Below, piece after piece: positions 1 to 64,000 of a DNA stretch of 64,000 bases. Origin of the DNA: Longimicrobiales bacterium. GTDB taxonomy: Bacteria; Gemmatimonadota; Gemmatimonadetes; Longimicrobiales; Gaopeijiaceae. Made by a program: the position numbers and the translations under genes. Within the stretch, counting starts at the first letter, position 1; the number at the start of each line of letters is the position of its first letter. Location of the stretch: assembly GCA_951813395.1 (NCBI GenBank), contig OX638356.1, positions 475,340 through 539,339 on the forward strand, given 5' to 3'. The notes beneath the pieces were generated by a model. That model was not told the origin of the DNA. It worked only from the letters and a program-made list of their open reading frames with translations, and made no database searches.

Positions 1-2
1 CG

Positions 3-986
3 GAAGAGTCGGCTTCGTCCTTTTTCATTCGGCGTGCGTGGATCACTGCGGATGGCCGCTTGAACGATCTCGTATCGGGCCGCCTTCAGTTTGACGCCAA
101 TGGCAACAAGGTACTCGAAGCGTACCTGGCATTCACTCCTTCGGACCGTTTCCGGCTGGAGCTGGGACAGTTCAAGCGGGCGATATCGACCTTCTGGCTC
201 GCCGCCAACTTCGATCTGCCGCTGATCGAGCGCGACGGTCGGGTTCCGGGATCCGATCCTTGTCCCGGAGTCGGCAACGTGTGCTCGTTCGGACGCCTGA
301 CGGGCGGACTGGGTCTCGACGCGTACGAGCCCGGGTTTCTGATGAGCGGAAGGTTCTCGGAAAAGGTCGGCTTCCGGGTTACGATGACCAACGGAGAGGG
401 GCTCAACGGGAAGGACAAGAACAGCGCGAAGTCGACGTCCACACGACTGACCTTCAACGTCGACTCGAATAACCGCTTGCATACATACGCGGTATTCGAC
501 GAGACGGTCGATGGCGCCGGGGACACGAAATGGGCTCCGGCGTATGCCCTCGAGTACGAACTCGGCACGTGGCGGCGGGGCCCCCACCTGGTCGTCAATG
601 CGGCGACCGGCCGCAACTGGCGAGCCGAGGCAGCGAGCCTGAACGAGGACCGCGAGGTGGGCTTCTTCGCCTTTCAGGCCATGGGGTTGTGGTACCTGCC
701 GATCGAGGGCGACGGCGCATTCGAGGCCTTCGAGCCCCTCTTCCGCGTGAGTTGGGCGAGCACCCAGACCGGCGACAGCCTCTTCGAGGGCGACATCGTG
801 GTCAACGACGACGTGAAGGGACTGGTGATCACGCCCGGCTTCATGCTCTACGCGACCGGCCGCACCGGCATCTCGACCAACCTGGACATCTACAGTTCGT
901 CGCGCACGGTCGCCGGCAGCGATCACTCGAGCATGAGCTTCGACCCGCAGTGGTCGCTGAAGATGCAGGCGTTCGTGACCTTCTAG
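3..986 (+). CDS. OprP/OprO-type phosphate-selective porin, 5' end outside window
   Basis: Outer-membrane beta-barrel porin of the phosphate-selective porin O/P family. The frame is open from base 3, upstream of the first possible TTG start at 60. The residues before that TTG (FFIRRAWITADGRLND) continue the family's early barrel strands, so the gene is cut by the window edge rather than starting at 60. About 327 residues are visible, roughly the C-terminal 80 percent of a family member. Alternating aromatic/hydrophobic strands run to the end and the last residue is Phe, as expected for BAM-dependent insertion. The gene converges on the metallohydrolase gene and the two stop codons overlap in the four bases CTAG (983-986). 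The transported anion cannot be told from sequence. Confidence 0.8.
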   Translation, partial: EESASSFFIRRAWITADGRLNDLVSGRLQFDANGNKVLEAYLAFTPSDRFRLELGQFKRAISTFWLAANFDLPLIERDGRVPGSDPCPGVGNVCSFGRLTGGLGLDAYEPGFLMSGRFSEKVGFRVTMTNGEGLNGKDKNSAKSTSTRLTFNVDSNNRLHTYAVFDETVDGAGDTKWAPAYALEYELGTWRRGPHLVVNAATGRNWRAEAASLNEDREVGFFAFQAMGLWYLPIEGDGAFEAFEPLFRVSWASTQTGDSLFEGDIVVNDDVKGLVITPGFMLYATGRTGISTNLDIYSSSRTVAGSDHSSMSFDPQWSLKMQAFVTF

Positions 987-3430
987 CGGTCCGCCGGCCC
1001 CGGGGCGGCCAGCGCTTCCAGGCGCGCCACCGCCTCGTCGAAACGGGCTTCCAGTCGCGGGATGCTCGCGCCGGAGTACCCGATGCGCAAACGGGCGCGC
1101 GATGCAATGAGCACGTCCAGCAGCTCCCGGGCCGCCGTGCGGCGCACATCCGGGTCCGTGCTGCCGCGTTCGCCGATCCAGACGGGTGCGGTGTGCGCGA
1201 AGGGTGAGGTGTCGACCGACGGCCAGCGCGTCTCGCCGCCACGGGCGCGCGCCGCGACCCAGCCGCCGTCCGGCAGCGTCACTTCGCCCGAGTAGGTACG
1301 CTGGCCGGGCGAAGCAATGCCTGAACGGGACTGCACGACCTGGCCGTTGACGAGGATTTCCACGGTGTCCACGGAGGTCGCCGTGGCGAGATCGAGCGTC
1401 CACCGGACCGCGCCCGCCGCGACCACCTCACCCGGTCGCGCTGCACCGACCCTGAAGTCGACGAAAGGCCCATTGGTGACGAAGGACCTGCCGTCGCGCA
1501 ACGCCGCCACGTACGCGGGCCAGTTGAGACGGTCGCCGGTGTGCGCGTACACGCGCGTGGCACCCACCGGCATGGTTCGGTGCAGGTTCAGCATGACGTC
1601 GGTGCCCGCCGACGGCGCCACCGTCAGGCCCAGGTTCAGGAAGCGGTGCCACAGCGCGGCGGTGCCCTCGAAGCTGCTCCACAGACACATCACCTCGAGG
1701 GCGTCCACATCGCCCATGACCGCGTCGGCCACCAGTTCGACGGGCACGCCGGCCCGCGCCTCCACGGCGAACGGATCGGGCGACATGACGGGGTGCACAT
1801 AGTAGCCCAACCCGCCATGGTCATGCGCAAACGCCAGGACTTCCGCGTTGGTCCGGTCGTCGGTCCCGTAGACCTCGTAGCCGGGCCCCCAGACCCACGG
1901 CCAGTGCAGCTCGGGTATCTCGATCAACCCCATATGGCCCAGGAAGTGCGACCGGATCTCCTGCCCGAAACGAATCAGCGGCGAGGCGTCCGACTTCTCC
2001 CACCCCCACAGGTCCTGGTCCTCGTAGCGGTTGTGCAGGTTGGCCAGCAGGGGCGAGGCGACGTCCAGCTCCTCGCCCTTCATCATCGGCACCATGTCGG
2101 TCGGGTCCAGGTCGTACTGGCCGCCGTAGTTGAGGTGGAAGTGGTGGTCTCCGGACGCCCACCCCGCGGCGCGAGCGTCCCACACGGGATCGAGCTCCAG
2201 TTCGACCTCGGTGACGGCGCCGGGCGCGGCCGTGACCGTGACGCGCTCCTCGGGGGTCGCCAGCCCGCGGACCGCCGACACGGAGACCTCGCCCGCCGGC
2301 ACGGTGACCTCGATCTGCCCCGGGCTGTAGAAGAAGATGCGGCCGCCGGCGCCCTCGGAATGGGAGATGCCCTCGTCCGGGACGGCGGGGTGCCCGGCCG
2401 CGTCCACGACCGTCAGGCGCGCCGCAGTGTTGGTGCGTATGCGCACGCGTGCCATTTCGGTTCCCCAGTTCCAGGTCGCAACGTCCACGGCTTCCACCGC
2501 ACCGCCCGCCTTGCGGATCCGCTTGAGTCCCATGACCTCCCGAGCGTCGGCCTGGGAGAAGTAGACCCACGCTCCGTCGGCGCTCCACGCAGGGGTCAGC
2601 GGCAGACCGCCGCCGGTCAGCAACACCGACGGGCCGGGCTGCCCGACACTGTGGACTCGCAGCTCCCAGCCGTCCTGGGTTGGCCAGTTCAGCGCGAACT
2701 CCGCCCCGTCCGGGGCCACCGCCGGACGCGCCATGGATGCGATGCTGCCCGAGATCAGCACGGTCGGCGCGCGTTCGTCGGAGTGCCGCAGCTCCACCCT
2801 GTCCCCGCCTCGCTTGGCGAGCACCATCACCGCGTCCGTTCCCGGCACCGGTTGCGGCCGCATCTCGATCCCGGGTTCTGCGGTAACCGGGGCGGCGTTT
2901 CCGGTGGCCAGGTCCAGGGCCCACACGTCCAGGGAGCCGGCCTCGCCCGATGTGTAGTAGAGCGTGTTGCCGTCGGCGGACCATGCCGGATCCAGGTCGA
3001 TGGCCGGGGAGTCGACGGTGCGCAACAGGTCACCGGAGTCCGCGTTCACGACGACGATACGGGTGTCGTGATCGTCGTCCCGTACGAACGCCATGCGGCG
3101 GCCGGACGGATGCCACGCCGGACGGGAGTCCACGTCGCGCCCGCTGCTGAGCCTGCGGGCCGTGCGGGTCTCGAAGTCCATCACCCAGATCCAGCCCCTC
3201 GCCGCGAACGCGATATGGCGTCCATCCGGAGAGGGCGCGGGGTCGATCGGGCCGTTGGTGAGGATCGGCAGTTCGTACCCTTCCAGGTACACGTGATGCC
3301 CGTACCCGTCGACGTGCGGATACCGATTGCGCCATTGACCGGATCCGGACTCCGGTATCAGGACGGCGGCGAGGACAAGCGACGCGCACAATGTCCGGCA
3401 GTGCGAGGTCCTGGAGTGCGATCTGGTCAC
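983..3430 (-). CDS. Secreted TolB-propeller / CehA-McbA-type metallohydrolase fusion
   Basis: About 815 residues. A signal peptide (h-region around LCASLVLAAVLI) is followed by TolB/WD40-like beta-propeller repeats (roughly residues 40-300; repeated SPDG, SADG and HPSG turns). A linker and a C-terminal PHP-like CehA/McbA metallohydrolase domain follow from about residue 430 (GDHHFHLNYGG, then AHDHGGLGYYVHPV and SAGTDVM). The histidine-rich motifs are expected metal ligands. CehA/McbA proteins are known from carbaryl hydrolysis, but most members have unknown substrates. I chose GTG 3430 because a GGAG lies 8 nt upstream and the signal peptide then starts cleanly. ATG codons at 3472, 3481 and 3505 are alternatives without a clear ribosome site. 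It is divergent from the cupin gene. Confidence 0.78.
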   Translation of the reverse strand: MTRSHSRTSHCRTLCASLVLAAVLIPESGSGQWRNRYPHVDGYGHHVYLEGYELPILTNGPIDPAPSPDGRHIAFAARGWIWVMDFETRTARRLSSGRDVDSRPAWHPSGRRMAFVRDDDHDTRIVVVNADSGDLLRTVDSPAIDLDPAWSADGNTLYYTSGEAGSLDVWALDLATGNAAPVTAEPGIEMRPQPVPGTDAVMVLAKRGGDRVELRHSDERAPTVLISGSIASMARPAVAPDGAEFALNWPTQDGWELRVHSVGQPGPSVLLTGGGLPLTPAWSADGAWVYFSQADAREVMGLKRIRKAGGAVEAVDVATWNWGTEMARVRIRTNTAARLTVVDAAGHPAVPDEGISHSEGAGGRIFFYSPGQIEVTVPAGEVSVSAVRGLATPEERVTVTAAPGAVTEVELELDPVWDARAAGWASGDHHFHLNYGGQYDLDPTDMVPMMKGEELDVASPLLANLHNRYEDQDLWGWEKSDASPLIRFGQEIRSHFLGHMGLIEIPELHWPWVWGPGYEVYGTDDRTNAEVLAFAHDHGGLGYYVHPVMSPDPFAVEARAGVPVELVADAVMGDVDALEVMCLWSSFEGTAALWHRFLNLGLTVAPSAGTDVMLNLHRTMPVGATRVYAHTGDRLNWPAYVAALRDGRSFVTNGPFVDFRVGAARPGEVVAAGAVRWTLDLATATSVDTVEILVNGQVVQSRSGIASPGQRTYSGEVTLPDGGWVAARARGGETRWPSVDTSPFAHTAPVWIGERGSTDPDVRRTAARELLDVLIASRARLRIGYSGASIPRLEARFDEAVARLEALAAPGPADR

Positions 3431-3562
3431 GGCGGTGGCTCCGGTGCGGGGACGAGTGGTGGCGGTAACCATTGCGGCCATGCGCACGATGACGCAATGG
3501 ACCATATTGACACGAACACCACACGCGCACGAGCCGCCACCGACAATGCAAGGGAGACCCCA

Positions 3563-4066
3563 GTGAGCCTTCGTTCCGCGACCCGTCCTTCCGCGAACCT
3601 CCGTTTCGCCGCGCGCATTCCCGGTCCGGTTGCCGCCGCAGTCCTCCTGTTCGCCCTGACGCCCTCGCCTGCGCGGGCACAGGATGCCGACGGCAACGTC
3701 TTCCACGACGGCGACTCCCTGCCATGGGGAGAGCCGAGCAACGGCACGCGGTTTCTTCCGCTCTACGGCAACTACAGCGTTGACGGCGAGGTCTTTGCCT
3801 TCCGTCTCGAAGTCCAGCCCGGCTTCGAGATCCGACCTCACACGCATCCCGTCACCGAGCACATGACGGTGCTTTCGGGCACGTTTTTCGTAGGGATGGG
3901 CGAGACCATGGACAAGGAGGCCGGCACCGCCTACGGACCCGGGAGCTACATCGCCATCGCAGCCGGCCTGCCGGCGTATATGTGGGCGGAAGAAACGACG
4001 GTCATCCAGGTCCACGGCGTGGGCCCGTTCTCGACCGACTTCGTGGAACCGCCTTCGGAGCGGTGA
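3563..4066 (+). CDS. Periplasmic cupin-domain protein
   Basis: Secreted small cupin of 167 residues. GTG 3563 is preceded by AAGGGAG at 3550-3556. This start gives a signal peptide ending in ALTPSPARA before QDADG. The single cupin barrel contains PHTHPVTEHMTVLSG, which supplies the usual His-x-His and Glu metal ligands. A second motif lies near the C-terminus (AAGLPAYMWAEE). Related secreted cupins usually have His after the Pro there. Here it is Ala-Tyr, so the fourth metal ligand may be missing (inference). The stop overlaps the next ATG as TGATG, so translation is probably coupled to the thioredoxin lipoprotein. Substrate unknown; it could be a dioxygenase-like or a binding protein. Confidence 0.72.
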   Translation: MSLRSATRPSANLRFAARIPGPVAAAVLLFALTPSPARAQDADGNVFHDGDSLPWGEPSNGTRFLPLYGNYSVDGEVFAFRLEVQPGFEIRPHTHPVTEHMTVLSGTFFVGMGETMDKEAGTAYGPGSYIAIAAGLPAYMWAEETTVIQVHGVGPFSTDFVEPPSER

Positions 4067-4617
4067 TGAAGGACGCCCGTCGGCTCCCCGCCGCCGCCGC
4101 CGCGCGCGCGCCGGCCCCGGGCGTGGTGCTGCCCCTCGTCCTCGCCCTGACCGCCTGTATCCCCTCGGAGTCCGTCACGCTGCGCGCGGGCGACCCCGCC
4201 CCGGCCTTCACCGCGACGTCATTGGAGACCGGATCACCCCTGTCCCTCACCGACTACCTGGGCCAGACCCTGCTGGTCAACCTCTGGGCCACCTGGTGCC
4301 ATCCCTGCAAGACGGAGACGCCGTATCTCCAGTCGGTGTACGAACGCTACCATGACCGTGGCCTGCGCCTGCTGGGCGTGTCCGTCGACAGGCGCGCCGA
4401 CCACGACGCCGTGATCGAATTCGTCGAGGAGTTCGGCGTGGAGTACGACATCGCACTCGATCCCGACGCCCTGTCCCGCGACCTGTTTCACGCGCGCGGC
4501 CTGCCCACTTCCGTGCTCATCGACCGCAAAGGCGTGGTCGCGTTCAGCTGGATCGGCCCGATCCCCGAGGGCGACCCGACCTTTATCGGGGGCCTGGAGG
4601 CCGCGCTGGATCGCTAG
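4066..4617 (+). CDS. TlpA/ResA-like thioredoxin lipoprotein
   Basis: 183 residues. An N-terminal signal with lipobox LTAC (Cys31) predicts membrane anchoring on the periplasmic side. The thioredoxin/AhpC-TSA fold carries the redox motif WCHPC (Cys78, Cys81) and the family cis-Pro region GLPTSVLIDRKG. Members reduce periplasmic disulfides, for example apocytochrome c or CuA-site cysteines. The next genes on the opposite strand encode cytochrome oxidase, so a maturation role is plausible but unproven. ATG 4066 overlaps the cupin stop by one base. Its own stop overlaps the convergent CPVC gene in CTAG (4614-4617). Confidence 0.82.
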   Translation: MKDARRLPAAAAARAPAPGVVLPLVLALTACIPSESVTLRAGDPAPAFTATSLETGSPLSLTDYLGQTLLVNLWATWCHPCKTETPYLQSVYERYHDRGLRLLGVSVDRRADHDAVIEFVEEFGVEYDIALDPDALSRDLFHARGLPTSVLIDRKGVVAFSWIGPIPEGDPTFIGGLEAALDR

Positions 4618-4871
4618 CCGGACTCCGAGTCCGGGTGCCCGCGGCCCTCTGGATTTCCGGCCCCGTCCTCCACCTCCCGCGCCCGCTTCCGCAGCCACCA
4701 CCCCGTCCCCGCCACCAGTCCCAGCGGAAGCAGCGTCAGGAGGCCGGTGGTCGCGAGGAACGCGAGGCGGGCCTCGTCGTCCCGGTCGAAGCACACGGGA
4801 CAGGCGTGCGCCACGTCGGGGAGTGCGGCGATCAGCGCCACGGCGGCCGCGCCAACCAGGGCCGCGCGCAT
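4614..4871 (-). CDS. Small secreted/membrane CPVC-motif protein of the oxidase operon
   Basis: 85 residues. An N-terminal hydrophobic signal is followed by ACPVCFDRDDEARLAF, a second hydrophobic segment (LLTLLPLGLVAGTGWWL) and an acidic, charged tail. It is the last gene of the oxidase operon. Its ATG overlaps the TAA stop of the upstream subunit III-like gene by one base (TAATG), which argues strongly that it is translated. The CxxC just after the signal sequence could bind metal or a disulfide partner, and a copper or assembly role is conceivable. I do not recognise a named family, so function is open. Confidence 0.6.
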   Translation of the reverse strand: MRAALVGAAAVALIAALPDVAHACPVCFDRDDEARLAFLATTGLLTLLPLGLVAGTGWWLRKRAREVEDGAGNPEGRGHPDSESG

Positions 4872-5470
4872 TACAGGTACACCTGGAAGTACAGGAACGG
4901 CCACACGAGCACCACGAAGTACCAGAACAGAGCAACCACGGACAGGTGTTCCCGGGGCAGCCTGCCCGACTGCAGGCGCAGCCAGGCCCATCCCAGGAGG
5001 CCGATCGCGACGACCGCGTGCGCGGCGTGCGCCCCGATGATCGTGTAGAACAGGCTGCCGTAGAGGGACGATGTGAGCGTCAGGCCTTCCCCGAGGAGCG
5101 CGACCCACTCCATGCCCTGCATTGCCACGAACGCCGCGCCGAGCACTGTGGCCACCATGAGCGGCAGCCCGATGGACTTGTTGCCGCGCTGGTAGGCACG
5201 GTGCGCGAACAGCAGGACGATCCCGCTCAGGATCAGAAACGACGTGTTGACCGCCGTGCGCTCGAAGGGCAGGCGCGGCTGGTCGGGCGGCGGCCACACC
5301 GATCCCACGGCACGCGCCTTCACGATGAGGAAGCCCGAGATGAATCCCGCGAACAGCATGACCTCGACGAAGACGACGAGCAGCATGCCCATCACGCCGT
5401 TCGACACCATCTTCTCGGGCCGGCGCGGCCTCGGCCGGAACGGAATGATCCTCGCCTCGGCGGTCATCAC
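4871..5470 (-). CDS. Second cytochrome c oxidase subunit III-like protein
   Basis: 199-residue integral membrane protein of the COX3 family with about five transmembrane segments. Family-like features are the early MGMLLVVFVEVMLFAGF helix with its conserved Glu, the GAHAAHAVVAIGLL helix, and the end VVALFWYFVVLVWPFLYF. That end matches the usual HFVDxVW terminus with His and Asp replaced. It is shorter and more diverged than the canonical subunit III encoded at 6184-6753. It overlaps the subunit IV gene by four bases (ATGA), so it is expressed in the same operon. It may replace or supplement subunit III in the complex; which is not visible from sequence. Confidence 0.78.
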   Translation of the reverse strand: MMTAEARIIPFRPRPRRPEKMVSNGVMGMLLVVFVEVMLFAGFISGFLIVKARAVGSVWPPPDQPRLPFERTAVNTSFLILSGIVLLFAHRAYQRGNKSIGLPLMVATVLGAAFVAMQGMEWVALLGEGLTLTSSLYGSLFYTIIGAHAAHAVVAIGLLGWAWLRLQSGRLPREHLSVVALFWYFVVLVWPFLYFQVYL

Positions 5471-6180
5471 GCCTCCTGCGGTCCCACGAGCCGGTCGCGG
5501 ATGCGGCCCACCCCGGGCAGCTTCATCAGCATGCTCACCAGCGGCCCGAGCAGACTGCGCACGATCGGAATGTGGCTGAGCGTCTCGAACAGCAGGATCA
5601 GCACGCCGATCGACAGGATGATCGCAACGGCGTTCGTCCCGACGGCGACCAGGACGAGCACTGTCCAGAACCCGGCGTGCGCGAGGTTATATCCGCCGGG
5701 AAGGAGATTGTCCGTACTCTTTTCGGTCGGCACGATGCTCGCGTGGACAACCTCGGCGTGCTCGTCCTCGGCCGCGTGCAGATCGGGCTCCGGCAGCCCG
5801 CGCGCAACCGCCGCCTTGGCGTCCAGGTTTTCCCACATGCGCCCCTCATGCAGCTGTACGTCCGGCGCCACGCCTCCCCAGAAAAGCGCCAGCAGAAGCA
5901 CCGACGCCGCGAGAAAGACCTTCGCGATCGGGCGCTCGATCGACAGGTGCATGAAGTGCTTCACGACCAGCGACGCCTTCCAGACCGCGATCCCGAACGC
6001 CGTCACCAGCGTCAGCGTCAAACCGAGCCCGATTTGCAGCCCGAAGATGTCAACCTGCCTGTCGATCCTCTCGCCCACCAGGGGACCGACGATGCTCACC
6101 GCCAGTAGCGCGAGCAGCAGCAGGTAGATCCTGACGTAGTGATTGTCGAAGAATCCGGAACCTTCCGAGTGACCGGCCAT
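5467..6180 (-). CDS. Cytochrome c oxidase subunit IV-like membrane protein
   Basis: 237 residues. The N-terminal part has three hydrophobic helices typical of prokaryotic COX4/caa3 subunit IV (FGIAVWKASLVVKHFMHL is characteristic). A soluble acidic loop follows (about residues 110-155), then another hydrophobic hairpin and a basic tail. The family stabilises subunit I and III contacts and carries no redox cofactor. It is longer than the usual roughly 100-residue subunit IV because of the loop and the extra C-terminal helices. It starts 3 nt after the subunit III gene and overlaps the second III-like gene by four bases. Confidence 0.75.
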   Translation of the reverse strand: MAGHSEGSGFFDNHYVRIYLLLLALLAVSIVGPLVGERIDRQVDIFGLQIGLGLTLTLVTAFGIAVWKASLVVKHFMHLSIERPIAKVFLAASVLLLALFWGGVAPDVQLHEGRMWENLDAKAAVARGLPEPDLHAAEDEHAEVVHASIVPTEKSTDNLLPGGYNLAHAGFWTVLVLVAVGTNAVAIILSIGVLILLFETLSHIPIVRSLLGPLVSMLMKLPGVGRIRDRLVGPQEA

Positions 6181-6183
6181 GAG

Positions 6184-6753
6184 CTATTTCGCGATGTAGA
6201 GCAGGGGGAACAGGAAGATCCAGACGATGTCCACGAAGTGCCAGTAGATCCCGATCAGTTCGACGCGGTGCAACTCGAGATTCTTCGCGGCGTCGCGCGC
6301 AACGATGAACATGATCACCGCTCCCGCGATCACGTGGAGGGCGTGCAGGCCCGCGGCCGAATAGTAGAACGCCCAGAACGTGTTGGACGTGATCGTGTAC
6401 CCGTGGCTGATCTCGTACCACCACTCGTAGCTCTTCACCCCGATGAACGTGGCGGCACCCCCGATGGTGTAGTAGAGGTACCGGGCCGCCTTCTTGCCGT
6501 CGCCGCGCTCGGCCGCCTGGTGCGCCAGCACGGCGGTCAGGCTCGACGAGAGCAGGACGAAGGTGTTGATGGCGCCGATCCAGGTGTTGGTGTGGACCGC
6601 CGCGTCTGCCCATTCGGGATGGCCCAGCCGGTGCATGACGTACGACGCCAGCAGTCCGCCGAAGATGACGACTTCCGAGGCCAGGACCCACCATATGGCA
6701 AGCTTGCCGGTGGCGATCCCGGTTGCGGCGCGAGTGGTTGCGATCGGCCTCAT
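6184..6753 (-). CDS. coxC: Cytochrome c oxidase subunit III
   Basis: 189 residues, heme-copper oxidase subunit III. Hallmarks are YYSAAGLHALHVIAGAVIM and the terminal YWHFVDIVWIFLFPLLY. It is a five-helix short form, as in many bacterial aa3/caa3 enzymes. Subunit III is cofactor-free and keeps proton uptake to the active site efficient. The ATG overlaps the coxA stop by four bases (ATGA), which couples translation of subunits I and III. Confidence 0.93.
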   Translation of the reverse strand: MRPIATTRAATGIATGKLAIWWVLASEVVIFGGLLASYVMHRLGHPEWADAAVHTNTWIGAINTFVLLSSSLTAVLAHQAAERGDGKKAARYLYYTIGGAATFIGVKSYEWWYEISHGYTITSNTFWAFYYSAAGLHALHVIAGAVIMFIVARDAAKNLELHRVELIGIYWHFVDIVWIFLFPLLYIAK

Positions 6754-8483
6754 GCCGAGCCTCTTGAGGAGGGTTCGTTCTGCGGCCAGTAGTCGTCCTC
6801 GCGGTCCGTCGTGCTGTACTCGTACGGGCCGCGGTAGACGACCGGCATCTCGTCAGGACGCCAGTTGCCGTGCGGTGGGGGAGATTCGGTGGTCCACTCG
6901 AGCGAGTTGGCCTTCCACGGATTCCTGGGGGCCTTCGGTCCGTGACGAATGGTCTTGTACCAGTTGTAGAAGAAGACGAACTGGAAGGCGAGCATGATCA
7001 GGAGCGACACCGTCGCGACCACGCGCATGTCCTGGAACCAGTCGAGCGCCAGTTCGGGGAAGTGCGTGTAGTTGTAGATCCTGCGGTGCTGCCCTCCCAT
7101 CCCGAGCACGAAGAGCGGGATGAAGATCAGGTTGAAGGGTATGATGGTCCCCCAGAAGTGGATCTTGCCGAGCCGGTCGTCCATCATCTTCCCGAACATC
7201 TTCGGGAACCAGTAGGTGACGGCCGCAAAGGTCCCTATGATCGCGATCGGGAAGAAGGTGTAGTGGAAGTGGGCGAGCACGAAGTAGGTGTCGTGGAAGT
7301 AGATATCCGCGCCCGCCGCGCCCAGGAAGATCCCCGTCACGCCCCCGATCAGGAACTCGGCCACGAAGGCGAGGGCCCAAAGCATGGGCGTGTTGAGCGT
7401 GATCGACCCCCCATACAACGTGGCAATGTAAACGAAGCACAACTCCGCAATGGGGACCGAGATCAATAGCGTGGTGATGGTGAAGATGTTCGCCATGCGC
7501 GGGTCGATTCCCGCGATGAACTGGTGGTGCGCCCACACGAAGAAGCTCAGCACGCCCGTCGCCACGACCGTGAAGATGACGGTCCGGTACGCGAAGACCT
7601 TCTTGCGCGCGAACGTCGTGATGATCTCGATCACGACCCCCATGGCCGGGAGCAGCACGACGTAGACCTCCGGGTGGCCGAAGAACCAGAAGAGGTGCTG
7701 CCACAGGATCGGGTCGCCGCCGGTGGCCGGATTGAAGAACCCGGTCCCGATCGTCTGGTCGAAGATGAGCATGATCGCGCCGGCCAGCAGCGGTCCGACG
7801 GACAGCATGAAGAGGATGCTGGCCACGACGATCATCCACACCACGATCGGCACGTCGAAGGCGCGCATGCCGGGCGCACGGGAGTTCATCAGCGTGGTTA
7901 TGAAGTTGATCCCGCCCAACAGGAACGCCACGAACTCCAGACCCACCCCGATCACCCACAGGGTACTCCCGAGTGGTGTCAGGTTGTAGGTCGAGTCCGC
8001 CGAAAGCGGCGGGTAGGCCGTCCAGGCGCCCGCGAAGCCCCCTCCTTCCACGACCAGCGAGGCCAGGATGACGATCGTGCTGACGAAGAAGACCTGGAAC
8101 GACAGCCGGTTGACCTTGGGGAACACCATGTCGTCGGCGCCGACCATGAGCGGGATCAGGTAGTTCCCGAAGGCGGCCAGCAGCACGGGCATGGCCACCC
8201 AGAAGATCATGATCGTGCCGTGGTTCGTTACGAGGGCGTTGTATTCGCCCGGCGACACCATCCCGAAGCCCGGCACGTCGATGCCCGGGAAGGCCAGTTG
8301 CATGCGGAACACGTACGCCATGAACCCGCCGACCAGCGCCATGAACATGCCCGTGAACATGTACTGCATGGCGATGACCTTGTGGTCCGTGGACCAGACG
8401 TACTTCAGCCACCCCTTGGGACCGTGGTCCGCGTGATCGTCGTGGTGATGGCCGTGTGTCAGATCGACCGCTGGCTCAACCAT
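6750..8483 (-). CDS. coxA: Cytochrome c oxidase subunit I
   Basis: 577 residues, catalytic subunit of a heme-copper oxidase that reduces O2 to water and pumps protons. Visible ligands are His88 (NHGT, low-spin heme), His270-Pro-Glu-Val-Tyr274 (CuB ligand and the cross-linked Tyr, so A-type), His319/His320 (CuB) and HDTYFVLAHFHY with His405 and His407 (heme ligands). A His/Asp-rich N-terminus (HGHHHDDHADHG) precedes the first helix. No subunit III is fused at the C-terminus. It lies 15 nt after coxB and overlaps coxC by 4 nt. Confidence 0.97.
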   Translation of the reverse strand: MVEPAVDLTHGHHHDDHADHGPKGWLKYVWSTDHKVIAMQYMFTGMFMALVGGFMAYVFRMQLAFPGIDVPGFGMVSPGEYNALVTNHGTIMIFWVAMPVLLAAFGNYLIPLMVGADDMVFPKVNRLSFQVFFVSTIVILASLVVEGGGFAGAWTAYPPLSADSTYNLTPLGSTLWVIGVGLEFVAFLLGGINFITTLMNSRAPGMRAFDVPIVVWMIVVASILFMLSVGPLLAGAIMLIFDQTIGTGFFNPATGGDPILWQHLFWFFGHPEVYVVLLPAMGVVIEIITTFARKKVFAYRTVIFTVVATGVLSFFVWAHHQFIAGIDPRMANIFTITTLLISVPIAELCFVYIATLYGGSITLNTPMLWALAFVAEFLIGGVTGIFLGAAGADIYFHDTYFVLAHFHYTFFPIAIIGTFAAVTYWFPKMFGKMMDDRLGKIHFWGTIIPFNLIFIPLFVLGMGGQHRRIYNYTHFPELALDWFQDMRVVATVSLLIMLAFQFVFFYNWYKTIRHGPKAPRNPWKANSLEWTTESPPPHGNWRPDEMPVVYRGPYEYSTTDREDDYWPQNEPSSRGSA

Positions 8484-8498
8484 TCTCGGTACTCCGTT

Positions 8499-9260
8499 CT
8501 AGCTGCCGGGCGCGGGCGTGTTCGCATCCGTTGCCGCGGCTGTCACCGCCGGCGCGTTCGCCGCCACCCAGGCTGCGTGTTCTTCGGCCGTTTCCACCAT
8601 CACCCTGGCCGCCATGACTCCGTGGCCGAAGCCGCAGATCTCCGCGCACTGCACGTCGAACTCTCCCGCAACGGTCGGCTGGAACCAGCCGGTGATGCTG
8701 CGGCCCGGGATCGCGTCCTGCTTGATGCGCCATACCGGAACCGAGAAGCTGTGGAGAACGTCCGTGGCCTCCAGCTTGAAGTGATACACCTTCTCGTTCT
8801 CGACGTGGAGCTCGTCCACCGTGAAGATGTCGTCCGCCGTGTCCAGCTCCCCGTCCACGCCGGGGTGCTGGAACGTCCAGGCCCACTGCTGGCCGATGAC
8901 CCTGATCACCGCGTCCGGATTGTCGGGCAGCGTCATCTTGACGTTGTTCCAGACCTTGAACGACACCACGACGATCAGGACGTCGAAGACCAGCACCGCC
9001 AGGTGGGGATAGAAGATCCACCGCTTGTGCCGCTTGTTCTTGCCGTCGATGTAGTCGGCCCTGCGCCCGTCTCCCTTCGCCCTGAACCGCATGATGAAGT
9101 ACACGAAGATGAGTTCGGCGGCGAGGAACCACACCCCGACCACCACCAGCACGAGAATGATCAGGAAATCGATGTCGCCGGCGTAGGAAGACCCGATCCG
9201 GATCAGTCCGATGTCGTCGAAGAAGTGTCCGATGCGCTCCCAGAAGCTCATGTCGTTCAT
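8499..9260 (-). CDS. coxB: Cytochrome c oxidase subunit II (CuA subunit)
   Basis: 253 residues. Two N-terminal transmembrane helices precede a periplasmic cupredoxin domain. The binuclear CuA site is complete: His170 (DVLHSF), Cys205, Glu207, Cys209, His213 and Met216 in CAEICGFGHGVM. The aromatic electron-entry patch QQWAWTFQHPG is present. There is no fused cytochrome c domain at the C-terminus, unlike classical caa3, so a separate donor is needed. The triheme cytochrome two genes upstream is the obvious candidate. The ATG overlaps the preceding small gene by four bases. Confidence 0.96.
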   Translation of the reverse strand: MNDMSFWERIGHFFDDIGLIRIGSSYAGDIDFLIILVLVVVGVWFLAAELIFVYFIMRFRAKGDGRRADYIDGKNKRHKRWIFYPHLAVLVFDVLIVVVSFKVWNNVKMTLPDNPDAVIRVIGQQWAWTFQHPGVDGELDTADDIFTVDELHVENEKVYHFKLEATDVLHSFSVPVWRIKQDAIPGRSITGWFQPTVAGEFDVQCAEICGFGHGVMAARVMVETAEEHAAWVAANAPAVTAAATDANTPAPGS

Positions 9261-9439
9261 TGCAGGATAAAGTTGTAGACAAACGCGGAGCCGACGAATC
9301 CCACGGCCAGCCAGAACGTCACGCGCAGCGTTTTTCGCGCGAAGATGATCGCCTCGTTCGTCTCGTCAGGGGGAGCGGCGGGTATCTCGGCCGCCAGTTC
9401 GGCGTGCGTCGGTCTGTGGGAAGGCGATTCGGCGGCCAT
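9257..9439 (-). CDS. Small single-helix membrane protein of the oxidase operon
   Basis: 60 residues. A polar, Pro/Ala-rich N-terminus is followed by one C-terminal transmembrane helix (LRVTFWLAVGFVGSAFVYNFIL). It sits between the triheme cytochrome and coxB, and its stop overlaps the coxB ATG as ATGA. This placement supports a real gene, perhaps an accessory subunit or assembly factor. No family is recognised. Confidence 0.6.
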   Translation of the reverse strand: MAAESPSHRPTHAELAAEIPAAPPDETNEAIIFARKTLRVTFWLAVGFVGSAFVYNFILQ

Positions 9440-9445
9440 GGCTGT

Positions 9446-10432
9446 TCAGCGGCTGAGGGTGTACACGTAGGCGGCGACGGCGCGCACCTGCTCGTCGGTG
9501 AGCGGCATTCCCGCGCGGGGCTGCATGAGCCCCGGGTGCTCCACGGGCTGGGGAACCCCCGTCGTGATGATGTCGACGATCGATTCGTACTCGCCGTCGA
9601 TATTGAGCCACACGTCGTCGGTGAGGTTGGGGGCCAGCGGTCCCCCCGGGCCCTCGCGGAGGTGGCAGGTAAAGCAGATTCCCGTGTTGCCGTTGAAGAT
9701 CTCCTGTCCCTCCTGGGCCATGGCGATCGTGACGCCTTCGGGCAGAATGGCGGGGTCGACGTCGAGCGGCTCCAGCGGCGGCGGTGGCGGGGCGGGCAAC
9801 CTGCGGGGCAGCCGCTGCATGGTCATGATGTACGCGGTCACGTCGTTGATGCGCTCGTCGGTGAAGCCCGTCATGGCGGCGCGCATGTTCGCCCCGAAAC
9901 CGTCTCCGCCGGCGCCGCGTACCCCGTCACGGAACTTCCGCAGCGACGACGCGATGTACCAGTCGCCCAGGTGGAGCAGCGAAGGAGCGGCGAGCGTCTC
10001 CAGGCCCCTGCCGTCCCGTCCATGGCAGTTCGCGCAGAGAAGCAGGTAGTCCTCCTCGCCGGTCTCCACTTCTCCCTCGGCGGTGGCGGGCGGGTCCGGG
10101 ATCGGGAGACTGTACACGTACGCGATGACCGCTTCGATGTCCCCCGTTTCCGCGAACAGCGCCCGCGACATCGGACGCATCCGCAGCCCCTCGGCGTCCG
10201 TGTAGTGGTAGCCGCGCTGGCCGCTGCGGAACTTGTCGATCTGGGTATTGAGGTACCACCGCGACGCCCCCGCGATGGCCGGGGCGCCCAGCACCTCGTC
10301 GCCCTCGCCCTCGTCGCCGTGGCAGGGGGCGCAGGTGTCGAAAAGCTGTTCGCCGCGATCCATCAGGGCGTCCGCACCGCTGCAGGCCGTGGTGATTGTC
10401 GCTGCGATCGCCGCTGTCAGGAACCGCGTCAT
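9446..10432 (-). CDS. Triheme c-type cytochrome, likely electron donor of the oxidase
   Basis: 328 residues with an N-terminal signal (MTRFLTAAIAATITTACSG; possible but non-ideal lipobox). There are three CxxCH heme sites: CAPCH (34-38), CANCH (133-137) and CFTCH (253-257). The protein is three concatenated cytochrome c domains, the first two resembling c553/c4-type pairs with Met-rich loops, joined to the third by a Pro-rich linker (about residues 208-222). ATG 10432 is chosen over the upstream in-frame ATG 10480 because GAGGA lies just upstream and the signal peptide begins there. It is first in the oxidase operon and probably shuttles electrons to CuA. Confidence 0.88.
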   Translation of the reverse strand: MTRFLTAAIAATITTACSGADALMDRGEQLFDTCAPCHGDEGEGDEVLGAPAIAGASRWYLNTQIDKFRSGQRGYHYTDAEGLRMRPMSRALFAETGDIEAVIAYVYSLPIPDPPATAEGEVETGEEDYLLLCANCHGRDGRGLETLAAPSLLHLGDWYIASSLRKFRDGVRGAGGDGFGANMRAAMTGFTDERINDVTAYIMTMQRLPRRLPAPPPPPLEPLDVDPAILPEGVTIAMAQEGQEIFNGNTGICFTCHLREGPGGPLAPNLTDDVWLNIDGEYESIVDIITTGVPQPVEHPGLMQPRAGMPLTDEQVRAVAAYVYTLSR

Positions 10433-10604
10433 GAGTCCTCGCCCAGGCGGGCCGTTGGTCCGTTGGATTTGCATCCCCATAAAGTCGCCAATCCGGCGCG
10501 CGGATTCTAGCGGGCCGTGTTCCGGCGGGCAATCCCGGACTGGCCCGAAAACCGCCCACCCCGGCTCGGCCCGGGTCCTCGCAGGCGGGTCTGACGCCGG
10601 CCGA
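10433..10604. other. Intergenic region upstream of the oxidase operon
   Basis: 172 bp between the plug lipoprotein stop and the cytochrome start on the minus strand. It is very GC-rich with several CCGGC-type repeats. No convincing -35/-10 pair or terminator was seen, although an oxidase promoter is expected here. Confidence 0.4.
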
Positions 10605-11051
10605 CTACGCCCCGGATGGCGGGCCGCCGCGCAATCTGCCCCGCGTGGTCACGACGATCGCGCCTCCGGAGTACCCCGTGCCGTAGCGGATCGTCGCGTC
10701 CGCCGCATTGAGGAACTGGATCCTCGCCACGTCCGAGATGGGGATCTGCGCCAGGTCCTCGCGCCTGCTTTGCACCCGGCCGTCTATCACCACACCCACG
10801 ACGGGATTCGGGTTGGCGGGAGTCCGGCTGGGCCGCGAGCGAAGCCATTGGGGACGCAGGAGGCTGATCGCCTCCATTACGTCGTCCACCGAGGTTGTCT
10901 GCAGTTCCTCGGGCGTGATTTCATTCCGCCGGGACGCGGATGTCGAGCTTTCTCCCGCGGTCGTCGCGCACGCGGTGACGCCTCCGAGCGTGAGAAGCAC
11001 CGCGAGGGCAAAAACCGTCGCCCTGTTCCCAAAACCGTTGCACTTCTTCAA
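10605..11051 (-). CDS. Plug-only TonB-receptor-like lipoprotein
   Basis: 148 residues. TTG 11051 is chosen because AGGAGG lies 9 nt upstream, inside the end of the preceding gene, and the signal then runs to lipobox GVTAC. The mature part resembles the plug domain of SusC-type receptors: VVGVVIDGRV, then IPISDVARIQFLNAADATIRYGTGYSGGAIVVTTRGR. That is the usual 'path to a TonB plug' with a VYVDG-like and a GGxIxxxTK-like element. No barrel follows. It lies 4 nt after the CocE hydrolase stop, so it is co-transcribed. Function unknown; similar barrel-less proteins occur at 27056 and 47097. Confidence 0.68.
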   Translation of the reverse strand: MKKCNGFGNRATVFALAVLLTLGGVTACATTAGESSTSASRRNEITPEELQTTSVDDVMEAISLLRPQWLRSRPSRTPANPNPVVGVVIDGRVQSRREDLAQIPISDVARIQFLNAADATIRYGTGYSGGAIVVTTRGRLRGGPPSGA

Positions 11052-11055
11052 GACA

Positions 11056-13005
11056 CTACTCCTCCTGAACGGTAACGATCGGCAGCATGACGTGGGAAAG
11101 CCGGCCGGGCGAATGATGGACCGTATTGCGCGCGAGCACCCACTCCGTCTCGTCATAGTTGTTACCACCCGTGTTCAGATTGCGTTCCCAGCGCGGGAAG
11201 CTCGACGAGGTGACTTCCAGGCGGATCCGGTGTCCGGGCAGGAACTGGTTCGCCGTCGCCTGAAGGTCGATCCTGACCTCGTACACTTCTCCCTCCTCCA
11301 TCCAGACCTTGCGGTCGTAGCCCTCGCGGTAGCGGGCCCGCTGGATACCCTCTTGGACGTTCACAGGGGTGCCATCGGGTTGCACGTCGACCAGCTTGGC
11401 GACGAAGTCGGTGTCGCGTGCGTCGGAGGAAACATGGAGCACGAGCTCGATCGGACCGGTCACCTCCAGCGCCTCGGTGAGCGGCTCCGAGGTGTAGACG
11501 AGAACGTCGTCGCGGTCCTCGACGGCCGACTGGTCGAAGCCGCCCGCGGGGGCATCCGCGGTGCCGGTGCAGCATACCGGGCCGCCGATGGTGGGGACGG
11601 GGTCGTCGGGGTCGTAGACGAAGTGGTCGGCGGGCTGGCCGGTGGCCGGGGGCTCCCACGAGAGCCGGCCGTCTCCGCTGCGGGTGTTCGCGCTGCCGCC
11701 GCTGTGCAGGTACATGGGGCGGAACTCGGTACCCTCGACCGGCCAGGAATCGGCGGCGCGCCACTCGTTGGCGCCCATCAGGTAGTACTGGAGGCGGGGC
11801 ATTCCCTCGAAGTCGGCGCCCGCGTCGCCGCCCGCGCCCTCGGCGCGCAGCCAGTGGTCGAACCAGCGCAGGTAGATGTTCCAGTAGTCGAGGCGGGCGT
11901 CGCCCAGGTCGCGCTCGCCGACCACCGTGCGGGAGGTGGCGATCTCCGAGGTGCAGTGGTCGGTGGGCGAGATGATCGCGAACTGGTTGTTGCGGCCGCG
12001 GTCGGATTCGGCGTTGTCGCCGAGGAGGTTGAAGAGCTTGAGCGTCTCGGAAACGCCCAGGTCGTACCAGGAATTGACGTGCAGCGCGGGTACGTCGAAG
12101 CGGTCCTGGTCGTTGACGTAGCCGATGTGGTCCCACCAGGGGTCGCCGGGCTCGTGGGACACGAATGCCTCGAAGTCGGTGGGCGGAGCGCCGGCGGCCT
12201 TCAGCATGTCGATGTACGGCAGGGTTCGCCACGCGGCCTGGAAGTCGAGCTCGCCCGGGTTCGGCGCCGGATTGATCATCTCCTCCACCTGGAGCATGAC
12301 GTCCCGGGGCGTGCCCGGCGGTATGCGGTAGAAGACCTTGGTGCCGGCCCCCCGGAACCAGCCGAGGCTCGCAGCCAGCTCGGTCACGCCGCCGAAGACG
12401 ACCCCGAAGTAGCGCAGACTGCCGCCGGCGGCCTGGGGCAGGGCGGCCGCGTGGGCAGGGTTGCGGGTGGCGGCGAGCTGCATCTGGTTCTCGCCCAGGT
12501 AGGAGCAGCCGTACGTGCCGATGCGCCCGTTCGACCACGGCTGCTCAGCGAGCCACGAAACCATGTCGTAGCCGTCGCGCCGGTCGTCGCGCGAGACGAA
12601 GTACTCGCCCTCGGACTGGTACCTGCCCCGCATGTCCTGCACCGCGACCGCAAATCCGTGGCTCGCGAACCAGCGGGCAGCCGAGTTCTCGCGGCGGTGC
12701 GGCATCTTGCTGTAGGGCGTGCGGATCTGGACGACGGGAAGCGGCTCCGGGGCGCCCTCGGGGAAGTAGAAGTCGGTGGCCAGGCGGACCCCGTCGCGCA
12801 TCGGGACCATGTGCGTGGGGTCGAGGCGGACTTCGTAGGTGCCTTCGGGACGGGGAAAGGGGCCCTCGACGGCGGCGGCGGTGTCGCCGGTGTCGGCTGT
12901 GTCGGCTGTGTCACCGGTGTCGGCGGGAGAGCAGGCGGCCGCGAGGAGGGTGGTCGCGAGGAGGGCCACGAAAGTGCGTCGGTCGGTTACGGGCCGGTCA
13001 GTCAT
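11056..13005 (-). CDS. CocE/NonD family serine hydrolase, lipoprotein
   Basis: 649 residues. Lipobox LAAAC (Cys25) follows a twin-arginine-like start. A low-complexity Asp/Thr/Gly linker (about 28-42) separates it from the mature enzyme. The alpha/beta-hydrolase domain of the X-Pro dipeptidyl-peptidase/CocE family contains the nucleophile in GTYGCSYLG (Ser168), and a C-terminal jelly-roll (XPP C-domain) ends near HSPGRLSHVMLP. The family hydrolyses esters or acylated peptides; the substrate is unknown. The ATG overlaps the BKACE stop by 8 nt, so these genes form one unit with the downstream plug lipoprotein. Confidence 0.88.
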   Translation of the reverse strand: MTDRPVTDRRTFVALLATTLLAAACSPADTGDTADTADTGDTAAAVEGPFPRPEGTYEVRLDPTHMVPMRDGVRLATDFYFPEGAPEPLPVVQIRTPYSKMPHRRENSAARWFASHGFAVAVQDMRGRYQSEGEYFVSRDDRRDGYDMVSWLAEQPWSNGRIGTYGCSYLGENQMQLAATRNPAHAAALPQAAGGSLRYFGVVFGGVTELAASLGWFRGAGTKVFYRIPPGTPRDVMLQVEEMINPAPNPGELDFQAAWRTLPYIDMLKAAGAPPTDFEAFVSHEPGDPWWDHIGYVNDQDRFDVPALHVNSWYDLGVSETLKLFNLLGDNAESDRGRNNQFAIISPTDHCTSEIATSRTVVGERDLGDARLDYWNIYLRWFDHWLRAEGAGGDAGADFEGMPRLQYYLMGANEWRAADSWPVEGTEFRPMYLHSGGSANTRSGDGRLSWEPPATGQPADHFVYDPDDPVPTIGGPVCCTGTADAPAGGFDQSAVEDRDDVLVYTSEPLTEALEVTGPIELVLHVSSDARDTDFVAKLVDVQPDGTPVNVQEGIQRARYREGYDRKVWMEEGEVYEVRIDLQATANQFLPGHRIRLEVTSSSFPRWERNLNTGGNNYDETEWVLARNTVHHSPGRLSHVMLPIVTVQEE

Positions 13006-13963
13006 ATGCGGTCGGTGTTGGAGAGAGGTTCAGCATTTCGCGGGCCTGGGCGGGGGTGGCGACTTCCCGGTTCAACTCGTTGATGATGCGCACCGCGCGC
13101 TCCACGAGCTGCCGGTTGCTCTTCGCCTTCTCGCCCCGCCGGTAGTAGACGTTGTCCTCCAGCCCGACGCGCACGTGGCCGCCCAGCATGGCGGCGAGCG
13201 TGGTCATGGGCAGCTGGTGGGGCCCGATCCCCGAGGTCAGCCAGACGGTGTCCTCCGGAAATTCGCGGATCATCTGAAGCACGTTGTCGACGGTCGGCAG
13301 ACTGGACGTCTGGTATCCCATGACCGTCTGAATCCAGTAGGGCTTCTCGACGAGCCCCTCGTCGATCAGGAAGCGGATGACCCAGCCTCCGCCCGGGTGG
13401 TAGGTCTCCAGCTCCGGCTTGATCCCGCGGGCCTTCATTTCGGTGGCGAAGTGCTTGATCTGCCCGTAGGAAAACGGCAGGCACTCGTCGTAGATCGTCT
13501 CTGGCCTCGGATCGGGCAGGGGCGCGGGCCTGGCCGCGATCCGGAAGCGGCTCATGTCGGGCGTGAGGTTCAGCGACGCGACCTCGGGCCGGGCGTCCAG
13601 GCACTGTAGCCGCTCCTCGTTGGTCATGTCGGGGCCGCCGCCGGTCGTGTCGTTGATGATGATGTCGGGGCATGCCTCGCGGATCCTCGCGTTGACCTCC
13701 AGCCAGCGTTCGGTGGTGACCGCGGGCCGCGTGGGGAGCTCCGCCTGCCGGGCGTGCACGTGGACCATCGACGCACCCGCCTCGTAGGCCCCCGCCACGG
13801 ATTCGGCGATCTCTTCCGGCGTCTCGGGGAGGTTGGGATTCGACTCCTTGCCCTGGATCCCGCCGTTGCAGGCGACGCAAATGATCGCGGGCGGCATGCG
13901 GCCGACCCGCGCGAGGTACTGATGAGCGTCGGCGTGATTCCAGCGGTCGTGAAGGTTGGCCAT
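12998..13963 (-). CDS. BKACE family beta-keto acid cleavage enzyme (DUF849)
   Basis: 321 residues. Beta-keto acid cleavage enzymes condense a beta-keto acid with acetyl-CoA and release a CoA ester plus acetoacetate. Family marks are CNGGIQGKESNPNLPETPEEIA, the zinc motif MVHVHAR (His68, His70), INDTTGGG and the C-terminal GHVRVGLEDNVYYRRGEKAKSN. ATG 13963 has AAAGG upstream. Its divergent neighbour is a lambda-crystallin-type dehydrogenase. That pairing is known in L-carnitine degradation, where 3-dehydrocarnitine is cleaved to betaine and acetoacetate. The side-chain specificity cannot be fixed by eye. Confidence 0.88.
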   Translation of the reverse strand: MANLHDRWNHADAHQYLARVGRMPPAIICVACNGGIQGKESNPNLPETPEEIAESVAGAYEAGASMVHVHARQAELPTRPAVTTERWLEVNARIREACPDIIINDTTGGGPDMTNEERLQCLDARPEVASLNLTPDMSRFRIAARPAPLPDPRPETIYDECLPFSYGQIKHFATEMKARGIKPELETYHPGGGWVIRFLIDEGLVEKPYWIQTVMGYQTSSLPTVDNVLQMIREFPEDTVWLTSGIGPHQLPMTTLAAMLGGHVRVGLEDNVYYRRGEKAKSNRQLVERAVRIINELNREVATPAQAREMLNLSPTPTAYD

Positions 13964-14009
13964 CGGCGCCTTTGGTGTGACGGTTGGGGGTGAGGTGACC
14001 GGATTTGTG

Positions 14010-14048
14010 TGACAAGCGCGGTGTTCGCGGTGTAAAGTGCGCTTGTCA
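14010..14048. promoter_or_regulatory. 10-bp inverted repeat between divergent BKACE and dehydrogenase genes
   Basis: TGACAAGCGC (14010-14019) and its exact complement GCGCTTGTCA (14039-14048) are separated by 19 nt. The outer hexamer of each arm reads TTGTCA outward on each strand, close to a -35 box. The repeat therefore looks like an operator overlapping back-to-back promoters. The loop contains a GGTGT...GGTGT direct repeat. No regulator gene lies next to it. Confidence 0.6.
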
Positions 14049-14131
14049 TTAACAGTATTGGCGCATATGGGCGCACGCGCGAGGGGAATACCGCCGCCCC
14101 GCGCGGCCGCGACCCCGGATAAGGAGCCACC

Positions 14132-15151
14132 ATGACCTTCGCATCCAACTCCCGCCCCGGCTCGCCCGGCACGCTCGCCGACACGCCCCGTACCGTTGCG
14201 GTCGTCGGGACGGGTGTGATCGGTAGGAGCTGGATCCGGGTCTTTGCCAGAGCCGGGTTCAACACCCGCGTCTTCGACCCCGATCCGGAGCAGGCGGCGC
14301 GCGCTGTGGATTGGGCCATCGAATCGGCCGTGGCCGACTTTCGCGAAGGCCTTGGCACGCTGCGCGAGGCCAATGCCGCATGTCGCCGCATTGGGCGCTG
14401 CAAGAGCCTCGAGGAGGCACTCGACGGCGCGACCTACGTGCAGGAGAGCGGTCCGGAGGCGATCGCTTCCAAACAGGCCATCTACAGGGAACTGGACGCT
14501 GCGGCGGCCCCGGACGCGGTGCTGGGCAGCTCGACCTCGGCGCACGACATGACGGCAATCGCGCGGGACCTGCCCGGCGCGGCCCGATGCATCGTGGCGC
14601 ACCCCGTGAATCCACCGCACGCGATCCCCCTGGTCGAGGTCCTCGCCGGCGCGAAGACCCGCCCCGACGTCACGGCCTCCACCGTGGCGCTCCTCCGCCG
14701 GGCAGGCATGGCCCCGGTCGTGCTCGACCGCTACGCGCCCGGCTTCGTCCTCAACCGGCTGCAGGCCGCCGTGGTGCGCGAAGCGGTCTCCCTCGTCGGC
14801 GCGGGCGTGGCCTCACCCGAGGTGGTCGACACCGTCATGCGGGAAGGACTCGGCCTCCGCTGGGCGCTGATGGGACCATTCGGCACCGGCCACGCCAACG
14901 CGGATGGCGGCGTCGGCAGCTACTACCGCATGTACGGCGACGCCTACCGCTCGATCTGGCGGGACCTCGACCCGGCCCCCGATTTCGGCGACGACGTCAT
15001 CGACGCGATCACCGAGGGCACCACGGCGATGTACGGCGAGGACGGGGTCGCGGCCCTCTCGGCCTGGAGGGACCGCATGGTCCGGCGGATCCTGCAGCTG
15101 AAGGCCGAGGATCCGGCACCGGGGCCCGCCGGGGATGCGTCCGATACTTAA
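14132..15151 (+). CDS. 3-hydroxyacyl-CoA-type dehydrogenase, lambda-crystallin / L-carnitine dehydrogenase branch
   Basis: 339 residues. An N-terminal NAD-binding Rossmann fold (VAVVGTGVIGRSW, 26-31) is followed by the catalytic His157 in AHPVNPPHAIPLVEVL. That form (HPxNPP) marks the lambda-crystallin/L-gulonate 3-dehydrogenase/L-carnitine dehydrogenase branch rather than hydroxybutyryl-CoA dehydrogenase (HFxNP). The helical C-terminal domain contains GLGLRWALMGPFGTGHANADGG. ATG 14132 follows AAGGAG. With the divergent BKACE gene it suggests oxidation of L-carnitine or a similar 3-hydroxy acid followed by cleavage. The stop codon lies inside a 12-bp palindrome (15150-15161). Confidence 0.82.
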   Translation: MTFASNSRPGSPGTLADTPRTVAVVGTGVIGRSWIRVFARAGFNTRVFDPDPEQAARAVDWAIESAVADFREGLGTLREANAACRRIGRCKSLEEALDGATYVQESGPEAIASKQAIYRELDAAAAPDAVLGSSTSAHDMTAIARDLPGAARCIVAHPVNPPHAIPLVEVLAGAKTRPDVTASTVALLRRAGMAPVVLDRYAPGFVLNRLQAAVVREAVSLVGAGVASPEVVDTVMREGLGLRWALMGPFGTGHANADGGVGSYYRMYGDAYRSIWRDLDPAPDFGDDVIDAITEGTTAMYGEDGVAALSAWRDRMVRRILQLKAEDPAPGPAGDASDT

Positions 15152-15164
15152 CATTAATGTTCAG
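15143..15164 (+). repeat. Left imperfect inverted repeat, with palindrome AACATTAATGTT
   Basis: Twenty-two bases whose complement matches 16735-16757 at most positions (CT-AAACATT...GGTTAAGTAT-C pattern). They contain a perfect 12-bp palindrome at 15150-15161. Just downstream GTTCAGCATC occurs twice (from 15160 and 15178). AT-rich against a very GC-rich background. Confidence 0.55.
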
Positions 15165-15179
15165 CATCCATAAGAACGT

Positions 15180-16541
15180 TCAGCATCGTTGTTGTTCGTT
15201 GCAGAACCAGTCCAGGGCCCAGGCCCAGTCGATGCGCTCGCCGTGCCACAGCGTGGTACCGGCCCAGGGGCCGATATCCGCCCGCCCGTGCCAGCGGGCC
15301 AGGCCGTAGTCCGGCGGTGGAACTGCCTCGCCGTCTACCGCAGGCCCCGCCAAACCGCCGCGAGGCAGCAACTTGCCGATATCCGGAGGATCAGGCGCCA
15401 TGGGCATCGGCACCCCCAGCGGGTTGAGGAAGCGCAGCACACCCCTGTCGTCCACCTCCACCCGCCAGCCGCCCTCGTGGACCGCGCGGTGGTGGAAGGG
15501 ACAGAGGAGCACGAGGTTGCCCAGAGCGGTTTCGCCGCCGTCGGCCCAGGGGATGATGTGATGGGCGTGGGTGCGGAGCCGCGACCCGCAACCGGGGAAT
15601 CGGCAGCCGCCGTCGCGGGCGTCCAGCGCCTTGCGGAGCCGCCAGTCCACGGTCCGCCGCCGCCGTCCGACGTCGAGCACCGAGCCGTCCTTCCCCCGCG
15701 CGATGGGCACGACCTCGGCATCGCAGGCGAGCCGCGAAGACGTTTCAGCTGAAACGCGCGAGCCCTCCTCCGTGACCAGGGCCAACGGCGCTTCTTCCGC
15801 CAGACTGCCCCCTTCAAACGCGTGCACGACGAGCTGCACCCGGGGCTGGACGTGCTCGTCGAGCCACAGGCCCAGGGCATCGGCCCGGCGCTGGTTGGGC
15901 GTGATCCTCTGCTCGGTTCCGGCTGCGCGCTGCTCGCGGTAGAGCCTCCGTTCGGCCGCCTCGAGCGCCTTGAGCAGCAGGCTTCCCACCTCGGGGCTGA
16001 GCCGGCCGCGGATCTCGTAGTTGCCGTCTTCGACGGGGTACAGGTCGAGGCCCCGGCGTTCGGCGCGGACGGTCTGCGCGTCCTCGCTCCGGGCGATGCG
16101 GCGCGAGTCCTGGACCAGGCGCTCGACGTGGGCGGCGGTGCCGTGGTGGGCGAAGGAGAGGAGTTCCTTCTCGTTCTCGGGTGTGGCGATGCGGGTCAGG
16201 GCCCGGACCTTGGAGTAGGAAAGCTTCCCCTTGGCGAGGGCCTTCGAGATGCGGGGCAGTGCGGGCAGGCAGCGGGCCACGCGGACCTTCTCGCGAGCGG
16301 GTCCGAGCGAGATGCCGGTGCGCCACGACAGCCAGTGGGCGCAGGAGCGGAAGCCCTGCCAGCGTCCTTCTTCGTCGTAGGTCTGGAGCCGGCAGAGGAG
16401 CTGGTAGACGGCGGCGTCCAGGTGCGCGGAGAGCGCCGCGATCTCGTCGCCGAGCGGGTCGTCGCCGGGGGAGGGGGCAGCGGGAACAAGGGCCGTGGAG
16501 GCGGTGGTCGTGGTGGAGGCGGTGGTCGTGGTGGTAGACAT
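15180..16541 (-). CDS. DUF222 / HNH endonuclease (13E12-repeat family)
   Basis: 453 residues. A Thr/Ser low-complexity N-terminus and the DUF222 helical domain (roughly 30-280) precede a C-terminal HNH nuclease. The nuclease shows GCRFPGCGSRLRTHAHHIIPWADGG, with the His pair from residue 325, then NLVLLCPFHHRAVHEGGW; CxxC-type zinc cysteines are present. The family includes the multicopy REP13E12 proteins of mycobacteria, which behave like mobile repeats and phage attachment sites. The gene lies alone between imperfect inverted repeats (15143-15164 and 16735-16757). Candidate -10 TATAAG is on the minus strand at 16590-16595. DNA target and role unknown. Confidence 0.85.
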   Translation of the reverse strand: MSTTTTTASTTTTASTALVPAAPSPGDDPLGDEIAALSAHLDAAVYQLLCRLQTYDEEGRWQGFRSCAHWLSWRTGISLGPAREKVRVARCLPALPRISKALAKGKLSYSKVRALTRIATPENEKELLSFAHHGTAAHVERLVQDSRRIARSEDAQTVRAERRGLDLYPVEDGNYEIRGRLSPEVGSLLLKALEAAERRLYREQRAAGTEQRITPNQRRADALGLWLDEHVQPRVQLVVHAFEGGSLAEEAPLALVTEEGSRVSAETSSRLACDAEVVPIARGKDGSVLDVGRRRRTVDWRLRKALDARDGGCRFPGCGSRLRTHAHHIIPWADGGETALGNLVLLCPFHHRAVHEGGWRVEVDDRGVLRFLNPLGVPMPMAPDPPDIGKLLPRGGLAGPAVDGEAVPPPDYGLARWHGRADIGPWAGTTLWHGERIDWAWALDWFCNEQQRC

Positions 16542-16734
16542 GCTGATCTGATCCCGGAGTCAATACGGTGGTCGGTTGTGTTCTTACCTCTTATACCCCA
16601 CAGTTCGGGCAAAGTTCGGGTCGATGTTCAAAGGAAACGGGCCGGGCCGTGGCAAGCGGGAGGCCTGGGGAGAGGGAAGGGGCCGGGAAGCAGCGAGCGG
16701 CCGGGAAGCAGATGCGGGGCACGCCAGGCCAATA

Positions 16735-16757
16735 CTAAACATTCTGGTTAAGTATTC
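16735..16757 (-). repeat. Right imperfect inverted repeat
   Basis: Partner of 15143-15164 in inverted orientation. At least 17 of 22 positions match, including the blocks AAACATT (one substitution beside it) and GGTTAAGTAT. It is itself roughly palindromic (AATACT...AGTATT, 16731-16756). Confidence 0.5.
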
Positions 16758-16832
16758 TCTTCTGCGCTCTCGTGTCAGCGGCTGTTGACCGGAGGCCAAC
16801 CGTCACATCCGTCCACGGCTTGCGGGTGGATC

Positions 16833-16896
16833 GCCCACCGCGAGTTTGCCCCTGCCCACCGCGGGGTTGCCTCTGCCCACCGCCGGGGTTGCACCC
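16833..16896 (+). repeat. Tandem repeat, 21 bp x 3
   Basis: Three head-to-tail copies beginning GCCCACCGC at 16833, 16854 and 16875, each followed by a GGGGTTGCC-like half. Units 2 and 3 are nearly identical; unit 1 differs at a few bases. Located just downstream of the MBL-fold gene stop. Confidence 0.7.
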
Positions 16897-16923
16897 CGCC
16901 GGCGCCGCTCTCCCCCAGGGGCC

Positions 16924-17907
16924 TCAGTACACGTCCAGATCGGCCGCCGAAACCACGCGGCCCGCGTAGCCCGCCTCTCGGATCTCGCGCAGCAGATCCT
17001 CGTCCGTGGCGCCCCAGTAGAGCTGGTGGTACAGGACCAGGAGCGCGGGTCGGGCGCGCGTGGCGATGTCCGCAAGCTCCACCGTCGACGTGTGGGAATC
17101 GGCGTGATACCGCTGCCACTCGGGTGGACGTCCCCTGAACGTCTCCGCCGAGTACACCTCGTGGACCAGGATGTCGCAGCCGTTGCAGGCGTCGACCAGC
17201 GACTCGCTCGGCCGCGCGTCTCCCGAAATCACGATCGTGCGGCCTGCGGCCTCGAAGCGGTAGCCGAGAGGGTGCGGCCATGACCCGTGCAGAACCGGAA
17301 TCGCTGTGACGCGTACGTTCTCGTCCTCGTAGACCGGACCGCCCGTGGTTTCCGTGACCGGTGACCGGTAGGCGTCGGGGTTGTAGTCGTGCGGTTCAAG
17401 GCCGAACAGGCGCATATGAACGTCTTCCCGCCACGCGGCCTGGATGTGGTCGGCCATCGAAGCCGTTCCGGGCGGGCCGAAGATGCGAATGGGGTCCGGG
17501 CGCTCGAGAACCCAGGGCGAGAAGATCACGTCCGGAAGCCCCACGGTGTGGTCCGAGTGGAGGTGGGTGATGAAGAGGCGGTTGAGCATGTGCGGCGCCA
17601 GAGCCTCGATGCCGTGCCTGGCGGAAGCCGCGGCAGCGCGGCGAACGAGGCCGGGTCCGGCATCAACCAGGTAGGCGCGACCGCCCGCCACAACGGCAAG
17701 CGCCGGTCCCGAGCGGTCGGGGTCGGCATTGGGTGTTCCCGTGCCGAGGATGACGAGGCGAACCTCCGCCGTGCTCGTGTCCGCGGTGTCCTGCGCGAAA
17801 GCGGTAGCCGGGAAGAGGGGGACAAGGCCCGCCGCGAAGGCGACCGCCGCAGCCGGCACTCGGCCGAGGCCGCGCCGAAGGATCATGCCCGGTCTCTGGT
17901 TCCCCAT
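16924..17907 (-). CDS. Secreted MBL-fold metallohydrolase (RNase Z / arylsulfatase-like)
   Basis: 327 residues with a signal peptide ending near ATAFAQ. The metallo-beta-lactamase fold has THLHSDH (His115, His117, Asp119, His120), the downstream HGSWPHPLGYRF and SGDARPSESL motifs, and a late YHQLYWG His. The arrangement matches the tRNase Z-like/AtsA branch, here exported rather than cytoplasmic. ATG 17907 is supported by GGGAGG 5 nt upstream. Substrate unknown; phosphodiester or sulfate-ester hydrolysis is possible. Divergent from the class A-like hydrolase. Confidence 0.82.
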   Translation of the reverse strand: MGNQRPGMILRRGLGRVPAAAVAFAAGLVPLFPATAFAQDTADTSTAEVRLVILGTGTPNADPDRSGPALAVVAGGRAYLVDAGPGLVRRAAAASARHGIEALAPHMLNRLFITHLHSDHTVGLPDVIFSPWVLERPDPIRIFGPPGTASMADHIQAAWREDVHMRLFGLEPHDYNPDAYRSPVTETTGGPVYEDENVRVTAIPVLHGSWPHPLGYRFEAAGRTIVISGDARPSESLVDACNGCDILVHEVYSAETFRGRPPEWQRYHADSHTSTVELADIATRARPALLVLYHQLYWGATDEDLLREIREAGYAGRVVSAADLDVY

Positions 17908-18069
17908 CTGCGCCTCCCTACAGTGTGTCGCCCTGGCCGCTCGCCTCCGCCAAGCTGCCGTCGCACGGCCCCTCGCGCAAAGGGCGCACGCAACGGGTGA
18001 CGCCTTGCCGGGCCGTCCCGGTCGCCAGACTATGTCCCTCCACGATCCGCTCGAAAACCGGAGGTGCCC

Positions 18070-19134
18070 ATGCGCACTGGATTGCCACGCTCCATTCACC
18101 CGCTTCTCCTGGCCTGTGCCCTGCCGGCCCTGGCCCTCGCCGGCCCGGCGTGCGCCCCGAGCGACGAGAGCGGCACCGCCGACGCGGACGAGTCGACCGA
18201 ATCTCCCGTCACCGCCGACGCCCGCGCCACCTCCGCCGCCGACCTCGAAGCCCATGTCGAGGCCGGACTGGCCACCCTCGACGCCACCAGCTCGTTGTGG
18301 GCCCGGCACGTCCCCACCGGGCGCGAGATCGCGATCCGCCCGGACCTTCCCATGAACACCCTCAGCGTGATCAAGATTCCGATCATGGTGAGGGCCTTTC
18401 AGGACCACGCCGAGGGCCGCCTCGACCTGGACGCGCGCTACACGGTGGACGCAAACGACATGCGTCGCGGCAGCGGGCTCATCCAGACTTTCGCACCCGG
18501 TCTCAACCCCACCCTGCGCGATCTCGTCACCCAGATGATCATCACGTCGGACAACACCGCCACCGACATGGTGATCGACCTGGTCGGCATGGACCGGGTC
18601 AATGAGATGCTGGCGGCGAACGGCTACGAGGAGACCCGTCTCAAGCACACCACCCACCGCCTGTTCCTGGAGACCTGGATACGGACCGACCCGGCCTACG
18701 GGGCGCTCGGCGAACGCGAAGTCTTCGAACGCGGATTCCCGTCGGACGAGGGCGCCGCCGAGCGCTTCTTCGGGATCGAGGGCGATTCGACGATCTGGCT
18801 GGGCCGCACGACCGCGCGCGAAATGGGGCGGCTCCTCGCGCAGATCCTGGAGGGCGATCTGGCCGACCGGGCGGCCAGCGACGAGATGGTGCAGATCATG
18901 AACGCCCAGTTCTACACGACGCGCCTGCCTCGAATCGTCCGCTTCCAGGGCGTCCAGGTGGCGCACAAGACCGGCGACTGGCCTCCGTACGCCGGGAACG
19001 ACGTCGGCATTCTGTTCTACGACGGCGGACCGACGATCGTCTCGGTGTTCACCAACCAGAGCCGGGGCGACTTCTACGGACTGGAGGAGACGCTGGGGAT
19101 GATTGCGCAGGACATCGTGGAGGCGTGGAGGTGA
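18070..19134 (+). CDS. Class A beta-lactamase-fold serine hydrolase
   Basis: 354 residues with an N-terminal export signal and a low-complexity acidic linker. Three active-site motifs are clear: SVIK (Ser99-Lys102), SDN (160-162) and KTGD (300-303). The omega-loop ExxLN of true class A penicillinases is not visible. The stretch between SDN and KTG is also long (RTDPAYGALGEREVFERGF insert), so beta-lactam hydrolysis is uncertain. ATG 18070 follows GGAGG. GTG 18064 is an alternative. The stop overlaps the next gene as GTGA, indicating an operon of secreted hydrolases. Confidence 0.8.
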   Translation: MRTGLPRSIHPLLLACALPALALAGPACAPSDESGTADADESTESPVTADARATSAADLEAHVEAGLATLDATSSLWARHVPTGREIAIRPDLPMNTLSVIKIPIMVRAFQDHAEGRLDLDARYTVDANDMRRGSGLIQTFAPGLNPTLRDLVTQMIITSDNTATDMVIDLVGMDRVNEMLAANGYEETRLKHTTHRLFLETWIRTDPAYGALGEREVFERGFPSDEGAAERFFGIEGDSTIWLGRTTAREMGRLLAQILEGDLADRAASDEMVQIMNAQFYTTRLPRIVRFQGVQVAHKTGDWPPYAGNDVGILFYDGGPTIVSVFTNQSRGDFYGLEETLGMIAQDIVEAWR

Positions 19135-20666
19135 GCGGCCTGACGCCGGACGCCCGCCAGGCCCGCCCACCCCGAGCGCCCCGCGGCGGATTGGCGGCGG
19201 TCGCGTGCACGGCCTTGCTCACCGCCGCCTGCACCGCCCCCGACCGACCCGTCTCCCCCGCCGTCGCCCGCGGAATCGACGCCGTCTTCGCCGACCTCGA
19301 CCGCCCCGGTTCCCCCGGCGCCTCGGTCGCCGTAATCCAGGCCGGCGACATCATCCACTCCCGAGGCTACGGCGAGGCCCAGATCGAGCACGGCATCCCG
19401 GTGACTCCGCACACGGTCTTCCACGTCGCGTCCGTCTCGAAGCAGTTCGCGGCGATGGCGGTCACCCTGCTCGCCGCCGACGGCGCCCTCTCCCTCGACG
19501 ACCCCGTCCGGACCCACCTCCCCTTCGTCCCCGAGTTCCAGGACACGCCCACGGTCCGCCAGATGATCCACCACACGAGCGGTATCCGCGACCAGTGGCA
19601 GCTCCTCGCCATGTCGGGCTGGCGCCTGGACGACGTGATCACGACCGAACAGATCCTCGGCCTCATGGCCCGCCAACAGGAGCTCAACTTCGTCCCCGGC
19701 GCCGAGTACCTCTATTCGAACATGGGGTACACGCTCCTGGCACAGACCGTCGAAGCGGTGAGCGGCATGTCCCTCGCGGAGTTCACCGAAGCCCGGATCT
19801 TCGCGCCCCTGGGCATGGACCGGACCCACTTCCACGACGACCACGAGCACATGGTCCCGGGCCGCGCCTATTCATACGCGCCGCTCCAGCCGCCCGCCGA
19901 CGCCGCCGCGCCCGCAGCCGCCGACCCCGCAACCGCGCCCCGCTACCGCAAGGCCGTCCTCAGCTACGCCAACGCCGGCGCCACCAGCCTCTTCACGACC
20001 GCCGAGGACCTGGCCCGCTGGCTCGACAACTTCCGCAACGCTGCCGTCGGCGGCCCCGAGGTCATGCGGACGATGCTGTCGCGGGGCGTGCTCAACAACG
20101 GCGACACGATCCCCTACGCGCACGGACTATCGATGGGCGAGTACCGCGGGCTGCGCACAATCGGACATGGCGGGGCCGACGCGGGCTTCCGCACACAGGT
20201 CTACTGGTTTCCCGAGGCCGAAACGGGCGTGGTCGTGCTCACCAACGCGGCCAACGGCAATCCGGCCGGACGCGCGCGCGACGTAGCGGATGTCGTGCTC
20301 GCCGGTTCCTTCCCCGAGGAGGAGGGGGAGGAGGACGGCCCGCCCCCCGCGGCCGACGATGCCGCGCCACCGGAGACACCCGACCCGGCCGTGCTTGCGC
20401 AATACGCAGGCACCTGGTACAGCCCCGAACTCGACGCGCTGTACCACCTCGGCGTGTCGGAAGGCCGCCTGGTCGCGCGGCACGTGCGCCACGGCGAGAT
20501 CGTCCTCGAGTACCGCGCCCCCGACGAGTTCGCGACGGATCGGTGGTTCTTCCGCAGCGTCCGCTTCGAGCGCGGCGGCGACGGCGCGGTCACCGACATG
20601 CGCGTCGGCGGCGGGCGGGTTCGCAACCTCCGCTTCGTCAGGCTCACCACCCCACTGCCCGGATAG
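19131..20666 (+). CDS. Serine hydrolase lipoprotein, beta-lactamase (class C / PBP4*) family
   Basis: About 511 residues. An export signal with lipobox LTAAC is followed by a beta-lactamase-related domain with SVSK (101-104), the Tyr motif YSN (195-197) and HGG replacing KTG (IGHGGADAG). An acidic, Pro-rich linker (EEEGEEDGPPP) leads to a C-terminal lipocalin-like domain from about residue 425. Family members are D-aminopeptidases, esterases or PBP-like proteins. The start is ambiguous: GTG 19125 or GTG 19131. The latter forms a GTGA overlap with the upstream stop and is preferred. Confidence 0.82.
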   Translation: MSGLTPDARQARPPRAPRGGLAAVACTALLTAACTAPDRPVSPAVARGIDAVFADLDRPGSPGASVAVIQAGDIIHSRGYGEAQIEHGIPVTPHTVFHVASVSKQFAAMAVTLLAADGALSLDDPVRTHLPFVPEFQDTPTVRQMIHHTSGIRDQWQLLAMSGWRLDDVITTEQILGLMARQQELNFVPGAEYLYSNMGYTLLAQTVEAVSGMSLAEFTEARIFAPLGMDRTHFHDDHEHMVPGRAYSYAPLQPPADAAAPAAADPATAPRYRKAVLSYANAGATSLFTTAEDLARWLDNFRNAAVGGPEVMRTMLSRGVLNNGDTIPYAHGLSMGEYRGLRTIGHGGADAGFRTQVYWFPEAETGVVVLTNAANGNPAGRARDVADVVLAGSFPEEEGEEDGPPPAADDAAPPETPDPAVLAQYAGTWYSPELDALYHLGVSEGRLVARHVRHGEIVLEYRAPDEFATDRWFFRSVRFERGGDGAVTDMRVGGGRVRNLRFVRLTTPLPG

Positions 20667-20671
20667 CCGCC

Positions 20672-21892
20672 ATGGTTCGTTCAGTTACCGTTCTCGGTTG
20701 CGCCCTGCTTGCGGCGGCGTGCGCCGCGGACCAGACCCCGCCCGACATCCCCGAGCGGCCCTTCACGGCCCCGACGGGTCCGCACGCCATCGGAATGACC
20801 GAATACCGCTGGACGGACGCCGACCGGCCGGAGCCCTTCACGCGGGATCCCGACGACCTGCGGTCCGTCGCGGTGCGGGTATGGTACCCCGCCGAGGAAG
20901 CGGCGAATGCCGGGGATGCACCGGCCACCTTCGACGCACCCACCGCGATGTACCTGCCCGATCCGGCCGAGTTCGGCGACGCCGAGGACTTCGTGCCCGT
21001 CACCCACGTTCGCACCAACGCGATCCCAGATGCCGTCCCCGCCGCGGGACCGTTCCCCTTGCTGGTCTACCATCACGGCGGCGGCTGGACGCGCTTCACC
21101 AGCACGTTCACGACCGAGGAGCTCGCATCGCACGGCTACGTGGTCGCCTCGGTGGGCCACAACGGCTTCAACCGCACGCTGTTCCTTCCCGATGGAGCCT
21201 CGGTCGCGCCCGACACGCTCACCTTCCCGGAACCCACCGGCGATCTCCTCGAGGACGCGCTCGGCGGCTGGGACTATCTCGACGACCACCACTTCCCCGA
21301 GTGGGTGGCGGACGCGCGCTTCGTGCTGGACCAGCTGGAGACGCTGAACCGGTCGGGGCGCTTTGCGGGACGGCTCGACCTGGACCGGATCGGCATGTAC
21401 GGGTGGTCGTTCGGGGGCGCGACCTCGATCGAGGTGAGCGTCGTTGACGAACGCGTGAAGGCGGCGATCGACCACGACGGGCAGCTGTTCGGCTCTGCGC
21501 CGACTGCGGGAACCGCCCGCCCCTTCATGCTGATGCACGGTGGCGAGCTCCCCGAGATTCCCCCGAGCGACGACCCGGATGTTGCCGCCGCGAACGAAAA
21601 GGCCCTCGCGGAGCTCATGGCCCAGGTGGCCAGGACGGACTCCGCGCTGAAGGCGGCCTCGACCGGTGACTGGTACGACGTTACGATCGCCGGCACCAAT
21701 CACGGCAGCTTCTCGGACCTGGTGATGTTCATCCCCGGGTCGTCGCCGAACATCGAGCCCGCGCGGGGCCACGAAATCGTCAACGCGCTGACCCTGGCGT
21801 TCTTCGACCGCTACCTGAAGGGCGCCGAGGCCCCGCTCCTGAACGACCCCGCGGCGGCGTACCTGGAGGTGGAGATGGAGGCACGGCGGTGA
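20672..21892 (+). CDS. PAF-acetylhydrolase-like alpha/beta hydrolase lipoprotein
   Basis: 406 residues. Lipobox LLAAAC (Cys17) lies close to the start. The alpha/beta-hydrolase core has HHGGG as oxyanion-hole motif (134-138), nucleophile GWSFGG (Ser246), a downstream acid region (AIDHDGQLFG) and GTNHGSFSD with the likely catalytic His. It resembles plasma PAF-acetylhydrolase/dienelactone hydrolase families, which cleave short acyl esters. Its ATG lies 5 nt after the upstream serine hydrolase stop, so three export-targeted hydrolases are probably co-transcribed (18070-21892). Confidence 0.82.
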   Translation: MVRSVTVLGCALLAAACAADQTPPDIPERPFTAPTGPHAIGMTEYRWTDADRPEPFTRDPDDLRSVAVRVWYPAEEAANAGDAPATFDAPTAMYLPDPAEFGDAEDFVPVTHVRTNAIPDAVPAAGPFPLLVYHHGGGWTRFTSTFTTEELASHGYVVASVGHNGFNRTLFLPDGASVAPDTLTFPEPTGDLLEDALGGWDYLDDHHFPEWVADARFVLDQLETLNRSGRFAGRLDLDRIGMYGWSFGGATSIEVSVVDERVKAAIDHDGQLFGSAPTAGTARPFMLMHGGELPEIPPSDDPDVAAANEKALAELMAQVARTDSALKAASTGDWYDVTIAGTNHGSFSDLVMFIPGSSPNIEPARGHEIVNALTLAFFDRYLKGAEAPLLNDPAAAYLEVEMEARR

Positions 21893-21923
21893 GGCGCACG
21901 GCGCGCGCCCGGCACGTCGGTGG

Positions 21924-21951
21924 TGACGGATGCGGACAGACGCCCTATAAT
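21924..21951 (+). promoter_or_regulatory. Candidate sigma70-type promoter
   Basis: A perfect TATAAT -10 (21946-21951) stands out in GC-rich DNA. GTGACG at 21924-21929 gives a 4/6 -35 match with a 16-bp spacer. It would drive the lipoprotein gene starting at 22018. Confidence 0.45.
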
Positions 21952-22017
21952 TCAAGGTTTGCCGCGCCGGTACGCGATCCGGACGCGGCAGCATTGAGCG
22001 GAGCCACACTACGCGAG

Positions 22018-22506
22018 ATGAAAACCACACAACGGCGTCGGGGGCATCGCAGCCTGCTCGGGACCGCAGTTTTTCTGGCGGTGGCGGTCGTGGGCGGTTG
22101 CGCGACCTACCAGCAGGCCACGGTCCCGGAACTGCCGCCCCAGCAACGGGTGCGGATGCGGCTGGCCGCGGATGAACTGGCCAGGAACATCGCATTTGCG
22201 AGTGGGAATCAGGGTTACGTCAACGGCCGTTTCGTGGAAGAGCGGGGAGACTCGGCCGTCTTCGTGCTGACGAGTTCCACGGGGTACCGCGAGGTGGCCC
22301 TGCCGGTGGACGCGATTCTGCAGCTGGAACGAAGGGACCCCGCGCAGGGCCGCAGCTTTCTCCTGTCGGTTGGGCTTGTTGGCGGCGTGGCGGCGCTGGC
22401 CTACTTCGGTTTCGAAGGCGATCCGGGCTCCGACACGGGTGGCGACGAAGATGCCGTCGACGCGCTGGTTCCGCTGATCCGATTCATGATCCCGGTGGGC
22501 AGGTAG
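22018..22506 (+). CDS. Hypothetical lipoprotein
   Basis: 162 residues. A signal with lipobox VVGGC is followed by a short Gln-rich start (TYQQATVPELPPQQ) and a compact beta-rich region (GNQGYVNGRFVEERGDSAVFVLTSS). A hydrophobic segment (SFLLSVGLVGGVAALAYFGF) precedes an acidic Gly/Asp-rich tail. ATG 22018 is chosen because it begins the signal peptide; frames open further upstream have no support. No family recognised. It sits just ahead of a SusC/SusD locus but has its own candidate promoter. Confidence 0.62.
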   Translation: MKTTQRRRGHRSLLGTAVFLAVAVVGGCATYQQATVPELPPQQRVRMRLAADELARNIAFASGNQGYVNGRFVEERGDSAVFVLTSSTGYREVALPVDAILQLERRDPAQGRSFLLSVGLVGGVAALAYFGFEGDPGSDTGGDEDAVDALVPLIRFMIPVGR

Positions 22507-22613
22507 GGATGGCATTCGCCCTGCCGCTACTTGCGGGATTGCCTGGTGCACAGATAAGTAGTCTTGGACGCGAAGGCCGCGTCTTTGTTGTTTCACCCCG
22601 ACATGGAGGCATT

Positions 22614-25600
22614 ATGTCCCCAGCAAACATCGGAAAGGCGGTCAGCCGGGCCGCCGCCACTCCCCTTCTCGCCGCAGCCTTGATGGTCGCGACGGTCCAG
22701 GCGCCCCTGGCGGCGCAGACCGGTACTATCACAGGCGTGGTGCGAAGCGTGACCAACGGGCAGCCCATCGCGGGCGCTCAGGTGTCCATCCCGGCGCTCA
22801 ACACCGGGATCCTGGCCAACAACGTGGGCCGGTACCTGCTCCAGAACGTGCCCGCGGGCACACACACGGTGCAGGTGCAGTACATCGGCTACTCGGCGTC
22901 GAGCGTGGACGTGACCGTTGCCGCGGACGGTGCCGTGATCCAGGACTTTGAACTGCGTTCGGAGGCGATCAGCCTTGAAGGCGTGGTGGTCACGGGGACC
23001 GCGGGCGCTGCCAGAAGGCGCGAGATCGGCAACTCGGTCAGCCAGATCAACGAGGAAGCGTTCCAGTCCGCGCCGATCCAGAACGTGGCCGACATCCTGC
23101 AGGGCCGTGCGCTGGGCGTGACGGTCCTGACCAACGGCGGGCAGGTGGGCGCCGGGTCGACGATCAAGCTGCGTGGCAACAACTCGGTGTCGTTCAGCAA
23201 CTCGCCGCTCGTCTACGTGGACGGTGTGCGGATTCGCGAACGCGGCGTGATCCATTCCGACGAGGCCAACCAGCAGACCAACCCCTTCGACGACATCAAT
23301 CCCGCCGACATCGAAAGGATCGAGACGATCAAGGGCGCCGCGGCAACGACGCTCTACGGCACGGAGGCTGCGGGCGGCGTGATCCAGATCTTCACCAAGC
23401 GTGGAGTCGCCGGGGCCCCGGCATGGTCGCTCACCGTCGACCAGGGTCTGAACACCCTCGGTCACATCGGGCCTGCTCCCGACGTCAACCCGACCGGGCT
23501 GGGGATGAACAACTGCAACTTCACGGGCGACTCGAACTTCCCCGGCGGAGATCCGCAGTTCCCCGCGGATCCGAGCTGTCCCGCGAGCGGTTCGTGGCTG
23601 AAGGACGGGTACCTGCAGAGCTACAACCTGTCGGTTCGTGGCGGCGCCGAGCGCATGAACTACTTCGTGTCCGCGAAATGGGGCGCCGAGGCGGGCGTCT
23701 TCGACACCGGCGTCGATGCCAACGGTGTGGCGCGTCCCGAGCAAGGCCAGGAGACCTGGAACATCCGCGGCAACTTCTCGTTCGCTCCTGGCGAGGACCT
23801 GGACGTTCGCTTCAACAGCTTCTATGCGCACCGCAACGTCACGTGGGTTCCGGACGGCAACAACGCCGAAGGACTGCTTCTCAACGTCTTCCGTGGCGGC
23901 GCCGACTACACCAACGACGAGGACGGCAAGCTCCTCGACATGGACATCACGAACATCAACGACCACTTCACCAGCGGCGTGAACCTCCTGTGGAACCCCA
24001 TGGAAGGGATGAACCACCGCCTGAACGCCGGGATCGACTGGGTTCGCAACGAGTACTTCGAGGAACGGCCCTGGGGTTACTTCTACGTCCAGGGCGGCAA
24101 TCGGGAAACCGATGAGCGGACTTTCCGGAAGCTCACGCTGGACTACGCCGGGACCATGGACCGAAACCTCTTCGGCCTTTCGTCGTCGACCTCGCTCGGA
24201 GGCCAGCTCTACAACGACTTCGTGACCGGCACCAACGGTTTCGGCGACGACTTCGCCGGCCCCGGCGCCAAGATCCTGCAATCCGGCGCAATCACGGAGG
24301 CGTTCGAGGTCAACAGCACCGTGACCAGCGGAGGCTTCTTCCTGCAGGAGGTCATCGGTTTCGGCGACCGGCTGTTCCTCACAGGTGGTGTGCGCGTGGA
24401 CGGGCACTCCGCCTTCGGGCAGGACTTCGGCCTTGAGACGTACCCGAAGGGTTCCTTCTCCTACGTCATCTCCGACGAGAGCTTCTTCCCGGCGAGCTTC
24501 GGCACGTTGAAGCTGCGTGGTGCTTTCGGCGACTCGGGCAAGGCGCCTGGGCTGTTTGACGCCGCCCGGACCTGGGCATCGGTGGCGGGCGACAACGGAC
24601 AGCCCGGCGTGACGCCAGACAACCTGGGCAATCCGGTTCTGGGTCCCGAACGCACACGGGAATGGGAACTGGGCTTCGAGGGATCCACGTTCGACGGCAG
24701 AATCGGCTTCGAGTACCAGTATTTCAAGCAGAACACCTTCGATGCGCTGATCCCGGTCACGCAGCTCCCGTCGGGCGGTTTCGTCGGCAGCCAGCTCGAG
24801 AATGTCGGAGAGGTGAGCAACGCGGGACACGAGGCGTTCGTGAATCTCGCGATGCTGACCTCCTCCCGGTTCAGTTGGGATGTGGGCCTCAGGCTTTCCA
24901 CGAGCGAGTCCCGGGTGCTGGACCTGGGCGATCTGGAAAACATCAACGTCGGCTGGCGCAACTACGTACGGGCACCCGTTGAGTGCACATCCGAGTTGTC
25001 CAACGGCGTGTCCTTCGACGGCAACGGCTTCATTGGCCAGGGCTGCACGGTTGGAGAACTCGTGTACTTTCCGCTTCCGGCCTTCTGTGAGGATCGGGTC
25101 CAGAACCCGGACGAAGTGGGCGCGGCCCCTCGTTACGCGGATCAGTGCCTGGGAACGACCACGCCGAAGTACACGTACGGAATCAGCACCACCATGACGC
25201 TTTCGCAGCGCCTGACCCTGGACGTTGTCGGCGAGGGGATGGGTGGACATTGGCTGTCTTCAGGAACCGCCTACCAGAACACGCGGCGGCGCGTGTGGCC
25301 CCTGTGCCGCTCTACCGTGGCAGCCATCGCGGAAGGACGGACAGACCAGCTGACGGCCGGCGAGCGAGCCCTCTGCGACCGCTCGGTCACGCGCTACGGC
25401 ATGTGGACCCAGCCCGCCGACTTCTTCAAGATCCGCTCGGCGTCGCTCAGCTTCCGGGTGCCGGAGGACTTCCTCCCGGGCCAGGTGCGGTCGGCCACGC
25501 TCCGCCTGCAGGGCAGAAACCTCTTCACCCGAACGGATTTCGAGGGTGTTGATCCCGAGGCCTTCGAGGACGGCTCCGCCGAAGTGCTCTTCCGGCAGGA

Positions 25601-25658
25601 GTATTACAACCTGCCGCCGATCCGCAGCTTCCTGCTGTCGGTTCAGGTCGACTTCTAA
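22614..25658 (+). CDS. SusC/RagA-type TonB-dependent outer-membrane transporter (copy 1)
   Basis: 1014 residues. The signal peptide ends at PLAAQ. A CarboxypepD_reg-like beta-sandwich (about 25-115) is followed by the plug domain, with LEGVVVTGT, LVYVDGVRIRERG and IETIKGAAATTLYGTEAAGGVIQIFTKRG. A 22-strand barrel ends in VQVDF. The ATG is preceded by GGAGG. SusC proteins import oligosaccharides or peptides together with a SusD lid, using TonB energy. SusD follows after 9 nt. The cargo is unknown; no glycan enzymes are adjacent, so peptides or other polymers are as likely as sugars. Confidence 0.93.
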   Translation: MSPANIGKAVSRAAATPLLAAALMVATVQAPLAAQTGTITGVVRSVTNGQPIAGAQVSIPALNTGILANNVGRYLLQNVPAGTHTVQVQYIGYSASSVDVTVAADGAVIQDFELRSEAISLEGVVVTGTAGAARRREIGNSVSQINEEAFQSAPIQNVADILQGRALGVTVLTNGGQVGAGSTIKLRGNNSVSFSNSPLVYVDGVRIRERGVIHSDEANQQTNPFDDINPADIERIETIKGAAATTLYGTEAAGGVIQIFTKRGVAGAPAWSLTVDQGLNTLGHIGPAPDVNPTGLGMNNCNFTGDSNFPGGDPQFPADPSCPASGSWLKDGYLQSYNLSVRGGAERMNYFVSAKWGAEAGVFDTGVDANGVARPEQGQETWNIRGNFSFAPGEDLDVRFNSFYAHRNVTWVPDGNNAEGLLLNVFRGGADYTNDEDGKLLDMDITNINDHFTSGVNLLWNPMEGMNHRLNAGIDWVRNEYFEERPWGYFYVQGGNRETDERTFRKLTLDYAGTMDRNLFGLSSSTSLGGQLYNDFVTGTNGFGDDFAGPGAKILQSGAITEAFEVNSTVTSGGFFLQEVIGFGDRLFLTGGVRVDGHSAFGQDFGLETYPKGSFSYVISDESFFPASFGTLKLRGAFGDSGKAPGLFDAARTWASVAGDNGQPGVTPDNLGNPVLGPERTREWELGFEGSTFDGRIGFEYQYFKQNTFDALIPVTQLPSGGFVGSQLENVGEVSNAGHEAFVNLAMLTSSRFSWDVGLRLSTSESRVLDLGDLENINVGWRNYVRAPVECTSELSNGVSFDGNGFIGQGCTVGELVYFPLPAFCEDRVQNPDEVGAAPRYADQCLGTTTPKYTYGISTTMTLSQRLTLDVVGEGMGGHWLSSGTAYQNTRRRVWPLCRSTVAAIAEGRTDQLTAGERALCDRSVTRYGMWTQPADFFKIRSASLSFRVPEDFLPGQVRSATLRLQGRNLFTRTDFEGVDPEAFEDGSAEVLFRQEYYNLPPIRSFLLSVQVDF

Positions 25659-25667
25659 CCGGAGAGT

Positions 25668-27032
25668 ATGCGAATCATGAAAACGATGAATTCACGCCGG
25701 CTGTTCCTGGGTGCGCTTTTTGCGGCCCTGGCGACGTCCGGCTGCGATGAGAGCATCTTTGACGTCAAAAACCCCGGCCGGATTCTGGACGACGACCTGA
25801 ACACGGCCGCGGGCGTCAGGTCGCTGGTTACGGGGATGTCAGCCGACTTCTCTGTGGGCTACGATAATCTTTCCTTCACGACGGCCATCCTTTCCGACGA
25901 GATCGTCGGGTCGGGGAGCTATTTTTCCACGGGCCGCTATCGCAGGGGGCTCTTCGATTCCGAGGACGCCAACGGGTTCTGGGCGTCGGTCCAGCGGGCA
26001 CGCTGGGTGGCCGAGGCCGGACTTCTGCGCATGCAGGCCATCGAGGGCTACCAATACGACGGCAACGCGGAGACGGCCCGCGCTCACCTGTTCGGCGGAC
26101 TCGCCAACCGCTGGTTCGGCGAGAACTTCTGCCAAGTCGTGTTCAGTGCGCCCTATGACGAAGAGAATCCGGGTCCCGGTGGCGAGGTCGACACGGGCGA
26201 CGCCATGGACCGAAACGCCGCATTTCAGCGGGCGATCGCGTTGCTGGAGCGTGCAATTCAGCACGGTGGTTCGGCTGGGCGATCCGACATCGTTAGCGCC
26301 GCGGAGGGTGGCTTGGCCCAGGTATACATGGGGCTGGGTGACTTCTCCAGCGCGGTTGCCCGTGCCGCCAAAGTGCCTACGGACTTCGTGTTTGCCGCGT
26401 CGTACTCTTCCAATTCGGGCCGGGAAGAGAGCCAGATCTGGAACGAGACGCACGGGCGTCACGAAGTCTCGGCCTGGGGGACTCTGGCAGGTATCGTCGG
26501 CGCGGGCGATCCCCGCACGCCGTGGACGGACTGTTCGGCGCCGGGTAGCGGTTGCGCCAGCGGCAACGGGGCCGACGGTGAGACCATCCACTACCGTCAG
26601 GACAAATACCCGACCCGAGACGATGACATTCCCCTCGTCAAGGGCACGGAGATGCGCCTGATCGAGGCGGAGGCCGCGCTGATGGCCGGAGATCTTGCGG
26701 GCGCGATGGCCAAGATCAACGAGGTGCGCGCACATCACGGTCTGGACCCGGTCGAGTCCGACGGCACGATCGGCCAGATTACCGGCGGCGACGGCGGGGG
26801 CGCCAACATGACGTCGATGTCGGGTTGGGACATCCTCGACCGCGAGCGGCACCTGACCCTGTGGCTTGAGGGCCGGCGTCTTTGGGATCTGCACCGCTGG
26901 GACCATCCGCACCTGGATGGCGGTGGGGTGGTCTACATGGCGACGGTCGCGCGGCGGGCGTCGTGCATGCCGATTGCCCTGGACGAGTGCCAGGTGAACG
27001 ACAAGGTCTCCAGCCTGTGCATCAGCGTGTAG
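25668..27032 (+). CDS. SusD/RagB-type substrate-binding lipoprotein (copy 1)
   Basis: 454 residues. Lipobox ATSGC is followed by the family start DESIFDVKNPGRILDDDL. TPR-like helices and the C-terminal SusD signature region (ERHLTLWLEGRRLWDLHRWDHP) follow. SusD sits on the cell surface as the lid of the SusC barrel and binds the cargo first. GGAGA lies only 2 nt before ATG 25668, so the in-frame ATG 25677 may be used instead. Cys pairs near the end (CMPIALDEC) could form disulfides. Confidence 0.9.
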   Translation: MRIMKTMNSRRLFLGALFAALATSGCDESIFDVKNPGRILDDDLNTAAGVRSLVTGMSADFSVGYDNLSFTTAILSDEIVGSGSYFSTGRYRRGLFDSEDANGFWASVQRARWVAEAGLLRMQAIEGYQYDGNAETARAHLFGGLANRWFGENFCQVVFSAPYDEENPGPGGEVDTGDAMDRNAAFQRAIALLERAIQHGGSAGRSDIVSAAEGGLAQVYMGLGDFSSAVARAAKVPTDFVFAASYSSNSGREESQIWNETHGRHEVSAWGTLAGIVGAGDPRTPWTDCSAPGSGCASGNGADGETIHYRQDKYPTRDDDIPLVKGTEMRLIEAEAALMAGDLAGAMAKINEVRAHHGLDPVESDGTIGQITGGDGGGANMTSMSGWDILDRERHLTLWLEGRRLWDLHRWDHPHLDGGGVVYMATVARRASCMPIALDECQVNDKVSSLCISV

Positions 27033-27055
27033 ACGTGTAGGGAAAGGACCTTCGG

Positions 27056-27940
27056 ATGGATGGAACCGCCTCTCGGAGCACGTTGACCGGGGGGCGGTTC
27101 CGCTCTTCAGCGGCGCTTTGCCGCTGGGCCTTTGTGGGGGCGCTGGCGGCGTGGGTTGCCAGCGCCCCCGTCTACGCTTCGGCGCAGATCAGGGTGGAAG
27201 GCGAGGTCATTGATGCGGCGACCGGCCTGCCTGTCGCCGGGGCCATCGTCCACCTGCCGGATCTCGACATGGGCACCATATCGGACCAGCTCGGGTACTT
27301 CGTGCTCGATGCGATCCCTCGCGGTGTTCTAGTCGTCTCGGCCCACCGAGCAGGCTACGAAGCGATTGAGCAGGAAGTTCGCGTCGTGCCCGGCGAGCTT
27401 TGGGAGGTCCGTCTGACTCCGGCGGCGATTGAGATCCGGGGGGTTGAGGTGTCGGCCGCGACGAGTCAGGAGCTCGAGGCTGCTCGTACCGGCCGCCGGT
27501 CGGACTTCATTTCGCCGTCCGCAGTGGCCGAGGCCGCCGAGAGGACGAACAAGGTGCTGGAGGTGCTGAGGTCGAAGGCGCCGCCGCGGCTACGCATACG
27601 TCAGGAGGGGGGTGCCGGGGGCGTAACCTTCTGTATCGAGTCCTCGCGGCGCCGGCCATCGATACAGGAACTCGTCGACCGCGGTGACGGGTGCCGTCCA
27701 ACTCTTCTGGCGCTTGATGGCGTGATCATCTACGCGCCGCCATCGATGACCCTGGCCGGCATGCAGTCGCCGAGTCTGCCTGCGGACGTCGCCGCGCTGC
27801 TCCTGAACCAGAATCCGCAGGAAATCCGCAGCATCCGCGTCCTGTCGCCGGCGGATGCGTTCTTCCGCTATGGAGAAGCGGGCCGCTCCGGCGCGGTCGA
27901 GATCGTTTCCGTGCACCCGGGCAGGCCGAAGGGCAGTTGA
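27056..27940 (+). CDS. Secreted carboxypeptidase-regulatory / plug-like protein without barrel
   Basis: 294 residues. An N-terminal signal is followed by a CarboxypepD_reg-like fold (VEGEVIDAATGLPVAGAIVHL ... VSAHRAGYEAIEQ). A plug-like half follows, ending in IRSIRVLSPADAFFRYGEAGRSGAVEIVSV, which mimics the SusC 'IexIevlkGxxAxxlYG' element. No barrel is present. A central CIESS...DGC pair may form a disulfide. It is the third gene in the SusC/SusD run, so it may be an accessory periplasmic adaptor, but this is inference. The stop overlaps a possible TTG of the next gene. Confidence 0.66.
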   Translation: MDGTASRSTLTGGRFRSSAALCRWAFVGALAAWVASAPVYASAQIRVEGEVIDAATGLPVAGAIVHLPDLDMGTISDQLGYFVLDAIPRGVLVVSAHRAGYEAIEQEVRVVPGELWEVRLTPAAIEIRGVEVSAATSQELEAARTGRRSDFISPSAVAEAAERTNKVLEVLRSKAPPRLRIRQEGGAGGVTFCIESSRRRPSIQELVDRGDGCRPTLLALDGVIIYAPPSMTLAGMQSPSLPADVAALLLNQNPQEIRSIRVLSPADAFFRYGEAGRSGAVEIVSVHPGRPKGS

Positions 27941-27957
27941 GTCGTCCCGTCGTGGGG

Positions 27958-29496
27958 ATGCGGCCGCTGCTCCTGCCGTGCGCCTCGGCGGCGGGGCTGG
28001 CGGCGTTTCTGTTGCACCCCGGGGTGCGCGGCGAACCGGCAGCCTTCTGGACGGTTGCCGCGGCGGTGGTCGGGATTCTCGTGTGGACGGGGTGGCTTTT
28101 CGTGTCGCGCCGGGAGCGCGGCGAGGACCTCACGCTGGAACTGGTTCTTCGCACGCCCCACTGGATGCAGACGCTGGCGCAGGGAGCGCTGCTGGTCTGG
28201 TGGGGCACCTACGTCGACATGGTGCGGCTGTGGGCGCCGATGATCCTCGCGCAGCTGCTGCTGGCGGTGGCTGTCGAAGGCCTCTTTGCGTTGACGCGGA
28301 GGGGCCGCTACGCGGCGGGGCTGGGCGTCGTGCCGGTGATTTTCAGCGTCAATCTCTTCCTGTGGTTCACCGGACCCTGGTTCTTCTTCCAGTTCGCGAT
28401 GGTGGTGCTCGTCTACGCCGGCAAGGAATTCATCCGCTGGCAGCTGGACGGTCGCTCGCGGCACATCTTCAACCCGTCCGCGCTGGCGCTTTCGGTGGCG
28501 GCGGTGCTGTTGATCGCGACCGGATCGACCGAAATCACACTCGGGATCGAGATCGCGCAGAGCCAGTTCATCCCGCCGCAGATGTTCCTGGTGATCTTCC
28601 TGGCCGCCGTACCCGCGCAGCTTCTCTTCGGCGTGGCGATGATGACCATGCCGGCGGTGCTCACGATCCTCGGCTTCGGTCTCCTCTACCAATCCCTGAC
28701 GGGGATCTACTTCTTCTACGACGCCTACATCCCCGTTTCGGTCTTCCTGGGCCTGCACCTCCTCTTCACGGACCCGGCTACCTCGCCCCGCACCGATGTC
28801 GGGCGGATCCTCTTTGGTCTGATCTACGGCACAGGCGTCGTCACCAGTGCCGCGCTGCTCGACGCGATCGGCGCGCCGAACTTCTACGACAAGCTGCTGC
28901 CGGTGCCGATCCTGAATCTGCTCGCGCCGCGGCTGGACTGTGCGGCCAACGCGCTGGGCGAGAAGCTGTGGGTGGCGGGCAGGCTGCAAACACCTGGAGG
29001 GGCGCGTCGCCGCGTAGCCACCGTCGCGGTGTGGGGCACGACCTTCCTGACCATGAGCGCCGCGGGTGGCGTCGGCGACAACCACCCGGGGCAGTACTAT
29101 CCGTTCTGGCGGGAGGCGTGCGAGGCTGGCAACGACCGGGCGTGCAACTACTCTGGCGTCATGCTGCAGAACTTCTGCGACCGGGGCTCGGGGTGGGGCT
29201 GCAACGAGTTCGGCGTGCTGCTGGTGACGCTGGACCGCGACTTCCTCGGCGCCGCACGCGAATTCGAGCAGTCATGCCGGCTGGAGTACGGGCCCGGCTG
29301 CGGCAACCTGCAGATGCTGGCGGACGGTGACGAACGTTTGGGGCAGGGGGTGAGGGCCTTCCAGCGGGGGAGACCGCCGCCGACCGAGTGGCCGATCGTC
29401 CTGATGGGCAGCAAGGGACCCGTCGCCGAGCGCGACCCGGAGGCGCTGCGGGCGCTGGGCTGTGAGCGGGGCTGGCGGGAACTGGGGTGTACGTGA
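27958..29496 (+). CDS. NqrB/RnfD-fold membrane protein fused to Cys-rich Sel1-like domain (copy 1)
   Basis: 512 residues. The N-terminal two-thirds is polytopic and matches the NQR2/RnfD/RnfE fold: FIRWQLDGRSRHIFNPSALALS and LHLLFTDPATSPRTDVGRILFG are diagnostic. I see no (S/T)GAT flavinylation motif, so covalent FMN is unlikely. After the last helix comes a Sel1-like, cysteine-rich tail (REACEAGNDRACNYSG ... FCDRGSGWGCNEFG ... QSCRLEYGPGCGNL) and a conserved end ERDPEALRALGCERGWRELGC. The start at ATG 27958 is set by alignment with the paralogue (MRPLL). TTG 27937 would overlap the previous stop. Function unknown. Confidence 0.75.
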   Translation: MRPLLLPCASAAGLAAFLLHPGVRGEPAAFWTVAAAVVGILVWTGWLFVSRRERGEDLTLELVLRTPHWMQTLAQGALLVWWGTYVDMVRLWAPMILAQLLLAVAVEGLFALTRRGRYAAGLGVVPVIFSVNLFLWFTGPWFFFQFAMVVLVYAGKEFIRWQLDGRSRHIFNPSALALSVAAVLLIATGSTEITLGIEIAQSQFIPPQMFLVIFLAAVPAQLLFGVAMMTMPAVLTILGFGLLYQSLTGIYFFYDAYIPVSVFLGLHLLFTDPATSPRTDVGRILFGLIYGTGVVTSAALLDAIGAPNFYDKLLPVPILNLLAPRLDCAANALGEKLWVAGRLQTPGGARRRVATVAVWGTTFLTMSAAGGVGDNHPGQYYPFWREACEAGNDRACNYSGVMLQNFCDRGSGWGCNEFGVLLVTLDRDFLGAAREFEQSCRLEYGPGCGNLQMLADGDERLGQGVRAFQRGRPPPTEWPIVLMGSKGPVAERDPEALRALGCERGWRELGCT

Positions 29497-29497
29497 C

Positions 29498-31033
29498 ATG
29501 CGTCCCCTCCTGGTGCCTGGCGCCGCCGCCGGAGTACTGGCCGCCTATCTGCTGATTCCGGGGGTGCGGGCCACGCCGGGTCTGCTCTGGGCATTCACGG
29601 GGTCGGCGGCTGGTGTGCTCGCCTGGACGCTCTGGCTTGCGGTGTCGCGCCGTCGCGCCGGGGAAGCTCTCGTGCTCGAGTTCCGGGCCATCAGACCGCA
29701 CTGGGTCCAGCTGCTGGCCCAGGGAACCGTCCTGGTCTGGTGGGGATGGTTCGTGCCCGCGGTCTATGAGTTCGCGCCATTCATCCTCGCCCAGCTGGTG
29801 CTCGCAGTGGCCGTCGAGGCGCTGTTCAGCTGGACGCGGCGCGGCAGCCATACGCTTGGGTTCGGGCCCGTCCCGGTCGTCTTCAGTCTGAATCTCTTCC
29901 TCTGGTTCGACCTGCCGTGGTTCTTCTTGCAGCTGGCTATGGTGGTGTTTGTGTACGTCGGCAAGGAGTTCATTCGCTGGCGGATGGGGGGGCGGTCGCG
30001 GCACATCTTCAATCCGTCGGCGTTCGCGCTGGCGGTGGCTTCGCTGGCGCTGATCGCGACCGGAACGACCGGAATCACGCAGGGCGTAGAGATCGCGCAG
30101 TCGCAGTACGTGCCGCCTTTCATCTTCGTGGTGATCTTCCTGGCGGCTCTACCGGGGCAGCTGCTCTTCGGTGTTGCCACCATGACGATGCCCGCGGTGG
30201 TCACTATCTGGGGGTTCAGCGCCGCGTATCTCGCGGTTACCGGCGAGTACTTCTTCTACGACGCCTACATTCCGATCGCGGTGTTTCTGGGGCTGCACCT
30301 ACTCTTTACCGATCCGGCGACGTCACCGAGGTCCGAACTCGGCCGTGTGCTCTTCGCCGTACTCTACGGGAGTGGAGTCGTCGCCAGCGTCTTCGCGCTG
30401 AACGCGGTGGGGGCGCCGCCCTTCTACGACAAGCTGTTGCCGGTGCCGATCCTCAACCTGCTGGCGCCGACACTCGATCGGACGGCCGACGCGCTCGCGG
30501 GGCGATTGGGGATCGCGTGGGCGGCCGGCCGGGAGGCCGTGCCGGCGCGGCGGCGGGTCGCGACGGTGGGGCTCTGGGCCGCGGTCTTCGCCACTCTCAG
30601 CATCACTGGCGCGCTCGGCGACAACCATCCCGGCCAGTACTACCCGTTCTGGCGGGACGCGTGCGAGGCGGGCAGCGTGCGCGCGTGCGACTACACGGGC
30701 GTCATGCAGCAGAGCTTCTGCGACCGTGGCTCCGGTTGGGCCTGCAACGAATTCGGCATCCTGATGGCCGAGACGGACCGGGATTTCCGGGGCGCCGCGG
30801 GCGAGTTCGACCGCGCGTGCAGGCTGGGATTCGGGCCCGGGTGTGCGAATCTGCAGGCGCTCATGACAGGGAACCCGGACGTGGCCCGGCCCGGCGCGCT
30901 GCAGCGGGACCGGCCTCCGCCCGGCGACCTGCCCATCGTGCTGCGCGGCAGCAAGGGCCCGGTCACCGAGCGAGACCCGGAGGCGCTCCGCGTGCTTGGG
31001 TGCGAGCGGGGCTGGCGGGAGCTGGGGTGTTGA
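29498..31033 (+). CDS. NqrB/RnfD-fold membrane protein fused to Cys-rich Sel1-like domain (copy 2)
   Basis: 511 residues, a tandem paralogue of the preceding gene with the same architecture throughout. Shared blocks include FNPSA, FFYDAYIP, GLHLLFTDPATSPR, FYDKLLPVPILNLLAP, GDNHPGQYYPFWR and FCDRGSGW-CNEFG. ATG 29498 lies one base after the first copy's TGA, so both are translated from one message. Again there is no (S/T)GAT motif and no other Rnf or Nqr subunit nearby. The Cys-rich tail should lie outside the cytoplasm if its disulfides form. Function unknown; a role tied to the SusCD locus is inference from position. Confidence 0.75.
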   Translation: MRPLLVPGAAAGVLAAYLLIPGVRATPGLLWAFTGSAAGVLAWTLWLAVSRRRAGEALVLEFRAIRPHWVQLLAQGTVLVWWGWFVPAVYEFAPFILAQLVLAVAVEALFSWTRRGSHTLGFGPVPVVFSLNLFLWFDLPWFFLQLAMVVFVYVGKEFIRWRMGGRSRHIFNPSAFALAVASLALIATGTTGITQGVEIAQSQYVPPFIFVVIFLAALPGQLLFGVATMTMPAVVTIWGFSAAYLAVTGEYFFYDAYIPIAVFLGLHLLFTDPATSPRSELGRVLFAVLYGSGVVASVFALNAVGAPPFYDKLLPVPILNLLAPTLDRTADALAGRLGIAWAAGREAVPARRRVATVGLWAAVFATLSITGALGDNHPGQYYPFWRDACEAGSVRACDYTGVMQQSFCDRGSGWACNEFGILMAETDRDFRGAAGEFDRACRLGFGPGCANLQALMTGNPDVARPGALQRDRPPPGDLPIVLRGSKGPVTERDPEALRVLGCERGWRELGC

Positions 31034-31045
31034 GCCCCAAGCGGG

Positions 31046-31588
31046 CTAAGCCGAGGAATCCGTAGCGGGTGCCAGTTTTTCGATTTCGGCACCGGCTGTG
31101 GCCTCGGCAGGCAGCGCGAGTTCCTCCTGAGATGCGAGTTCTCGAACCCTCGGCTTGAAGACGGGCACGACAATGTCCGGCAGTCCAGCTCGTCCCGCAA
31201 AGCTCTGGACCAATTCGCGCCAATAGGGCCACACGTTATAGGTCCCATTCAACTCGGCGAAGTGCTGAAGCGCGTCATGGGGGTAGGCGTGCGCACCCTC
31301 CAAACGGTAGGTCGCGAGGAAGATCGCGGTCAACTCGACCAACGCTCCACATTCCACATCTGCTTCGCCACCAGGATTGGCTTCGAACTTGAGATCGATT
31401 TGCACGAACACTCGATCGGGGTCGGACGCCCTCAGCTTGTGGCTACATCGAAGCCAGTTCCCGAGCCGCAGTTCAGTCGGCTTGGCGATGGTGTGAAGGG
31501 TCGCCTTCATTCTCGTATCGGTCAGGATCACCGATTCGATCTGAACGTGCTGAGACACCAAGCTGGCACGCTCAATGTTGGTCGTCAT
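31046..31588 (-). CDS. SecB-like chaperone of a toxin-antitoxin-chaperone (TAC) module
   Basis: 180 residues, SecB fold. It has an N-terminal beta region rich in hydrophobic contacts (VQIESVILTDTRMKAT), ECGALVELTAIFLATYRL in the core and the family C-terminal helix NVWPYWRELVQSFAGRAGLPDIVVPVFKP. An Ala/Glu-rich tail extends it by about 35 residues beyond housekeeping SecB. In TAC systems such a chaperone binds the antitoxin tail and lets it fold and neutralise the toxin. ATG 31588 lies 16 nt after the antitoxin stop, with GAGGG as ribosome site. GC is visibly lower than in the flanks. Confidence 0.8.
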   Translation of the reverse strand: MTTNIERASLVSQHVQIESVILTDTRMKATLHTIAKPTELRLGNWLRCSHKLRASDPDRVFVQIDLKFEANPGGEADVECGALVELTAIFLATYRLEGAHAYPHDALQHFAELNGTYNVWPYWRELVQSFAGRAGLPDIVVPVFKPRVRELASQEELALPAEATAGAEIEKLAPATDSSA

Positions 31589-31604
31589 GGTGCGGCCCTC
31601 GTGT

Positions 31605-32063
31605 CTATGCTACCAGGCGGAGAGGAGGTGCGGAGCTAGGCGGGTGCTCGTCCTCCTTTTCATCGGCTCCGCAACGCGGACGGAAGAGTGGCGGCTCTTC
31701 CGCAATCTGTGGCTCGGTCCAGAACCTGACCGGTTGTGAGCGGCCCAACTCGATGGTCTGGTCGTCTACCGAATTGAAAACTGACGCGGTTAGTTCCTCC
31801 AGGCGGATCTCCGCTCGCATCTCGCAGGCAAATGCCAGCGATGCCAAGCTCCGGAGGGTCATGTTTCGGGATCCGCTGAGGAGCTGGGTGATGTTGGCGC
31901 GACTGGTGCCCAGCTTTTCCGCCACCTCAGCCCGCGTGAGGCCCTGTTCGTCCATAGCCTTCCAGATTGCCTCTGTGGTCCAGAGGATCAGCCGCTCTTC
32001 CTCGTAGCGCCTGCGGGCCTCCGGGGTCTCCGTCTGTCGCTTGATCCAGGCCTCGTTCGCCAC
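31605..32063 (-). CDS. XRE/HigA-type antitoxin with extended C-terminal tail
   Basis: 152 residues. An N-terminal helical stretch is followed by a HTH_XRE domain (about 42-66: LTRAEVAEKLGTSRANITQLLSG), which should bind the operon promoter. A tail from about residue 95, rich in Pro and acidic residues with a central aromatic patch (VRFWTEP) and FRPRCGADEKEDE, is longer than in ordinary HigA. That is where chaperone-addiction sequences sit in known TAC antitoxins. The GTG start follows the toxin TGA without a gap and AGGGAG lies 8 nt upstream, so toxin and antitoxin are coupled. Confidence 0.82.
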   Translation of the reverse strand: MANEAWIKRQTETPEARRRYEEERLILWTTEAIWKAMDEQGLTRAEVAEKLGTSRANITQLLSGSRNMTLRSLASLAFACEMRAEIRLEELTASVFNSVDDQTIELGRSQPVRFWTEPQIAEEPPLFRPRCGADEKEDEHPPSSAPPLRLVA

Positions 32064-32429
32064 TCATCTCTCCCTGTTCTGCTCGAACTCTCTCTTCATG
32101 CTGATTGCCCTGCGGATGTCCTTTCTCGGCAGCTTGTCCGACTTTTTCCGGACTCCGAAGGCCAGAATCAGATCTCCGCCGGCGTAAAAGCACGGTATCC
32201 TGATCTGCCCACTCTTCACCTCGAATACGCCATCCGTGTCCCGCAGTTTCCTGAACTGGGTTCGGCTCCGAACGCCCTGTCCGTCCCCCAGCATTTGAAA
32301 AATCACATCAAGCTTCGTGCGCTCACGTGGCGTTAGCTCATCCAGGAAATCCCCTGCGGGGCAGCGCCCGCTCGACCGAACCATGCAGGTGACTGTGAGT
32401 CGTTGGCCCTCATATTCTGGAGGTCGCAC
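32064..32429 (-). CDS. HigB/RelE-superfamily toxin (Gp49-like)
   Basis: 121 residues. The core shows the RelE-like pattern: VRSSGRCPAGDFLDELTPRERTKLD near the start, a strand pair LRDTDGVFEVKSGQIRIPCFY, then LILAFGVRKKSDKLPRKDIRRAISMKREF. That is the ending typical of HigB/Gp49 mRNA interferases. They cleave mRNA at the ribosome when the antitoxin is lost. GTG 32429 gives the full N-terminal strand; ATG 32384 would remove it. It is first in the operon, before antitoxin and chaperone, the same order as the mycobacterial HigB-HigA-SecB-like module. Confidence 0.82.
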   Translation of the reverse strand: MRPPEYEGQRLTVTCMVRSSGRCPAGDFLDELTPRERTKLDVIFQMLGDGQGVRSRTQFRKLRDTDGVFEVKSGQIRIPCFYAGGDLILAFGVRKKSDKLPRKDIRRAISMKREFEQNRER

Positions 32430-32471
32430 CGGTCATTCTCTGGAGTCCGCCAATAGCCATTAGTAACTCAT

Positions 32472-32500
32472 ATATTAACATCTGCGGTTCCGGCGAGCAA
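32472..32500 (-). promoter_or_regulatory. Candidate promoter of the TAC module
   Basis: In an AT-rich patch (32461-32482) the minus strand reads TAATAT (32477-32472). TTGCTC lies 17 bp upstream (32500-32495). Matches to consensus are partial (4/6 and 3/6) but the spacing is exact. The AT-rich patch also holds repeated TAAC motifs where the antitoxin might bind. Confidence 0.4.
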
Positions 32501-32597
32501 TCCATGGAGGCGCCGAGACCGGAAGGGGCGTGGTTGACGCCAGTCGACGGGATAGGGGTCCCGATATGGGCTCATGATCCCCCGGCTCGACCTCGCC

Positions 32598-35243
32598 CTA
32601 CCCCTTCGGCTGATCCCCCTGCAACTCCAGGATGTCCACGTTCCACTGGCTGTCGCCGAGCAGGTGCTTCACGAAGTACTCCGCGCGGAGCCAGAACCAG
32701 TAGTTGCTCATGTTTCCGAAGCCGTGGCGCTGGCCGGGGAAGATGAAGAAGTCGAAGCGCTTGTTCGCGCGGATCAGCGCCTCGGCCATGCGGAAGGTGC
32801 CGGCGTGGTGGACGTTGTTGTCCACGTCCCCCGTCGTGAGCAGCAGGTGACCCTTCAGGTTCGCCGCGATGTCCGAGTTCCGGTCGATGTCGTACTCGAA
32901 GCCCGTGACGGCGCCGGTTGAGTCCTTTACCTCCTTGACCCCGTCGTGCTTCTCCGACCAGTTGGCGTTGTAGACGTCGTTGTTGTGGTTCCCGGCTGAC
33001 GAGACGGCCACCTTGAAGAAGTCGGGGTAGACGAGCATGGCCGCGGTGGACATGAAACCGCCGCCTGAGTGCCCGTAGATCCCCACGCGGTCGATGTCGA
33101 TGAAGCCGTGGCGGTCGGCGAGCTGCTCGATTCCGGCCTTCTTGTCGGCCAGACCGTAGTCGCGGAGGTTCCCGTACCCGTAGTTGTGGTACCACTTCGA
33201 GCGGTCCGGGTGACCGCCCCGGTTCCCGATCGTGATGACAATGAAGCCGAACTGCGCGAGCGCCTGCTCCGTCGTGTTGAGCGAGAACGACTTCGACACC
33301 GATTCGGTCTGCGGCCCGGGATATACGTACGCGATGATCGGGTACTGCTTCGCGGGATGGAAATCGTATGGCTTGTACATGACTCCGTAGATATCCGTTA
33401 CCCCGTCGTCGGCCTTCACCTGGTAGGTCTCGGGGTACTGGTATCCGGCCGCCTCCAGCGCCGACAGATCGGCGGTCTCCAGGTCCATGATCCTGCGTCC
33501 GGACGCGTCGAAGAGCGCCGAGGCGGGGTTGGTGTCGACGCGTGAATAGTTGTCGACGAAGTAGCGCGCGGATTCCGACACGACGGCCTGGTGGTCCTGG
33601 TTGCCGGGGTTGAGGAGCGTCAGGCCGCTGCCGTTCAGGCCGACGCGGTACATGTGCATGTAGTACGGGTCCTCGCCCTCCTCACGTGCGTTGGCCCGGA
33701 ACACCGCGTATCCGTCCTCCTCATTCACTCCCATCAATGCGTCGACGTGCCAGGGGCCTTCGGTAAGACGAGTGCGGACCGTTCCGTCCGGCGCGTAGCG
33801 GTACAGGTGCGCCCACCCGTCCCGTTCCGACCACCAGATGAGGTCCCCGCCCTCCAGGCGGCGAGGCGTCTGGTGCTCCACGTACGTGTTCAGGCGCTCC
33901 TCGATCACGGCGGCGACCTCGCCGGTCGCAGGATCGGCCCTCATCACGTCCACCCGGTGCTGGTCGCGGCTGCGGCGCCAGAAGTAGAGCTCGTTGCTGC
34001 TGTCCGACAGCCACTTCGTGATGTTGGGCTCGTCGCTGCCCCCTCCGCCCCCGCCGAAGAAGAAGAACCCGCCGCCGCCCTGTCCCGGCGCGTTGAAGAT
34101 CCCCATGCGCTGGTCCTTCCAGGGATCGTCGTCGATCTGCGTCATCTCGCGCGATTCCATGTCGAAGGCGTGGAGGCTGGTCTGCGTGACGTTCTCCTCG
34201 CCCGGCATCTCGTACCGGTAGCTCTCCAGCTTCGGCCGCGTGTTGCCCACGGCGTGGACGACCCACAGATGGCCCACTTCACGGCGGTCCTGGCGGGTGA
34301 GCGCGAAGTAGCGGGAGTCGTGCGACCACGTCGCCCCCGACCGCTGGCGCTTCTTGAGCTCCTCCTCGGTCTCCTCGTCGTTCTGGCCGCGTCCCTGAAA
34401 GCCCCAGCTGAAGTCCTTCTCACCGTCGGTGGTCAGCTGGATCTCCTCGACCTCCACGTCCTCTTCGGCTTCCTCGGCCTCGTCACCGGACTTGCCCCGG
34501 CGCGCGTCGACGATCTTCATGTACTCCTCGTAGCTCATCATCCACAGGTTGAATTCGCGGCTGAAGACGACCCAGGCCGTGTCCGGCGAGACGCTCGCCC
34601 AACCGGGGTGGCTGTCCGGCTCCTCGTAGTCCTCGAGCTCGCGGAGCGTGCGCGTCGTGACGTCGTACTCGAAGTGGTGGACCCTCTTGCGCGTCCTGGG
34701 CCTGGGCGGGCCGCGCTGCTCGTCCTCCTGGTCTTCCTCGACGTCCTCTTCGTCGTCCTCTTCCTCTTCCACCTCCTCGTCCTGCGAGGACTCCACGTCG
34801 AACTGGATGGTGTTGGGTCCCGTGAAGCGGATGGCGCGGATCGGCAGGTGCTGGGCGTCCCACGGATCCCGCGTGATGCGGGTCAGCTCGGCGGCGATGC
34901 GGTCGTTGTCGAAGATCTCGGTCTTCGTGCCCTGGCCCGGATCGACGAGGTAGAAGTGTCGGCCTTCCGAAGTCTCCCACTCGTACCAGAAGCGGTCCGT
35001 GTCCTCGATCCAGCGCGGCGCGACGCGCAGCGAATGGACCAGGTCGTTGACCTTGTAGGGGGCGAAGCGGGCCGCCAGCTCGAAGTTGGCCGAGCCGGGT
35101 CCTCCGACCTTGACCGAGCCCTCCTCCTGGGCGGCAACGGGATTGGTTGCGGCCCCGAAGGCCAGGAAGGCCGTGGCGAGGAAGCCCATCGCAAGCGCGA
35201 GGGGCAGGCTGGAACTCGGACGGGTTACGGTGCGGCGGATCAT
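32598..35243 (-). CDS. Secreted S9 family peptidase (DPP-IV-like), copy A
   Basis: 881 residues. The signal peptide ends at PVAAQ. An N-terminal beta-propeller (DPPIV_N) precedes an alpha/beta-hydrolase peptidase domain. The catalytic triad is Ser726 (GHSGGG), Asp808 (GDVDNNVH) and His840 (QRHGFG). Two low-complexity insertions interrupt the propeller: a run of about 25 mostly Asp/Glu residues (about 151-176) and a Gly/Phe-rich loop (GQGGGGFFFFGGGGGGSDEP). Such enzymes remove dipeptides from peptides in the periplasm or medium. ATG 35243 has GGAGG upstream. Divergent from another S9 peptidase. Confidence 0.92.
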   Translation of the reverse strand: MIRRTVTRPSSSLPLALAMGFLATAFLAFGAATNPVAAQEEGSVKVGGPGSANFELAARFAPYKVNDLVHSLRVAPRWIEDTDRFWYEWETSEGRHFYLVDPGQGTKTEIFDNDRIAAELTRITRDPWDAQHLPIRAIRFTGPNTIQFDVESSQDEEVEEEEDDEEDVEEDQEDEQRGPPRPRTRKRVHHFEYDVTTRTLRELEDYEEPDSHPGWASVSPDTAWVVFSREFNLWMMSYEEYMKIVDARRGKSGDEAEEAEEDVEVEEIQLTTDGEKDFSWGFQGRGQNDEETEEELKKRQRSGATWSHDSRYFALTRQDRREVGHLWVVHAVGNTRPKLESYRYEMPGEENVTQTSLHAFDMESREMTQIDDDPWKDQRMGIFNAPGQGGGGFFFFGGGGGGSDEPNITKWLSDSSNELYFWRRSRDQHRVDVMRADPATGEVAAVIEERLNTYVEHQTPRRLEGGDLIWWSERDGWAHLYRYAPDGTVRTRLTEGPWHVDALMGVNEEDGYAVFRANAREEGEDPYYMHMYRVGLNGSGLTLLNPGNQDHQAVVSESARYFVDNYSRVDTNPASALFDASGRRIMDLETADLSALEAAGYQYPETYQVKADDGVTDIYGVMYKPYDFHPAKQYPIIAYVYPGPQTESVSKSFSLNTTEQALAQFGFIVITIGNRGGHPDRSKWYHNYGYGNLRDYGLADKKAGIEQLADRHGFIDIDRVGIYGHSGGGFMSTAAMLVYPDFFKVAVSSAGNHNNDVYNANWSEKHDGVKEVKDSTGAVTGFEYDIDRNSDIAANLKGHLLLTTGDVDNNVHHAGTFRMAEALIRANKRFDFFIFPGQRHGFGNMSNYWFWLRAEYFVKHLLGDSQWNVDILELQGDQPKG

Positions 35244-35394
35244 TCCTGGCCTCCGTTGGGTGGGAAGCGGCGTGGGTGGCGCCGAGTGGCGCACCATACC
35301 GTGGACACGCATCTTCGCCGAATTGATTGTGGGTCGGTCTGGCGGGCCGAGGCCGACCGCGAGTGCACCGAAGAGAAATGGGAGACTTTGCGCG

Positions 35395-37761
35395 ATGGTG
35401 CAAGCGAAGACCGGTATCGTTCTGATGTGTCTCGGCGTGGTGGCGGCGGTCGCTCAGGCCCAGGAACCGCCGTCCCGTCCCGTTGTCACCGCGGCCGACT
35501 ACGCCCGCGCGGAGCAGTTCCTGCCGGGCAACGCGGTTCGCCACCTGACCGGCGTGCCGACGGGCCCGGCGACGTGGGTCGGCGAGACGGATCGCTTCTG
35601 GTACCGGGTGCGCACGGCGCACGGGGAGCGATTCATCCTGGTCGACCCGCGGGCGCGCACACGTCGCGAGGCATTCGACCACGGGCGGCTGGCGGCGGCG
35701 CTGTCGATGGCGGCGGACACCGCCTACGATCCGCGCGCGCTGCCGTTCTCGTCGTTCGAGTTCCTGGGCGATGGCGGCGCGGTGAAGCTCGATGTCGGCG
35801 CGGCAAAGTGGCGCTGCTCGCTCACCAGCTACACCTGCGACGAAAGGGACGCATCCGCGGAATTCGGTCCCGCCGAGCTCGCCTCGCCCGACGGGGCCCG
35901 CGCGCTCTTCACCCGCGACCACAACCTGTGGGTGAGGGCGGCGGGAGAGGAGCACGGAACGCAGCTTACCCGGGACGGAGAACGCGACTGGGACTACGCA
36001 TCGTCGCCGGAGGGGAACACCTCTGCCGTGACGATCCGGCGCTTCGGGGTTCCCGTGCCGCCCGCCGCGCTCTGGTCGCCGGATGGGAGCCTGGCCGCCA
36101 CGCATCAGCTGGATCAGCGCGGCGTCCTGGAGATGCACCTGGTGCAGGGCGCCCCGGAGGACGGCTCGAAGCGTCCCCGGCATTACGCGTACAAGTACGC
36201 CCACCCGGGCGACACGATCATCCCGCTGGCCCACATGGTGATCGTGGACACGGAAGCGGGCGTGGACACCGAAATGAGCGCGGTCACGCGGCTGGACGCG
36301 GATCCCCTCATTTCCGTCTTCCAGTCGCCCATCGCGTTCCAGAACGTGTGGTGGGCGGCGGACGGATCGGCCCTCTACGCCCTGCGCTTCACAAGAGGAG
36401 ACAAGGCCGTAAGCCTGGAGGCCGCCGACCCGGCAACGGGCGCTGTCCGTACCGTCATTGCCGAGACATGCGCCACGTATTGCGAGGCCACTCCGGCGCT
36501 GGGGTCACGGCCCAACGTGCGCGTGATGGGGGGCGGCGACGAAGTCCTGTGGTGGTCCGAGCGGGACGGATGGGGTCACCTCTACCTGTACGACGGGCGC
36601 ACCGGAGAGCTGAAGCGCCAGGTGACGCGCGGACCCTGGCTGGTGCGGCGGATTCTCCACGTGGACGAACAGACGCGGACGGCGTTCTTCACCGGCAGCG
36701 GCCGCGAAGGCGGCGATCCCTACCTGCGGCAGCTGTACAGCGTGGGACTGGACGGCGGTCCGGTGCGCCGCCTCACGCCCGAGGACGCCGACCATATGAT
36801 CACGGCCAGCCCTCGCGGGGACTACTTCGTCGACACCTTCGGCCGGATCGACACCGAGCCGGCAACGGTCCTGCGCGACCGGAGCGGCGCCGTCGTGATG
36901 ACGCTGGAGACCGCGTCGCTTGAGGGTCTGCGGGCCCTGGGCTGGAGCCCGCCCGAGGCGGTGGTCACCAAGGCGCGCGACGGCGCGACGGACCTGTACG
37001 GCCTGATCGTCAAGCCGACCGGCTTCGATCCCCACGCCGCCTACCCCGTGATCGACTACGTGTACCCCGGACCACAGACCGCCTGGGTTCCGAAGAGCGT
37101 CGCGGATCCCATGTCGAGAGTCCTGTGGGATGCCCAGGCGACGGCGGAACTGGGGGCCGTGGTGGTCGTCCTCGACGGGCTCGGAAAGCCCATGCGGTCC
37201 AAGGCCTTCCACAACTACTCGTACGGCAATCTGCAGGATGCCGGGGGTCTGGCGGATCACGTGGCGTCCATGAAGCAGCTGGCGGCGTCGCGTCCGTGGA
37301 TGGACCTGGACCGGGTCGGCGTCTACGGCTTCTCGGGCGGCGGCTACATGTCCACGCACGCCATCCTGACCCAGCCGGACTTCTACAGGGTGGCGGTCTC
37401 CGGGGCCGGCAATCACGACCAGCGCGGCTACATCGCGCTATGGGGGGAACGCTATCACGGGCTCATGGACCCGGACGGCGCCAACTACGTTCAGCAGGCC
37501 AACGCCACCCACGCGGCCAACCTGAAGGGCAAGCTTCTGCTGATCCACGGCGAGATGGACGACAACGTGAGCCCGGCGCTCACCATGCAGGTGGTGGACG
37601 CGCTCATCAGGGCGAACCGCACGTTCGACATGCTCATCCTCCCGAACCTGAATCACGGGGCGGGCGGCGATCCCTATTACATTCGCCGGCGCTGGGACTA
37701 TTTTGTCGAGCACTTGATGGGGGCGGAGCCGCCGGTGGACTACCGGGTGGTTCCGTCGTGA
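35395..37761 (+). CDS. Secreted S9 family peptidase (DPP-IV-like), copy B
   Basis: 788 residues. The signal peptide ends at AVAQAQ. The propeller and peptidase domains are as in copy A but without the acidic insertion. The triad is Ser647 (GFSGGG), Asp722 (HGEMDDNV) and His754 (LNHGAGG). Two extra Cys pairs (RCSLTSYTC, ETCATYC) suggest disulfides. ATG 35395 is preceded by GGGAGA. It shares an upstream region of about 150 bp with copy A, so the two may be co-regulated; it probably acts on peptides outside the cytoplasm. Confidence 0.92.
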   Translation: MVQAKTGIVLMCLGVVAAVAQAQEPPSRPVVTAADYARAEQFLPGNAVRHLTGVPTGPATWVGETDRFWYRVRTAHGERFILVDPRARTRREAFDHGRLAAALSMAADTAYDPRALPFSSFEFLGDGGAVKLDVGAAKWRCSLTSYTCDERDASAEFGPAELASPDGARALFTRDHNLWVRAAGEEHGTQLTRDGERDWDYASSPEGNTSAVTIRRFGVPVPPAALWSPDGSLAATHQLDQRGVLEMHLVQGAPEDGSKRPRHYAYKYAHPGDTIIPLAHMVIVDTEAGVDTEMSAVTRLDADPLISVFQSPIAFQNVWWAADGSALYALRFTRGDKAVSLEAADPATGAVRTVIAETCATYCEATPALGSRPNVRVMGGGDEVLWWSERDGWGHLYLYDGRTGELKRQVTRGPWLVRRILHVDEQTRTAFFTGSGREGGDPYLRQLYSVGLDGGPVRRLTPEDADHMITASPRGDYFVDTFGRIDTEPATVLRDRSGAVVMTLETASLEGLRALGWSPPEAVVTKARDGATDLYGLIVKPTGFDPHAAYPVIDYVYPGPQTAWVPKSVADPMSRVLWDAQATAELGAVVVVLDGLGKPMRSKAFHNYSYGNLQDAGGLADHVASMKQLAASRPWMDLDRVGVYGFSGGGYMSTHAILTQPDFYRVAVSGAGNHDQRGYIALWGERYHGLMDPDGANYVQQANATHAANLKGKLLLIHGEMDDNVSPALTMQVVDALIRANRTFDMLILPNLNHGAGGDPYYIRRRWDYFVEHLMGAEPPVDYRVVPS

Positions 37762-37801
37762 GGGTTTCACGGATGGCTGTTGCGGAACGAACCCCTTGCA
37801 G

Positions 37802-37816
37802 TTGTATACAATATTG
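37802..37816. promoter_or_regulatory. Overlapping palindromes upstream of SusC copy 2
   Basis: TTGTATACAA (37802-37811) and CAATATTG (37809-37816) are perfect palindromes that overlap. They lie 90-105 nt before the SusC start in an AT-rich patch. A -35-like TTGCGG (37780-37785) precedes TATACA (37805-37810) with a 19-bp spacer. Possible promoter or operator. Confidence 0.4.
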
Positions 37817-37906
37817 AGTACGTACCCATTGCGGGCTTGCGAGACGTTGGCCTATCTTGCCATCCCGTTGAAGCAGGAGTCTCACCCACACTCAAAGGAG
37901 AATCCC

Positions 37907-40900
37907 ATGAGACGAAGCTTCCGTTTGAATCAGCCCACAGGACGTTTGTGGGGGCTCGCCGCCGCAGGTGTGGCGGGCTTCGTGGCCCTGGCGCTGACCG
38001 TTGCGCCGCTGGCCGCGCAAAATACCATCACCGGCACGGTCGTGGACGGCGGCACCCAGCGCCCCCTCGCCGGCGCGCAGGTGCTGGTGGAGGGGACCGA
38101 TCTCGGCGTCCTCACGGACAACCGGGGCCGCTTCCTCATTCTCAACGTGCCGGCGGCCACGGTAACCGTGCGGGTTGTGATGATCGGCTACCGTGAAGCC
38201 ACGGCCAGCGCGGGCAGCGGTCAGGCGGTCACCATCGAGCTGCAGGAGACCGCGATTTCCCTCGACGAAATCGTGGTCACGGGGGTGGTCGGCGAGCAGT
38301 CAGCCCGGGCGGTCGGCAACTCGATCGGCCAGGTCAACGCGGCCGAGCTCGAGGAGCTGGCGCCGGCCGCGGATGTGCAGCGCATGATCAGCGCGACCGT
38401 ACCCGGGGTGCGCGTTTCCATGGCCGGTGGCGAGATCGGCGCGGGCGGCTCCACCCGGATCCGGGGGGTCGCCAGTCTCTCGCTGGGCGCCCAGCCACTC
38501 GTGTACGTGGACGGCGTTCGCGTGAATGGGCAGGAAAGCAACGCCGCCTTCGGCTGGTACGCCTTCAACGGCAACTCGCAGCCTTCGCGCCTCTCCGACT
38601 TCAACCCGGATGAGATCGAGAGCATCGAGATCATCAAGGGACCCGCGGCGGCGACGCTCTACGGAACGGAGGCCTCCAATGGCGTGATCCAGATCATCAC
38701 CAAGAGGGGCCGGACGGGTGCGCCGCGGATCAACTTCACCATGAAGCAGGGCGCGAACTTCTATCCGAACGTCTACAACATGTTCCCCGAATCGTGGTAC
38801 ATGTGCGAAGGCGTGTCCCAGACGGCGGATGTGGATGAACGACTGAAGTGCCAACCGGGCAGCGTAGCTTCCTTCAATGTCCTCCAGATCGACCGCGACG
38901 TGTACGGCAACGAGTGGTTCCAGACCGGCCACGCGCAGTCGTACGGGGCAGACGTCACGGGTGGCACCCAGCAGATCACATACTATGTCTCGGCCGACTG
39001 GGACCGTGACGAGGGCGTCGTCTCGTACAACTGGAAAAACCGCATGAGCGGACGGGCCAATCTGACCTACACCCCGTCCGAGAGGCTGGAGCTGAACTTC
39101 GGCCTGGGTGCGATCCGCAGCCAGGCGCAGTCGGCGTCGGCCCAGCAGGCACTGCCAACGGCCATCATCTGGGCCTGTCCCTCGCCGGGCTGTGAAGCGG
39201 GTTCAGGGAAGCCCAGCGACATCGCCGGTGGGTTCCGGGGCTACATCGCCTACCTGCCCGAGGCCTACGAGGAAGACATTGAAGGCTTCCAGCATGTGGA
39301 TCGCACGACGTTCTCGCTCGAAGCGCGTCACGAACCCTTCGAGTGGCTGACGCACCGGGCCATCGTGGGCGGCGACTTCAGCGGCGTCAGGAACTCCGAA
39401 CTCTATCGTGCGACCGGCCGTCAACCCGCCGGGCAGTTCACGCCCTGGGGACGCAAGACGATCATCAACCTCAACACCAGCTACTTCTCGATCGACTACC
39501 AGGCGAACGGCATCTTCGATTTCGGAGGCATGACCTTCACCAGCTCGGGCGGCCTGCAGTATTACCAGCGGCAGGAGTCGTCGACGTTTGCGCACGGCGA
39601 GACCTTCCCGGTCGACGCACTCGAGACGGTTTCGTCGGGCGCGACGAAGCAGGCCGAAGAGGATTTCCTCGAGAACAAGACCTTCGGCGTGTTCATGCAG
39701 GAACAGGTTGCCATGGGCGACCGTCTCTTCCTGACCGGCGCCGTGCGTGGAGACGACAACAGCGCGTTCGGCACGAACTTCGACTTTGTCGTGTATCCGA
39801 AGCTGTCGGCATCATACGTGATCAGTGACGAGCCGGCCTTCCAGGACATGCTGCCCGGGGTCAACACGCTGAAGCTGAGGGCGGCCTGGGGGAAAGCCGG
39901 TAAGCAGCCGGATGTCTTTGACGCGATCCAGACCTATACGCCCACGGTGGGTCCCGAAGGTGCTTCGGTCCTAACTCCCGAGAACATCGGCAACCCGGAC
40001 CTCAAGCCCGAGGTCGGAACCGAGATCGAGCTGGGCTTCGATGCCGGCCTGATGGACGACCTGATCGGCCTCGAATTCACGGTCTACAGCCAGACAACGA
40101 ACGACGCCCTGGTCCGTGTGCCCGTCATTCCCTCGAAGGGCTTCCCCGGAGTCCAGTTCCGGAACATCGGGCAGATCAACAACAAGGGCATCGAGGTGGG
40201 GATCAACGGGCAGGTGTACAACTCCGGCGCCTTCAGCGTGGATCTGGGGGCCACATTCTCCACCTTCGAAAACGAGGTCACCGACCTCGGAGGTCAGCCT
40301 CCGATCGTCCAGAGTTCTTCGAGCCTGAACCGGCAGTTCCACGTCGAGGGCTTCCCGCTGGGGAGCATGTTCTACAAGCGCGTGGTCAGCGCGCAGCTCG
40401 ACGGCTCCAGCGGACGCAACGTCGCGACGAATCTCATGTGCGAGGGTGGCGAGAAGGCCGGCGACTCCGACTTCTCGTGGGGAGGCGGTTCGCCCGTTCC
40501 CTGCGCCGACGCGCCGGAGGTATACTGGGGTCAGCCGATTCCCAACGTCGAAGGCGGCATCTACACGAACCTGCGCATCGGGCAGAACCTGTCGCTGTAT
40601 GCGCTGGTCGACTATGTGGGGGGGCACCACCTGAGCCTGGGAGACGTCAGCGCGCAGCATCGTTTCTTCATCAACTCCAGGGCCATCCTCGAACGTACGG
40701 ACCCCATTCTGCTGGGGTATGAGGCACTCGGTGCCGGGGGCCTCGCGCAGTCGGGCGTCGTGGCAGGCGACTTCGTGAAACTGCGGACGCTGTCGGCTTC
40801 CTATACAATGCCGGAATCCGTTGCCGAGATGATGTGGGCCAGCCGGGTCGCGATCACGGCTTCGGTCGACAACCTGTGGACGATCTGGCAGAAGTCGAAG

Positions 40901-41035
40901 GACTCCTTCGGACACCCGATCATGGACATCGAGCGAGCGCGCCAGAGTCCCGGTCAGTTCGGGCTCAACGGCTACGTGCAGGAGGGTTGGCCTCAGCTGA
41001 CCCGGTTCGTGTCCACGCTTCGGTTCACATTCTAG
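37907..41035 (+). CDS. SusC/RagA-type TonB-dependent transporter (copy 2)
   Basis: 1042 residues. The signal peptide ends at VAPLAAQ. A CarboxypepD_reg-like domain starts at NTITGTVVDGGTQRPLAGAQ. The plug follows, with LDEIVVTG, LVYVDGVRVNGQESN and IEIIKGPAAATLYGTEASNGVIQIITKRG, then a barrel to the terminal LRFTF. AAGGAG lies 6 nt before the ATG. It is more similar to copy 3 (42523) than to copy 1. Its SusD partner follows after about 18 nt. Cargo unknown; the neighbouring S9 peptidases make peptides a reasonable guess. Confidence 0.93.
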   Translation: MRRSFRLNQPTGRLWGLAAAGVAGFVALALTVAPLAAQNTITGTVVDGGTQRPLAGAQVLVEGTDLGVLTDNRGRFLILNVPAATVTVRVVMIGYREATASAGSGQAVTIELQETAISLDEIVVTGVVGEQSARAVGNSIGQVNAAELEELAPAADVQRMISATVPGVRVSMAGGEIGAGGSTRIRGVASLSLGAQPLVYVDGVRVNGQESNAAFGWYAFNGNSQPSRLSDFNPDEIESIEIIKGPAAATLYGTEASNGVIQIITKRGRTGAPRINFTMKQGANFYPNVYNMFPESWYMCEGVSQTADVDERLKCQPGSVASFNVLQIDRDVYGNEWFQTGHAQSYGADVTGGTQQITYYVSADWDRDEGVVSYNWKNRMSGRANLTYTPSERLELNFGLGAIRSQAQSASAQQALPTAIIWACPSPGCEAGSGKPSDIAGGFRGYIAYLPEAYEEDIEGFQHVDRTTFSLEARHEPFEWLTHRAIVGGDFSGVRNSELYRATGRQPAGQFTPWGRKTIINLNTSYFSIDYQANGIFDFGGMTFTSSGGLQYYQRQESSTFAHGETFPVDALETVSSGATKQAEEDFLENKTFGVFMQEQVAMGDRLFLTGAVRGDDNSAFGTNFDFVVYPKLSASYVISDEPAFQDMLPGVNTLKLRAAWGKAGKQPDVFDAIQTYTPTVGPEGASVLTPENIGNPDLKPEVGTEIELGFDAGLMDDLIGLEFTVYSQTTNDALVRVPVIPSKGFPGVQFRNIGQINNKGIEVGINGQVYNSGAFSVDLGATFSTFENEVTDLGGQPPIVQSSSSLNRQFHVEGFPLGSMFYKRVVSAQLDGSSGRNVATNLMCEGGEKAGDSDFSWGGGSPVPCADAPEVYWGQPIPNVEGGIYTNLRIGQNLSLYALVDYVGGHHLSLGDVSAQHRFFINSRAILERTDPILLGYEALGAGGLAQSGVVAGDFVKLRTLSASYTMPESVAEMMWASRVAITASVDNLWTIWQKSKDSFGHPIMDIERARQSPGQFGLNGYVQEGWPQLTRFVSTLRFTF

Positions 41036-41053
41036 ATCACGGGAGAGATGAAA

Positions 41054-42388
41054 ATGAAAGCAAGAAACAGACTGGCGGGTGCGGTCCTGTTCGCGGCTTC
41101 ATCCCTCGTGTTCTCAGGGTGTAGCCTGGATGACATTCTCGCGGTGCATGTCCCCGGGAAGGTGCTCGAAGAGGCCTTGAACAGTTCATCGCTGGCGGAC
41201 GTGCTGACGACGGGTGTGGTCGCGGAGGTCGAGTGCAGTTGGAACCAGTACGTTGCCGGCGCAGCACACCACTCCGACGAATACGTGCCGACTTCGGGCA
41301 ACCTCACAATGAGGAACTGGGGCCAGCGAAAGATCTACGCGTCCGATGCCGGGTACGCGCAGGGCACCTGCGGCGGCTGGGGCTATCCGATGTTCACGCC
41401 GCTGCACACGGCCCGCTTCCAGGCAGAGGACGTGTCGACGAGGTTGGCGGGGTTCCCCGCTGACGAAGTGCCGGACGTTGCGGCCCTGCAAGCGAAGGCG
41501 GCCGTTTGGGGTGCATTCCCGCTGGTAGCGATGGGCGAGGGGTTCTGCCGCATGGCCATCGACGGGGGTGCCGTGATGCAGCCGGCCGAGGTGCAGGCGG
41601 AAGCCGAGCAGCGGTTCACTTCAGCGATCTCGCTGGCCCAGGCGGCCGGAGACGAGACGCTGACCATGCAGGGCACGCTGGGGCGTGCGCGGGTTCGTGT
41701 CGCGAAGGGTGACTATGCCGGCGCGATCGCTGACGCATCCCAGATCCCGGACGGTTTCATCGTCAACGTGAGCCGTGACGCCGCCGAGGCACGACGCTAC
41801 AACTACTACTTCGAGCGGCTGAACGCGCCGACCGGGTTCCGGGCGCACGGTTCGGTGGCCGACAACTACCAGAATCTGACCATCGGCGCGGACGGGATGC
41901 CGATGGACGGCGGTGACGGGGTGAAGGACACCCGCGTCAACGTCAAGACCGACGGCACGGAGGCTGCGGACTTTGCGACGATCCTGTACTATCACGACAA
42001 GTACAATTCGCGCAGCGATCCGCTGCCCCTGGTGCACTGGCACGAAGCCCGCATGTACGAGGCCGAGGCGCTGGCCATGCAGGGCGACGTCGCGGGGGCA
42101 CTGGGCAAGATCAATGGTCTCCGCATGGCGGCAGGGCTTCCCGAGGTCACCGCGGATGTCGGTGCGGGACAGATCATGGACCTGGTCAAGGAGGAGCGTC
42201 GGCGGCAGCTGTTCGTGGTGGGCGGACACCGCCTGCATGACATGCTGCGTTTCGACATTCCATTCCTGGGTGAACCCGGGTCGATCCATCCCAACGGTCT
42301 CGACCAGACCGGGGCGGAGTACGGCAACCTGACATGCTTCCAACTCCCCGAAGTTGAGATCAAGGGGAACGAGAACATCAGCGGCTGA
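41054..42388 (+). CDS. SusD/RagB-type lipoprotein (copy 2)
   Basis: About 444 residues. Lipobox VFSGC is followed by SLDDILAVHVPGKVLEEALN. The TPR-like middle holds AAVWGAFPLVAMGEGFCRMAIDGG, and the C-terminal signature is VKEERRRQLFVVGGHRLHDMLRF with GEPGSIHPNGLDQTGAEYG. GGGAGAG (41041-41047) is better spaced for ATG 41054 than for ATG 41048. It pairs with SusC copy 2. A strong hairpin terminator follows at 42426-42464. Confidence 0.9.
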   Translation: MKARNRLAGAVLFAASSLVFSGCSLDDILAVHVPGKVLEEALNSSSLADVLTTGVVAEVECSWNQYVAGAAHHSDEYVPTSGNLTMRNWGQRKIYASDAGYAQGTCGGWGYPMFTPLHTARFQAEDVSTRLAGFPADEVPDVAALQAKAAVWGAFPLVAMGEGFCRMAIDGGAVMQPAEVQAEAEQRFTSAISLAQAAGDETLTMQGTLGRARVRVAKGDYAGAIADASQIPDGFIVNVSRDAAEARRYNYYFERLNAPTGFRAHGSVADNYQNLTIGADGMPMDGGDGVKDTRVNVKTDGTEAADFATILYYHDKYNSRSDPLPLVHWHEARMYEAEALAMQGDVAGALGKINGLRMAAGLPEVTADVGAGQIMDLVKEERRRQLFVVGGHRLHDMLRFDIPFLGEPGSIHPNGLDQTGAEYGNLTCFQLPEVEIKGNENISG

Positions 42389-42389
42389 T

Positions 42390-42414
42390 AATCGGCCGGA
42401 AGGAATCGGCCGGA
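42390..42414 (+). repeat. Short direct repeat
   Basis: AATCGGCCGGA occurs twice (42390-42400 and 42404-42414), right after the SusD stop and before the terminator hairpin. Each copy holds the palindrome CGGCCG. Confidence 0.5.
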
Positions 42415-42425
42415 GGAGGTGTTTT

Positions 42426-42464
42426 CGGGGCTGCCGCTCGGCGACCGGGCGGCAGCCCCGTTTT
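42426..42464 (+). terminator. Rho-independent terminator
   Basis: Perfect 11-bp stem CGGGGCTGCCG (42426-42436) / CGGCAGCCCCG (42450-42460), 13-nt loop, then TTTT. It separates the two tandem SusC/SusD pairs. Confidence 0.85.
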
Positions 42465-42522
42465 CAATAACTGCGACGTGGCGAACCACCACCGGGCAAC
42501 CAGTTCAACAAAGGAGAATCAC

Positions 42523-45500
42523 ATGAGAACCCAAGCGCGTTCCAGTCCGCTGCCCTCCCTTCGATTGCCGCACATTGCCGGCGGGATGGCAGTGTTGGCC
42601 GTGGCCCTGGCGCTGACCGTTGCGCCGCTGGCCGCGCAGAATACCATCACCGGCACGGTCGTGGACGGGAGCAACCAACGACCCCTTGTCGGCGCGCAGG
42701 TAGTGATTGACGGGACCGAACTCGGCGGCCTGACCGACAACCGGGGACGGTTTCTCATCCTGAACGCGCCGTCGGGAACCGTGACGCTCCGCGTCCTCAT
42801 GATCGGCTATCGGGAAGCGACGGCGCAGGCCGGCGCGGAACAGGCGGTCACGATCGAGCTCCAGGAAACCGCCATCTCGCTCGACGAGATCATCGTGACC
42901 GGGACCGTCGGCGAACAGCAGGCACGATCGGTCGGCAACGCCATCGGCAACGTCGATGCCGCGGTTCTGCAGGAGCAGGCGCCTGTGGCCGACGTGCAGC
43001 AGATGCTATCGGCCACGGTGCCCGGGGTCCGCATCATGAACAGCAGCGGCTCGATCGGCGAGGGCGGGATCATGAGGATCCGCGGCGCGGCCTCGCTGAC
43101 GCTTGCCGCCACCCCGATCGTGGTCGTCGACGGTGTCCGCGTGAACGGACAGGACGGCGACCTCGGACTGCTCGCCGGCGTCGGACAGGACGGTCGGCGC
43201 GCGCCCTCGCGTATCAACGACTTCGATCCCGACGAGATCGAGAGCATTCAGATCATCAAGGGGCCCGCGGCCGCGACGCTGTACGGGACCGAAGCGTCCA
43301 ACGGCGTGATCCAGATCATCACCAAGCGAGGCGCCCGGGGCGCCCCCCGCGTGAACGCAACGGTGCGGCAGGGAGCCAACTGGCTTCCCAATCCGGTCCA
43401 ACTGGTGCCGCCAACGTACTACAAGAGTGCGTCCGGCGAGATTGTCGAAGTCAACGTGCTCCAGCACGACAAGGAAAACACCTTCGGCCTGCTGAACTGC
43501 GACCCCGCCACTCAAACCGGGTGCCAGGCGAACGGCGGCCGGGACTGGTTCCGCACCGGTCACAACCAGTCCTACGGGGCTGACGTCAGCGGCGGCACGG
43601 AGACCGTGACGTACTACGTGAGCGGAGAGTTCGACCGCCAGGAAGGGCCGGTGCCCTACAACTGGCAGAACTCGCTGCGGGGCAGGGCGAATCTCACTTA
43701 CGCCCCCAACGAGACCCTCAGGTTCGACTTCAGTCTGGGCGCAAACCGCTCCAAGCTCGAGTCCGCGTCAGCGCAGCAGCCGTTGCTTACGGCGGTGATC
43801 TGGTCCTGCCCGGCACCGGGGTGCGAACCCGGCAGCGGCACGCCACAGGCCCTTGACGGCCCGTCGCGCGGGTACATCGCGTACCTGCCCGAGGCCTACG
43901 AGGACGAGATCGAGGGCATCACGGATGTCGACCGGACGACCTTCAGCTTCCAGACGTCGTGGGACGCGAGGGATTGGATGAGGCACCGGCTGGTATTCGG
44001 CGGCGACTTCGGCAACCGCACCAACTCCGAGCTGTACCTGGCCACGGGGAATCTCGGGAACTTCTTCAACACCGGCCGCAAGACCATCGCCAACGAACGC
44101 ACATCGTTCGTTTCGGCGGACTACCAGGTCAGCGGGGACTACTCGCCGTTCGAATCCATCACCCTCAGCACCGGCGCCGGCATTCAGTACTATGCGAGAA
44201 CGTCGGAAGTGCTGTGGGGACGGGGCGAGACCTTCCCGGTCAAGTCCCTTGAGACCATTCCGTCCGGCTCTTCCCGAAGCGCCGACGAGGACTACCGCGA
44301 GAACAAGACGTTCGGGGTGTTCGTCCAGGAGCAGATCGCGTTCGGCGACCGGCTGTACCTCACGGGTGCGGTGCGGGGCGACGACAACTCGGCCTTCGGG
44401 AGGAACTTCGACTTTGTCGTGTACCCGAAGCTCTCGGGTTCCTATGTGATCAGCGACGAGAGCTTCTTCAGAGAGAGCGTGGGTTTCATCCAGCAGCTCA
44501 AGCTGCGCGCCGCCTGGGGACAGGCCGGCAGGCAGCCGGATGTCTTCGACGCACTCCGGACATACGAACCCTCGGTTGGACCCGGGGGGGCCTCCACGGT
44601 CACGCCCGAGAACATCGGTAACGAAGAGCTCAGGCCCGAGGTTGGAACCGAGGTCGAGGTGGGATTCGATGCCAGCGTCCTGGATGACCGTGTCGGCCTG
44701 GAGTTCACCTGGTACGACCAGACCACCAACGACGCGATTGTGTCGGTTCCGGCGCTTCCGTCCAGGGGTTTTCCCGGCGTCCAGTTCCAGAACATCGGCC
44801 AGGTCAAGAACTCGGGCATCGAGATCGGCGTCAACGCCAACATCTTCACGAGCGACGCCTTCAGCCTGGACCTGGGAGGCACCTTCTCGACCGCCAACAA
44901 CGAGATCACCGACCTCGGCGGCCAGCCGGCCGTCCTGGAGAGTTCCACGCTGGGGCAGTACCACGCGCTTGGGCAGCCACTCTCGGCCATCTACATGAAG
45001 CGCGTCGTGAGCGCCGATCTGGCCGACGGGTCGGCCATCAACGTGATGTGCGAGGGCGGAAGCATACTCGAAAGCGGTGAGACGGCGGGCCTCTCGACCG
45101 GAGGCGGCGCGCCGGTTCCTTGCGCCGATGCTCCCAATGTCTACTGGGGCCAGCCGATCCCGAACAAGGAAGGCAGCGCCTTTGCGACGATCTCGATCGG
45201 GCAGAACCTGCAGCTGTATACGATGGTCGACTACGTTGGCGGCCGCACCCTGGTGAGCGGCGACATCGCGGCGCAGCACCGGTTCTTCATCAATTCGCGG
45301 GCGATCCTGGAGCGCACCGATCCCATCCTGCTCGCGTATGAGACCCTTGGCGGAATCGGTCTCTGGCAGTCGGGGATCATCGATGGCGACTTTGCGAAGC
45401 TCCGGGTCGTTTCGGCCAACTACACCTTCCCGGACTCGTGGGCCGAGCGGCTCAACGCGTCCCGGGTCACGCTGAACGTCGCGGCCAACAACCTCGCGAC

Positions 45501-45654
45501 GCTCTGGGTGGGACAGGCCGAGGGGTTCGGAGTGAAGCAGATGGATCCGGAGGTAGCCCAGCAGACGGGTACCACGCGTGGCCTGACCGCCTACAATCAG
45601 GAAGGATGGCCACAGCTCCGGACCTTCACGACCACCTTGCGGCTCACATTCTGA
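42523..45654 (+). CDS. SusC/RagA-type TonB-dependent transporter (copy 3)
   Basis: 1043 residues, paralogue of copy 2 in the same domain order: signal peptide ending VAPLAAQ, CarboxypepD_reg-like domain, plug (LDEIIVTG, IVVVDGVRVNGQDGD, IQIIKGPAAATLYGTEASNGVIQIITKRG) and barrel ending LRLTF. AAGGAG precedes the ATG. Bases 42601-42668 are identical to 37982-38049 at 67 of 68 positions, far above the rest of the gene. Partner SusD follows after 16 nt. Cargo unknown. Confidence 0.93.
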   Translation: MRTQARSSPLPSLRLPHIAGGMAVLAVALALTVAPLAAQNTITGTVVDGSNQRPLVGAQVVIDGTELGGLTDNRGRFLILNAPSGTVTLRVLMIGYREATAQAGAEQAVTIELQETAISLDEIIVTGTVGEQQARSVGNAIGNVDAAVLQEQAPVADVQQMLSATVPGVRIMNSSGSIGEGGIMRIRGAASLTLAATPIVVVDGVRVNGQDGDLGLLAGVGQDGRRAPSRINDFDPDEIESIQIIKGPAAATLYGTEASNGVIQIITKRGARGAPRVNATVRQGANWLPNPVQLVPPTYYKSASGEIVEVNVLQHDKENTFGLLNCDPATQTGCQANGGRDWFRTGHNQSYGADVSGGTETVTYYVSGEFDRQEGPVPYNWQNSLRGRANLTYAPNETLRFDFSLGANRSKLESASAQQPLLTAVIWSCPAPGCEPGSGTPQALDGPSRGYIAYLPEAYEDEIEGITDVDRTTFSFQTSWDARDWMRHRLVFGGDFGNRTNSELYLATGNLGNFFNTGRKTIANERTSFVSADYQVSGDYSPFESITLSTGAGIQYYARTSEVLWGRGETFPVKSLETIPSGSSRSADEDYRENKTFGVFVQEQIAFGDRLYLTGAVRGDDNSAFGRNFDFVVYPKLSGSYVISDESFFRESVGFIQQLKLRAAWGQAGRQPDVFDALRTYEPSVGPGGASTVTPENIGNEELRPEVGTEVEVGFDASVLDDRVGLEFTWYDQTTNDAIVSVPALPSRGFPGVQFQNIGQVKNSGIEIGVNANIFTSDAFSLDLGGTFSTANNEITDLGGQPAVLESSTLGQYHALGQPLSAIYMKRVVSADLADGSAINVMCEGGSILESGETAGLSTGGGAPVPCADAPNVYWGQPIPNKEGSAFATISIGQNLQLYTMVDYVGGRTLVSGDIAAQHRFFINSRAILERTDPILLAYETLGGIGLWQSGIIDGDFAKLRVVSANYTFPDSWAERLNASRVTLNVAANNLATLWVGQAEGFGVKQMDPEVAQQTGTTRGLTAYNQEGWPQLRTFTTTLRLTF

Positions 45655-45670
45655 GGAAAGGAGCAGAACG

Positions 45671-47044
45671 ATGACTACACAGACCAAATGTGCCGCACGG
45701 GGTGCCGCACGGGCGCTGCTGCTGACCTCCCTCGCGGCCACAACGCTACTCAGCGCGGGGTGCAGCCTCGACGACATTCTGGCCGTCGATATCCCGGGCA
45801 AGGTGGCCGCCGAGGATCTCAACGACCCGGCGCTCGCCGGCGTCCTGGTGAACTCGGTAGTGGGCGACACCGAGTGTGCATGGAGCAACTACGCGGCGGC
45901 GGCTTCCCACCACTCCGACGAGTGGATCCCGACTTCGGGGAACCTGAACATGCGCGAGTGGGGCCAGCGCAAGATGGACCCACAGGCGCTGTCGGGCGGG
46001 GTGCTCGCCACCGGCTCCTGCGCCTCGAACTACGGCGTCTACACGCCGCTCCAGACCGCCCGATTCCTGAACGACGACGTCTTTGACAAGCTGGCCGCGT
46101 TCGACGCCGGTGACGTTCCCGGCAAGGCCCAGATGCAGGGCACGGTCAGGGCGTACGGTGGGTGGGCGCTCGTCGCACTGGGCGAGGGCTTCTGCTCGAT
46201 GGCGCTGGACGGCGGGGCGGAAATGCAACCGGACCAGGTGCTTGACGTGGCGGTGCAGAAGTTCAGCGAAGCCATCTCGGGCGCCGGAGACGCGGCGGTC
46301 GTCACCTCATCGTATGGTGGCCGTGCACGCGCCAAGCTGGACATGGGCGACTGGGCGGGGGCCATAGCCGACGCGCAACAGATCCCCGAAGGCTTCAAGT
46401 TCGGGGCCGATCGGGCGGCCGACCTGGACAGGCGGCAGAACTACCTGCACCGCTGGCTGAACGACACCAACGACGGGATCAGCAAGCACGGATCGGTGGC
46501 GGACCACTTCCGCGACCTGACGGTCAACGATGCGGGGGAGCTGACACAGAACGACGGCATGCCCGATCCCCGAGTGGCCGTCCGCACGATCGGCAACCAG
46601 GCGTTCGACTTCTCGACGATCCACTACTTCACCGACAAGTACACGTCGAGGGCCGATGCCGCGCCCTTAACCTCCTGGGAAGCGGCCCAGCTGATCATCG
46701 CCGAGGCCTCGGCCCAGATGGGCGATGTGGCGACGGCCGTGGGCGTCATTAACAACCTGCGTGCGAAGGCGGGGTTGCCCGAGTGGGCGGCCGGAGCGTC
46801 GGCGTCACAGGCCGACGTGATCGCCGCGGTGTTGGCGGAGCGGTCGCGCGAGCTGTTCGTCGAGCAGGGGTGGCGCTTCAACGACATGCTGCAGTACCGC
46901 GGCTCGGCGCATCAGATCCCCTTCCTGGGCGAACCGGGGTCGATTCACCCCAACGGGCTCGACCAGACCGGGGCCGAGTACGGCACGGTGACGTGCTGGG
47001 CACTGCCGATCGTGGAGACGAACGGGAACGAGAACATCACGTGA
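45671..47044 (+). CDS. SusD/RagB-type lipoprotein (copy 3)
   Basis: 457 residues. Lipobox LSAGC is followed by SLDDILAVDIPGKVAAEDLN, nearly the same mature start as copy 2. The middle has YGGWALVALGEGFCSMALDGG, and the end has RSRELFVEQGWRFNDMLQY and GEPGSIHPNGLDQTGAEYG. AAGGAG lies 7 nt before the ATG. It forms the second duplicated pair with SusC copy 3. A GC-rich hairpin (47053-47083) follows its stop. Confidence 0.9.
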   Translation: MTTQTKCAARGAARALLLTSLAATTLLSAGCSLDDILAVDIPGKVAAEDLNDPALAGVLVNSVVGDTECAWSNYAAAASHHSDEWIPTSGNLNMREWGQRKMDPQALSGGVLATGSCASNYGVYTPLQTARFLNDDVFDKLAAFDAGDVPGKAQMQGTVRAYGGWALVALGEGFCSMALDGGAEMQPDQVLDVAVQKFSEAISGAGDAAVVTSSYGGRARAKLDMGDWAGAIADAQQIPEGFKFGADRAADLDRRQNYLHRWLNDTNDGISKHGSVADHFRDLTVNDAGELTQNDGMPDPRVAVRTIGNQAFDFSTIHYFTDKYTSRADAAPLTSWEAAQLIIAEASAQMGDVATAVGVINNLRAKAGLPEWAAGASASQADVIAAVLAERSRELFVEQGWRFNDMLQYRGSAHQIPFLGEPGSIHPNGLDQTGAEYGTVTCWALPIVETNGNENIT

Positions 47045-47052
47045 CGAGGCGG

Positions 47053-47083
47053 GGGGCGGGTCCGCAAAGTTCGGGCCCGCCCC
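47053..47083. terminator. GC-rich hairpin between convergent genes, possible terminator
   Basis: GGGGCGGGTCC (47053-47063) pairs with GGGCCCGCCCC (47073-47083), one G-T wobble, 9-nt loop. There is no T-tract, so intrinsic termination is uncertain, but the position between converging genes fits. Confidence 0.45.
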
Positions 47084-47096
47084 GGCCGTCCCCCGT

Positions 47097-47864
47097 CTAC
47101 GGCCCCTTGCCCCGCCGCGTCGTGATCAGCACGACCCCGTCGGCCGCGTCCGGGCCGTACTGGGCGCCGGCGGCCGGGCCCTTCAGCACCTCGATGCGCG
47201 CGATCGTCCCCGGACTGATCAGTTCCAGCGCGCCGAGCCCGCCATCGTAGCCCGTCGCCTCCACCCTCACCCCATCGACGAACACGACCGGATGGCGGTT
47301 GAAGCTGAAGCTCTTCGCGCCGCGGACCCGCAGATAGTATCCCGTCCCGATCGCGCCGCCGGTCCTGACCAGGGTCACCCCCGTGACCCCGTCGAGCACG
47401 TCGCGCACACCGCGGTTGCTTTCGAGTTCCTCCGCCCGGATGGTTCCGTCCGGTATCTCGACGGGTCGCCGCATCGCGCGCGCCACGATTTCGCGCAATA
47501 CGAAAGCGGGCGCCATCATCTCGAAGTCGCGGAGCAGGAGCGCGGGCCCGTCCACGGTCAGGCGCTCGGCGATCCCCACGTGCTCCGAATGGGTGACGCG
47601 CAGCACGGACACGCCCAGAGGCACCGAGAGCAGCGCGTACCGTCCGTCCTGTCCGGTCCGGTTCACCACGCTGGTCCCCACGACCCGCACGACCGCGCCC
47701 GGGATCGGTTCGCCCGTCACGGCGGAGCGCACGACACCCCGAACCGTCGCCTTCGTCTGCCCCGCCAACGGCGCCGCGCCAGCCAACAGGGCCGCCACGC
47801 AGAGACCGTGCAGCGCTCGAGCGCTGCCGGAAGTCCCGATACCAGTCGCCAGTAGATTCTTCAT
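47097..47864 (-). CDS. Truncated SusC-like protein: regulatory domain plus plug, no barrel
   Basis: 255 residues. Signal peptide, CarboxypepD_reg-like domain (ATVRGVVRSAVTGEPIPGAVV) and a well-preserved plug: VRDVLDGVTGVTLVRTGGAIGTG, VVFVDGVRVEATGYDG and IARIEVLKGPAAGAQYGPDAADGVVLITTRRG. It stops exactly where a barrel would begin. No frameshifted barrel follows downstream: the next gene is convergent. It is therefore a designed short protein or an old truncation, not a sequencing break. The start has AGGG 7 nt upstream. Confidence 0.78.
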   Translation of the reverse strand: MKNLLATGIGTSGSARALHGLCVAALLAGAAPLAGQTKATVRGVVRSAVTGEPIPGAVVRVVGTSVVNRTGQDGRYALLSVPLGVSVLRVTHSEHVGIAERLTVDGPALLLRDFEMMAPAFVLREIVARAMRRPVEIPDGTIRAEELESNRGVRDVLDGVTGVTLVRTGGAIGTGYYLRVRGAKSFSFNRHPVVFVDGVRVEATGYDGGLGALELISPGTIARIEVLKGPAAGAQYGPDAADGVVLITTRRGKGP

Positions 47865-48029
47865 GTCGAACCCTACGCTCGCCCCGAAAGGCGAGTTACA
47901 TCAGTCCCGTCGCGCTCCGGATGTTCTCGAACCAGGGTAGATCCGTGAAAATCCGCAAGTCAACTGAGGAATTTCCCGAAAGTCCGACTCGAAGATCCTC
48001 TGCCCCAACCCCTTGGTGGGTCCGTTACA

Positions 48030-49640
48030 TCATGAGCCCGCGCGTTCGAAGACGATGTCGGCCCCGTTGGGCTCGAAGGGGATTGCCACGGCTCCCACCA
48101 CGCCATCGGCGTCCGTCGTAAAGGTCACCAGACCCGCTACCGGCACGATGTTCGGCGGCGACGTGATCCGGAAGATGTCGTAGTGGAAGTGCTCGAGGTC
48201 GAGCTGGAAGCCTTCGTAGACGATCGCAAGTCCGCCATCGTCCACCTGGATTGCCATCCTGCCGTACCCGGGATGCCGGTAGGTGCCCGCGTAGTCCGCG
48301 AGGGCATGGCTCGGCTGCGTGCCGGAAACGCGTTTCGCCTCCTGCTCGCGCCTCGTCCTTTCGGCGCGCTCGCGCTGTTCGTCGCGCAGCTCGAGGTTGC
48401 GTCCGTTCCAATCCACCGGATCAAGCCCCAGAAGTCGGTCGTACACGTTGTAGGCGATCGTGACCGGCACCGGGTTCATCTCCCCGGAACGGTTGGTGAG
48501 CACCATGACGCCGATCTTCTCGCGCGGAAGCCACGACATCGACGATATGAAGCCGTCGATGCCCCCGCCGTGAGCCACCATCTTGTGGCCGCGGTAGCTG
48601 CTGACTCGCAATCCGAGGCCGTAGCTGGCCTGACCCAGTTCCGGGAACTCGGACTCGCCCGGCATGGCGAACTGCGGCTGCTGCATGTTCGCCGACGTCT
48701 CTTCCGAAAGCAGGCGGTCTCCCTCGAAGACGCCCCCGTCGATGTGGGCCTGAATGTAGGCGAGCATCTCGGTCACGTTCGAATTGATGGACCCCGCCGG
48801 TCCGACCGCATCGATGTTGCGGAAGGGGATGCGCGCAAGCGTTCCATCCCTGAGCAGATAGGGAACCGCGTAGTCGCCCGACCCCGGGCTGTCCCGCACC
48901 GATGTGTTCGAGCGCTCCATGCCCAGCGGCGTGAAGATCCGGTGGTCGATCAGAGCGTCCCAGTCCTCGCCGGTGATCCTCTCCGCGAGGTAGCCGGCGG
49001 TCATGAACATGAGGTTCTGGTACTGGTAGCGGCTGCGGAACGAGGCGTTGGGCTCGAGATACCGGAGCTTCGCGAAAATCTCCGCGCGGGTGCCCGTCCG
49101 GCCGTACCAGACGTTGTCGTGGCGCGGGAGTCCGGATTGGTGGGTGACGAGATCCCTGGGGGTCATCTCGGCGGTGGCGAATTCGTCGTGGAGCCGGAAG
49201 TCGGGCAGGTAGTCGCGTACGGGCCTGTCCCACTCGAGCATGCCCTGGTCCACCAGAATGCCCATCAGCGTCACGGTGAACGACTTGCTGTTCGAGCCGA
49301 TGGCCATGGTCGTGTGCTCGGTGACCGGAAGCTCCGCCTCGATATCCCGATAGCCGAAGCCCGTGGCGAGGAGGACTTCGCCGTCGCGGATCACGCCCAC
49401 CGCGACCCCCGGGATCCTCCAATCCTCCATCACGCCGGTCACGAAAGCGTCGAATCCGGCGAATGGGTCCTCGGCTTGGGCCCGCAGGGAGGCGCCCGCC
49501 TCGGCGGACCCGACGGAACGGACGTCCTGTGCCTTCAGGGCGCCCGGCGCGTGGGCCGCGACCGGCACCGCCAGCAGCATCGCAACAAGCCGGAACCGGG
49601 CCCCTCTCCGACTGATTCTCAACCTGGTGTCGCCGGGCAT
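48030..49640 (-). CDS. Secreted serine hydrolase, beta-lactamase (class C) family with C-terminal domain
   Basis: 536 residues with a signal peptide ending near ALKAQ. The beta-lactamase-related domain has SNSK (116-119), a YQN motif (RYQYQNLMF) in place of YxN, and HGGG (MVAHGGGIDGF). A charged helix (RDEQRERAERTRREQEAKR) links to a C-terminal DUF3471-like beta domain. GGAGG lies 5 nt before the ATG. Likely a periplasmic esterase or peptidase; beta-lactam hydrolysis is not implied. Confidence 0.85.
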   Translation of the reverse strand: MPGDTRLRISRRGARFRLVAMLLAVPVAAHAPGALKAQDVRSVGSAEAGASLRAQAEDPFAGFDAFVTGVMEDWRIPGVAVGVIRDGEVLLATGFGYRDIEAELPVTEHTTMAIGSNSKSFTVTLMGILVDQGMLEWDRPVRDYLPDFRLHDEFATAEMTPRDLVTHQSGLPRHDNVWYGRTGTRAEIFAKLRYLEPNASFRSRYQYQNLMFMTAGYLAERITGEDWDALIDHRIFTPLGMERSNTSVRDSPGSGDYAVPYLLRDGTLARIPFRNIDAVGPAGSINSNVTEMLAYIQAHIDGGVFEGDRLLSEETSANMQQPQFAMPGESEFPELGQASYGLGLRVSSYRGHKMVAHGGGIDGFISSMSWLPREKIGVMVLTNRSGEMNPVPVTIAYNVYDRLLGLDPVDWNGRNLELRDEQRERAERTRREQEAKRVSGTQPSHALADYAGTYRHPGYGRMAIQVDDGGLAIVYEGFQLDLEHFHYDIFRITSPPNIVPVAGLVTFTTDADGVVGAVAIPFEPNGADIVFERAGS

Positions 49641-49699
49641 GTGTTCCTCCGCGTGCGGTCGTTTCCGTAAGTGAATGTACCGCCCGTTGCCGCCTTCCG

Positions 49700-52195
49700 T
49701 CAGCCCTCGTTGAGGATACTCACCGGATCCACCCTGCTGGCGCGCCTTGCGGGGACGTAGGCGGCCAACGTCGCGACTCCGGTCAGCAGCAGCACGACAC
49801 CCACCAGAACGAGCGGGTCGAACGCCTCGACGCCATGTGCCAGGTTGCGCACGATGCGGGAGAGGACGACGGCCAGCGCGATGCCGATCGCAAGGCCGGC
49901 GACGAGCAGCGTCAGGCCAGCCTTCAGCATCACTCCGACAAGCCGGTCGGGTTCGGCGCCCACGGAGATGCGGATGCCCAGCTCCCGTCTTCGAGCCGCC
50001 ACGCCGAAGGACACGATGCCGTAGAGCCCGATGGCAGCCACGATCAGCGCGAGCGCGCCCATGAGACTGACGGTCACGGCGGTGATCCGCGCGGGGATCA
50101 GCCTGAATGCGAGGTGCTGTTCCATCGTCTTGGCGTCGATTGCGATGACGTCGGGATCCAGGTCGACTGCCAGTTCCAGCATGACGGGAAGGACAGCCGC
50201 GGGATCGACCGCTGTTCGCGCGACCACGCGCCCGTGCACATGAGGCATCTGGCTGGCCGCGCCATACACGAGCGGGCGAGGGTCCTCGTCGAGGCTGCGT
50301 ACCCTGGTGTCTCCGACGACGCCGACGACACGGACCTCGGTTCCGTCACGAGTCGTGAACGTCCCGCCCACGGCGCTGCGCCCGGGCCAGTAGCTTGCCG
50401 CCATGGTCTCGCTGACGATCGCGACCGGCGCGGACGCCATGTCGTCTCCGTCGTTGAACAGCCGCCCGGCGACAAAGGGGACTCCCACTGCATCGAAGTA
50501 GGCGCCGTCCACGCCGACCCAGTCGATTTCGTGGCCGGTCCGTCCCGGTGGCGGCTCGATTCCGGGGACGTTGAGCGTGAGGGTGGAGGTCGCCGCGCCG
50601 TCAAGGGGAACAATGGTGATGAACCCCGCCGAAACGACCTCGGGCAGCGCGGCGACGCGAGCCAGGTACGCGTCGTGGAATGCGTGGCGTTCCCCGGGCG
50701 AACGGCCGCGCCCGGGTTCCAGCCAGACGATGGCCGCCGGATGCACGCCGAACCCCGGATCGACCTGCTGGGCCGTGGCCAGGCTGCGTGTGAAGAGCGC
50801 CGCCGCGACGAGGAGGACCACAGCGCCCGCAATCTGACTGGTCGCCAGCACCGCCCGCACTCTGGCAGCCTGATGCGAACGGCCTGCGTTCTCGTCCTTG
50901 AGCGTACCCGACAAACCGGTCCGCGTGGACTGAAGCGCGGGCGCCAGTCCCAGCACCACGGCCGACGCCAGGGTCACGCCGAGCGCAAAGGCCAGTACGG
51001 TGGCGTTGAAGCGCGCGTCCAGCACGATGTCCACGGGAAGCGGCAGTTCGATGTTCAGGAGGAAGTCAACCAGGAACGGCGAAATAAACACGCCCGCCGT
51101 ACCTCCGGTCAAAGCGAGCATGGCCGTCTCGGTCAGAAGGCTGCGGATCAGGCGGGCCCGCCGGGCCCCGAGGGCCAGGTGCACGGCGATTTCGCGCCGC
51201 CGGCCTTCCGCCCGCGCCAGGAGAAAGCCGGCAAGGTTGACGCACGCGACGATCAGCACAAGGACCGTGACGACCATCACCAGGCCCGCGACGGGTGCCA
51301 CCACACCGTCGATGGCAGGGTGGATGGGTGACGAAAGGGTCGGCGTCATCACGATCCTTCGGTCCGCGTAGCGATCGCCGTGGGACGCGATCATCTCTTC
51401 CGCAAACGCGCCCAGCGCGGCATCGGCCCGGGCGCGCGTCACGCCCTCGGCAAGGCGAGCCTTGACCATGAAGGACTCCTGACCGCGCCGCTCCAGGCTG
51501 CCCGGGCCGTTCAGGGAGATCTGATCGGCCATGGAGGCGAGCGCCCAGAAGTCCGGTCGCAGTGCCGGGAGGGCGCCGTGGAAATCCCGGGGCGCAACTC
51601 CAACGATCGTGTACGGAAAGCCGTTCAGGCGCACACTGCGCCCGACCACGCCGGGATCGGCGTCGAAAGACTGTCGCCAGTACGCGTCGCTGAGGACGAG
51701 GACCGGATCGGCTCCGGCTATTGTGCCCTCGCTGGGCGCGAAGACCCTACCCACCTGGGCGGGCACGCCCAGCACCTGGAAGTACGGTCCGGCCACGAGC
51801 TCGTTGAGCAGGTCGTCACGCCGGCCGGAGTCGTCGCGGAAGTTCGCGATGTTGAGCATCGTGCCGGTCATTCCGGAGAACACGGAACGGGTGGCGGCTT
51901 CCATGTCGCGAAACGTGGGATACGAGAACGTGCCGAACGCGTCTTCTGCCGCCACGAGCCGGATGTCCACCAGTTCTTCCGGATCCGCGTACGAGGGAGG
52001 GCGAAGCAGGAGGGCCTCGATCACTGTAAACAACGCCGTGTTGCCGGCCACGCCGAGCGCGATCGTGATGCACGCCGCGGCCGTAAAGCCAGGGGCACGG
52101 ATCATTTGCCGCCAACCGAACCTGATGTCCTGTAGCAGGCCGTCCAGCCACCTGCGCACAGCACCCCACCCGGTATCGCGGGTACCGCCTGGCAT
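49700..52195 (-). CDS. ADOP-type FtsX/MacB permease without ATPase partner
   Basis: 831 residues. The N-terminal DIRFGWRQMIRAPGFTAAACITIALGVAGNTALF is typical of the acidobacterial duplicated orphan permease family. A first MacB periplasmic core domain, an FtsX helix bundle (VAGLVMVVTVLVLIVACVNLAGFLLARAEGRRREIAVHLALGARR), a second periplasmic domain and a final FtsX bundle (AARRRELGIRISVGAEP) follow, ending near VPARRASRVDPVSILNEG. ATG 52195 has GGAGGGG upstream. No ABC ATPase is encoded nearby. Cargo (lipoprotein, peptide or signal) unknown. Confidence 0.88.
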   Translation of the reverse strand: MPGGTRDTGWGAVRRWLDGLLQDIRFGWRQMIRAPGFTAAACITIALGVAGNTALFTVIEALLLRPPSYADPEELVDIRLVAAEDAFGTFSYPTFRDMEAATRSVFSGMTGTMLNIANFRDDSGRRDDLLNELVAGPYFQVLGVPAQVGRVFAPSEGTIAGADPVLVLSDAYWRQSFDADPGVVGRSVRLNGFPYTIVGVAPRDFHGALPALRPDFWALASMADQISLNGPGSLERRGQESFMVKARLAEGVTRARADAALGAFAEEMIASHGDRYADRRIVMTPTLSSPIHPAIDGVVAPVAGLVMVVTVLVLIVACVNLAGFLLARAEGRRREIAVHLALGARRARLIRSLLTETAMLALTGGTAGVFISPFLVDFLLNIELPLPVDIVLDARFNATVLAFALGVTLASAVVLGLAPALQSTRTGLSGTLKDENAGRSHQAARVRAVLATSQIAGAVVLLVAAALFTRSLATAQQVDPGFGVHPAAIVWLEPGRGRSPGERHAFHDAYLARVAALPEVVSAGFITIVPLDGAATSTLTLNVPGIEPPPGRTGHEIDWVGVDGAYFDAVGVPFVAGRLFNDGDDMASAPVAIVSETMAASYWPGRSAVGGTFTTRDGTEVRVVGVVGDTRVRSLDEDPRPLVYGAASQMPHVHGRVVARTAVDPAAVLPVMLELAVDLDPDVIAIDAKTMEQHLAFRLIPARITAVTVSLMGALALIVAAIGLYGIVSFGVAARRRELGIRISVGAEPDRLVGVMLKAGLTLLVAGLAIGIALAVVLSRIVRNLAHGVEAFDPLVLVGVVLLLTGVATLAAYVPARRASRVDPVSILNEG

Positions 52196-52312
52196 GTCCC
52201 CCCTCCGGTTCTGCCCCTGTCGCCCTTTCGGGCCCGCCCGGGTCCATAATATCACGGGACGGATCATTGGGTAACCGGTTTGTCACAGTCCGGCGACGAC
52301 ACTCGCCGCTGA

Positions 52313-53662
52313 TTATCGCGGCTCGAACTCCTCCTCCGACAGACGGAAGGCCTCGATCAACTCCGGATCGGTCTCCGTCCCGAGGATCCGCCCGGCCAGG
52401 TACTCGCCGATCACCGGGCCGAACTTGAAGCCCTCGGCAGATCCGCCGCCCGCCAGCCAGACGTTGTCGAAGTCGGGGTGATGGTCGAAGAAGAAGTTGG
52501 ACGTCCGCGAAATCTCGTAGTGGCACGACCGGGTCTCGCTCACAGGAGCATCGGCAAGCCCCGGGAACCGCTCGCGCACGAAGGCAAGCGGACTCTCGTA
52601 TTCCTCCTCGCGGAGCCAGCGGCGGCTGGTGTCGGGATCGTCGGGTCCCCGTCCACCCCGGCGGACCCGGAATCCGCGGTTGTCGGGACCCAGCGCGGGC
52701 CAGCCGGTGACGCCGGGGAAGTTGTAGCTGGGGAGATTCGGGTAGCTGTAGCGGTTGTCCCCCGGAGGAGTGCGAAGGTAGAGGACGTTCCCCATGGGGA
52801 TGCGCAGCCGATTGCCCATGAGATCCGGGAAGGCCTTGGGGAACCAGGGCCCCAGCGCGAAGACGTAGGTCGCCGCCGAGACGGGCTCGCCGGGTTGCAG
52901 CGTGAGCGCGTCCAGCCGGGATGCGGTGGCGGGGCCCGTGGCCGCCCTGGCGATGTTGATCGAGCCCCCCGCCTGTTCGAAGACCCTTGCCACCGATTCG
53001 ATCGCGCGGCGGGCGCGGACGACCCCCGCGTCCGGCTCCCAGAGAGCGACCGTGATGTCCGTAAGGTCGATCACCGGCCATCGCCGTCCGACTTCGTCCG
53101 CGTCCAGGACCTCGTACCTGACACCAGCCTCGTCCCAGTTGTTCCTGGTGTCCTCCATGAATTCGGTCCATTCGTCCCTCATGATGAGGTCCGACGTGGT
53201 GAAGAACACGCGGGGCAGGAGCAGCTCCCGTCCCCGTTCGTCCCACTCCCTCCACTTCTCGATGGCGCGCTTCGCCCACCGGGTCCAGAGGAGGCCGTGC
53301 CCCCGGTCCCCATACCCGGTGCGCACGCCCCGGGTCTCGCCGCCCGACGTAGCCCGGGAGTTGGCGGGCCCGTACTGATCGATGAGGGTTACGCGCGCGC
53401 CGGCCTGCTGGAGATTCAGCGCGGTCCATGCGCCAAATGCCCCGGCGCCGACCACGGCGACATCCGGCGTCTGCCGGGTGAGGATCGCCGGGGCACCGCT
53501 TCTCGCGCGCGGCAAGGGCGAATCGGCGGCGTTTTCCTCGCCTTCAAGGGAGCCCGCCCCTGCCAGCAACGCGCCGGTTCCGGCGGTGGCCGCTTTCACG
53601 AAAGTGCGGCGATCCAGTCGTCCAGTCCCCTCTCCACCCATGATTTCCCCGCTCCCGCTCAT
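52313..53662 (-). CDS. Exported SoxA-like FAD-dependent oxidoreductase
   Basis: 449 residues. A twin-arginine signal (LDRRTFVKAATAG) suggests folded export with bound FAD. The Rossmann motif VVGAGAFGAW (72-77) and ATSGGETRGVRTGYGD match the sarcosine oxidase/N-methyltryptophan oxidase family. So do RSCHYE (Cys380, aligned with the covalent FAD cysteine) and GSAEGFKFGPVIGEYLAG. Unlike cytosolic sarcosine oxidase it sits with a c-type cytochrome gene, overlapping as ATGA at 53659-53662. It may therefore pass electrons to cytochrome c instead of O2. ATG 53641, with GGGAG upstream, is an alternative start. Confidence 0.85.
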   Translation of the reverse strand: MSGSGEIMGGEGTGRLDRRTFVKAATAGTGALLAGAGSLEGEENAADSPLPRARSGAPAILTRQTPDVAVVGAGAFGAWTALNLQQAGARVTLIDQYGPANSRATSGGETRGVRTGYGDRGHGLLWTRWAKRAIEKWREWDERGRELLLPRVFFTTSDLIMRDEWTEFMEDTRNNWDEAGVRYEVLDADEVGRRWPVIDLTDITVALWEPDAGVVRARRAIESVARVFEQAGGSINIARAATGPATASRLDALTLQPGEPVSAATYVFALGPWFPKAFPDLMGNRLRIPMGNVLYLRTPPGDNRYSYPNLPSYNFPGVTGWPALGPDNRGFRVRRGGRGPDDPDTSRRWLREEEYESPLAFVRERFPGLADAPVSETRSCHYEISRTSNFFFDHHPDFDNVWLAGGGSAEGFKFGPVIGEYLAGRILGTETDPELIEAFRLSEEEFEPR

Positions 53663-54186
53663 TGACGACCGACGCCGGGCGGAGCGATTCGCACTTCGCG
53701 CATCGGCGAGTCGGCGGCAAGCTCCGATGAACCGGCGCTGTGTCCGTTCATGCTGAGGATATACGCGACCACATCCAGGTAGACCTGTTCGTCCAGCCCT
53801 CCCGGGTTGTCGTCGGGCATGGTCGAGCGCACGGTCCTGAAAAGCGAGTACACCGTCCGTCTTCCCCAGTTGGACTGGAAGGTGCGGCCGCGGAATTCGC
53901 TCGTCGTGTGGCATTCGGAGCAGACCTCGTCGAACGTCGTACCGCCGCGGTCCGCCTGGGTGCTGTTGAAGATCCCCTCCATGGACTCGTCGGGCGGGTC
54001 CACGGGAGGGTCCACGGGGGTGTTTGTCTGCACGGTCGTCTCGGCCGGAACGGGCGTCGCCGAAGGGTTCCCGGGAGGGGCCGATCCGGAGGATTCCCCG
54101 CTCGGGCCGCTGGAGGCGCAGCCTGCGAGCGACAGCGTCAATGCGAGACCGAGCGCGTTTGCGCCCGGGGCGTGATTCCGTGGCAT
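53659..54186 (-). CDS. Monoheme c-type cytochrome lipoprotein
   Basis: 175 residues. Lipobox SLAGC (Cys23), then a long Pro/Ser/Gly-rich spacer, then a cytochrome c domain with CSECH (89-93) and probable axial Met123 (RSTMPDDNPGG). The domain ends with VYLDVVAYILSMNG. It is the first gene of a two-gene unit with the SoxA-like flavoenzyme. It is anchored at the membrane, so it is a likely electron acceptor from the flavin and donor to the oxidase system. Confidence 0.86.
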   Translation of the reverse strand: MPRNHAPGANALGLALTLSLAGCASSGPSGESSGSAPPGNPSATPVPAETTVQTNTPVDPPVDPPDESMEGIFNSTQADRGGTTFDEVCSECHTTSEFRGRTFQSNWGRRTVYSLFRTVRSTMPDDNPGGLDEQVYLDVVAYILSMNGHSAGSSELAADSPMREVRIAPPGVGRQ

Positions 54187-54270
54187 GGACCGGACCGCCT
54201 CCTCGGATGTAGTGTATCAACTCCGGTGCATCCCACACCGGACTCATTTCTGAATATAGGGAACCGAAAC

Positions 54271-55305
54271 ATGCTCAGCCGAAGCTCCGGGAAGTACCGC
54301 TTCCGTTTCCCCGCCGTGACCGCGTTGGCGGCTACGATCCTGTCGACTACCGCGTGCAACGACCGGGACAGGTTGCCGCTGACCGTCGGGGACGTCAACA
54401 GCATCATCGTTACCGCTTCACCCGAACTGTGGGCAGAGGTCGAACCCGCGCTGCTCACCGCGCTGGAAAGGAGGGTATTCACGGTCCGTGACGAGAGGAC
54501 CTTCAAGGTTACGTACCAGGCCGCCGACGAGGATGCCTGGTACCGGCTGCGCCTGCTGAAGCAACAGCTCGTGATCGGGACCCCGGAGGATCCGTGGATT
54601 GCTCCGGGACTCGCCAGGCTGGACGAGCCGATCAGTCCGCCTCAGGTGCTCCAGGTGGCGGACGTGTGGGCGCGCGAGCAGCTGGTGACCATGGTCGTGC
54701 TGCCCGCCGGGACGGATGCCGCCGAGACCGTGCGGGGACTGCTCCCTGAGCTGGCGGAGCAATTCGACAGCCAGTATCGGGACTGGGTGCTGGCCAGGAT
54801 GTTCACGACCGGGCCCGATACGGCGCTGGCCCGATCGCTGCGTGAAGACCATCGCTTCAGCCTGATCGTTCCCTCGGTGTACCGATACAGGACGCTCGAC
54901 GGGATACATGTGTTCCGCAACGACAATCCGGATCCATCCGAACTGATCCGTCAGTTTGCTGTAGCGTGGACGAGTCCGGCAGTGGAACTCGACGCCGACG
55001 CCCTCCTCGAATGGCGCGCGCGCATCGTGGATCAGTACTACGACTATCCGCAATTCGTGAACCTGAACAGGACCATCGAGTCGAGGGGATTGCTCGGCGG
55101 CAACCCGGTCTACGGCGTGCAGGCCGTGTGGGAGAATCCCCCGGACGCGTATCCGGCGGCGGGCCCTTTCATTACGCGCTCGGTGACCTGCGCGGATCAG
55201 GATCGGACCTATCTGATCGACGCATGGCTTTACGCGCCCGATCGAGAGAAATACGAATACATGATACAGCTGGAGCAGATCTTCGGGTCCTTCCAGTGCA
55301 CGTGA
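54271..55305 (+). CDS. DUF4837 family lipoprotein
   Basis: 344 residues. An export signal with STTACNDRD is followed by a compact alpha/beta protein. GDVNSIIVTASPELWAEVEPALLTALER near the start is typical of DUF4837, a family seen in Bacteroidota and Gemmatimonadota. ATG 54271 follows AGGGAA. Divergent from the cytochrome/flavoenzyme unit, followed 26 nt later by a serine hydrolase. No function is assigned to the family. Confidence 0.78.
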   Translation: MLSRSSGKYRFRFPAVTALAATILSTTACNDRDRLPLTVGDVNSIIVTASPELWAEVEPALLTALERRVFTVRDERTFKVTYQAADEDAWYRLRLLKQQLVIGTPEDPWIAPGLARLDEPISPPQVLQVADVWAREQLVTMVVLPAGTDAAETVRGLLPELAEQFDSQYRDWVLARMFTTGPDTALARSLREDHRFSLIVPSVYRYRTLDGIHVFRNDNPDPSELIRQFAVAWTSPAVELDADALLEWRARIVDQYYDYPQFVNLNRTIESRGLLGGNPVYGVQAVWENPPDAYPAAGPFITRSVTCADQDRTYLIDAWLYAPDREKYEYMIQLEQIFGSFQCT

Positions 55306-55331
55306 ATGCAGGACCGCCAGGGAGGCACCTG

Positions 55332-56810
55332 ATGCAACCGCCGAAACCGTTTCCGACCATCCTTCCCACACAACACCTCGCCGTTCTCGCCGCCGCGGCA
55401 TTGCTGGCCCTTGGGGGTTGTGACACCCAGGGCGGCGCGACCGGTTCGTCCGGCGAGTTCGGCGCCGAGGGCGTGGGCTTCGCCGATCCCGACCGCGCCG
55501 ACATCGTGGCCGCGATCGACGAGATCGTCATGACGCCCATCCGCGACGGTCTCATTGCGGGCGCATCGGTGGCGGTCGTGCACGGCGGCGAGCCCATTGC
55601 ATACCGGGGGTACGGCTGGGCGAACCTGCAACTGGGGGTCCCCACGCACGAAGACGCGATCTACGAGATCGGATCGGTCACCAAGCAGTTCACTTCGGTC
55701 GGCCTGCTTCAGGCACAGGCAGAGGGACTCGTCGACCTGGACGCGGACATGAGCACCTATCTGCCGGATTTCCCCACCCAGGGGAACCGGATCACCGTGC
55801 GGGAACTCCTCGATCATACATCGGGGATTCGGGGCTACACCGAAATGGCGGCGGCCAGGCCGTACTTCGTCCGGCGAGTCCCCCGCGACACGCTGCTGGC
55901 TCTCATCGGCAATCACCCGTTCGACTTCCCCACGGGAGAGCACGAGATATACAACAACTCGGCCTACTACCTGGCCGGGATGATCCTTGAGGAGGTGACC
56001 GGCACCACCTACGAGGACTACGTCGAACAGAGGATCTTTGCCGCGCTGGGCATGGAACGCTCGCGCTACTGCAGCGAAACCGAGATCCAGGAGGGCAAGG
56101 TGGACGGCTACGACGTCGGCGAGAGCGGTCTGGCCAACAAGGGCTTCATCGTCCACAGCATCCCCTTCGCGGCGGGTTCGCTGTGCTCCAGCGCGCGCGA
56201 CCTCGCGACGTGGCTGGGCGCCCTCCACGGTGGAGAGGTGCTCGACGACGACGCATACGCGCAACTGACCGAGCCCGGCGACCTCAACGACGGCACGAAG
56301 ACCCGCTACGCCCTCGGCCTGGCAACCAGCGACTTCCTGGGACACCGCGCGCTGCATCACGGGGGAGGGATCAACGGCTTCCTCACCGAGTCGCTCTACC
56401 TCGTCGACGAGGATCTTGCGGTCGTGGTCCTGGTCAACACCGCCGGTCCCCCCGGGCCCACGGAGCTGGCCGAGCAGATCGTGGAGCTGGTGGTCGGCGA
56501 CGCCACTCCGGCACCCATGGCCTTCGAGGGCGATCCGTCCTGGTTCGAGGGCACGTACTCGGGCCCCGCGCGCGGCGGCCAGGCCGCGATCCGCATCGCG
56601 GTGGACGGCGACGTCCTCACCGCGACCGCCGTGATGATGGGCGACCAGGATATTCCCGATGACCGCCAGGAGGCCGATACGCTCGATTTCCGCGGCGGCA
56701 TGACGTTCGGCAGCGGGGGCGCGCGCCTGACCTTCGAGGGCGGCGATGCCAACGCGGCCACACTGCGCTGGGACGTCGTGTCGGGATACACCGTGATGTC
56801 GAGGCGGTAG
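55332..56810 (+). CDS. Serine hydrolase lipoprotein, beta-lactamase (class C) family
   Basis: 492 residues. Lipobox LALGGC (Cys30). Catalytic motifs are SVTK (115-118), YNN (HEIYNNSAYY) and HHGGG. A short C-terminal beta domain follows. GGGAGG lies 6 nt before ATG 55332. It is close to the family of D-Ala-D-Ala carboxypeptidase-like and esterase EstB-like proteins. It lies 2 nt before the dnaE start, so dnaE may be read from the same message. Confidence 0.84.
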   Translation: MQPPKPFPTILPTQHLAVLAAAALLALGGCDTQGGATGSSGEFGAEGVGFADPDRADIVAAIDEIVMTPIRDGLIAGASVAVVHGGEPIAYRGYGWANLQLGVPTHEDAIYEIGSVTKQFTSVGLLQAQAEGLVDLDADMSTYLPDFPTQGNRITVRELLDHTSGIRGYTEMAAARPYFVRRVPRDTLLALIGNHPFDFPTGEHEIYNNSAYYLAGMILEEVTGTTYEDYVEQRIFAALGMERSRYCSETEIQEGKVDGYDVGESGLANKGFIVHSIPFAAGSLCSSARDLATWLGALHGGEVLDDDAYAQLTEPGDLNDGTKTRYALGLATSDFLGHRALHHGGGINGFLTESLYLVDEDLAVVVLVNTAGPPGPTELAEQIVELVVGDATPAPMAFEGDPSWFEGTYSGPARGGQAAIRIAVDGDVLTATAVMMGDQDIPDDRQEADTLDFRGGMTFGSGGARLTFEGGDANAATLRWDVVSGYTVMSRR

Positions 56811-56812
56811 CG

Positions 56813-59800
56813 TTGTCGTTCGTCCACCTGCACACACATTCGGAGTTCTCGCTTCTCGACGGTGCAAACCGCCTCGGGGACCTGGTCCGGAAGGCGCAGG
56901 AGTTCGAGATGCCGGCGCTGGCGCTGACCGACCACGGCTGCCTCTACGGGGCCTGGACGTTCCAGAAACTGGCCCGCAAGGACGGGATCAAGCCGATCAT
57001 CGGCATGGAAGCCTACGTCGCGCCAGGCGATAGAAGGGAGCGGGCACGGTCGGGACAGGGTGGGAAGGCGCACTATCACCTGGTGTTGCTGGCCCGGGAC
57101 GCGGAGGGCTACCGCAACCTGATCAGGCTCTCGTCGATCGGGTACACCGAGGGCTTCTACTACCGTCCCCGTCTGGACCGCGATACGCTGGCGCGCCATT
57201 CCGGCGGGCTCATCGTGAGTTCGGCCTGCATGGCGGGCGAGCTGGCGCGGCACCTGAACGCCGGCAACGACGACACCGCCCGCAAAGTGGCCGACTGGTA
57301 CGCCAACGCATTTCCCGACCGCTACTACCTGGAGGTGCAGGCCCACGGAACGCCGGGCCAGGCGGAACTCAACAGGAAGATCTTCGCGCTCGCCGACGAC
57401 ATGGGCCTCCCCGTCGTCGCAACCAACGACGCCCACTTCCTGCAGCCGGACCATCACCCGGCCCACGACATCCTCGTGTGCATCGGGACCGCGAAAAACC
57501 ACGACGACGAGGGCCGCCTGACGTACGACAGCGGCCTCTACTTCAAGAACCACGAGGAGATGGCGGCGGCCTTCCCCGGCCGGCCGGAAGTGATCGAAAA
57601 CACCCTCAGGATCGCGGACGAAGTCTCGCTGACGCTGGAGAAGAAATACCATCTGCCGCGATTCCCGCTGCCGGAACCCTTCGCCGAAGACAACGACTAC
57701 CTGGTGCATCTGGCCGAAGCGGGCGCGAGGGAGCGGTATGCTCCCGGGCCCGAGAAGGAGGCGCGGGCAGAGGAAGACACGCTTCCTGCGCGCGTCCGTG
57801 AACGGCTCGAATACGAACTCGCGGTCATTCTGAAGACCGGGTATGCGGGCTACTTCCTCATTACGTGGGACTTCATTCGCTGGGCGCGCGAAAACGGAAT
57901 CCCGGTGGGTCCGGGACGGGGCTCCGCGGCCGGGTCCCTGGTGTCCTACGCGCTTCGGATCACCGACCTGGACCCGATCGAATACGGCCTGCTGTTCGAA
58001 CGCTTCCTCAATCCCGAGCGGATCTCGATGCCCGACATCGACATCGATTTCTGCTACGAGCGCCGGGGTGAAGTGATCGAGTATGTGCGGCGCAAGTACG
58101 GTCGTGACGCCGTCGGCCAGATCATCACGTTCGGGACGATGAAGAGCCGCGCGGTGATCCGGGACGTGGGCCGGGTCCTCGGCTTCGACGTGGGCGAGAC
58201 CGACCGGATCGCGAAGAAGATCCCGAACCAGCCCGGCCAGAGCTATACGGTGGCCGAAGCGGTGGAGCAGATCCGGGACGTGAAGGCGCTGTACGAGTCC
58301 GACGAACGTCACACGAGGCTGTTCGACTACTCGATCACCCTGGAGGGCCTGGCGCGGCACGCGTCGGTGCACGCGGCCGGGGTGGTGATCGCTCCCGGTC
58401 CGCTGAGCGAATACGTGCCGATCTGCACGCAGGGCAAGGGGAGCAGGAACGGGAGCGGCGGCGGGGGGCGGGACGCCGGTCCGGAAGACGGGCCCGACAT
58501 CGTCACGCAGTACGACATGAACTGTCTCGAGGATGCCGGGATGCTGAAGATGGACTTCCTGGGCCTCAAGACGCTCACCGTGATCCACGACGCCGTACGG
58601 GCGGTGAGGGATCGACTGGGCCGGTTCCGCCATCCCGAGACGGGCACGGTGTACGAGTCCGACGCGATGGACGACGTGCCGCTCGACGACGCGGAGGTCT
58701 ATCGCATGCTCGCCAGCGGCGGGACGTCGGGCGTCTTCCAGTTCGAATCCAACCTCGCCCTGGACAAGCTGCGCGCCATGCGCTGCGACCGCTTCGACGA
58801 CCTGGTGGCGACCAATGCGCTCATCCGCCCCGGGCCCCTCGACTCGGGCATGACCGACAAGTACATCAAGCGCAAGCTCGGGGACGAGCCTGTGTCGTAC
58901 CCGGCGCCCGGCCTGGATCACATCCTCGAGCCCACCTACGGCATCATCGTGTACCAGGAGCAGGTGATGCTGATCGCGAACGACCTCGCGGGCTACTCCC
59001 TGGCGGAAGCGGACGTGCTGCGCAAGGCGATGGGGAAGAAGGACGCGGAGTTGATTCGGGATGAACTGGACCGCTTCAAGGCCAGGGTCACCGAACGGGG
59101 ACTGCCGCGGCGGAGGGCCGCCGACCTTGCCAAGCAGATCGAGACCTTCGGCCGGTACGGCTTCAACAAGTCCCATTCCGTCGCGTACTCGCTGCTGTCA
59201 TACAAGACCGCGTGGCTGAAGCGCTACTACCCGGCCGAGTTCATGGCCGCGCTGCTGTCGTCCGTGCTGGACAAGACCGACGATGTGGTGAAGTACATCG
59301 GCGAGTGCCGGGACCTGGGCCGGTATCACCCCGCACTCGAAGACGGTCTCGTGGTCCTCGCTCCCGACGTCAACGAGAGCGGCTGGAAGTTCACGGTCGT
59401 TGGGCCTGGCACGATCCGGTTCGGACTCGGGGCCGTGCGCGGTGTCGGTGCGGCCGCCGTGCAGTCGATCCTGGCGGGGCGTTCACAGGGCGGGCCGTTC
59501 CAGGGCCTCTTCGACTTCCTCCAGCGGATCGACCCCCGGGCACTGAACAAGCGCGCGTGCGAGGCGCTGATCGCGTCCGGGGCGCTCGACTCGTGCGGGC
59601 ATCGCGCCCAGTTGCTGGCCGGTCTCGACACGGCCTACGGCGAGGTCATGGCCCGTCTGCAGGAAACCGAAGTCGGTCAGGGATCGCTGTTCGGCGGCGA
59701 CGGGCTGGAGCGCCCGGCCCCCGCGCTCCCCACCGTGCCCGAGTGGGACGACCGGGAACGCCTGACCCGCGAGAAGGACGCGCTCGGATTCTTCATCTCG

Positions 59801-60400
59801 GGGCACCCGCTCGACCGGTATCGCGAAATCGCGAAGGCGTTCGACGAGGTGGGCTTAGGTGAGCTCAAGGCCAGAATGGGCGACTCGATCGAGATGGCCT
59901 GCGTGGTCACGGCCGTGTCCCGCCAGGTGTCCCGCCGTGATGGTTCGGAGTGGGCGAAGATCACGGTCGAGGGCTTTCACGGCACCGCGATGGTCCTCGC
60001 GTTCAAGGACGTGTGGCAGAGCTACAAGGCCACGGTGGAGACCGACGCCGTGGTGTTGCTGCGCGGCAAGGTGAGCGACCGCGACCGCGATGAAGAGGAT
60101 CCCCCGGTCTTCCTTGATTCGGCCGAACCCCTCAGCCAGGTGCGCGGAAGCGGTCGATTTGCCGTGCGGATCGACATCGGCGGGCACGAATCGCTGGCGG
60201 ACGACGCCTTTGCGAGCGCCCGTGCGGTGGCGGACGCACACCCCGGAGCCGCCCCGGTCGAGGTGGTTCTCACTGAGGCGAACGGATCGAGCGCACCTCG
60301 CCTGAGGTCACGCTCACTGAAGGTGTCCCCGGATCGTGAGACCATACGCGCCCTCGAGGGCGTCTTTGGAAAGGGACGCGTCGGCCTGGCGAAAGTTTGA
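56813..60400 (+). CDS. dnaE: DNA polymerase III alpha subunit
   Basis: 1195 residues, replicative C-family polymerase (cytoplasm). The N-terminal PHP domain keeps HLHTHSE, LTDHGCLYGA, GMEAYVAPG and ATNDAHF; these potential metal ligands are altered in the E. coli enzyme. The palm contains PDIDIDF with Asp408 and Asp410, and RHASVHAAGVVI and MDFLGLKTL follow. The helix-hairpin-helix, OB-fold and C-terminal tau-binding parts follow. A Gly-rich insertion (about 545-560) precedes IVTQYDMN. The start is TTG 56813; no ATG in frame would include the HLHTHSE motif. Confidence 0.96.
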   Translation: MSFVHLHTHSEFSLLDGANRLGDLVRKAQEFEMPALALTDHGCLYGAWTFQKLARKDGIKPIIGMEAYVAPGDRRERARSGQGGKAHYHLVLLARDAEGYRNLIRLSSIGYTEGFYYRPRLDRDTLARHSGGLIVSSACMAGELARHLNAGNDDTARKVADWYANAFPDRYYLEVQAHGTPGQAELNRKIFALADDMGLPVVATNDAHFLQPDHHPAHDILVCIGTAKNHDDEGRLTYDSGLYFKNHEEMAAAFPGRPEVIENTLRIADEVSLTLEKKYHLPRFPLPEPFAEDNDYLVHLAEAGARERYAPGPEKEARAEEDTLPARVRERLEYELAVILKTGYAGYFLITWDFIRWARENGIPVGPGRGSAAGSLVSYALRITDLDPIEYGLLFERFLNPERISMPDIDIDFCYERRGEVIEYVRRKYGRDAVGQIITFGTMKSRAVIRDVGRVLGFDVGETDRIAKKIPNQPGQSYTVAEAVEQIRDVKALYESDERHTRLFDYSITLEGLARHASVHAAGVVIAPGPLSEYVPICTQGKGSRNGSGGGGRDAGPEDGPDIVTQYDMNCLEDAGMLKMDFLGLKTLTVIHDAVRAVRDRLGRFRHPETGTVYESDAMDDVPLDDAEVYRMLASGGTSGVFQFESNLALDKLRAMRCDRFDDLVATNALIRPGPLDSGMTDKYIKRKLGDEPVSYPAPGLDHILEPTYGIIVYQEQVMLIANDLAGYSLAEADVLRKAMGKKDAELIRDELDRFKARVTERGLPRRRAADLAKQIETFGRYGFNKSHSVAYSLLSYKTAWLKRYYPAEFMAALLSSVLDKTDDVVKYIGECRDLGRYHPALEDGLVVLAPDVNESGWKFTVVGPGTIRFGLGAVRGVGAAAVQSILAGRSQGGPFQGLFDFLQRIDPRALNKRACEALIASGALDSCGHRAQLLAGLDTAYGEVMARLQETEVGQGSLFGGDGLERPAPALPTVPEWDDRERLTREKDALGFFISGHPLDRYREIAKAFDEVGLGELKARMGDSIEMACVVTAVSRQVSRRDGSEWAKITVEGFHGTAMVLAFKDVWQSYKATVETDAVVLLRGKVSDRDRDEEDPPVFLDSAEPLSQVRGSGRFAVRIDIGGHESLADDAFASARAVADAHPGAAPVEVVLTEANGSSAPRLRSRSLKVSPDRETIRALEGVFGKGRVGLAKV

Positions 60401-60470
60401 ATTCGGTCCCCGGATTGCCCGTAGAGGGAATCGGAGGACCCCCCGCACGTCCGTCAAGGAAAGACGAAGC

Positions 60471-61934
60471 ATGAGAACACTGTTGATTTGCATTACCATC
60501 GCACTCGCACCCCTCGCCGCTCCGCCGGGGGCGCAGGGCCAGGAGACCGGGGAAGGGGCCGCCGACCCATCGGAGTTCGTCGGCAATTGGATGGGCGCAC
60601 TGAACGTGGGGGCGGTGCAGTTGCGAATGCGCTTCGAGTTTGGCGAAAGCGGGGGAGTGCTGACCGCCAGGGTTTTTTCCGTTGACCAGGGCAATGCCGA
60701 GGTGCCGGTGGAGTCCGTGACCCTGACGGGCGCCACGGTTGCCATCGCGATGCCGGTGGCCGGAGCCACGTACGAGGGCACGCTCTCGGAAGACGGGAGC
60801 CGCATCGAGGGATCGTTCGTGCAGATGGGCTCTACCCTGGCCCTCAATCTGGAACGAACCGACGGGGAAGAGACCTTGACACTCCGTCCCCAGGATCCGG
60901 TCGAGCCGTTTCCCTACCTGTCGGAAGGCGTCAGCTACCCGAACCTCGACGGCGGCCATACGCTGGCGGGCACCTTTACGCGGCCGGAATCCGGCGGCCC
61001 CTTCCCGGCGGTGATCCTGATCTCGGGGTCGGGTCCCCAGGACCGGGACGAGGCCCTGCTCGGGCACCGCCCCTTCCTGGTACTGTCCGACCACCTTACG
61101 CGTCGCGGGATCGCGGTCCTCCGCTTCGATGATCGCGGTGTCGGCGAATCGACGGGGAACTTCGCGGCCGCCACCTCACGCGACTTCGCCTCGGATGTGC
61201 TGGCCGGGGTCGCCTACCTGAGGACGCGGGACGACGTGGACGCCGGCGCGATCGGACTGGCGGGCCATTCCGAGGGGGGCCTGATCGCGCCCATGGTGGC
61301 CGTCGCATCCGATGATGTCGCCTACATCGTGCTCATGGCGGGGACGGGCGTGAACGGGGAACGGATCCTCCTCGCACAGGGGGCGCTGATCGCGCGGGCG
61401 AACGGCGCCTCCGACGAAGCGATCGCCGCAAACCAGGCACTTCAGCGCGCCATGTTCGAAGTCCTCAGGTCGGACCCCGACGTGGAGCGCGCCGGGGAAG
61501 CACTCGCCGACCTGGTGCGCAACGCCCTGGAGGAAGCAGGCGAGGAGATGCGCGCTCAGGCCGGAATCACCGACGACGCGTCGCTGGACGGTGCGGTGGC
61601 GGCCCAGGTTCAAGCCGTGAATACGCCGTGGTTCCGCTACTTCCTCACCTACAACCCCGCGGAAACGATCGAACAGGTCACGGTCCCGGTTCTGGCAATC
61701 AACGGCGAAAACGACCTGCAGGTGCCCTACGAGGAAAACCTGCGCGAAATCGAGGCGGCGCTCCGGCGCGGCGGGAACACGGAATACGAGATCCATGCCC
61801 TGCCCGGTCTCAACCACCTCTTCCAGCACTCCGACACCGGGTCGCCGGCCGAGTACCAGGCGATCGAAGAGACCTGGTCGGTCGAAGTCATGGAACTCAT
61901 CGCGGACTGGATCCTGCAGACGGTGGGGAGCTAG
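60471..61934 (+). CDS. Secreted alpha/beta hydrolase
   Basis: 487 residues. Signal peptide, an N-terminal beta-rich domain (about 30-140, FVGNWMGALNVGAVQLRMRF, as in many secreted esterases), then the hydrolase fold with nucleophile GHSEGG (Ser267). The acid lies in INGENDLQVPYEEN and the His in LPGLNHLFQH. DRGVGEST is the usual strand-turn before the nucleophile. AAGGA lies about 11 nt before ATG 60471. It probably cleaves acyl esters. The stop overlaps the convergent exonuclease gene in CTAG (61931-61934). Confidence 0.86.
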   Translation: MRTLLICITIALAPLAAPPGAQGQETGEGAADPSEFVGNWMGALNVGAVQLRMRFEFGESGGVLTARVFSVDQGNAEVPVESVTLTGATVAIAMPVAGATYEGTLSEDGSRIEGSFVQMGSTLALNLERTDGEETLTLRPQDPVEPFPYLSEGVSYPNLDGGHTLAGTFTRPESGGPFPAVILISGSGPQDRDEALLGHRPFLVLSDHLTRRGIAVLRFDDRGVGESTGNFAAATSRDFASDVLAGVAYLRTRDDVDAGAIGLAGHSEGGLIAPMVAVASDDVAYIVLMAGTGVNGERILLAQGALIARANGASDEAIAANQALQRAMFEVLRSDPDVERAGEALADLVRNALEEAGEEMRAQAGITDDASLDGAVAAQVQAVNTPWFRYFLTYNPAETIEQVTVPVLAINGENDLQVPYEENLREIEAALRRGGNTEYEIHALPGLNHLFQHSDTGSPAEYQAIEETWSVEVMELIADWILQTVGS

Positions 61935-62815
61935 CCGCGAAACCGCGAGGCCCGCAGCCGCTCCGCGCGCTGCCACAAGCCTGGTGCTTCCAGCGATTGC
62001 GCCACGTCCCGGAAGCCGTCGGTTGCGCCACGCCACTCCAGCTCATCCACGTCGTCGAAAAGGGCCGCGCTATCGCGTAACGTCGCGAGGTCACGAAACA
62101 GGAAGGCCGCTGCGCGATTCACCCTGAGCGACTCGGCCAGCCGTTTTGCGCCCCGCACCTTGACGTCCCAGCGAAGGGGATGCCCCGGGATGTCCTCCAG
62201 GTGGCCGTAGCGGGCCAGGATCGTCGCCGTGGACTTGGCCCCCCACCCGGGAACGCCCGGGAAGCCGTCGGCGCTGTCTCCCACGAGCGCGAGGTAGTCG
62301 GGAATGCTGGCCGGGGCAACGCCGAACCTGGCGACCACGCCGCGCTCGTCGCGCACTTCGTCCTTCCGCCGGTCCCACTGCACCACGCGGTCGCCGACCA
62401 CGCACTGGGACAGATCCTTGTCGGGAGTGCAGATGATCACCCGTTTCACGCGGGGGTCCCGACGGGCCCGGGCCGCACCCGACGCAAGCCCGTCGTCCGC
62501 CTCCAGTTCCTCCATCGGCCACACGGGCACGCCCATCGCCGTGAGCGCCTCTTCCAGGGGGTGGAACTGGGCCAGCAGCGCGGGATCGATCCCCTCGCCC
62601 GTCTTGTAGCCGGGCCAGAGATCATTGCGGAACGACTCGATCACGTGATCCGTCGCGACCGCCATGTGGGTGGCTCCCCGTTCCAGCATGCCGAGCAGCG
62701 ATGCGATCACTCCGCGCATGCCACCCACCTCGCGGCCCGCCGCGTCTGTCGCGGATGGGGCGCCGAAGTGGTGGCGGAAGAGTTCGTAGGTGCCGTCTAC
62801 GAGGTGGATGTTCAA
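61931..62815 (-). CDS. PolA-type 5'-3' exonuclease / flap endonuclease
   Basis: 294 residues, stand-alone version of the N-terminal nuclease of DNA polymerase I. Motifs: IHLVDGTYELFR, SFRNDLWPGYKTG, LEADDGLAS, ICTPDKDLSQCV and the helix-3-turn-helix GVPGWGAKSTATILARYG. The Asp cluster binds two metals and the enzyme removes RNA primers and flaps. TTG 62815 is chosen because the fold begins at IHLVDG. The upstream ATG 62905 would overlap the start of the divergent gene and add an unconserved leader. It has no clear ribosome site, so the start is uncertain. Confidence 0.82.
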   Translation of the reverse strand: MNIHLVDGTYELFRHHFGAPSATDAAGREVGGMRGVIASLLGMLERGATHMAVATDHVIESFRNDLWPGYKTGEGIDPALLAQFHPLEEALTAMGVPVWPMEELEADDGLASGAARARRDPRVKRVIICTPDKDLSQCVVGDRVVQWDRRKDEVRDERGVVARFGVAPASIPDYLALVGDSADGFPGVPGWGAKSTATILARYGHLEDIPGHPLRWDVKVRGAKRLAESLRVNRAAAFLFRDLATLRDSAALFDDVDELEWRGATDGFRDVAQSLEAPGLWQRAERLRASRFRG

Positions 62816-62903
62816 GGGCGGGACGCGTACTATGACGGGGCTGAACAATGCAAGGTGCCCACAGTCGCCTCCCGTCGTACCGAGCGCAACAAGGAGCTGC
62901 TCC

Positions 62904-64000
62904 ATGACTGCCGTCCCCAGTCGCCGACACCTATCCGTAGTCGCCATCGCGATCTTCGCCATCCCGTTCCCGGCGACCGCCCAGGAGACCCACGCCGCCG
63001 ACCTGCTGACGGTCGGACACTACCTGGACATGGAGCGCGTGGGCGATCCGCAGATTTCGCCGGACGGAAACCGGATCGTCTTCACCAGGTCGTGGGTGAA
63101 CAAGATGGAAGACCGCTTCGAGTCCGAAATCCGGATCATGGACGCCGACGGGGCCCGCCAGCGCCGCCTGCTGGAGGGTTCGAGTCCCCGGTGGTCTCCG
63201 GATGGCACGCGGGTGGCGTACCTCGCGCCGGGCGAGCCTTCCGGGCAGCAGATCTGGGTGCGCTGGATGGACGCGGAGGGTCCGCCCACGCAGGTCACGC
63301 GCGAAACCGAGGCCCCGAGCAACTTCCAGTGGTCGCCCGATGGGGAATACATCTACTTCCAGCGCTTCGTGGCGCACCCGAATCCCTGGCCGATCGACCT
63401 GCCGGCGCCGCCGGAGGGTGCGAACTGGACGGCGCCACCCCGGGTCATCGACCGGATCCACTACCGCTACGACCGGGTCGGATTCCTGGACGAGGGCTTC
63501 ACGCATCTGTTCCGCGTTCCGAGCGGCGGCGGCACCGCCCGCCAGCTGACCAGCGGGGAATGGAACGCCGGCGCCACCTTCGCGCCGGGCGTGGGCAACG
63601 TCGGGTACAACCTGACTCCCGACGGCGGCACCCTTCTCTTCGACGGCCTCATGGAGGATGCCGACAACCGCTATCGCGAGTCGCACATCTACGCACTGGA
63701 CCACGCGACGGGCGACATCCGCCAACTGACCTCCGAGCGCGGGCCGTGGGCGCGTCCGCTGGTGTCGCCCGACGGACGGCACATCGCGTACACGGGCTTC
63801 CCCTGGACCTCCCAGACCTACAAGACCACCGAGCTGTATGTGATGGACGCCGACGGCGGCAACGCGCGCCTCATCACGCGCGACCTCGACAGGGACATCG
63901 GCTCCTTGCACTGGTCCGAGGACTCGGGCGGCGTGTACTTCACCGCCGGCGACCGCGGCACGATGAACGTCCACTTCGCGACCACGGACGGCGAGGTCAC
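62904..64000 (+). CDS. Secreted S9 family peptidase, 3' end outside window
   Basis: At least 365 residues, open to the right edge with no stop, so only the N-terminal part is seen. ATG 62904 has AAGGAG at 62891-62896. The signal peptide (VVAIAIFAIPFPATAQ) is followed by a TolB/DPPIV-like propeller with repeated SPDG and SEDSG turns (QISPDGNRIVFTRSWVNK, WSPDGTRVAYLAPGEP, LVSPDGRHIAYTGFPW). The layout matches acylaminoacyl/prolyl oligopeptidases; the catalytic domain must lie beyond base 64000. Third S9 gene of the window. Confidence 0.85.
   Translation, partial: MTAVPSRRHLSVVAIAIFAIPFPATAQETHAADLLTVGHYLDMERVGDPQISPDGNRIVFTRSWVNKMEDRFESEIRIMDADGARQRRLLEGSSPRWSPDGTRVAYLAPGEPSGQQIWVRWMDAEGPPTQVTRETEAPSNFQWSPDGEYIYFQRFVAHPNPWPIDLPAPPEGANWTAPPRVIDRIHYRYDRVGFLDEGFTHLFRVPSGGGTARQLTSGEWNAGATFAPGVGNVGYNLTPDGGTLLFDGLMEDADNRYRESHIYALDHATGDIRQLTSERGPWARPLVSPDGRHIAYTGFPWTSQTYKTTELYVMDADGGNARLITRDLDRDIGSLHWSEDSGGVYFTAGDRGTMNVHFATTDGEV

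Follow-up and report, generated by a model that had tools for sequence, protein, structure and literature searches.

The closest described relatives of the proteins studied here are the UnbU-type orphans, stand-alone NqrB/RnfD-like cores that carry the signature HxxNP[ST] and [TS]DPxT, lack a flavinylation motif, and are paired with a secreted protein. UnbU itself is presumably the membrane component that goes with UnbV/CRTAC1 proteins in the enediyne UnbL/UnbU/UnbV cassette. The Helicobacter Hcp proteins (HcpC, 1ouv; HcpB, 1klx), which have Cx7C pairs and a Sel1-type profile, are the nearest counterpart of the tail described below, although they are secreted and not fused to a membrane protein. 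In NqrB, a member of the RnfD/NqrB family (PF03116), riboflavin is held by T162, N200, and D346 together with backbone groups near G198, A205, and F342 (PMC10643135), and a resemblance to Amt/Rh and urea transporters has been remarked for NqrB and RnfD themselves (PMC10643135, PMC9588780). The two-subunit Nqr/Rnf-like complexes include an NAD-binding domain in the cytosol as well as an NqrC/RnfG-like partner that is flavinylated, and their NqrB/RnfD-like subunit is without a conserved flavinylation Thr (PMC8238504, PMC10979944); a non-covalent flavin has been suggested for this subunit (PMC10979944).

Herein, we analysed a window of 64,000 nucleotides, the whole stretch of DNA, from a genome assembled as a single contig (4.09 Mb, 97.9% complete) with about 18 SusD genes. 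Two tandem genes in it encode proteins that join an RnfD/NqrB-type membrane core to a cysteine-rich tail. The pair and the genes before it are as follows.

22018..22506, + strand: small lipoprotein-like gene at the head of the putative operon, kept across the genus
22509..25658, + strand: SusC-type outer-membrane transporter, same putative operon as the pair
25668..27032, + strand: SusD/RagB lipoprotein, same putative operon as the pair
27056..27940, + strand: plug-like secreted protein directly upstream of the pair, with a CarboxypepD_reg domain and a SusC-like plug but no barrel
27958..29496, + strand: copy 1 (P0001-type), 512 aa, RnfD/NqrB-fold membrane core with a predicted disulfide Sel1-like tail (ORF with ATG at 27958 and stop at 29496)
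28462..28479, + strand: HIFNPS motif of copy 1, with His in place of NqrB N200 and Asn matching NqrB N203 (motif alignment)
28768..28788, + strand: TDPATSP motif of copy 1, with Asp matching NqrB D346 of the riboflavin/sodium site (motif alignment)
29077..29493, + strand: tail of copy 1, four Cys pairs, HcpC/Sel1-like, predicted periplasmic
29498..31033, + strand: copy 2 (P0002-type), 511 aa (ORF with ATG at 29498 and stop at 31033)
30002..30019, + strand: HIFNPS motif of copy 2
30308..30328, + strand: TDPATSP motif of copy 2
30620..31030, + strand: tail of copy 2, Cys 389/397, 408/416, 441/449, and 502/511, matching Sel1 folds in VIA-align (Z about 8.5)

The preliminary description had pointed to two adjacent homologous genes behind a SusC/SusD pair and a plug-like protein, and this arrangement held: both ORFs are real, the coordinates fit, the copies are about 66% identical, and SusC, SusD, and the CarboxypepD_reg plug-like gene lie upstream on the same strand. 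The stop of copy 1 and the ATG of copy 2 are spaced by 1 nt, as in several orthologous pairs; a longer ORF of copy 2, from GTG 29462, is also present. Further downstream, 31605-32429 on the minus strand holds an HTH-type gene and a RelE/HigB-like gene that read, from their sequences, as a toxin-antitoxin pair. Two divergent peptidase genes of the S9 type (DPP4-like by sequence reading) follow the pair at 32598-37761, an adjacency kept in the genus, and two more tandem SusC/SusD pairs occupy 37796-47044.

At the sequence level, the cores resemble RnfD/NqrB under the cut-offs of both Pfam and NCBIfam. PF03116 matched copy 2 with an E value of 4.8e-5 and 23.3 bits against a cut-off of 27.7 bits, and copy 1 with an E value of 0.5, while TIGR01946 (RnfD/NqrB, NCBIfam) gave 15.4 bits against a cut-off of 207 bits. 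The NQR2/RnfD-type fold proposed earlier was borne out by an AlphaFold2 model of copy 2, built from a 21-sequence alignment (pLDDT 77.6, with low confidence around residues 163-167 and 255-257). In VIA-align, core residues 63-342 of this model matched RnfD with a Z of 19.4 and NqrB with a Z of 18.6, whereas Rh (Z 13.1), AmtB (Z 12.9), and urea transporters (Z 9.9) scored under both, within the helical-bundle range. No conserved Cys was present in the core among 82 sequences, which rules out a DsbB/DsbD-like cysteine electron relay through the membrane.

Besides the fold, the window proteins share with RnfD/NqrB the NP and TDP half-helix motifs. Riboflavin contacts were mapped by motif alignment at about 15% identity, and the family was aligned with UnbU/RnfD sequences by motif-anchored MAFFT. 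The HxxNPS and LxTDP motifs of the family would correspond to those of NqrB because the spacing of GxNxxNPA and FMATD fits the NqrB residue numbers. The Asn of NPS and the Asp of TDP were each found in 82/82 tailed relatives, and the Na+-site residues Asp248 and Asn124 of RnfD match the invariant Asp272 and Asn172 of the family. At the position of NqrB N200, His was present in all tailed relatives (82/82), 8/8 UnbU-like proteins, and 2/2 DUF2330-linked orphans; UnbU of Streptomyces and an RnfD-like protein of Metabacillus have it as well.

The window proteins differ from RnfD/NqrB in the flavinylation machinery. The loop with the flavinylated SGAT-type Thr was a gap in 82/82 relatives in the joint alignment; Thr194 (ITxG) is invariant and falls within the linker that holds SGAT-type motifs elsewhere, but the FMN-Thr column itself is gapped. 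Neither ApbE, FMN_bind, nor a further PF03116 protein was detectable in the whole window genome (G000), and ApbE and FMN_bind were likewise lacking in two other near-complete family-bearing genomes (G021 and G047). Since the loop is missing throughout and these three genomes are without ApbE and FMN_bind, covalent flavinylation is ruled out in them. These results agree with the earlier remark that the pair lacks both the flavinylation motif and neighbouring Rnf/Nqr subunits; none stood beside the pair, and no rnf/nqr operon occurred in the surveyed neighbourhoods. A separate NQR operon was present elsewhere in the genome in six of the other genomes examined. The C-terminal NAD-binding domain PF00175 had no match in the window proteins, and the system has neither this domain nor the flavinylated partner of the Nqr/Rnf-like complexes. 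Because the Asn and Asp of the riboflavin/sodium site are invariant, a non-covalent flavin or ion site in the core is possible, and the non-redox use suggested earlier is hypothetical.

The tail was also described correctly as Cys-rich and Sel1-like. By family profile, residues 375-511 matched HcpC (1ouv) with an E value of 9e-11 and HcpB weakly, the tail of the AlphaFold2 model matched Sel1-repeat structures in VIA-align, and one relative (L194) matched PF08238. Eight Cys form four CxnC pairs (n = 7; n = 8 in the last pair) that are kept in 80-81/82 sequences. Unlike the Hcp proteins, the window proteins have only about three repeats, placed after the membrane core. Arginine clusters lie at 51-53, 114-115, 160-168, 278-283, and 345-353, and an extra hydrophobic helix preceded by RRR separates core and tail. 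Considering the positive-inside rule, these clusters and the subsequent helix would place the tail in the periplasm, where disulfides can form.

The tailed family is widely distributed among Gemmatimonadota and Acidobacteriota, being present in 53/298 sampled Gemmatimonadota genomes and, with strong matches, in 23/297 genomes sampled from the phylum to which the Acidobacteria record L046 belongs. The tree separated clade A, which contains the window proteins and both Gemmatimonadota and Acidobacteriota members, from clade B. In clade A, the genes of the window's genus follow the plug-like gene and SusCD. Among the other clade-A Gemmatimonadota, SusD was within 7 kb of 5/18 loci against 0.52 expected (Poisson P about 2e-4, or P = 0.009 when the highest SusD density seen is used), a distance limit that was picked after data inspection; gene order and orientation vary among these loci. 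Acidobacteriota members of clade A are often beside DUF6152 genes and an unnamed secreted family. In clade B, a secreted protein of the FGE-sulfatase fold directly follows the gene in 22/27 rows and is fused to it in one (L090), which gives 23/27 by neighbourhood reading, as the automatic tree label had overlooked L096, L157, and L201. Thus, the proposed association with SusCD recurs in several clade-A lineages but is lineage-limited, the sister clade pairing with the FGE-like protein and the Acidobacteriota with DUF6152 genes.

The clade-B partner shares the PF03781 fold with FGE-sulfatase-fold lipoproteins (GldK/PvdO/EgtB-like) but falls under every functional cut-off; its best NCBIfam score was to GldK, far under the cut-off. 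It is absent beside the window genes. In L157:10533-11447 and 20 homologues, it has its own nearly invariant Cys pair, usually CPEC, whereas to our knowledge typical FGE proteins have none at that place. PQQ dehydrogenase (c6) and NHL genes were seen near several loci, but they look like abundant families and were given no weight here.

Two basal tailed members, L155 and L194, have FG-GAP/UnbV_ASPIC proteins as neighbours, although no UnbV/CRTAC1 gene adjoins the pair in the window. At L155:10699-13083, directly upstream of the Sel1-tailed protein, SCO1/SenC, FG-GAP repeats, and UnbV_ASPIC are fused in one protein. Tail-less NqrB/RnfD-like proteins of about 280 aa from Acidobacteriota are located directly downstream of FG-GAP/UnbV_ASPIC genes (L202-L208), and another adjoins DUF2330 (L212). 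These cousins match plasmid proteins annotated as "RnfABCDGE type electron transport complex subunit D" beside CRTAC1, or as "enediyne biosynthesis protein UnbU" beside a VCBS-repeat protein and a type I PKS; the enediyne link is drawn from these plasmid annotations and the UnbL/UnbU/UnbV cassette. Because HxxNP[ST] and [TS]DPxT are common to the window family, the tail-less cousins, and the plasmid proteins, whereas NqrB has NxxNPA, we read the window pair, from its sequence, as a tailed branch of the UnbU-type orphans. In the tree, the tailed proteins form their own clade, whose deep join to the tail-less cousins is on long branches and weakly supported. The window proteins differ from the UnbU type by three additional helices, two N-terminal and one C-terminal, and by the predicted disulfide Sel1 tail, and their neighbours are SusCD and the plug-like gene. 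Orphan cores of this kind are known; we found no description of the Sel1-tailed branch, nor any paper naming both Sel1 and RnfD.

Other orphans have neighbours of different kinds. On a Metabacillus plasmid (L216:3330-4717), an RnfD-like orphan and a redoxin-domain gene overlap at the end of the latter, which may reflect a redox pairing in the UnbU-type superfamily, and two orphan NqrB/RnfD-like genes lie beside molybdenum-hydroxylase (Ior-like) gene pairs at L153:591-5162 and L191:7889-12168.

We tentatively favour, with a little less than even confidence, a one-subunit conduit of the inner membrane whose periplasmic tail docks an exported partner. In the core, the HxxNPS and TDPxTSPR half-helices preserve the polar centre of NqrB/RnfD, while the flavinylated loop is lost; the extra helix after RRR would bring the C-terminal tail into the periplasm, and there four disulfides may brace a short Sel1-type solenoid. 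This arm would dock a secreted or outer-membrane partner, namely the plug-like protein and SusCD in the window, the FGE-like protein in the sister clade, and UnbV/CRTAC1 proteins in the basal members and tail-less cousins, and the core would serve that partner as a transmembrane conduit. Electron exchange with the quinone pool via a non-covalent flavin would be the first choice of activity, ion flow through NqrB-type half-channels the second, and scaffolding the third. The redox-type genes near some orphans (redoxin, SCO1 fusion, and molybdenum hydroxylase) speak in favour of such a conduit. Against it, the SusCD, plug-like, and FGE-like partners have no evident redox cofactor, and with the periplasmic FMN relay of NqrB/RnfD lost, no full route for electrons can be traced from riboflavin to the periplasmic side.

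If no redox cofactor is involved, the core might be an ion or small-solute channel or energiser, with the periplasmic tail or its partner acting as the gate of the NqrB/RnfD half-channels. The fold shared with Amt/Rh and urea transporters, the matched Na+-site residues of RnfD, and the operon of the window, which is without a redox partner, are all consistent with this. However, fold resemblance is no proof of function, the half-channels of NqrB need redox gating, and some orphan relatives adjoin redox-type genes, so we regard the channel as rather unlikely.

An assembly or maturation factor is likewise improbable, if only slightly more so. Here the core would be mainly an anchor, and the Sel1 arm would retain or mature secreted partners. 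Sel1 repeats are protein-binding modules, and all recurrent partners are exported, one of them being fused to the tail (L090); yet partners of the same kind accompany the UnbU-type cousins that have no tail, and the invariant buried polar residues of the core exceed the needs of an anchor. Very doubtful, too, is a reading in which a single-subunit NqrB/RnfD descendant would use ion flow or quinone redox in the inner membrane and, by way of a disulfide-braced periplasmic arm, drive or gate the outer-membrane SusCD importer or another exported partner independently of TonB-ExbBD.

The preliminary description had gone further and suggested a non-redox protein pair, possibly a heterodimer, serving the SusCD importer. 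A tandem pair with a short spacer, placed in the genus right after the SusC, SusD, and plug-like genes, would suit it, as would the excess of SusD near the other clade-A loci. But the tandem arrangement is confined to one subclade, which is part of the window's genus; most family members are single-copy, including those in other genomes of the same genus within the same SusCD operon, and the sister clade and Acidobacteriota members have other neighbours. Moreover, at L042:10007-11542 a chimera stands alone, with a core closer to copy 2 (89.5% vs 73.8%) and a tail closer to copy 1 (79% vs 71%). Read from its sequence, the chimera is evidence of recombination between tandem copies, and recent duplication with recombination would explain the pair better than an obligate heterodimer, which the single-copy relatives and the lone chimera speak against and which we consider very unlikely. 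Finally, that the proteins are a remnant of, or a subunit detached from, a true Rnf/Nqr complex is hardly credible and can be ruled out, since, for all the likeness in fold, no rnf/nqr genes stand beside any surveyed member, ApbE and FMN_bind are lacking in G000, G021, and G047, the signature differs from that of NqrB in 82/82, and the family is strongly conserved across two phyla.

Stand-alone proteins of the NqrB/RnfD fold are usually annotated as subunit D of an RnfABCDGE-type complex, which wrongly implies an Rnf complex; the HxxNP[ST]/DPxT signature separates the orphan family from true RnfD/NqrB. Time and again the fold occurs together with exported partners (UnbV/CRTAC1, DUF2330, FGE-like, SusCD/plug, and DUF6152), and some of the genomes concerned have no flavinylation machinery at all. 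The tailed branch bears on the long-standing question of the role of UnbU in enediyne cassettes, for which its fused periplasmic arm may provide a testable system.

What the first reader, a model, noticed from the sequence alone, without database searches (positions are those of the whole stretch)
31046..32429. Toxin-antitoxin-chaperone (TAC) operon: HigB-like, HigA-like, SecB-like
Seen: three abutting minus-strand genes with a RelE/HigB-type toxin, an XRE antitoxin with a long tail and a SecB-fold protein, in that order, with 0-nt and 16-nt spacings. Known: in mycobacterial TAC modules a dedicated SecB-like chaperone must bind the antitoxin for it to neutralise HigB. Inference: this is a chaperone-addicted TA module in a Gemmatimonadota-like genome, where I am not aware of a description.
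Basis: partly seen in the sequence, partly recalled or inferred. Interest (0 to 1): 0.85.

Follow-up and report, generated by a model that had tools for sequence, protein, structure and literature searches.

The report
Chaperone-dependent toxin-antitoxin operon (TAC)
This is a three-gene toxin, antitoxin and dedicated chaperone operon of the kind known from Mycobacterium tuberculosis, here in a Gemmatimonadota genome, and comparing its relatives across phyla suggests that its antitoxin ends in a built-in "destroy me" tag that the chaperone has to hide.

Summary
Three minus-strand ORFs abut (0-nt and 16-nt gaps): a Gp49/HigB toxin with the HigB catalytic residues, an XRE/HigA-type antitoxin with a ~60-residue tail, and a third protein with no Pfam or NCBIfam hit. 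Its AlphaFold2 model is SecB: the best PDB match is Rv1957, the SecB-like chaperone of the M. tuberculosis TAC module (VIA Z 16.3; profile E 1e-9). All three parts keep their order in relatives from several phyla. In the window's genus the site is empty in other species, and decayed copies that keep the chaperone have lost or broken the toxin. So it is a new member of a known kind, a TAC module; its chaperone dependence is strongly predicted but untested. New point: antitoxin tails are hypervariable except at the very end, where 19 of 22 finish in -[A/V]A, against 1 of 36 partner toxins and chaperones and 6 of 154 background ORFs. One same-genus antitoxin ends NDLALAA, the last seven residues of its own genome's tmRNA tag. 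I infer a ClpX degron that the chaperone masks, generalising what is known for M. tuberculosis HigA1. Trigger, target and defence role remain unknown.

The parts
32064..32429 (-). Toxin: HigB/Gp49-type RelE-superfamily ribonuclease, 121 aa, with E70, K72, R77, K95 matching E66, R68, R73, K92 of S. pneumoniae HigB
31605..32063 (-). Antitoxin: XRE/HigA-like HTH protein, 152 aa
31605..31787 (-). Antitoxin C-terminal tail (residues ~93-152), the presumed chaperone-addiction (ChAD) region; hypervariable, and mostly low pLDDT in the model of the L002 relative
31608..31622 (-). Last five antitoxin residues LRLVA: candidate ClpX degron; -[AV]A ending in 19 of 22 related antitoxins
31046..31588 (-). 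SecB-like chaperone (SecB-TA type), 180 aa, invariant WPYWRELVQ helix motif
32463..32480 (-). Conserved element TGTTAA-N7-TTAC upstream of the toxin; candidate promoter/operator for autoregulation
32598..35312 (-). Flank: S9-type peptidase gene, marks one side of the insertion site in the genus (not part of the module)
29462..31033 (+). Flank: RnfD/NqrB-like membrane protein gene, marks the other side of the site (not part of the module)

Best explanation
A type II toxin-antitoxin-chaperone (TAC) module. The HigB-type toxin is a ribosome-associated mRNA endonuclease. The HigA-type antitoxin neutralises it and, through its HTH, probably represses the operon at the conserved upstream element. 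The antitoxin's long tail binds the dedicated SecB-like tetramer; the tail also ends in an ssrA-like ClpX degron (-LVA here). While the chaperone holds the tail, the antitoxin is soluble and protected. When the chaperone is titrated away (by unfolded exported proteins or a phage protein), ClpXP destroys the antitoxin and the toxin is freed. Shown here: the three genes, folds, catalytic residues, conserved order, conserved C-terminal motif, ClpX and tmRNA in the genome. Inferred: chaperone dependence, degradation by ClpXP, autoregulation, the trigger.
For: Domains and coordinates. SecB fold, closest to Rv1957. Operon order conserved across phyla. Toxin catalytic residues conserved. Antitoxin profile hits HigA structures. 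A same-phylum two-component relative without a chaperone (L061, toxin plus antitoxin) has a much shorter antitoxin, 117 aa against 152, as expected if the long tail goes with the chaperone. -[AV]A endings: 19 of 22 antitoxins against 0 of 19 toxins, 1 of 17 chaperones, 6 of 154 background ORFs. G392 antitoxin ends NDLALAA and its own genome's tmRNA tag is ANNDLALAA. ClpX present. M. tuberculosis HigA1's ClpX degron is its last two residues Val-Ala (PMC8165232), and E. coli CmdA is degraded by ClpP when its SecB-like chaperone leaves (PMC11618068). In five same-family copies decay has hit the toxin (L001, L004, L006, L007, L035); none found keeps an intact toxin with a broken chaperone or antitoxin. 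No canonical SecB above threshold in the genome.
Against: No experiment exists for this module. Three antitoxins (L005, L012, L017) lack the -[AV]A ending, and the chaperone-less L061 antitoxin ends RAA, so the ending is neither universal nor exclusive. Other TAC classes (e.g. L092, L095, L102, L104 here, and three tested TACs judged from primers in PMC5105189) lack it. The tail in the fused AF2 model is mostly low confidence, so docking on the chaperone was not shown. The antitoxins are related to each other, so counts are not independent events.
Confidence: 0.82

Rival explanations
1. A plain two-component HigBA module beside a SecB-like export chaperone that works for the Sec pathway and has nothing to do with the antitoxin.
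For: The genome has no other SecB that scores, so an export role is open; SecB-like Rv1957 is reported to be able to act in export in vivo (background in PMC5105189).
Against: The chaperone gene travels with the TA pair across phyla, is missing in most same-genus species that presumably export proteins normally (15 of 23 without a match), and lies at a variable site. The long antitoxin tail goes with it. Nearest fold is the TA-dedicated chaperone.
Confidence: 0.07
2. An anti-phage abortive-infection module in which a phage protein titrates the chaperone, as in CmdTAC; the core mechanism is the same but defence is the selected function.
For: CmdTAC precedent. TAC operons of this antitoxin class sit beside repressor genes in prophage contigs L039, L041, L042, and a SecB-like gene lies close to cI in Escherichia phage PhiR70_1. 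Sporadic, mobile distribution.
Against: No PADLOC TAC hit; the window copy is flanked by housekeeping-type genes, not a defence island; no infection data. It is a function on top of, not instead of, the best explanation.
Confidence: 0.3
3. A decaying selfish element with no present function: most copies in the genus are gone or broken and this one is simply not yet inactivated.
For: In 23 same-genus genomes only four copies look complete (G000, G097, G151, G392); others are remnants or empty sites. GC of the three genes (0.57-0.63) is below the window's 0.67.
Against: All three window ORFs are intact, catalytic residues are kept, and the upstream element and C-terminal motif are conserved.
Confidence: 0.2

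Closest known systems
TAC module of Mycobacterium tuberculosis (HigB1-HigA1-SecB-TA, Rv1955-Rv1956-Rv1957)
   Same: Gene order toxin-antitoxin-chaperone, HigB/HigA families, SecB-like fold, extended antitoxin C-terminus, hydrophobic degron-like Val-Ala end
   Different: Chaperone only ~16% identical in aligned positions; antitoxin tails share no obvious ChAD sequence; the toxin profile finds S. pneumoniae HigB rather than the TAC toxin; different phylum
TAC modules of Geobacter lovleyi (HigBA), Vibrio cholerae RC385 (MqsRA), Methylomonas methanica (HicAB) tested in PMC5105189
   Same: SecB-like chaperone needed by a TA pair, with a C-terminal antitoxin extension
   Different: Other TA families or unrelated tails; judged from published primers their antitoxins end AQG, CYV and QYA, not -[AV]A
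CmdTAC (E. coli anti-phage system, PMC11618068)
   Same: Toxin-antitoxin-chaperone architecture; SecB-like chaperone; antitoxin degraded through ClpP when the chaperone is titrated
   Different: Toxin is an mRNA ADP-ribosyltransferase, not a HigB ribonuclease
Two-component HigBA (e.g. S. pneumoniae HigBA, 6af3)
   Same: Toxin fold and catalytic residues; HTH antitoxin
   Different: No chaperone and no long antitoxin tail

Membership tests
TAC (toxin-antitoxin-chaperone) modules | Type II toxin gene with its antitoxin | tested here: met
   Gp49 and HTH_3 above Pfam cut-offs; profile hits HigB 6af3 and HigA chains
TAC (toxin-antitoxin-chaperone) modules | SecB-like chaperone encoded in the same operon | tested here: met
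   SecB fold, Rv1957 best; 16-nt gap; conserved order
TAC (toxin-antitoxin-chaperone) modules | Antitoxin carries a C-terminal extension absent from two-component relatives | tested here: met
   152 aa against 117 aa in the chaperone-less L061; tail variable in length and sequence. Only one clear two-component relative compared
TAC (toxin-antitoxin-chaperone) modules | Neutralisation requires the chaperone | not testable with these tools
   Needs a growth rescue assay
TAC (toxin-antitoxin-chaperone) modules | Chaperone binds the antitoxin tail (ChAD) | tested here: inconclusive
   Fused L002 antitoxin-chaperone AF2 model: tail mostly pLDDT below 50, one weak strand 112-118; contacts could not be read
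SecB family PF02556 (sequence model) | Score above Pfam gathering cut-off | tested here: not met
   No hit. Not a defining feature of TAC chaperones: 33 known ones were absent from PF02556 (PMC4257090)
SecB fold | Four-stranded sheet with long C-terminal helix as in SecB/Rv1957 | tested here: met
HigB/Gp49 toxins | Conserved catalytic basic residues | tested here: met
   R77 and K95 invariant in 19 homologues, K/R72 nearly so; aligned to R73, K92, R68 of S. pneumoniae HigB
NCBIfam HigA equivalog TIGR02607 | Score above curated cut-off | tested here: not met
   16 bits against 47.7; so called HigA-type, not that equivalog

The most novel reading that the evidence does not exclude
In this class of TAC module, across several phyla, the antitoxin is encoded with a permanent ssrA-like tag at its end (in one species the genome's own tmRNA tag, letter for letter over seven residues), so that the SecB-like chaperone and ClpX compete for one tail and the chaperone's availability alone decides whether the toxin is free.
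Probability: 0.55. Interest if true: 0.65.

Novelty: new member of a known kind. Interest (0 to 1): 0.5.

Why it matters
TAC modules are a rare case where a toxin's fate hangs on a dedicated chaperone, and how the toxin is freed is known in very few cases. Here is a family with intact and decayed copies in one genus, an empty integration site, a short-tailed chaperone-free relative and a strongly conserved C-terminal end. That makes the chaperone-versus-ClpXP competition model directly testable in a phylum where I found no such system described. The chaperone is invisible to Pfam and NCBIfam, so such modules are probably under-counted.

Tried and rejected
Pfam, NCBIfam and PADLOC scans of the chaperone gave nothing. 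phmmer of the toxin alone against PDB gave nothing; the profile worked. A fused antitoxin-chaperone model (stop codon of L002 read as a residue) did not settle tail docking. The sigma-70 scan found no promoter; the conserved upstream element came from alignment instead. The idea that -[AV]A ends mark all TAC antitoxins was rejected: several other TAC classes in the phylum lack them. The idea that L006 and L035 are functional antitoxin-chaperone fusions was set aside: both lack a toxin and parts of both domains, so they look like deletion remnants.

Full report
Observation. The GTG starts of toxin and antitoxin match ATG or GTG starts at the homologous position in relatives.

Identity of the parts. 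The toxin scores above the Pfam cut-off for Gp49 and the antitoxin above that for HTH_3. Nineteen toxin homologues share invariant R77 and K95. Their profile finds S. pneumoniae HigB 6af3 at E 6e-9; counting along that alignment, window E70, K72, R77 and K95 fall on E66, R68, R73 and K92, the catalytic residues discussed for HigB toxins including the M. tuberculosis TAC toxin (PMC9098466). The antitoxin profile finds HigA structures. The chaperone has no Pfam, NCBIfam or PADLOC hit, but its best PDB sequence match is the SecB-like chaperone Rv1957 (E 0.011 alone; E 1e-9 with a profile). Its AF2 model (pLDDT 86.7) matches Rv1957 best, Z 16.3, ahead of E. coli SecB, Z 13.2.

Conservation as a unit. 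A scan of one genome for each of 84,980 species with the chaperone gave 18 loci. Toxin, antitoxin and chaperone are found together in Gemmatimonadota, Rhodanobacter, Methylomirabilota, Phycisphaerales, Acidobacteria and Deltaproteobacteria loci, and antitoxin plus chaperone with a more divergent toxin-like ORF in others. In 395 Gemmatimonadota genomes 13 carry this chaperone type and 14 have a PF02556 SecB, several of which also sit next to TA-like genes of other families. The own genome has just this one and no PF02556 hit.

Site and decay. In the genus the module lies between an S9 peptidase gene and an RnfD-like gene. In four species the two are separated by 10 to 96 bp with no module, and one (L045) keeps only a scrap of antitoxin. 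L001 has a truncated toxin and L004 (same family) a frameshifted one, with antitoxin and chaperone intact; L006, L007 and L035 have lost the toxin and fused or lost the rest. None found has an intact toxin with a broken chaperone or antitoxin. This is what an addictive module predicts, though any TA pair would show the same for its antitoxin. Complete copies in the genus: the window, G097, G151, G392. A second site, beside a CcoH/cytochrome-type gene and a VapB/FitA-like gene (named by eye), is used by L003, L035 and apparently L051.

The tail. Antitoxin tails vary greatly in length and sequence, as reported for ChAD regions (PMC5105189). A two-component relative in the same phylum, L061, has toxin and antitoxin but no chaperone, and its antitoxin is 117 aa against 152.

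The end of the tail. Nineteen of 22 antitoxins end in -[AV]A, against 0 of 19 toxins and 1 of 17 chaperones from these loci, and 6 of 154 long ORFs (Fisher p 3e-11 and 2e-17, not corrected for relatedness). All six groups formed at 45% identity have it in most or all members. Further TAC-like loci found later also have it (L066 SAA, L067 LAA, L142 AAA). The window antitoxin ends LRLVA. The G392 antitoxin ends AAASNDLALAA, and the tmRNA tag of that same genome is ANNDLALAA (L135), an identical stretch of seven; the chance from tail composition is about 2e-7 over 22 tails. In M. tuberculosis the last two residues Val-Ala of HigA1 are the ClpX degron, within the same region that binds SecB-TA (PMC8165232). 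ClpX is present in the window's genome. I infer a ClpX degron that the chaperone masks. Against: three antitoxins lack it, the chaperone-free L061 ends RAA, other TAC classes lack it, and a test against five chaperone-free relatives is small (p 0.006).

Regulation. Upstream of the toxin, GTTAA-N7-TTAC is conserved in six loci whose surroundings differ (L004 departs at one base of the first half); it is a candidate operator. The GC of the three genes is lower than the window, in keeping with horizontal arrival.

Limits. A fused antitoxin-chaperone model gave a confident SecB half and HTH but a mostly disordered tail, so binding was not shown. Chaperone dependence, degradation, toxin target and trigger are all inferred. 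Verdict: a TAC module by every test available here, a known kind in a new phylum as far as I could find, with a conserved degron-like end as the new, testable point.

Noticed in passing
L018:3697-5174: In Calidithermus chliarophilus a SecB-like gene follows two small genes that look like a DUF4160/DUF2442-type pair (names from memory), a TA family I have not seen linked to SecB.
   Followed up: no
L104 (G285:C144), L095 (G078:C2), L091, L096, L103: SecB-family genes in Gemmatimonadota directly after BrnA-like, HicB-like and MqsA-like antitoxins (assigned by eye): the phylum seems rich in different TAC types.
   Followed up: partly
L006:4836-5282 and L035:1229-1689: Independent deletions join the antitoxin N-terminus to the chaperone C-terminus; toxin absent. 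L006 is one open frame; in L035 the joint changes frame.
   Followed up: partly
L039, L041, L042, L142 and L024 (Escherichia phage PhiR70_1): TAC-like operons in viral or prophage contigs; in four of the five the operon lies next to a CI/LexA-like repressor gene, hinting at a superinfection or defence role.
   Followed up: partly
window 27937-31033: Two tandem paralogous RnfD/NqrB-like membrane proteins with similar cysteine-rich C-terminal parts; the gap beside them takes different inserts in different species (L043, L048, L049).
   Followed up: no
L062-L065: The same HTH antitoxin domain with a different, VapB-like C-terminus, in two of four cases beside a PIN-like (VapC) gene, with no Gp49 toxin or chaperone: possible domain shuffling between TA families.
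   Followed up: no
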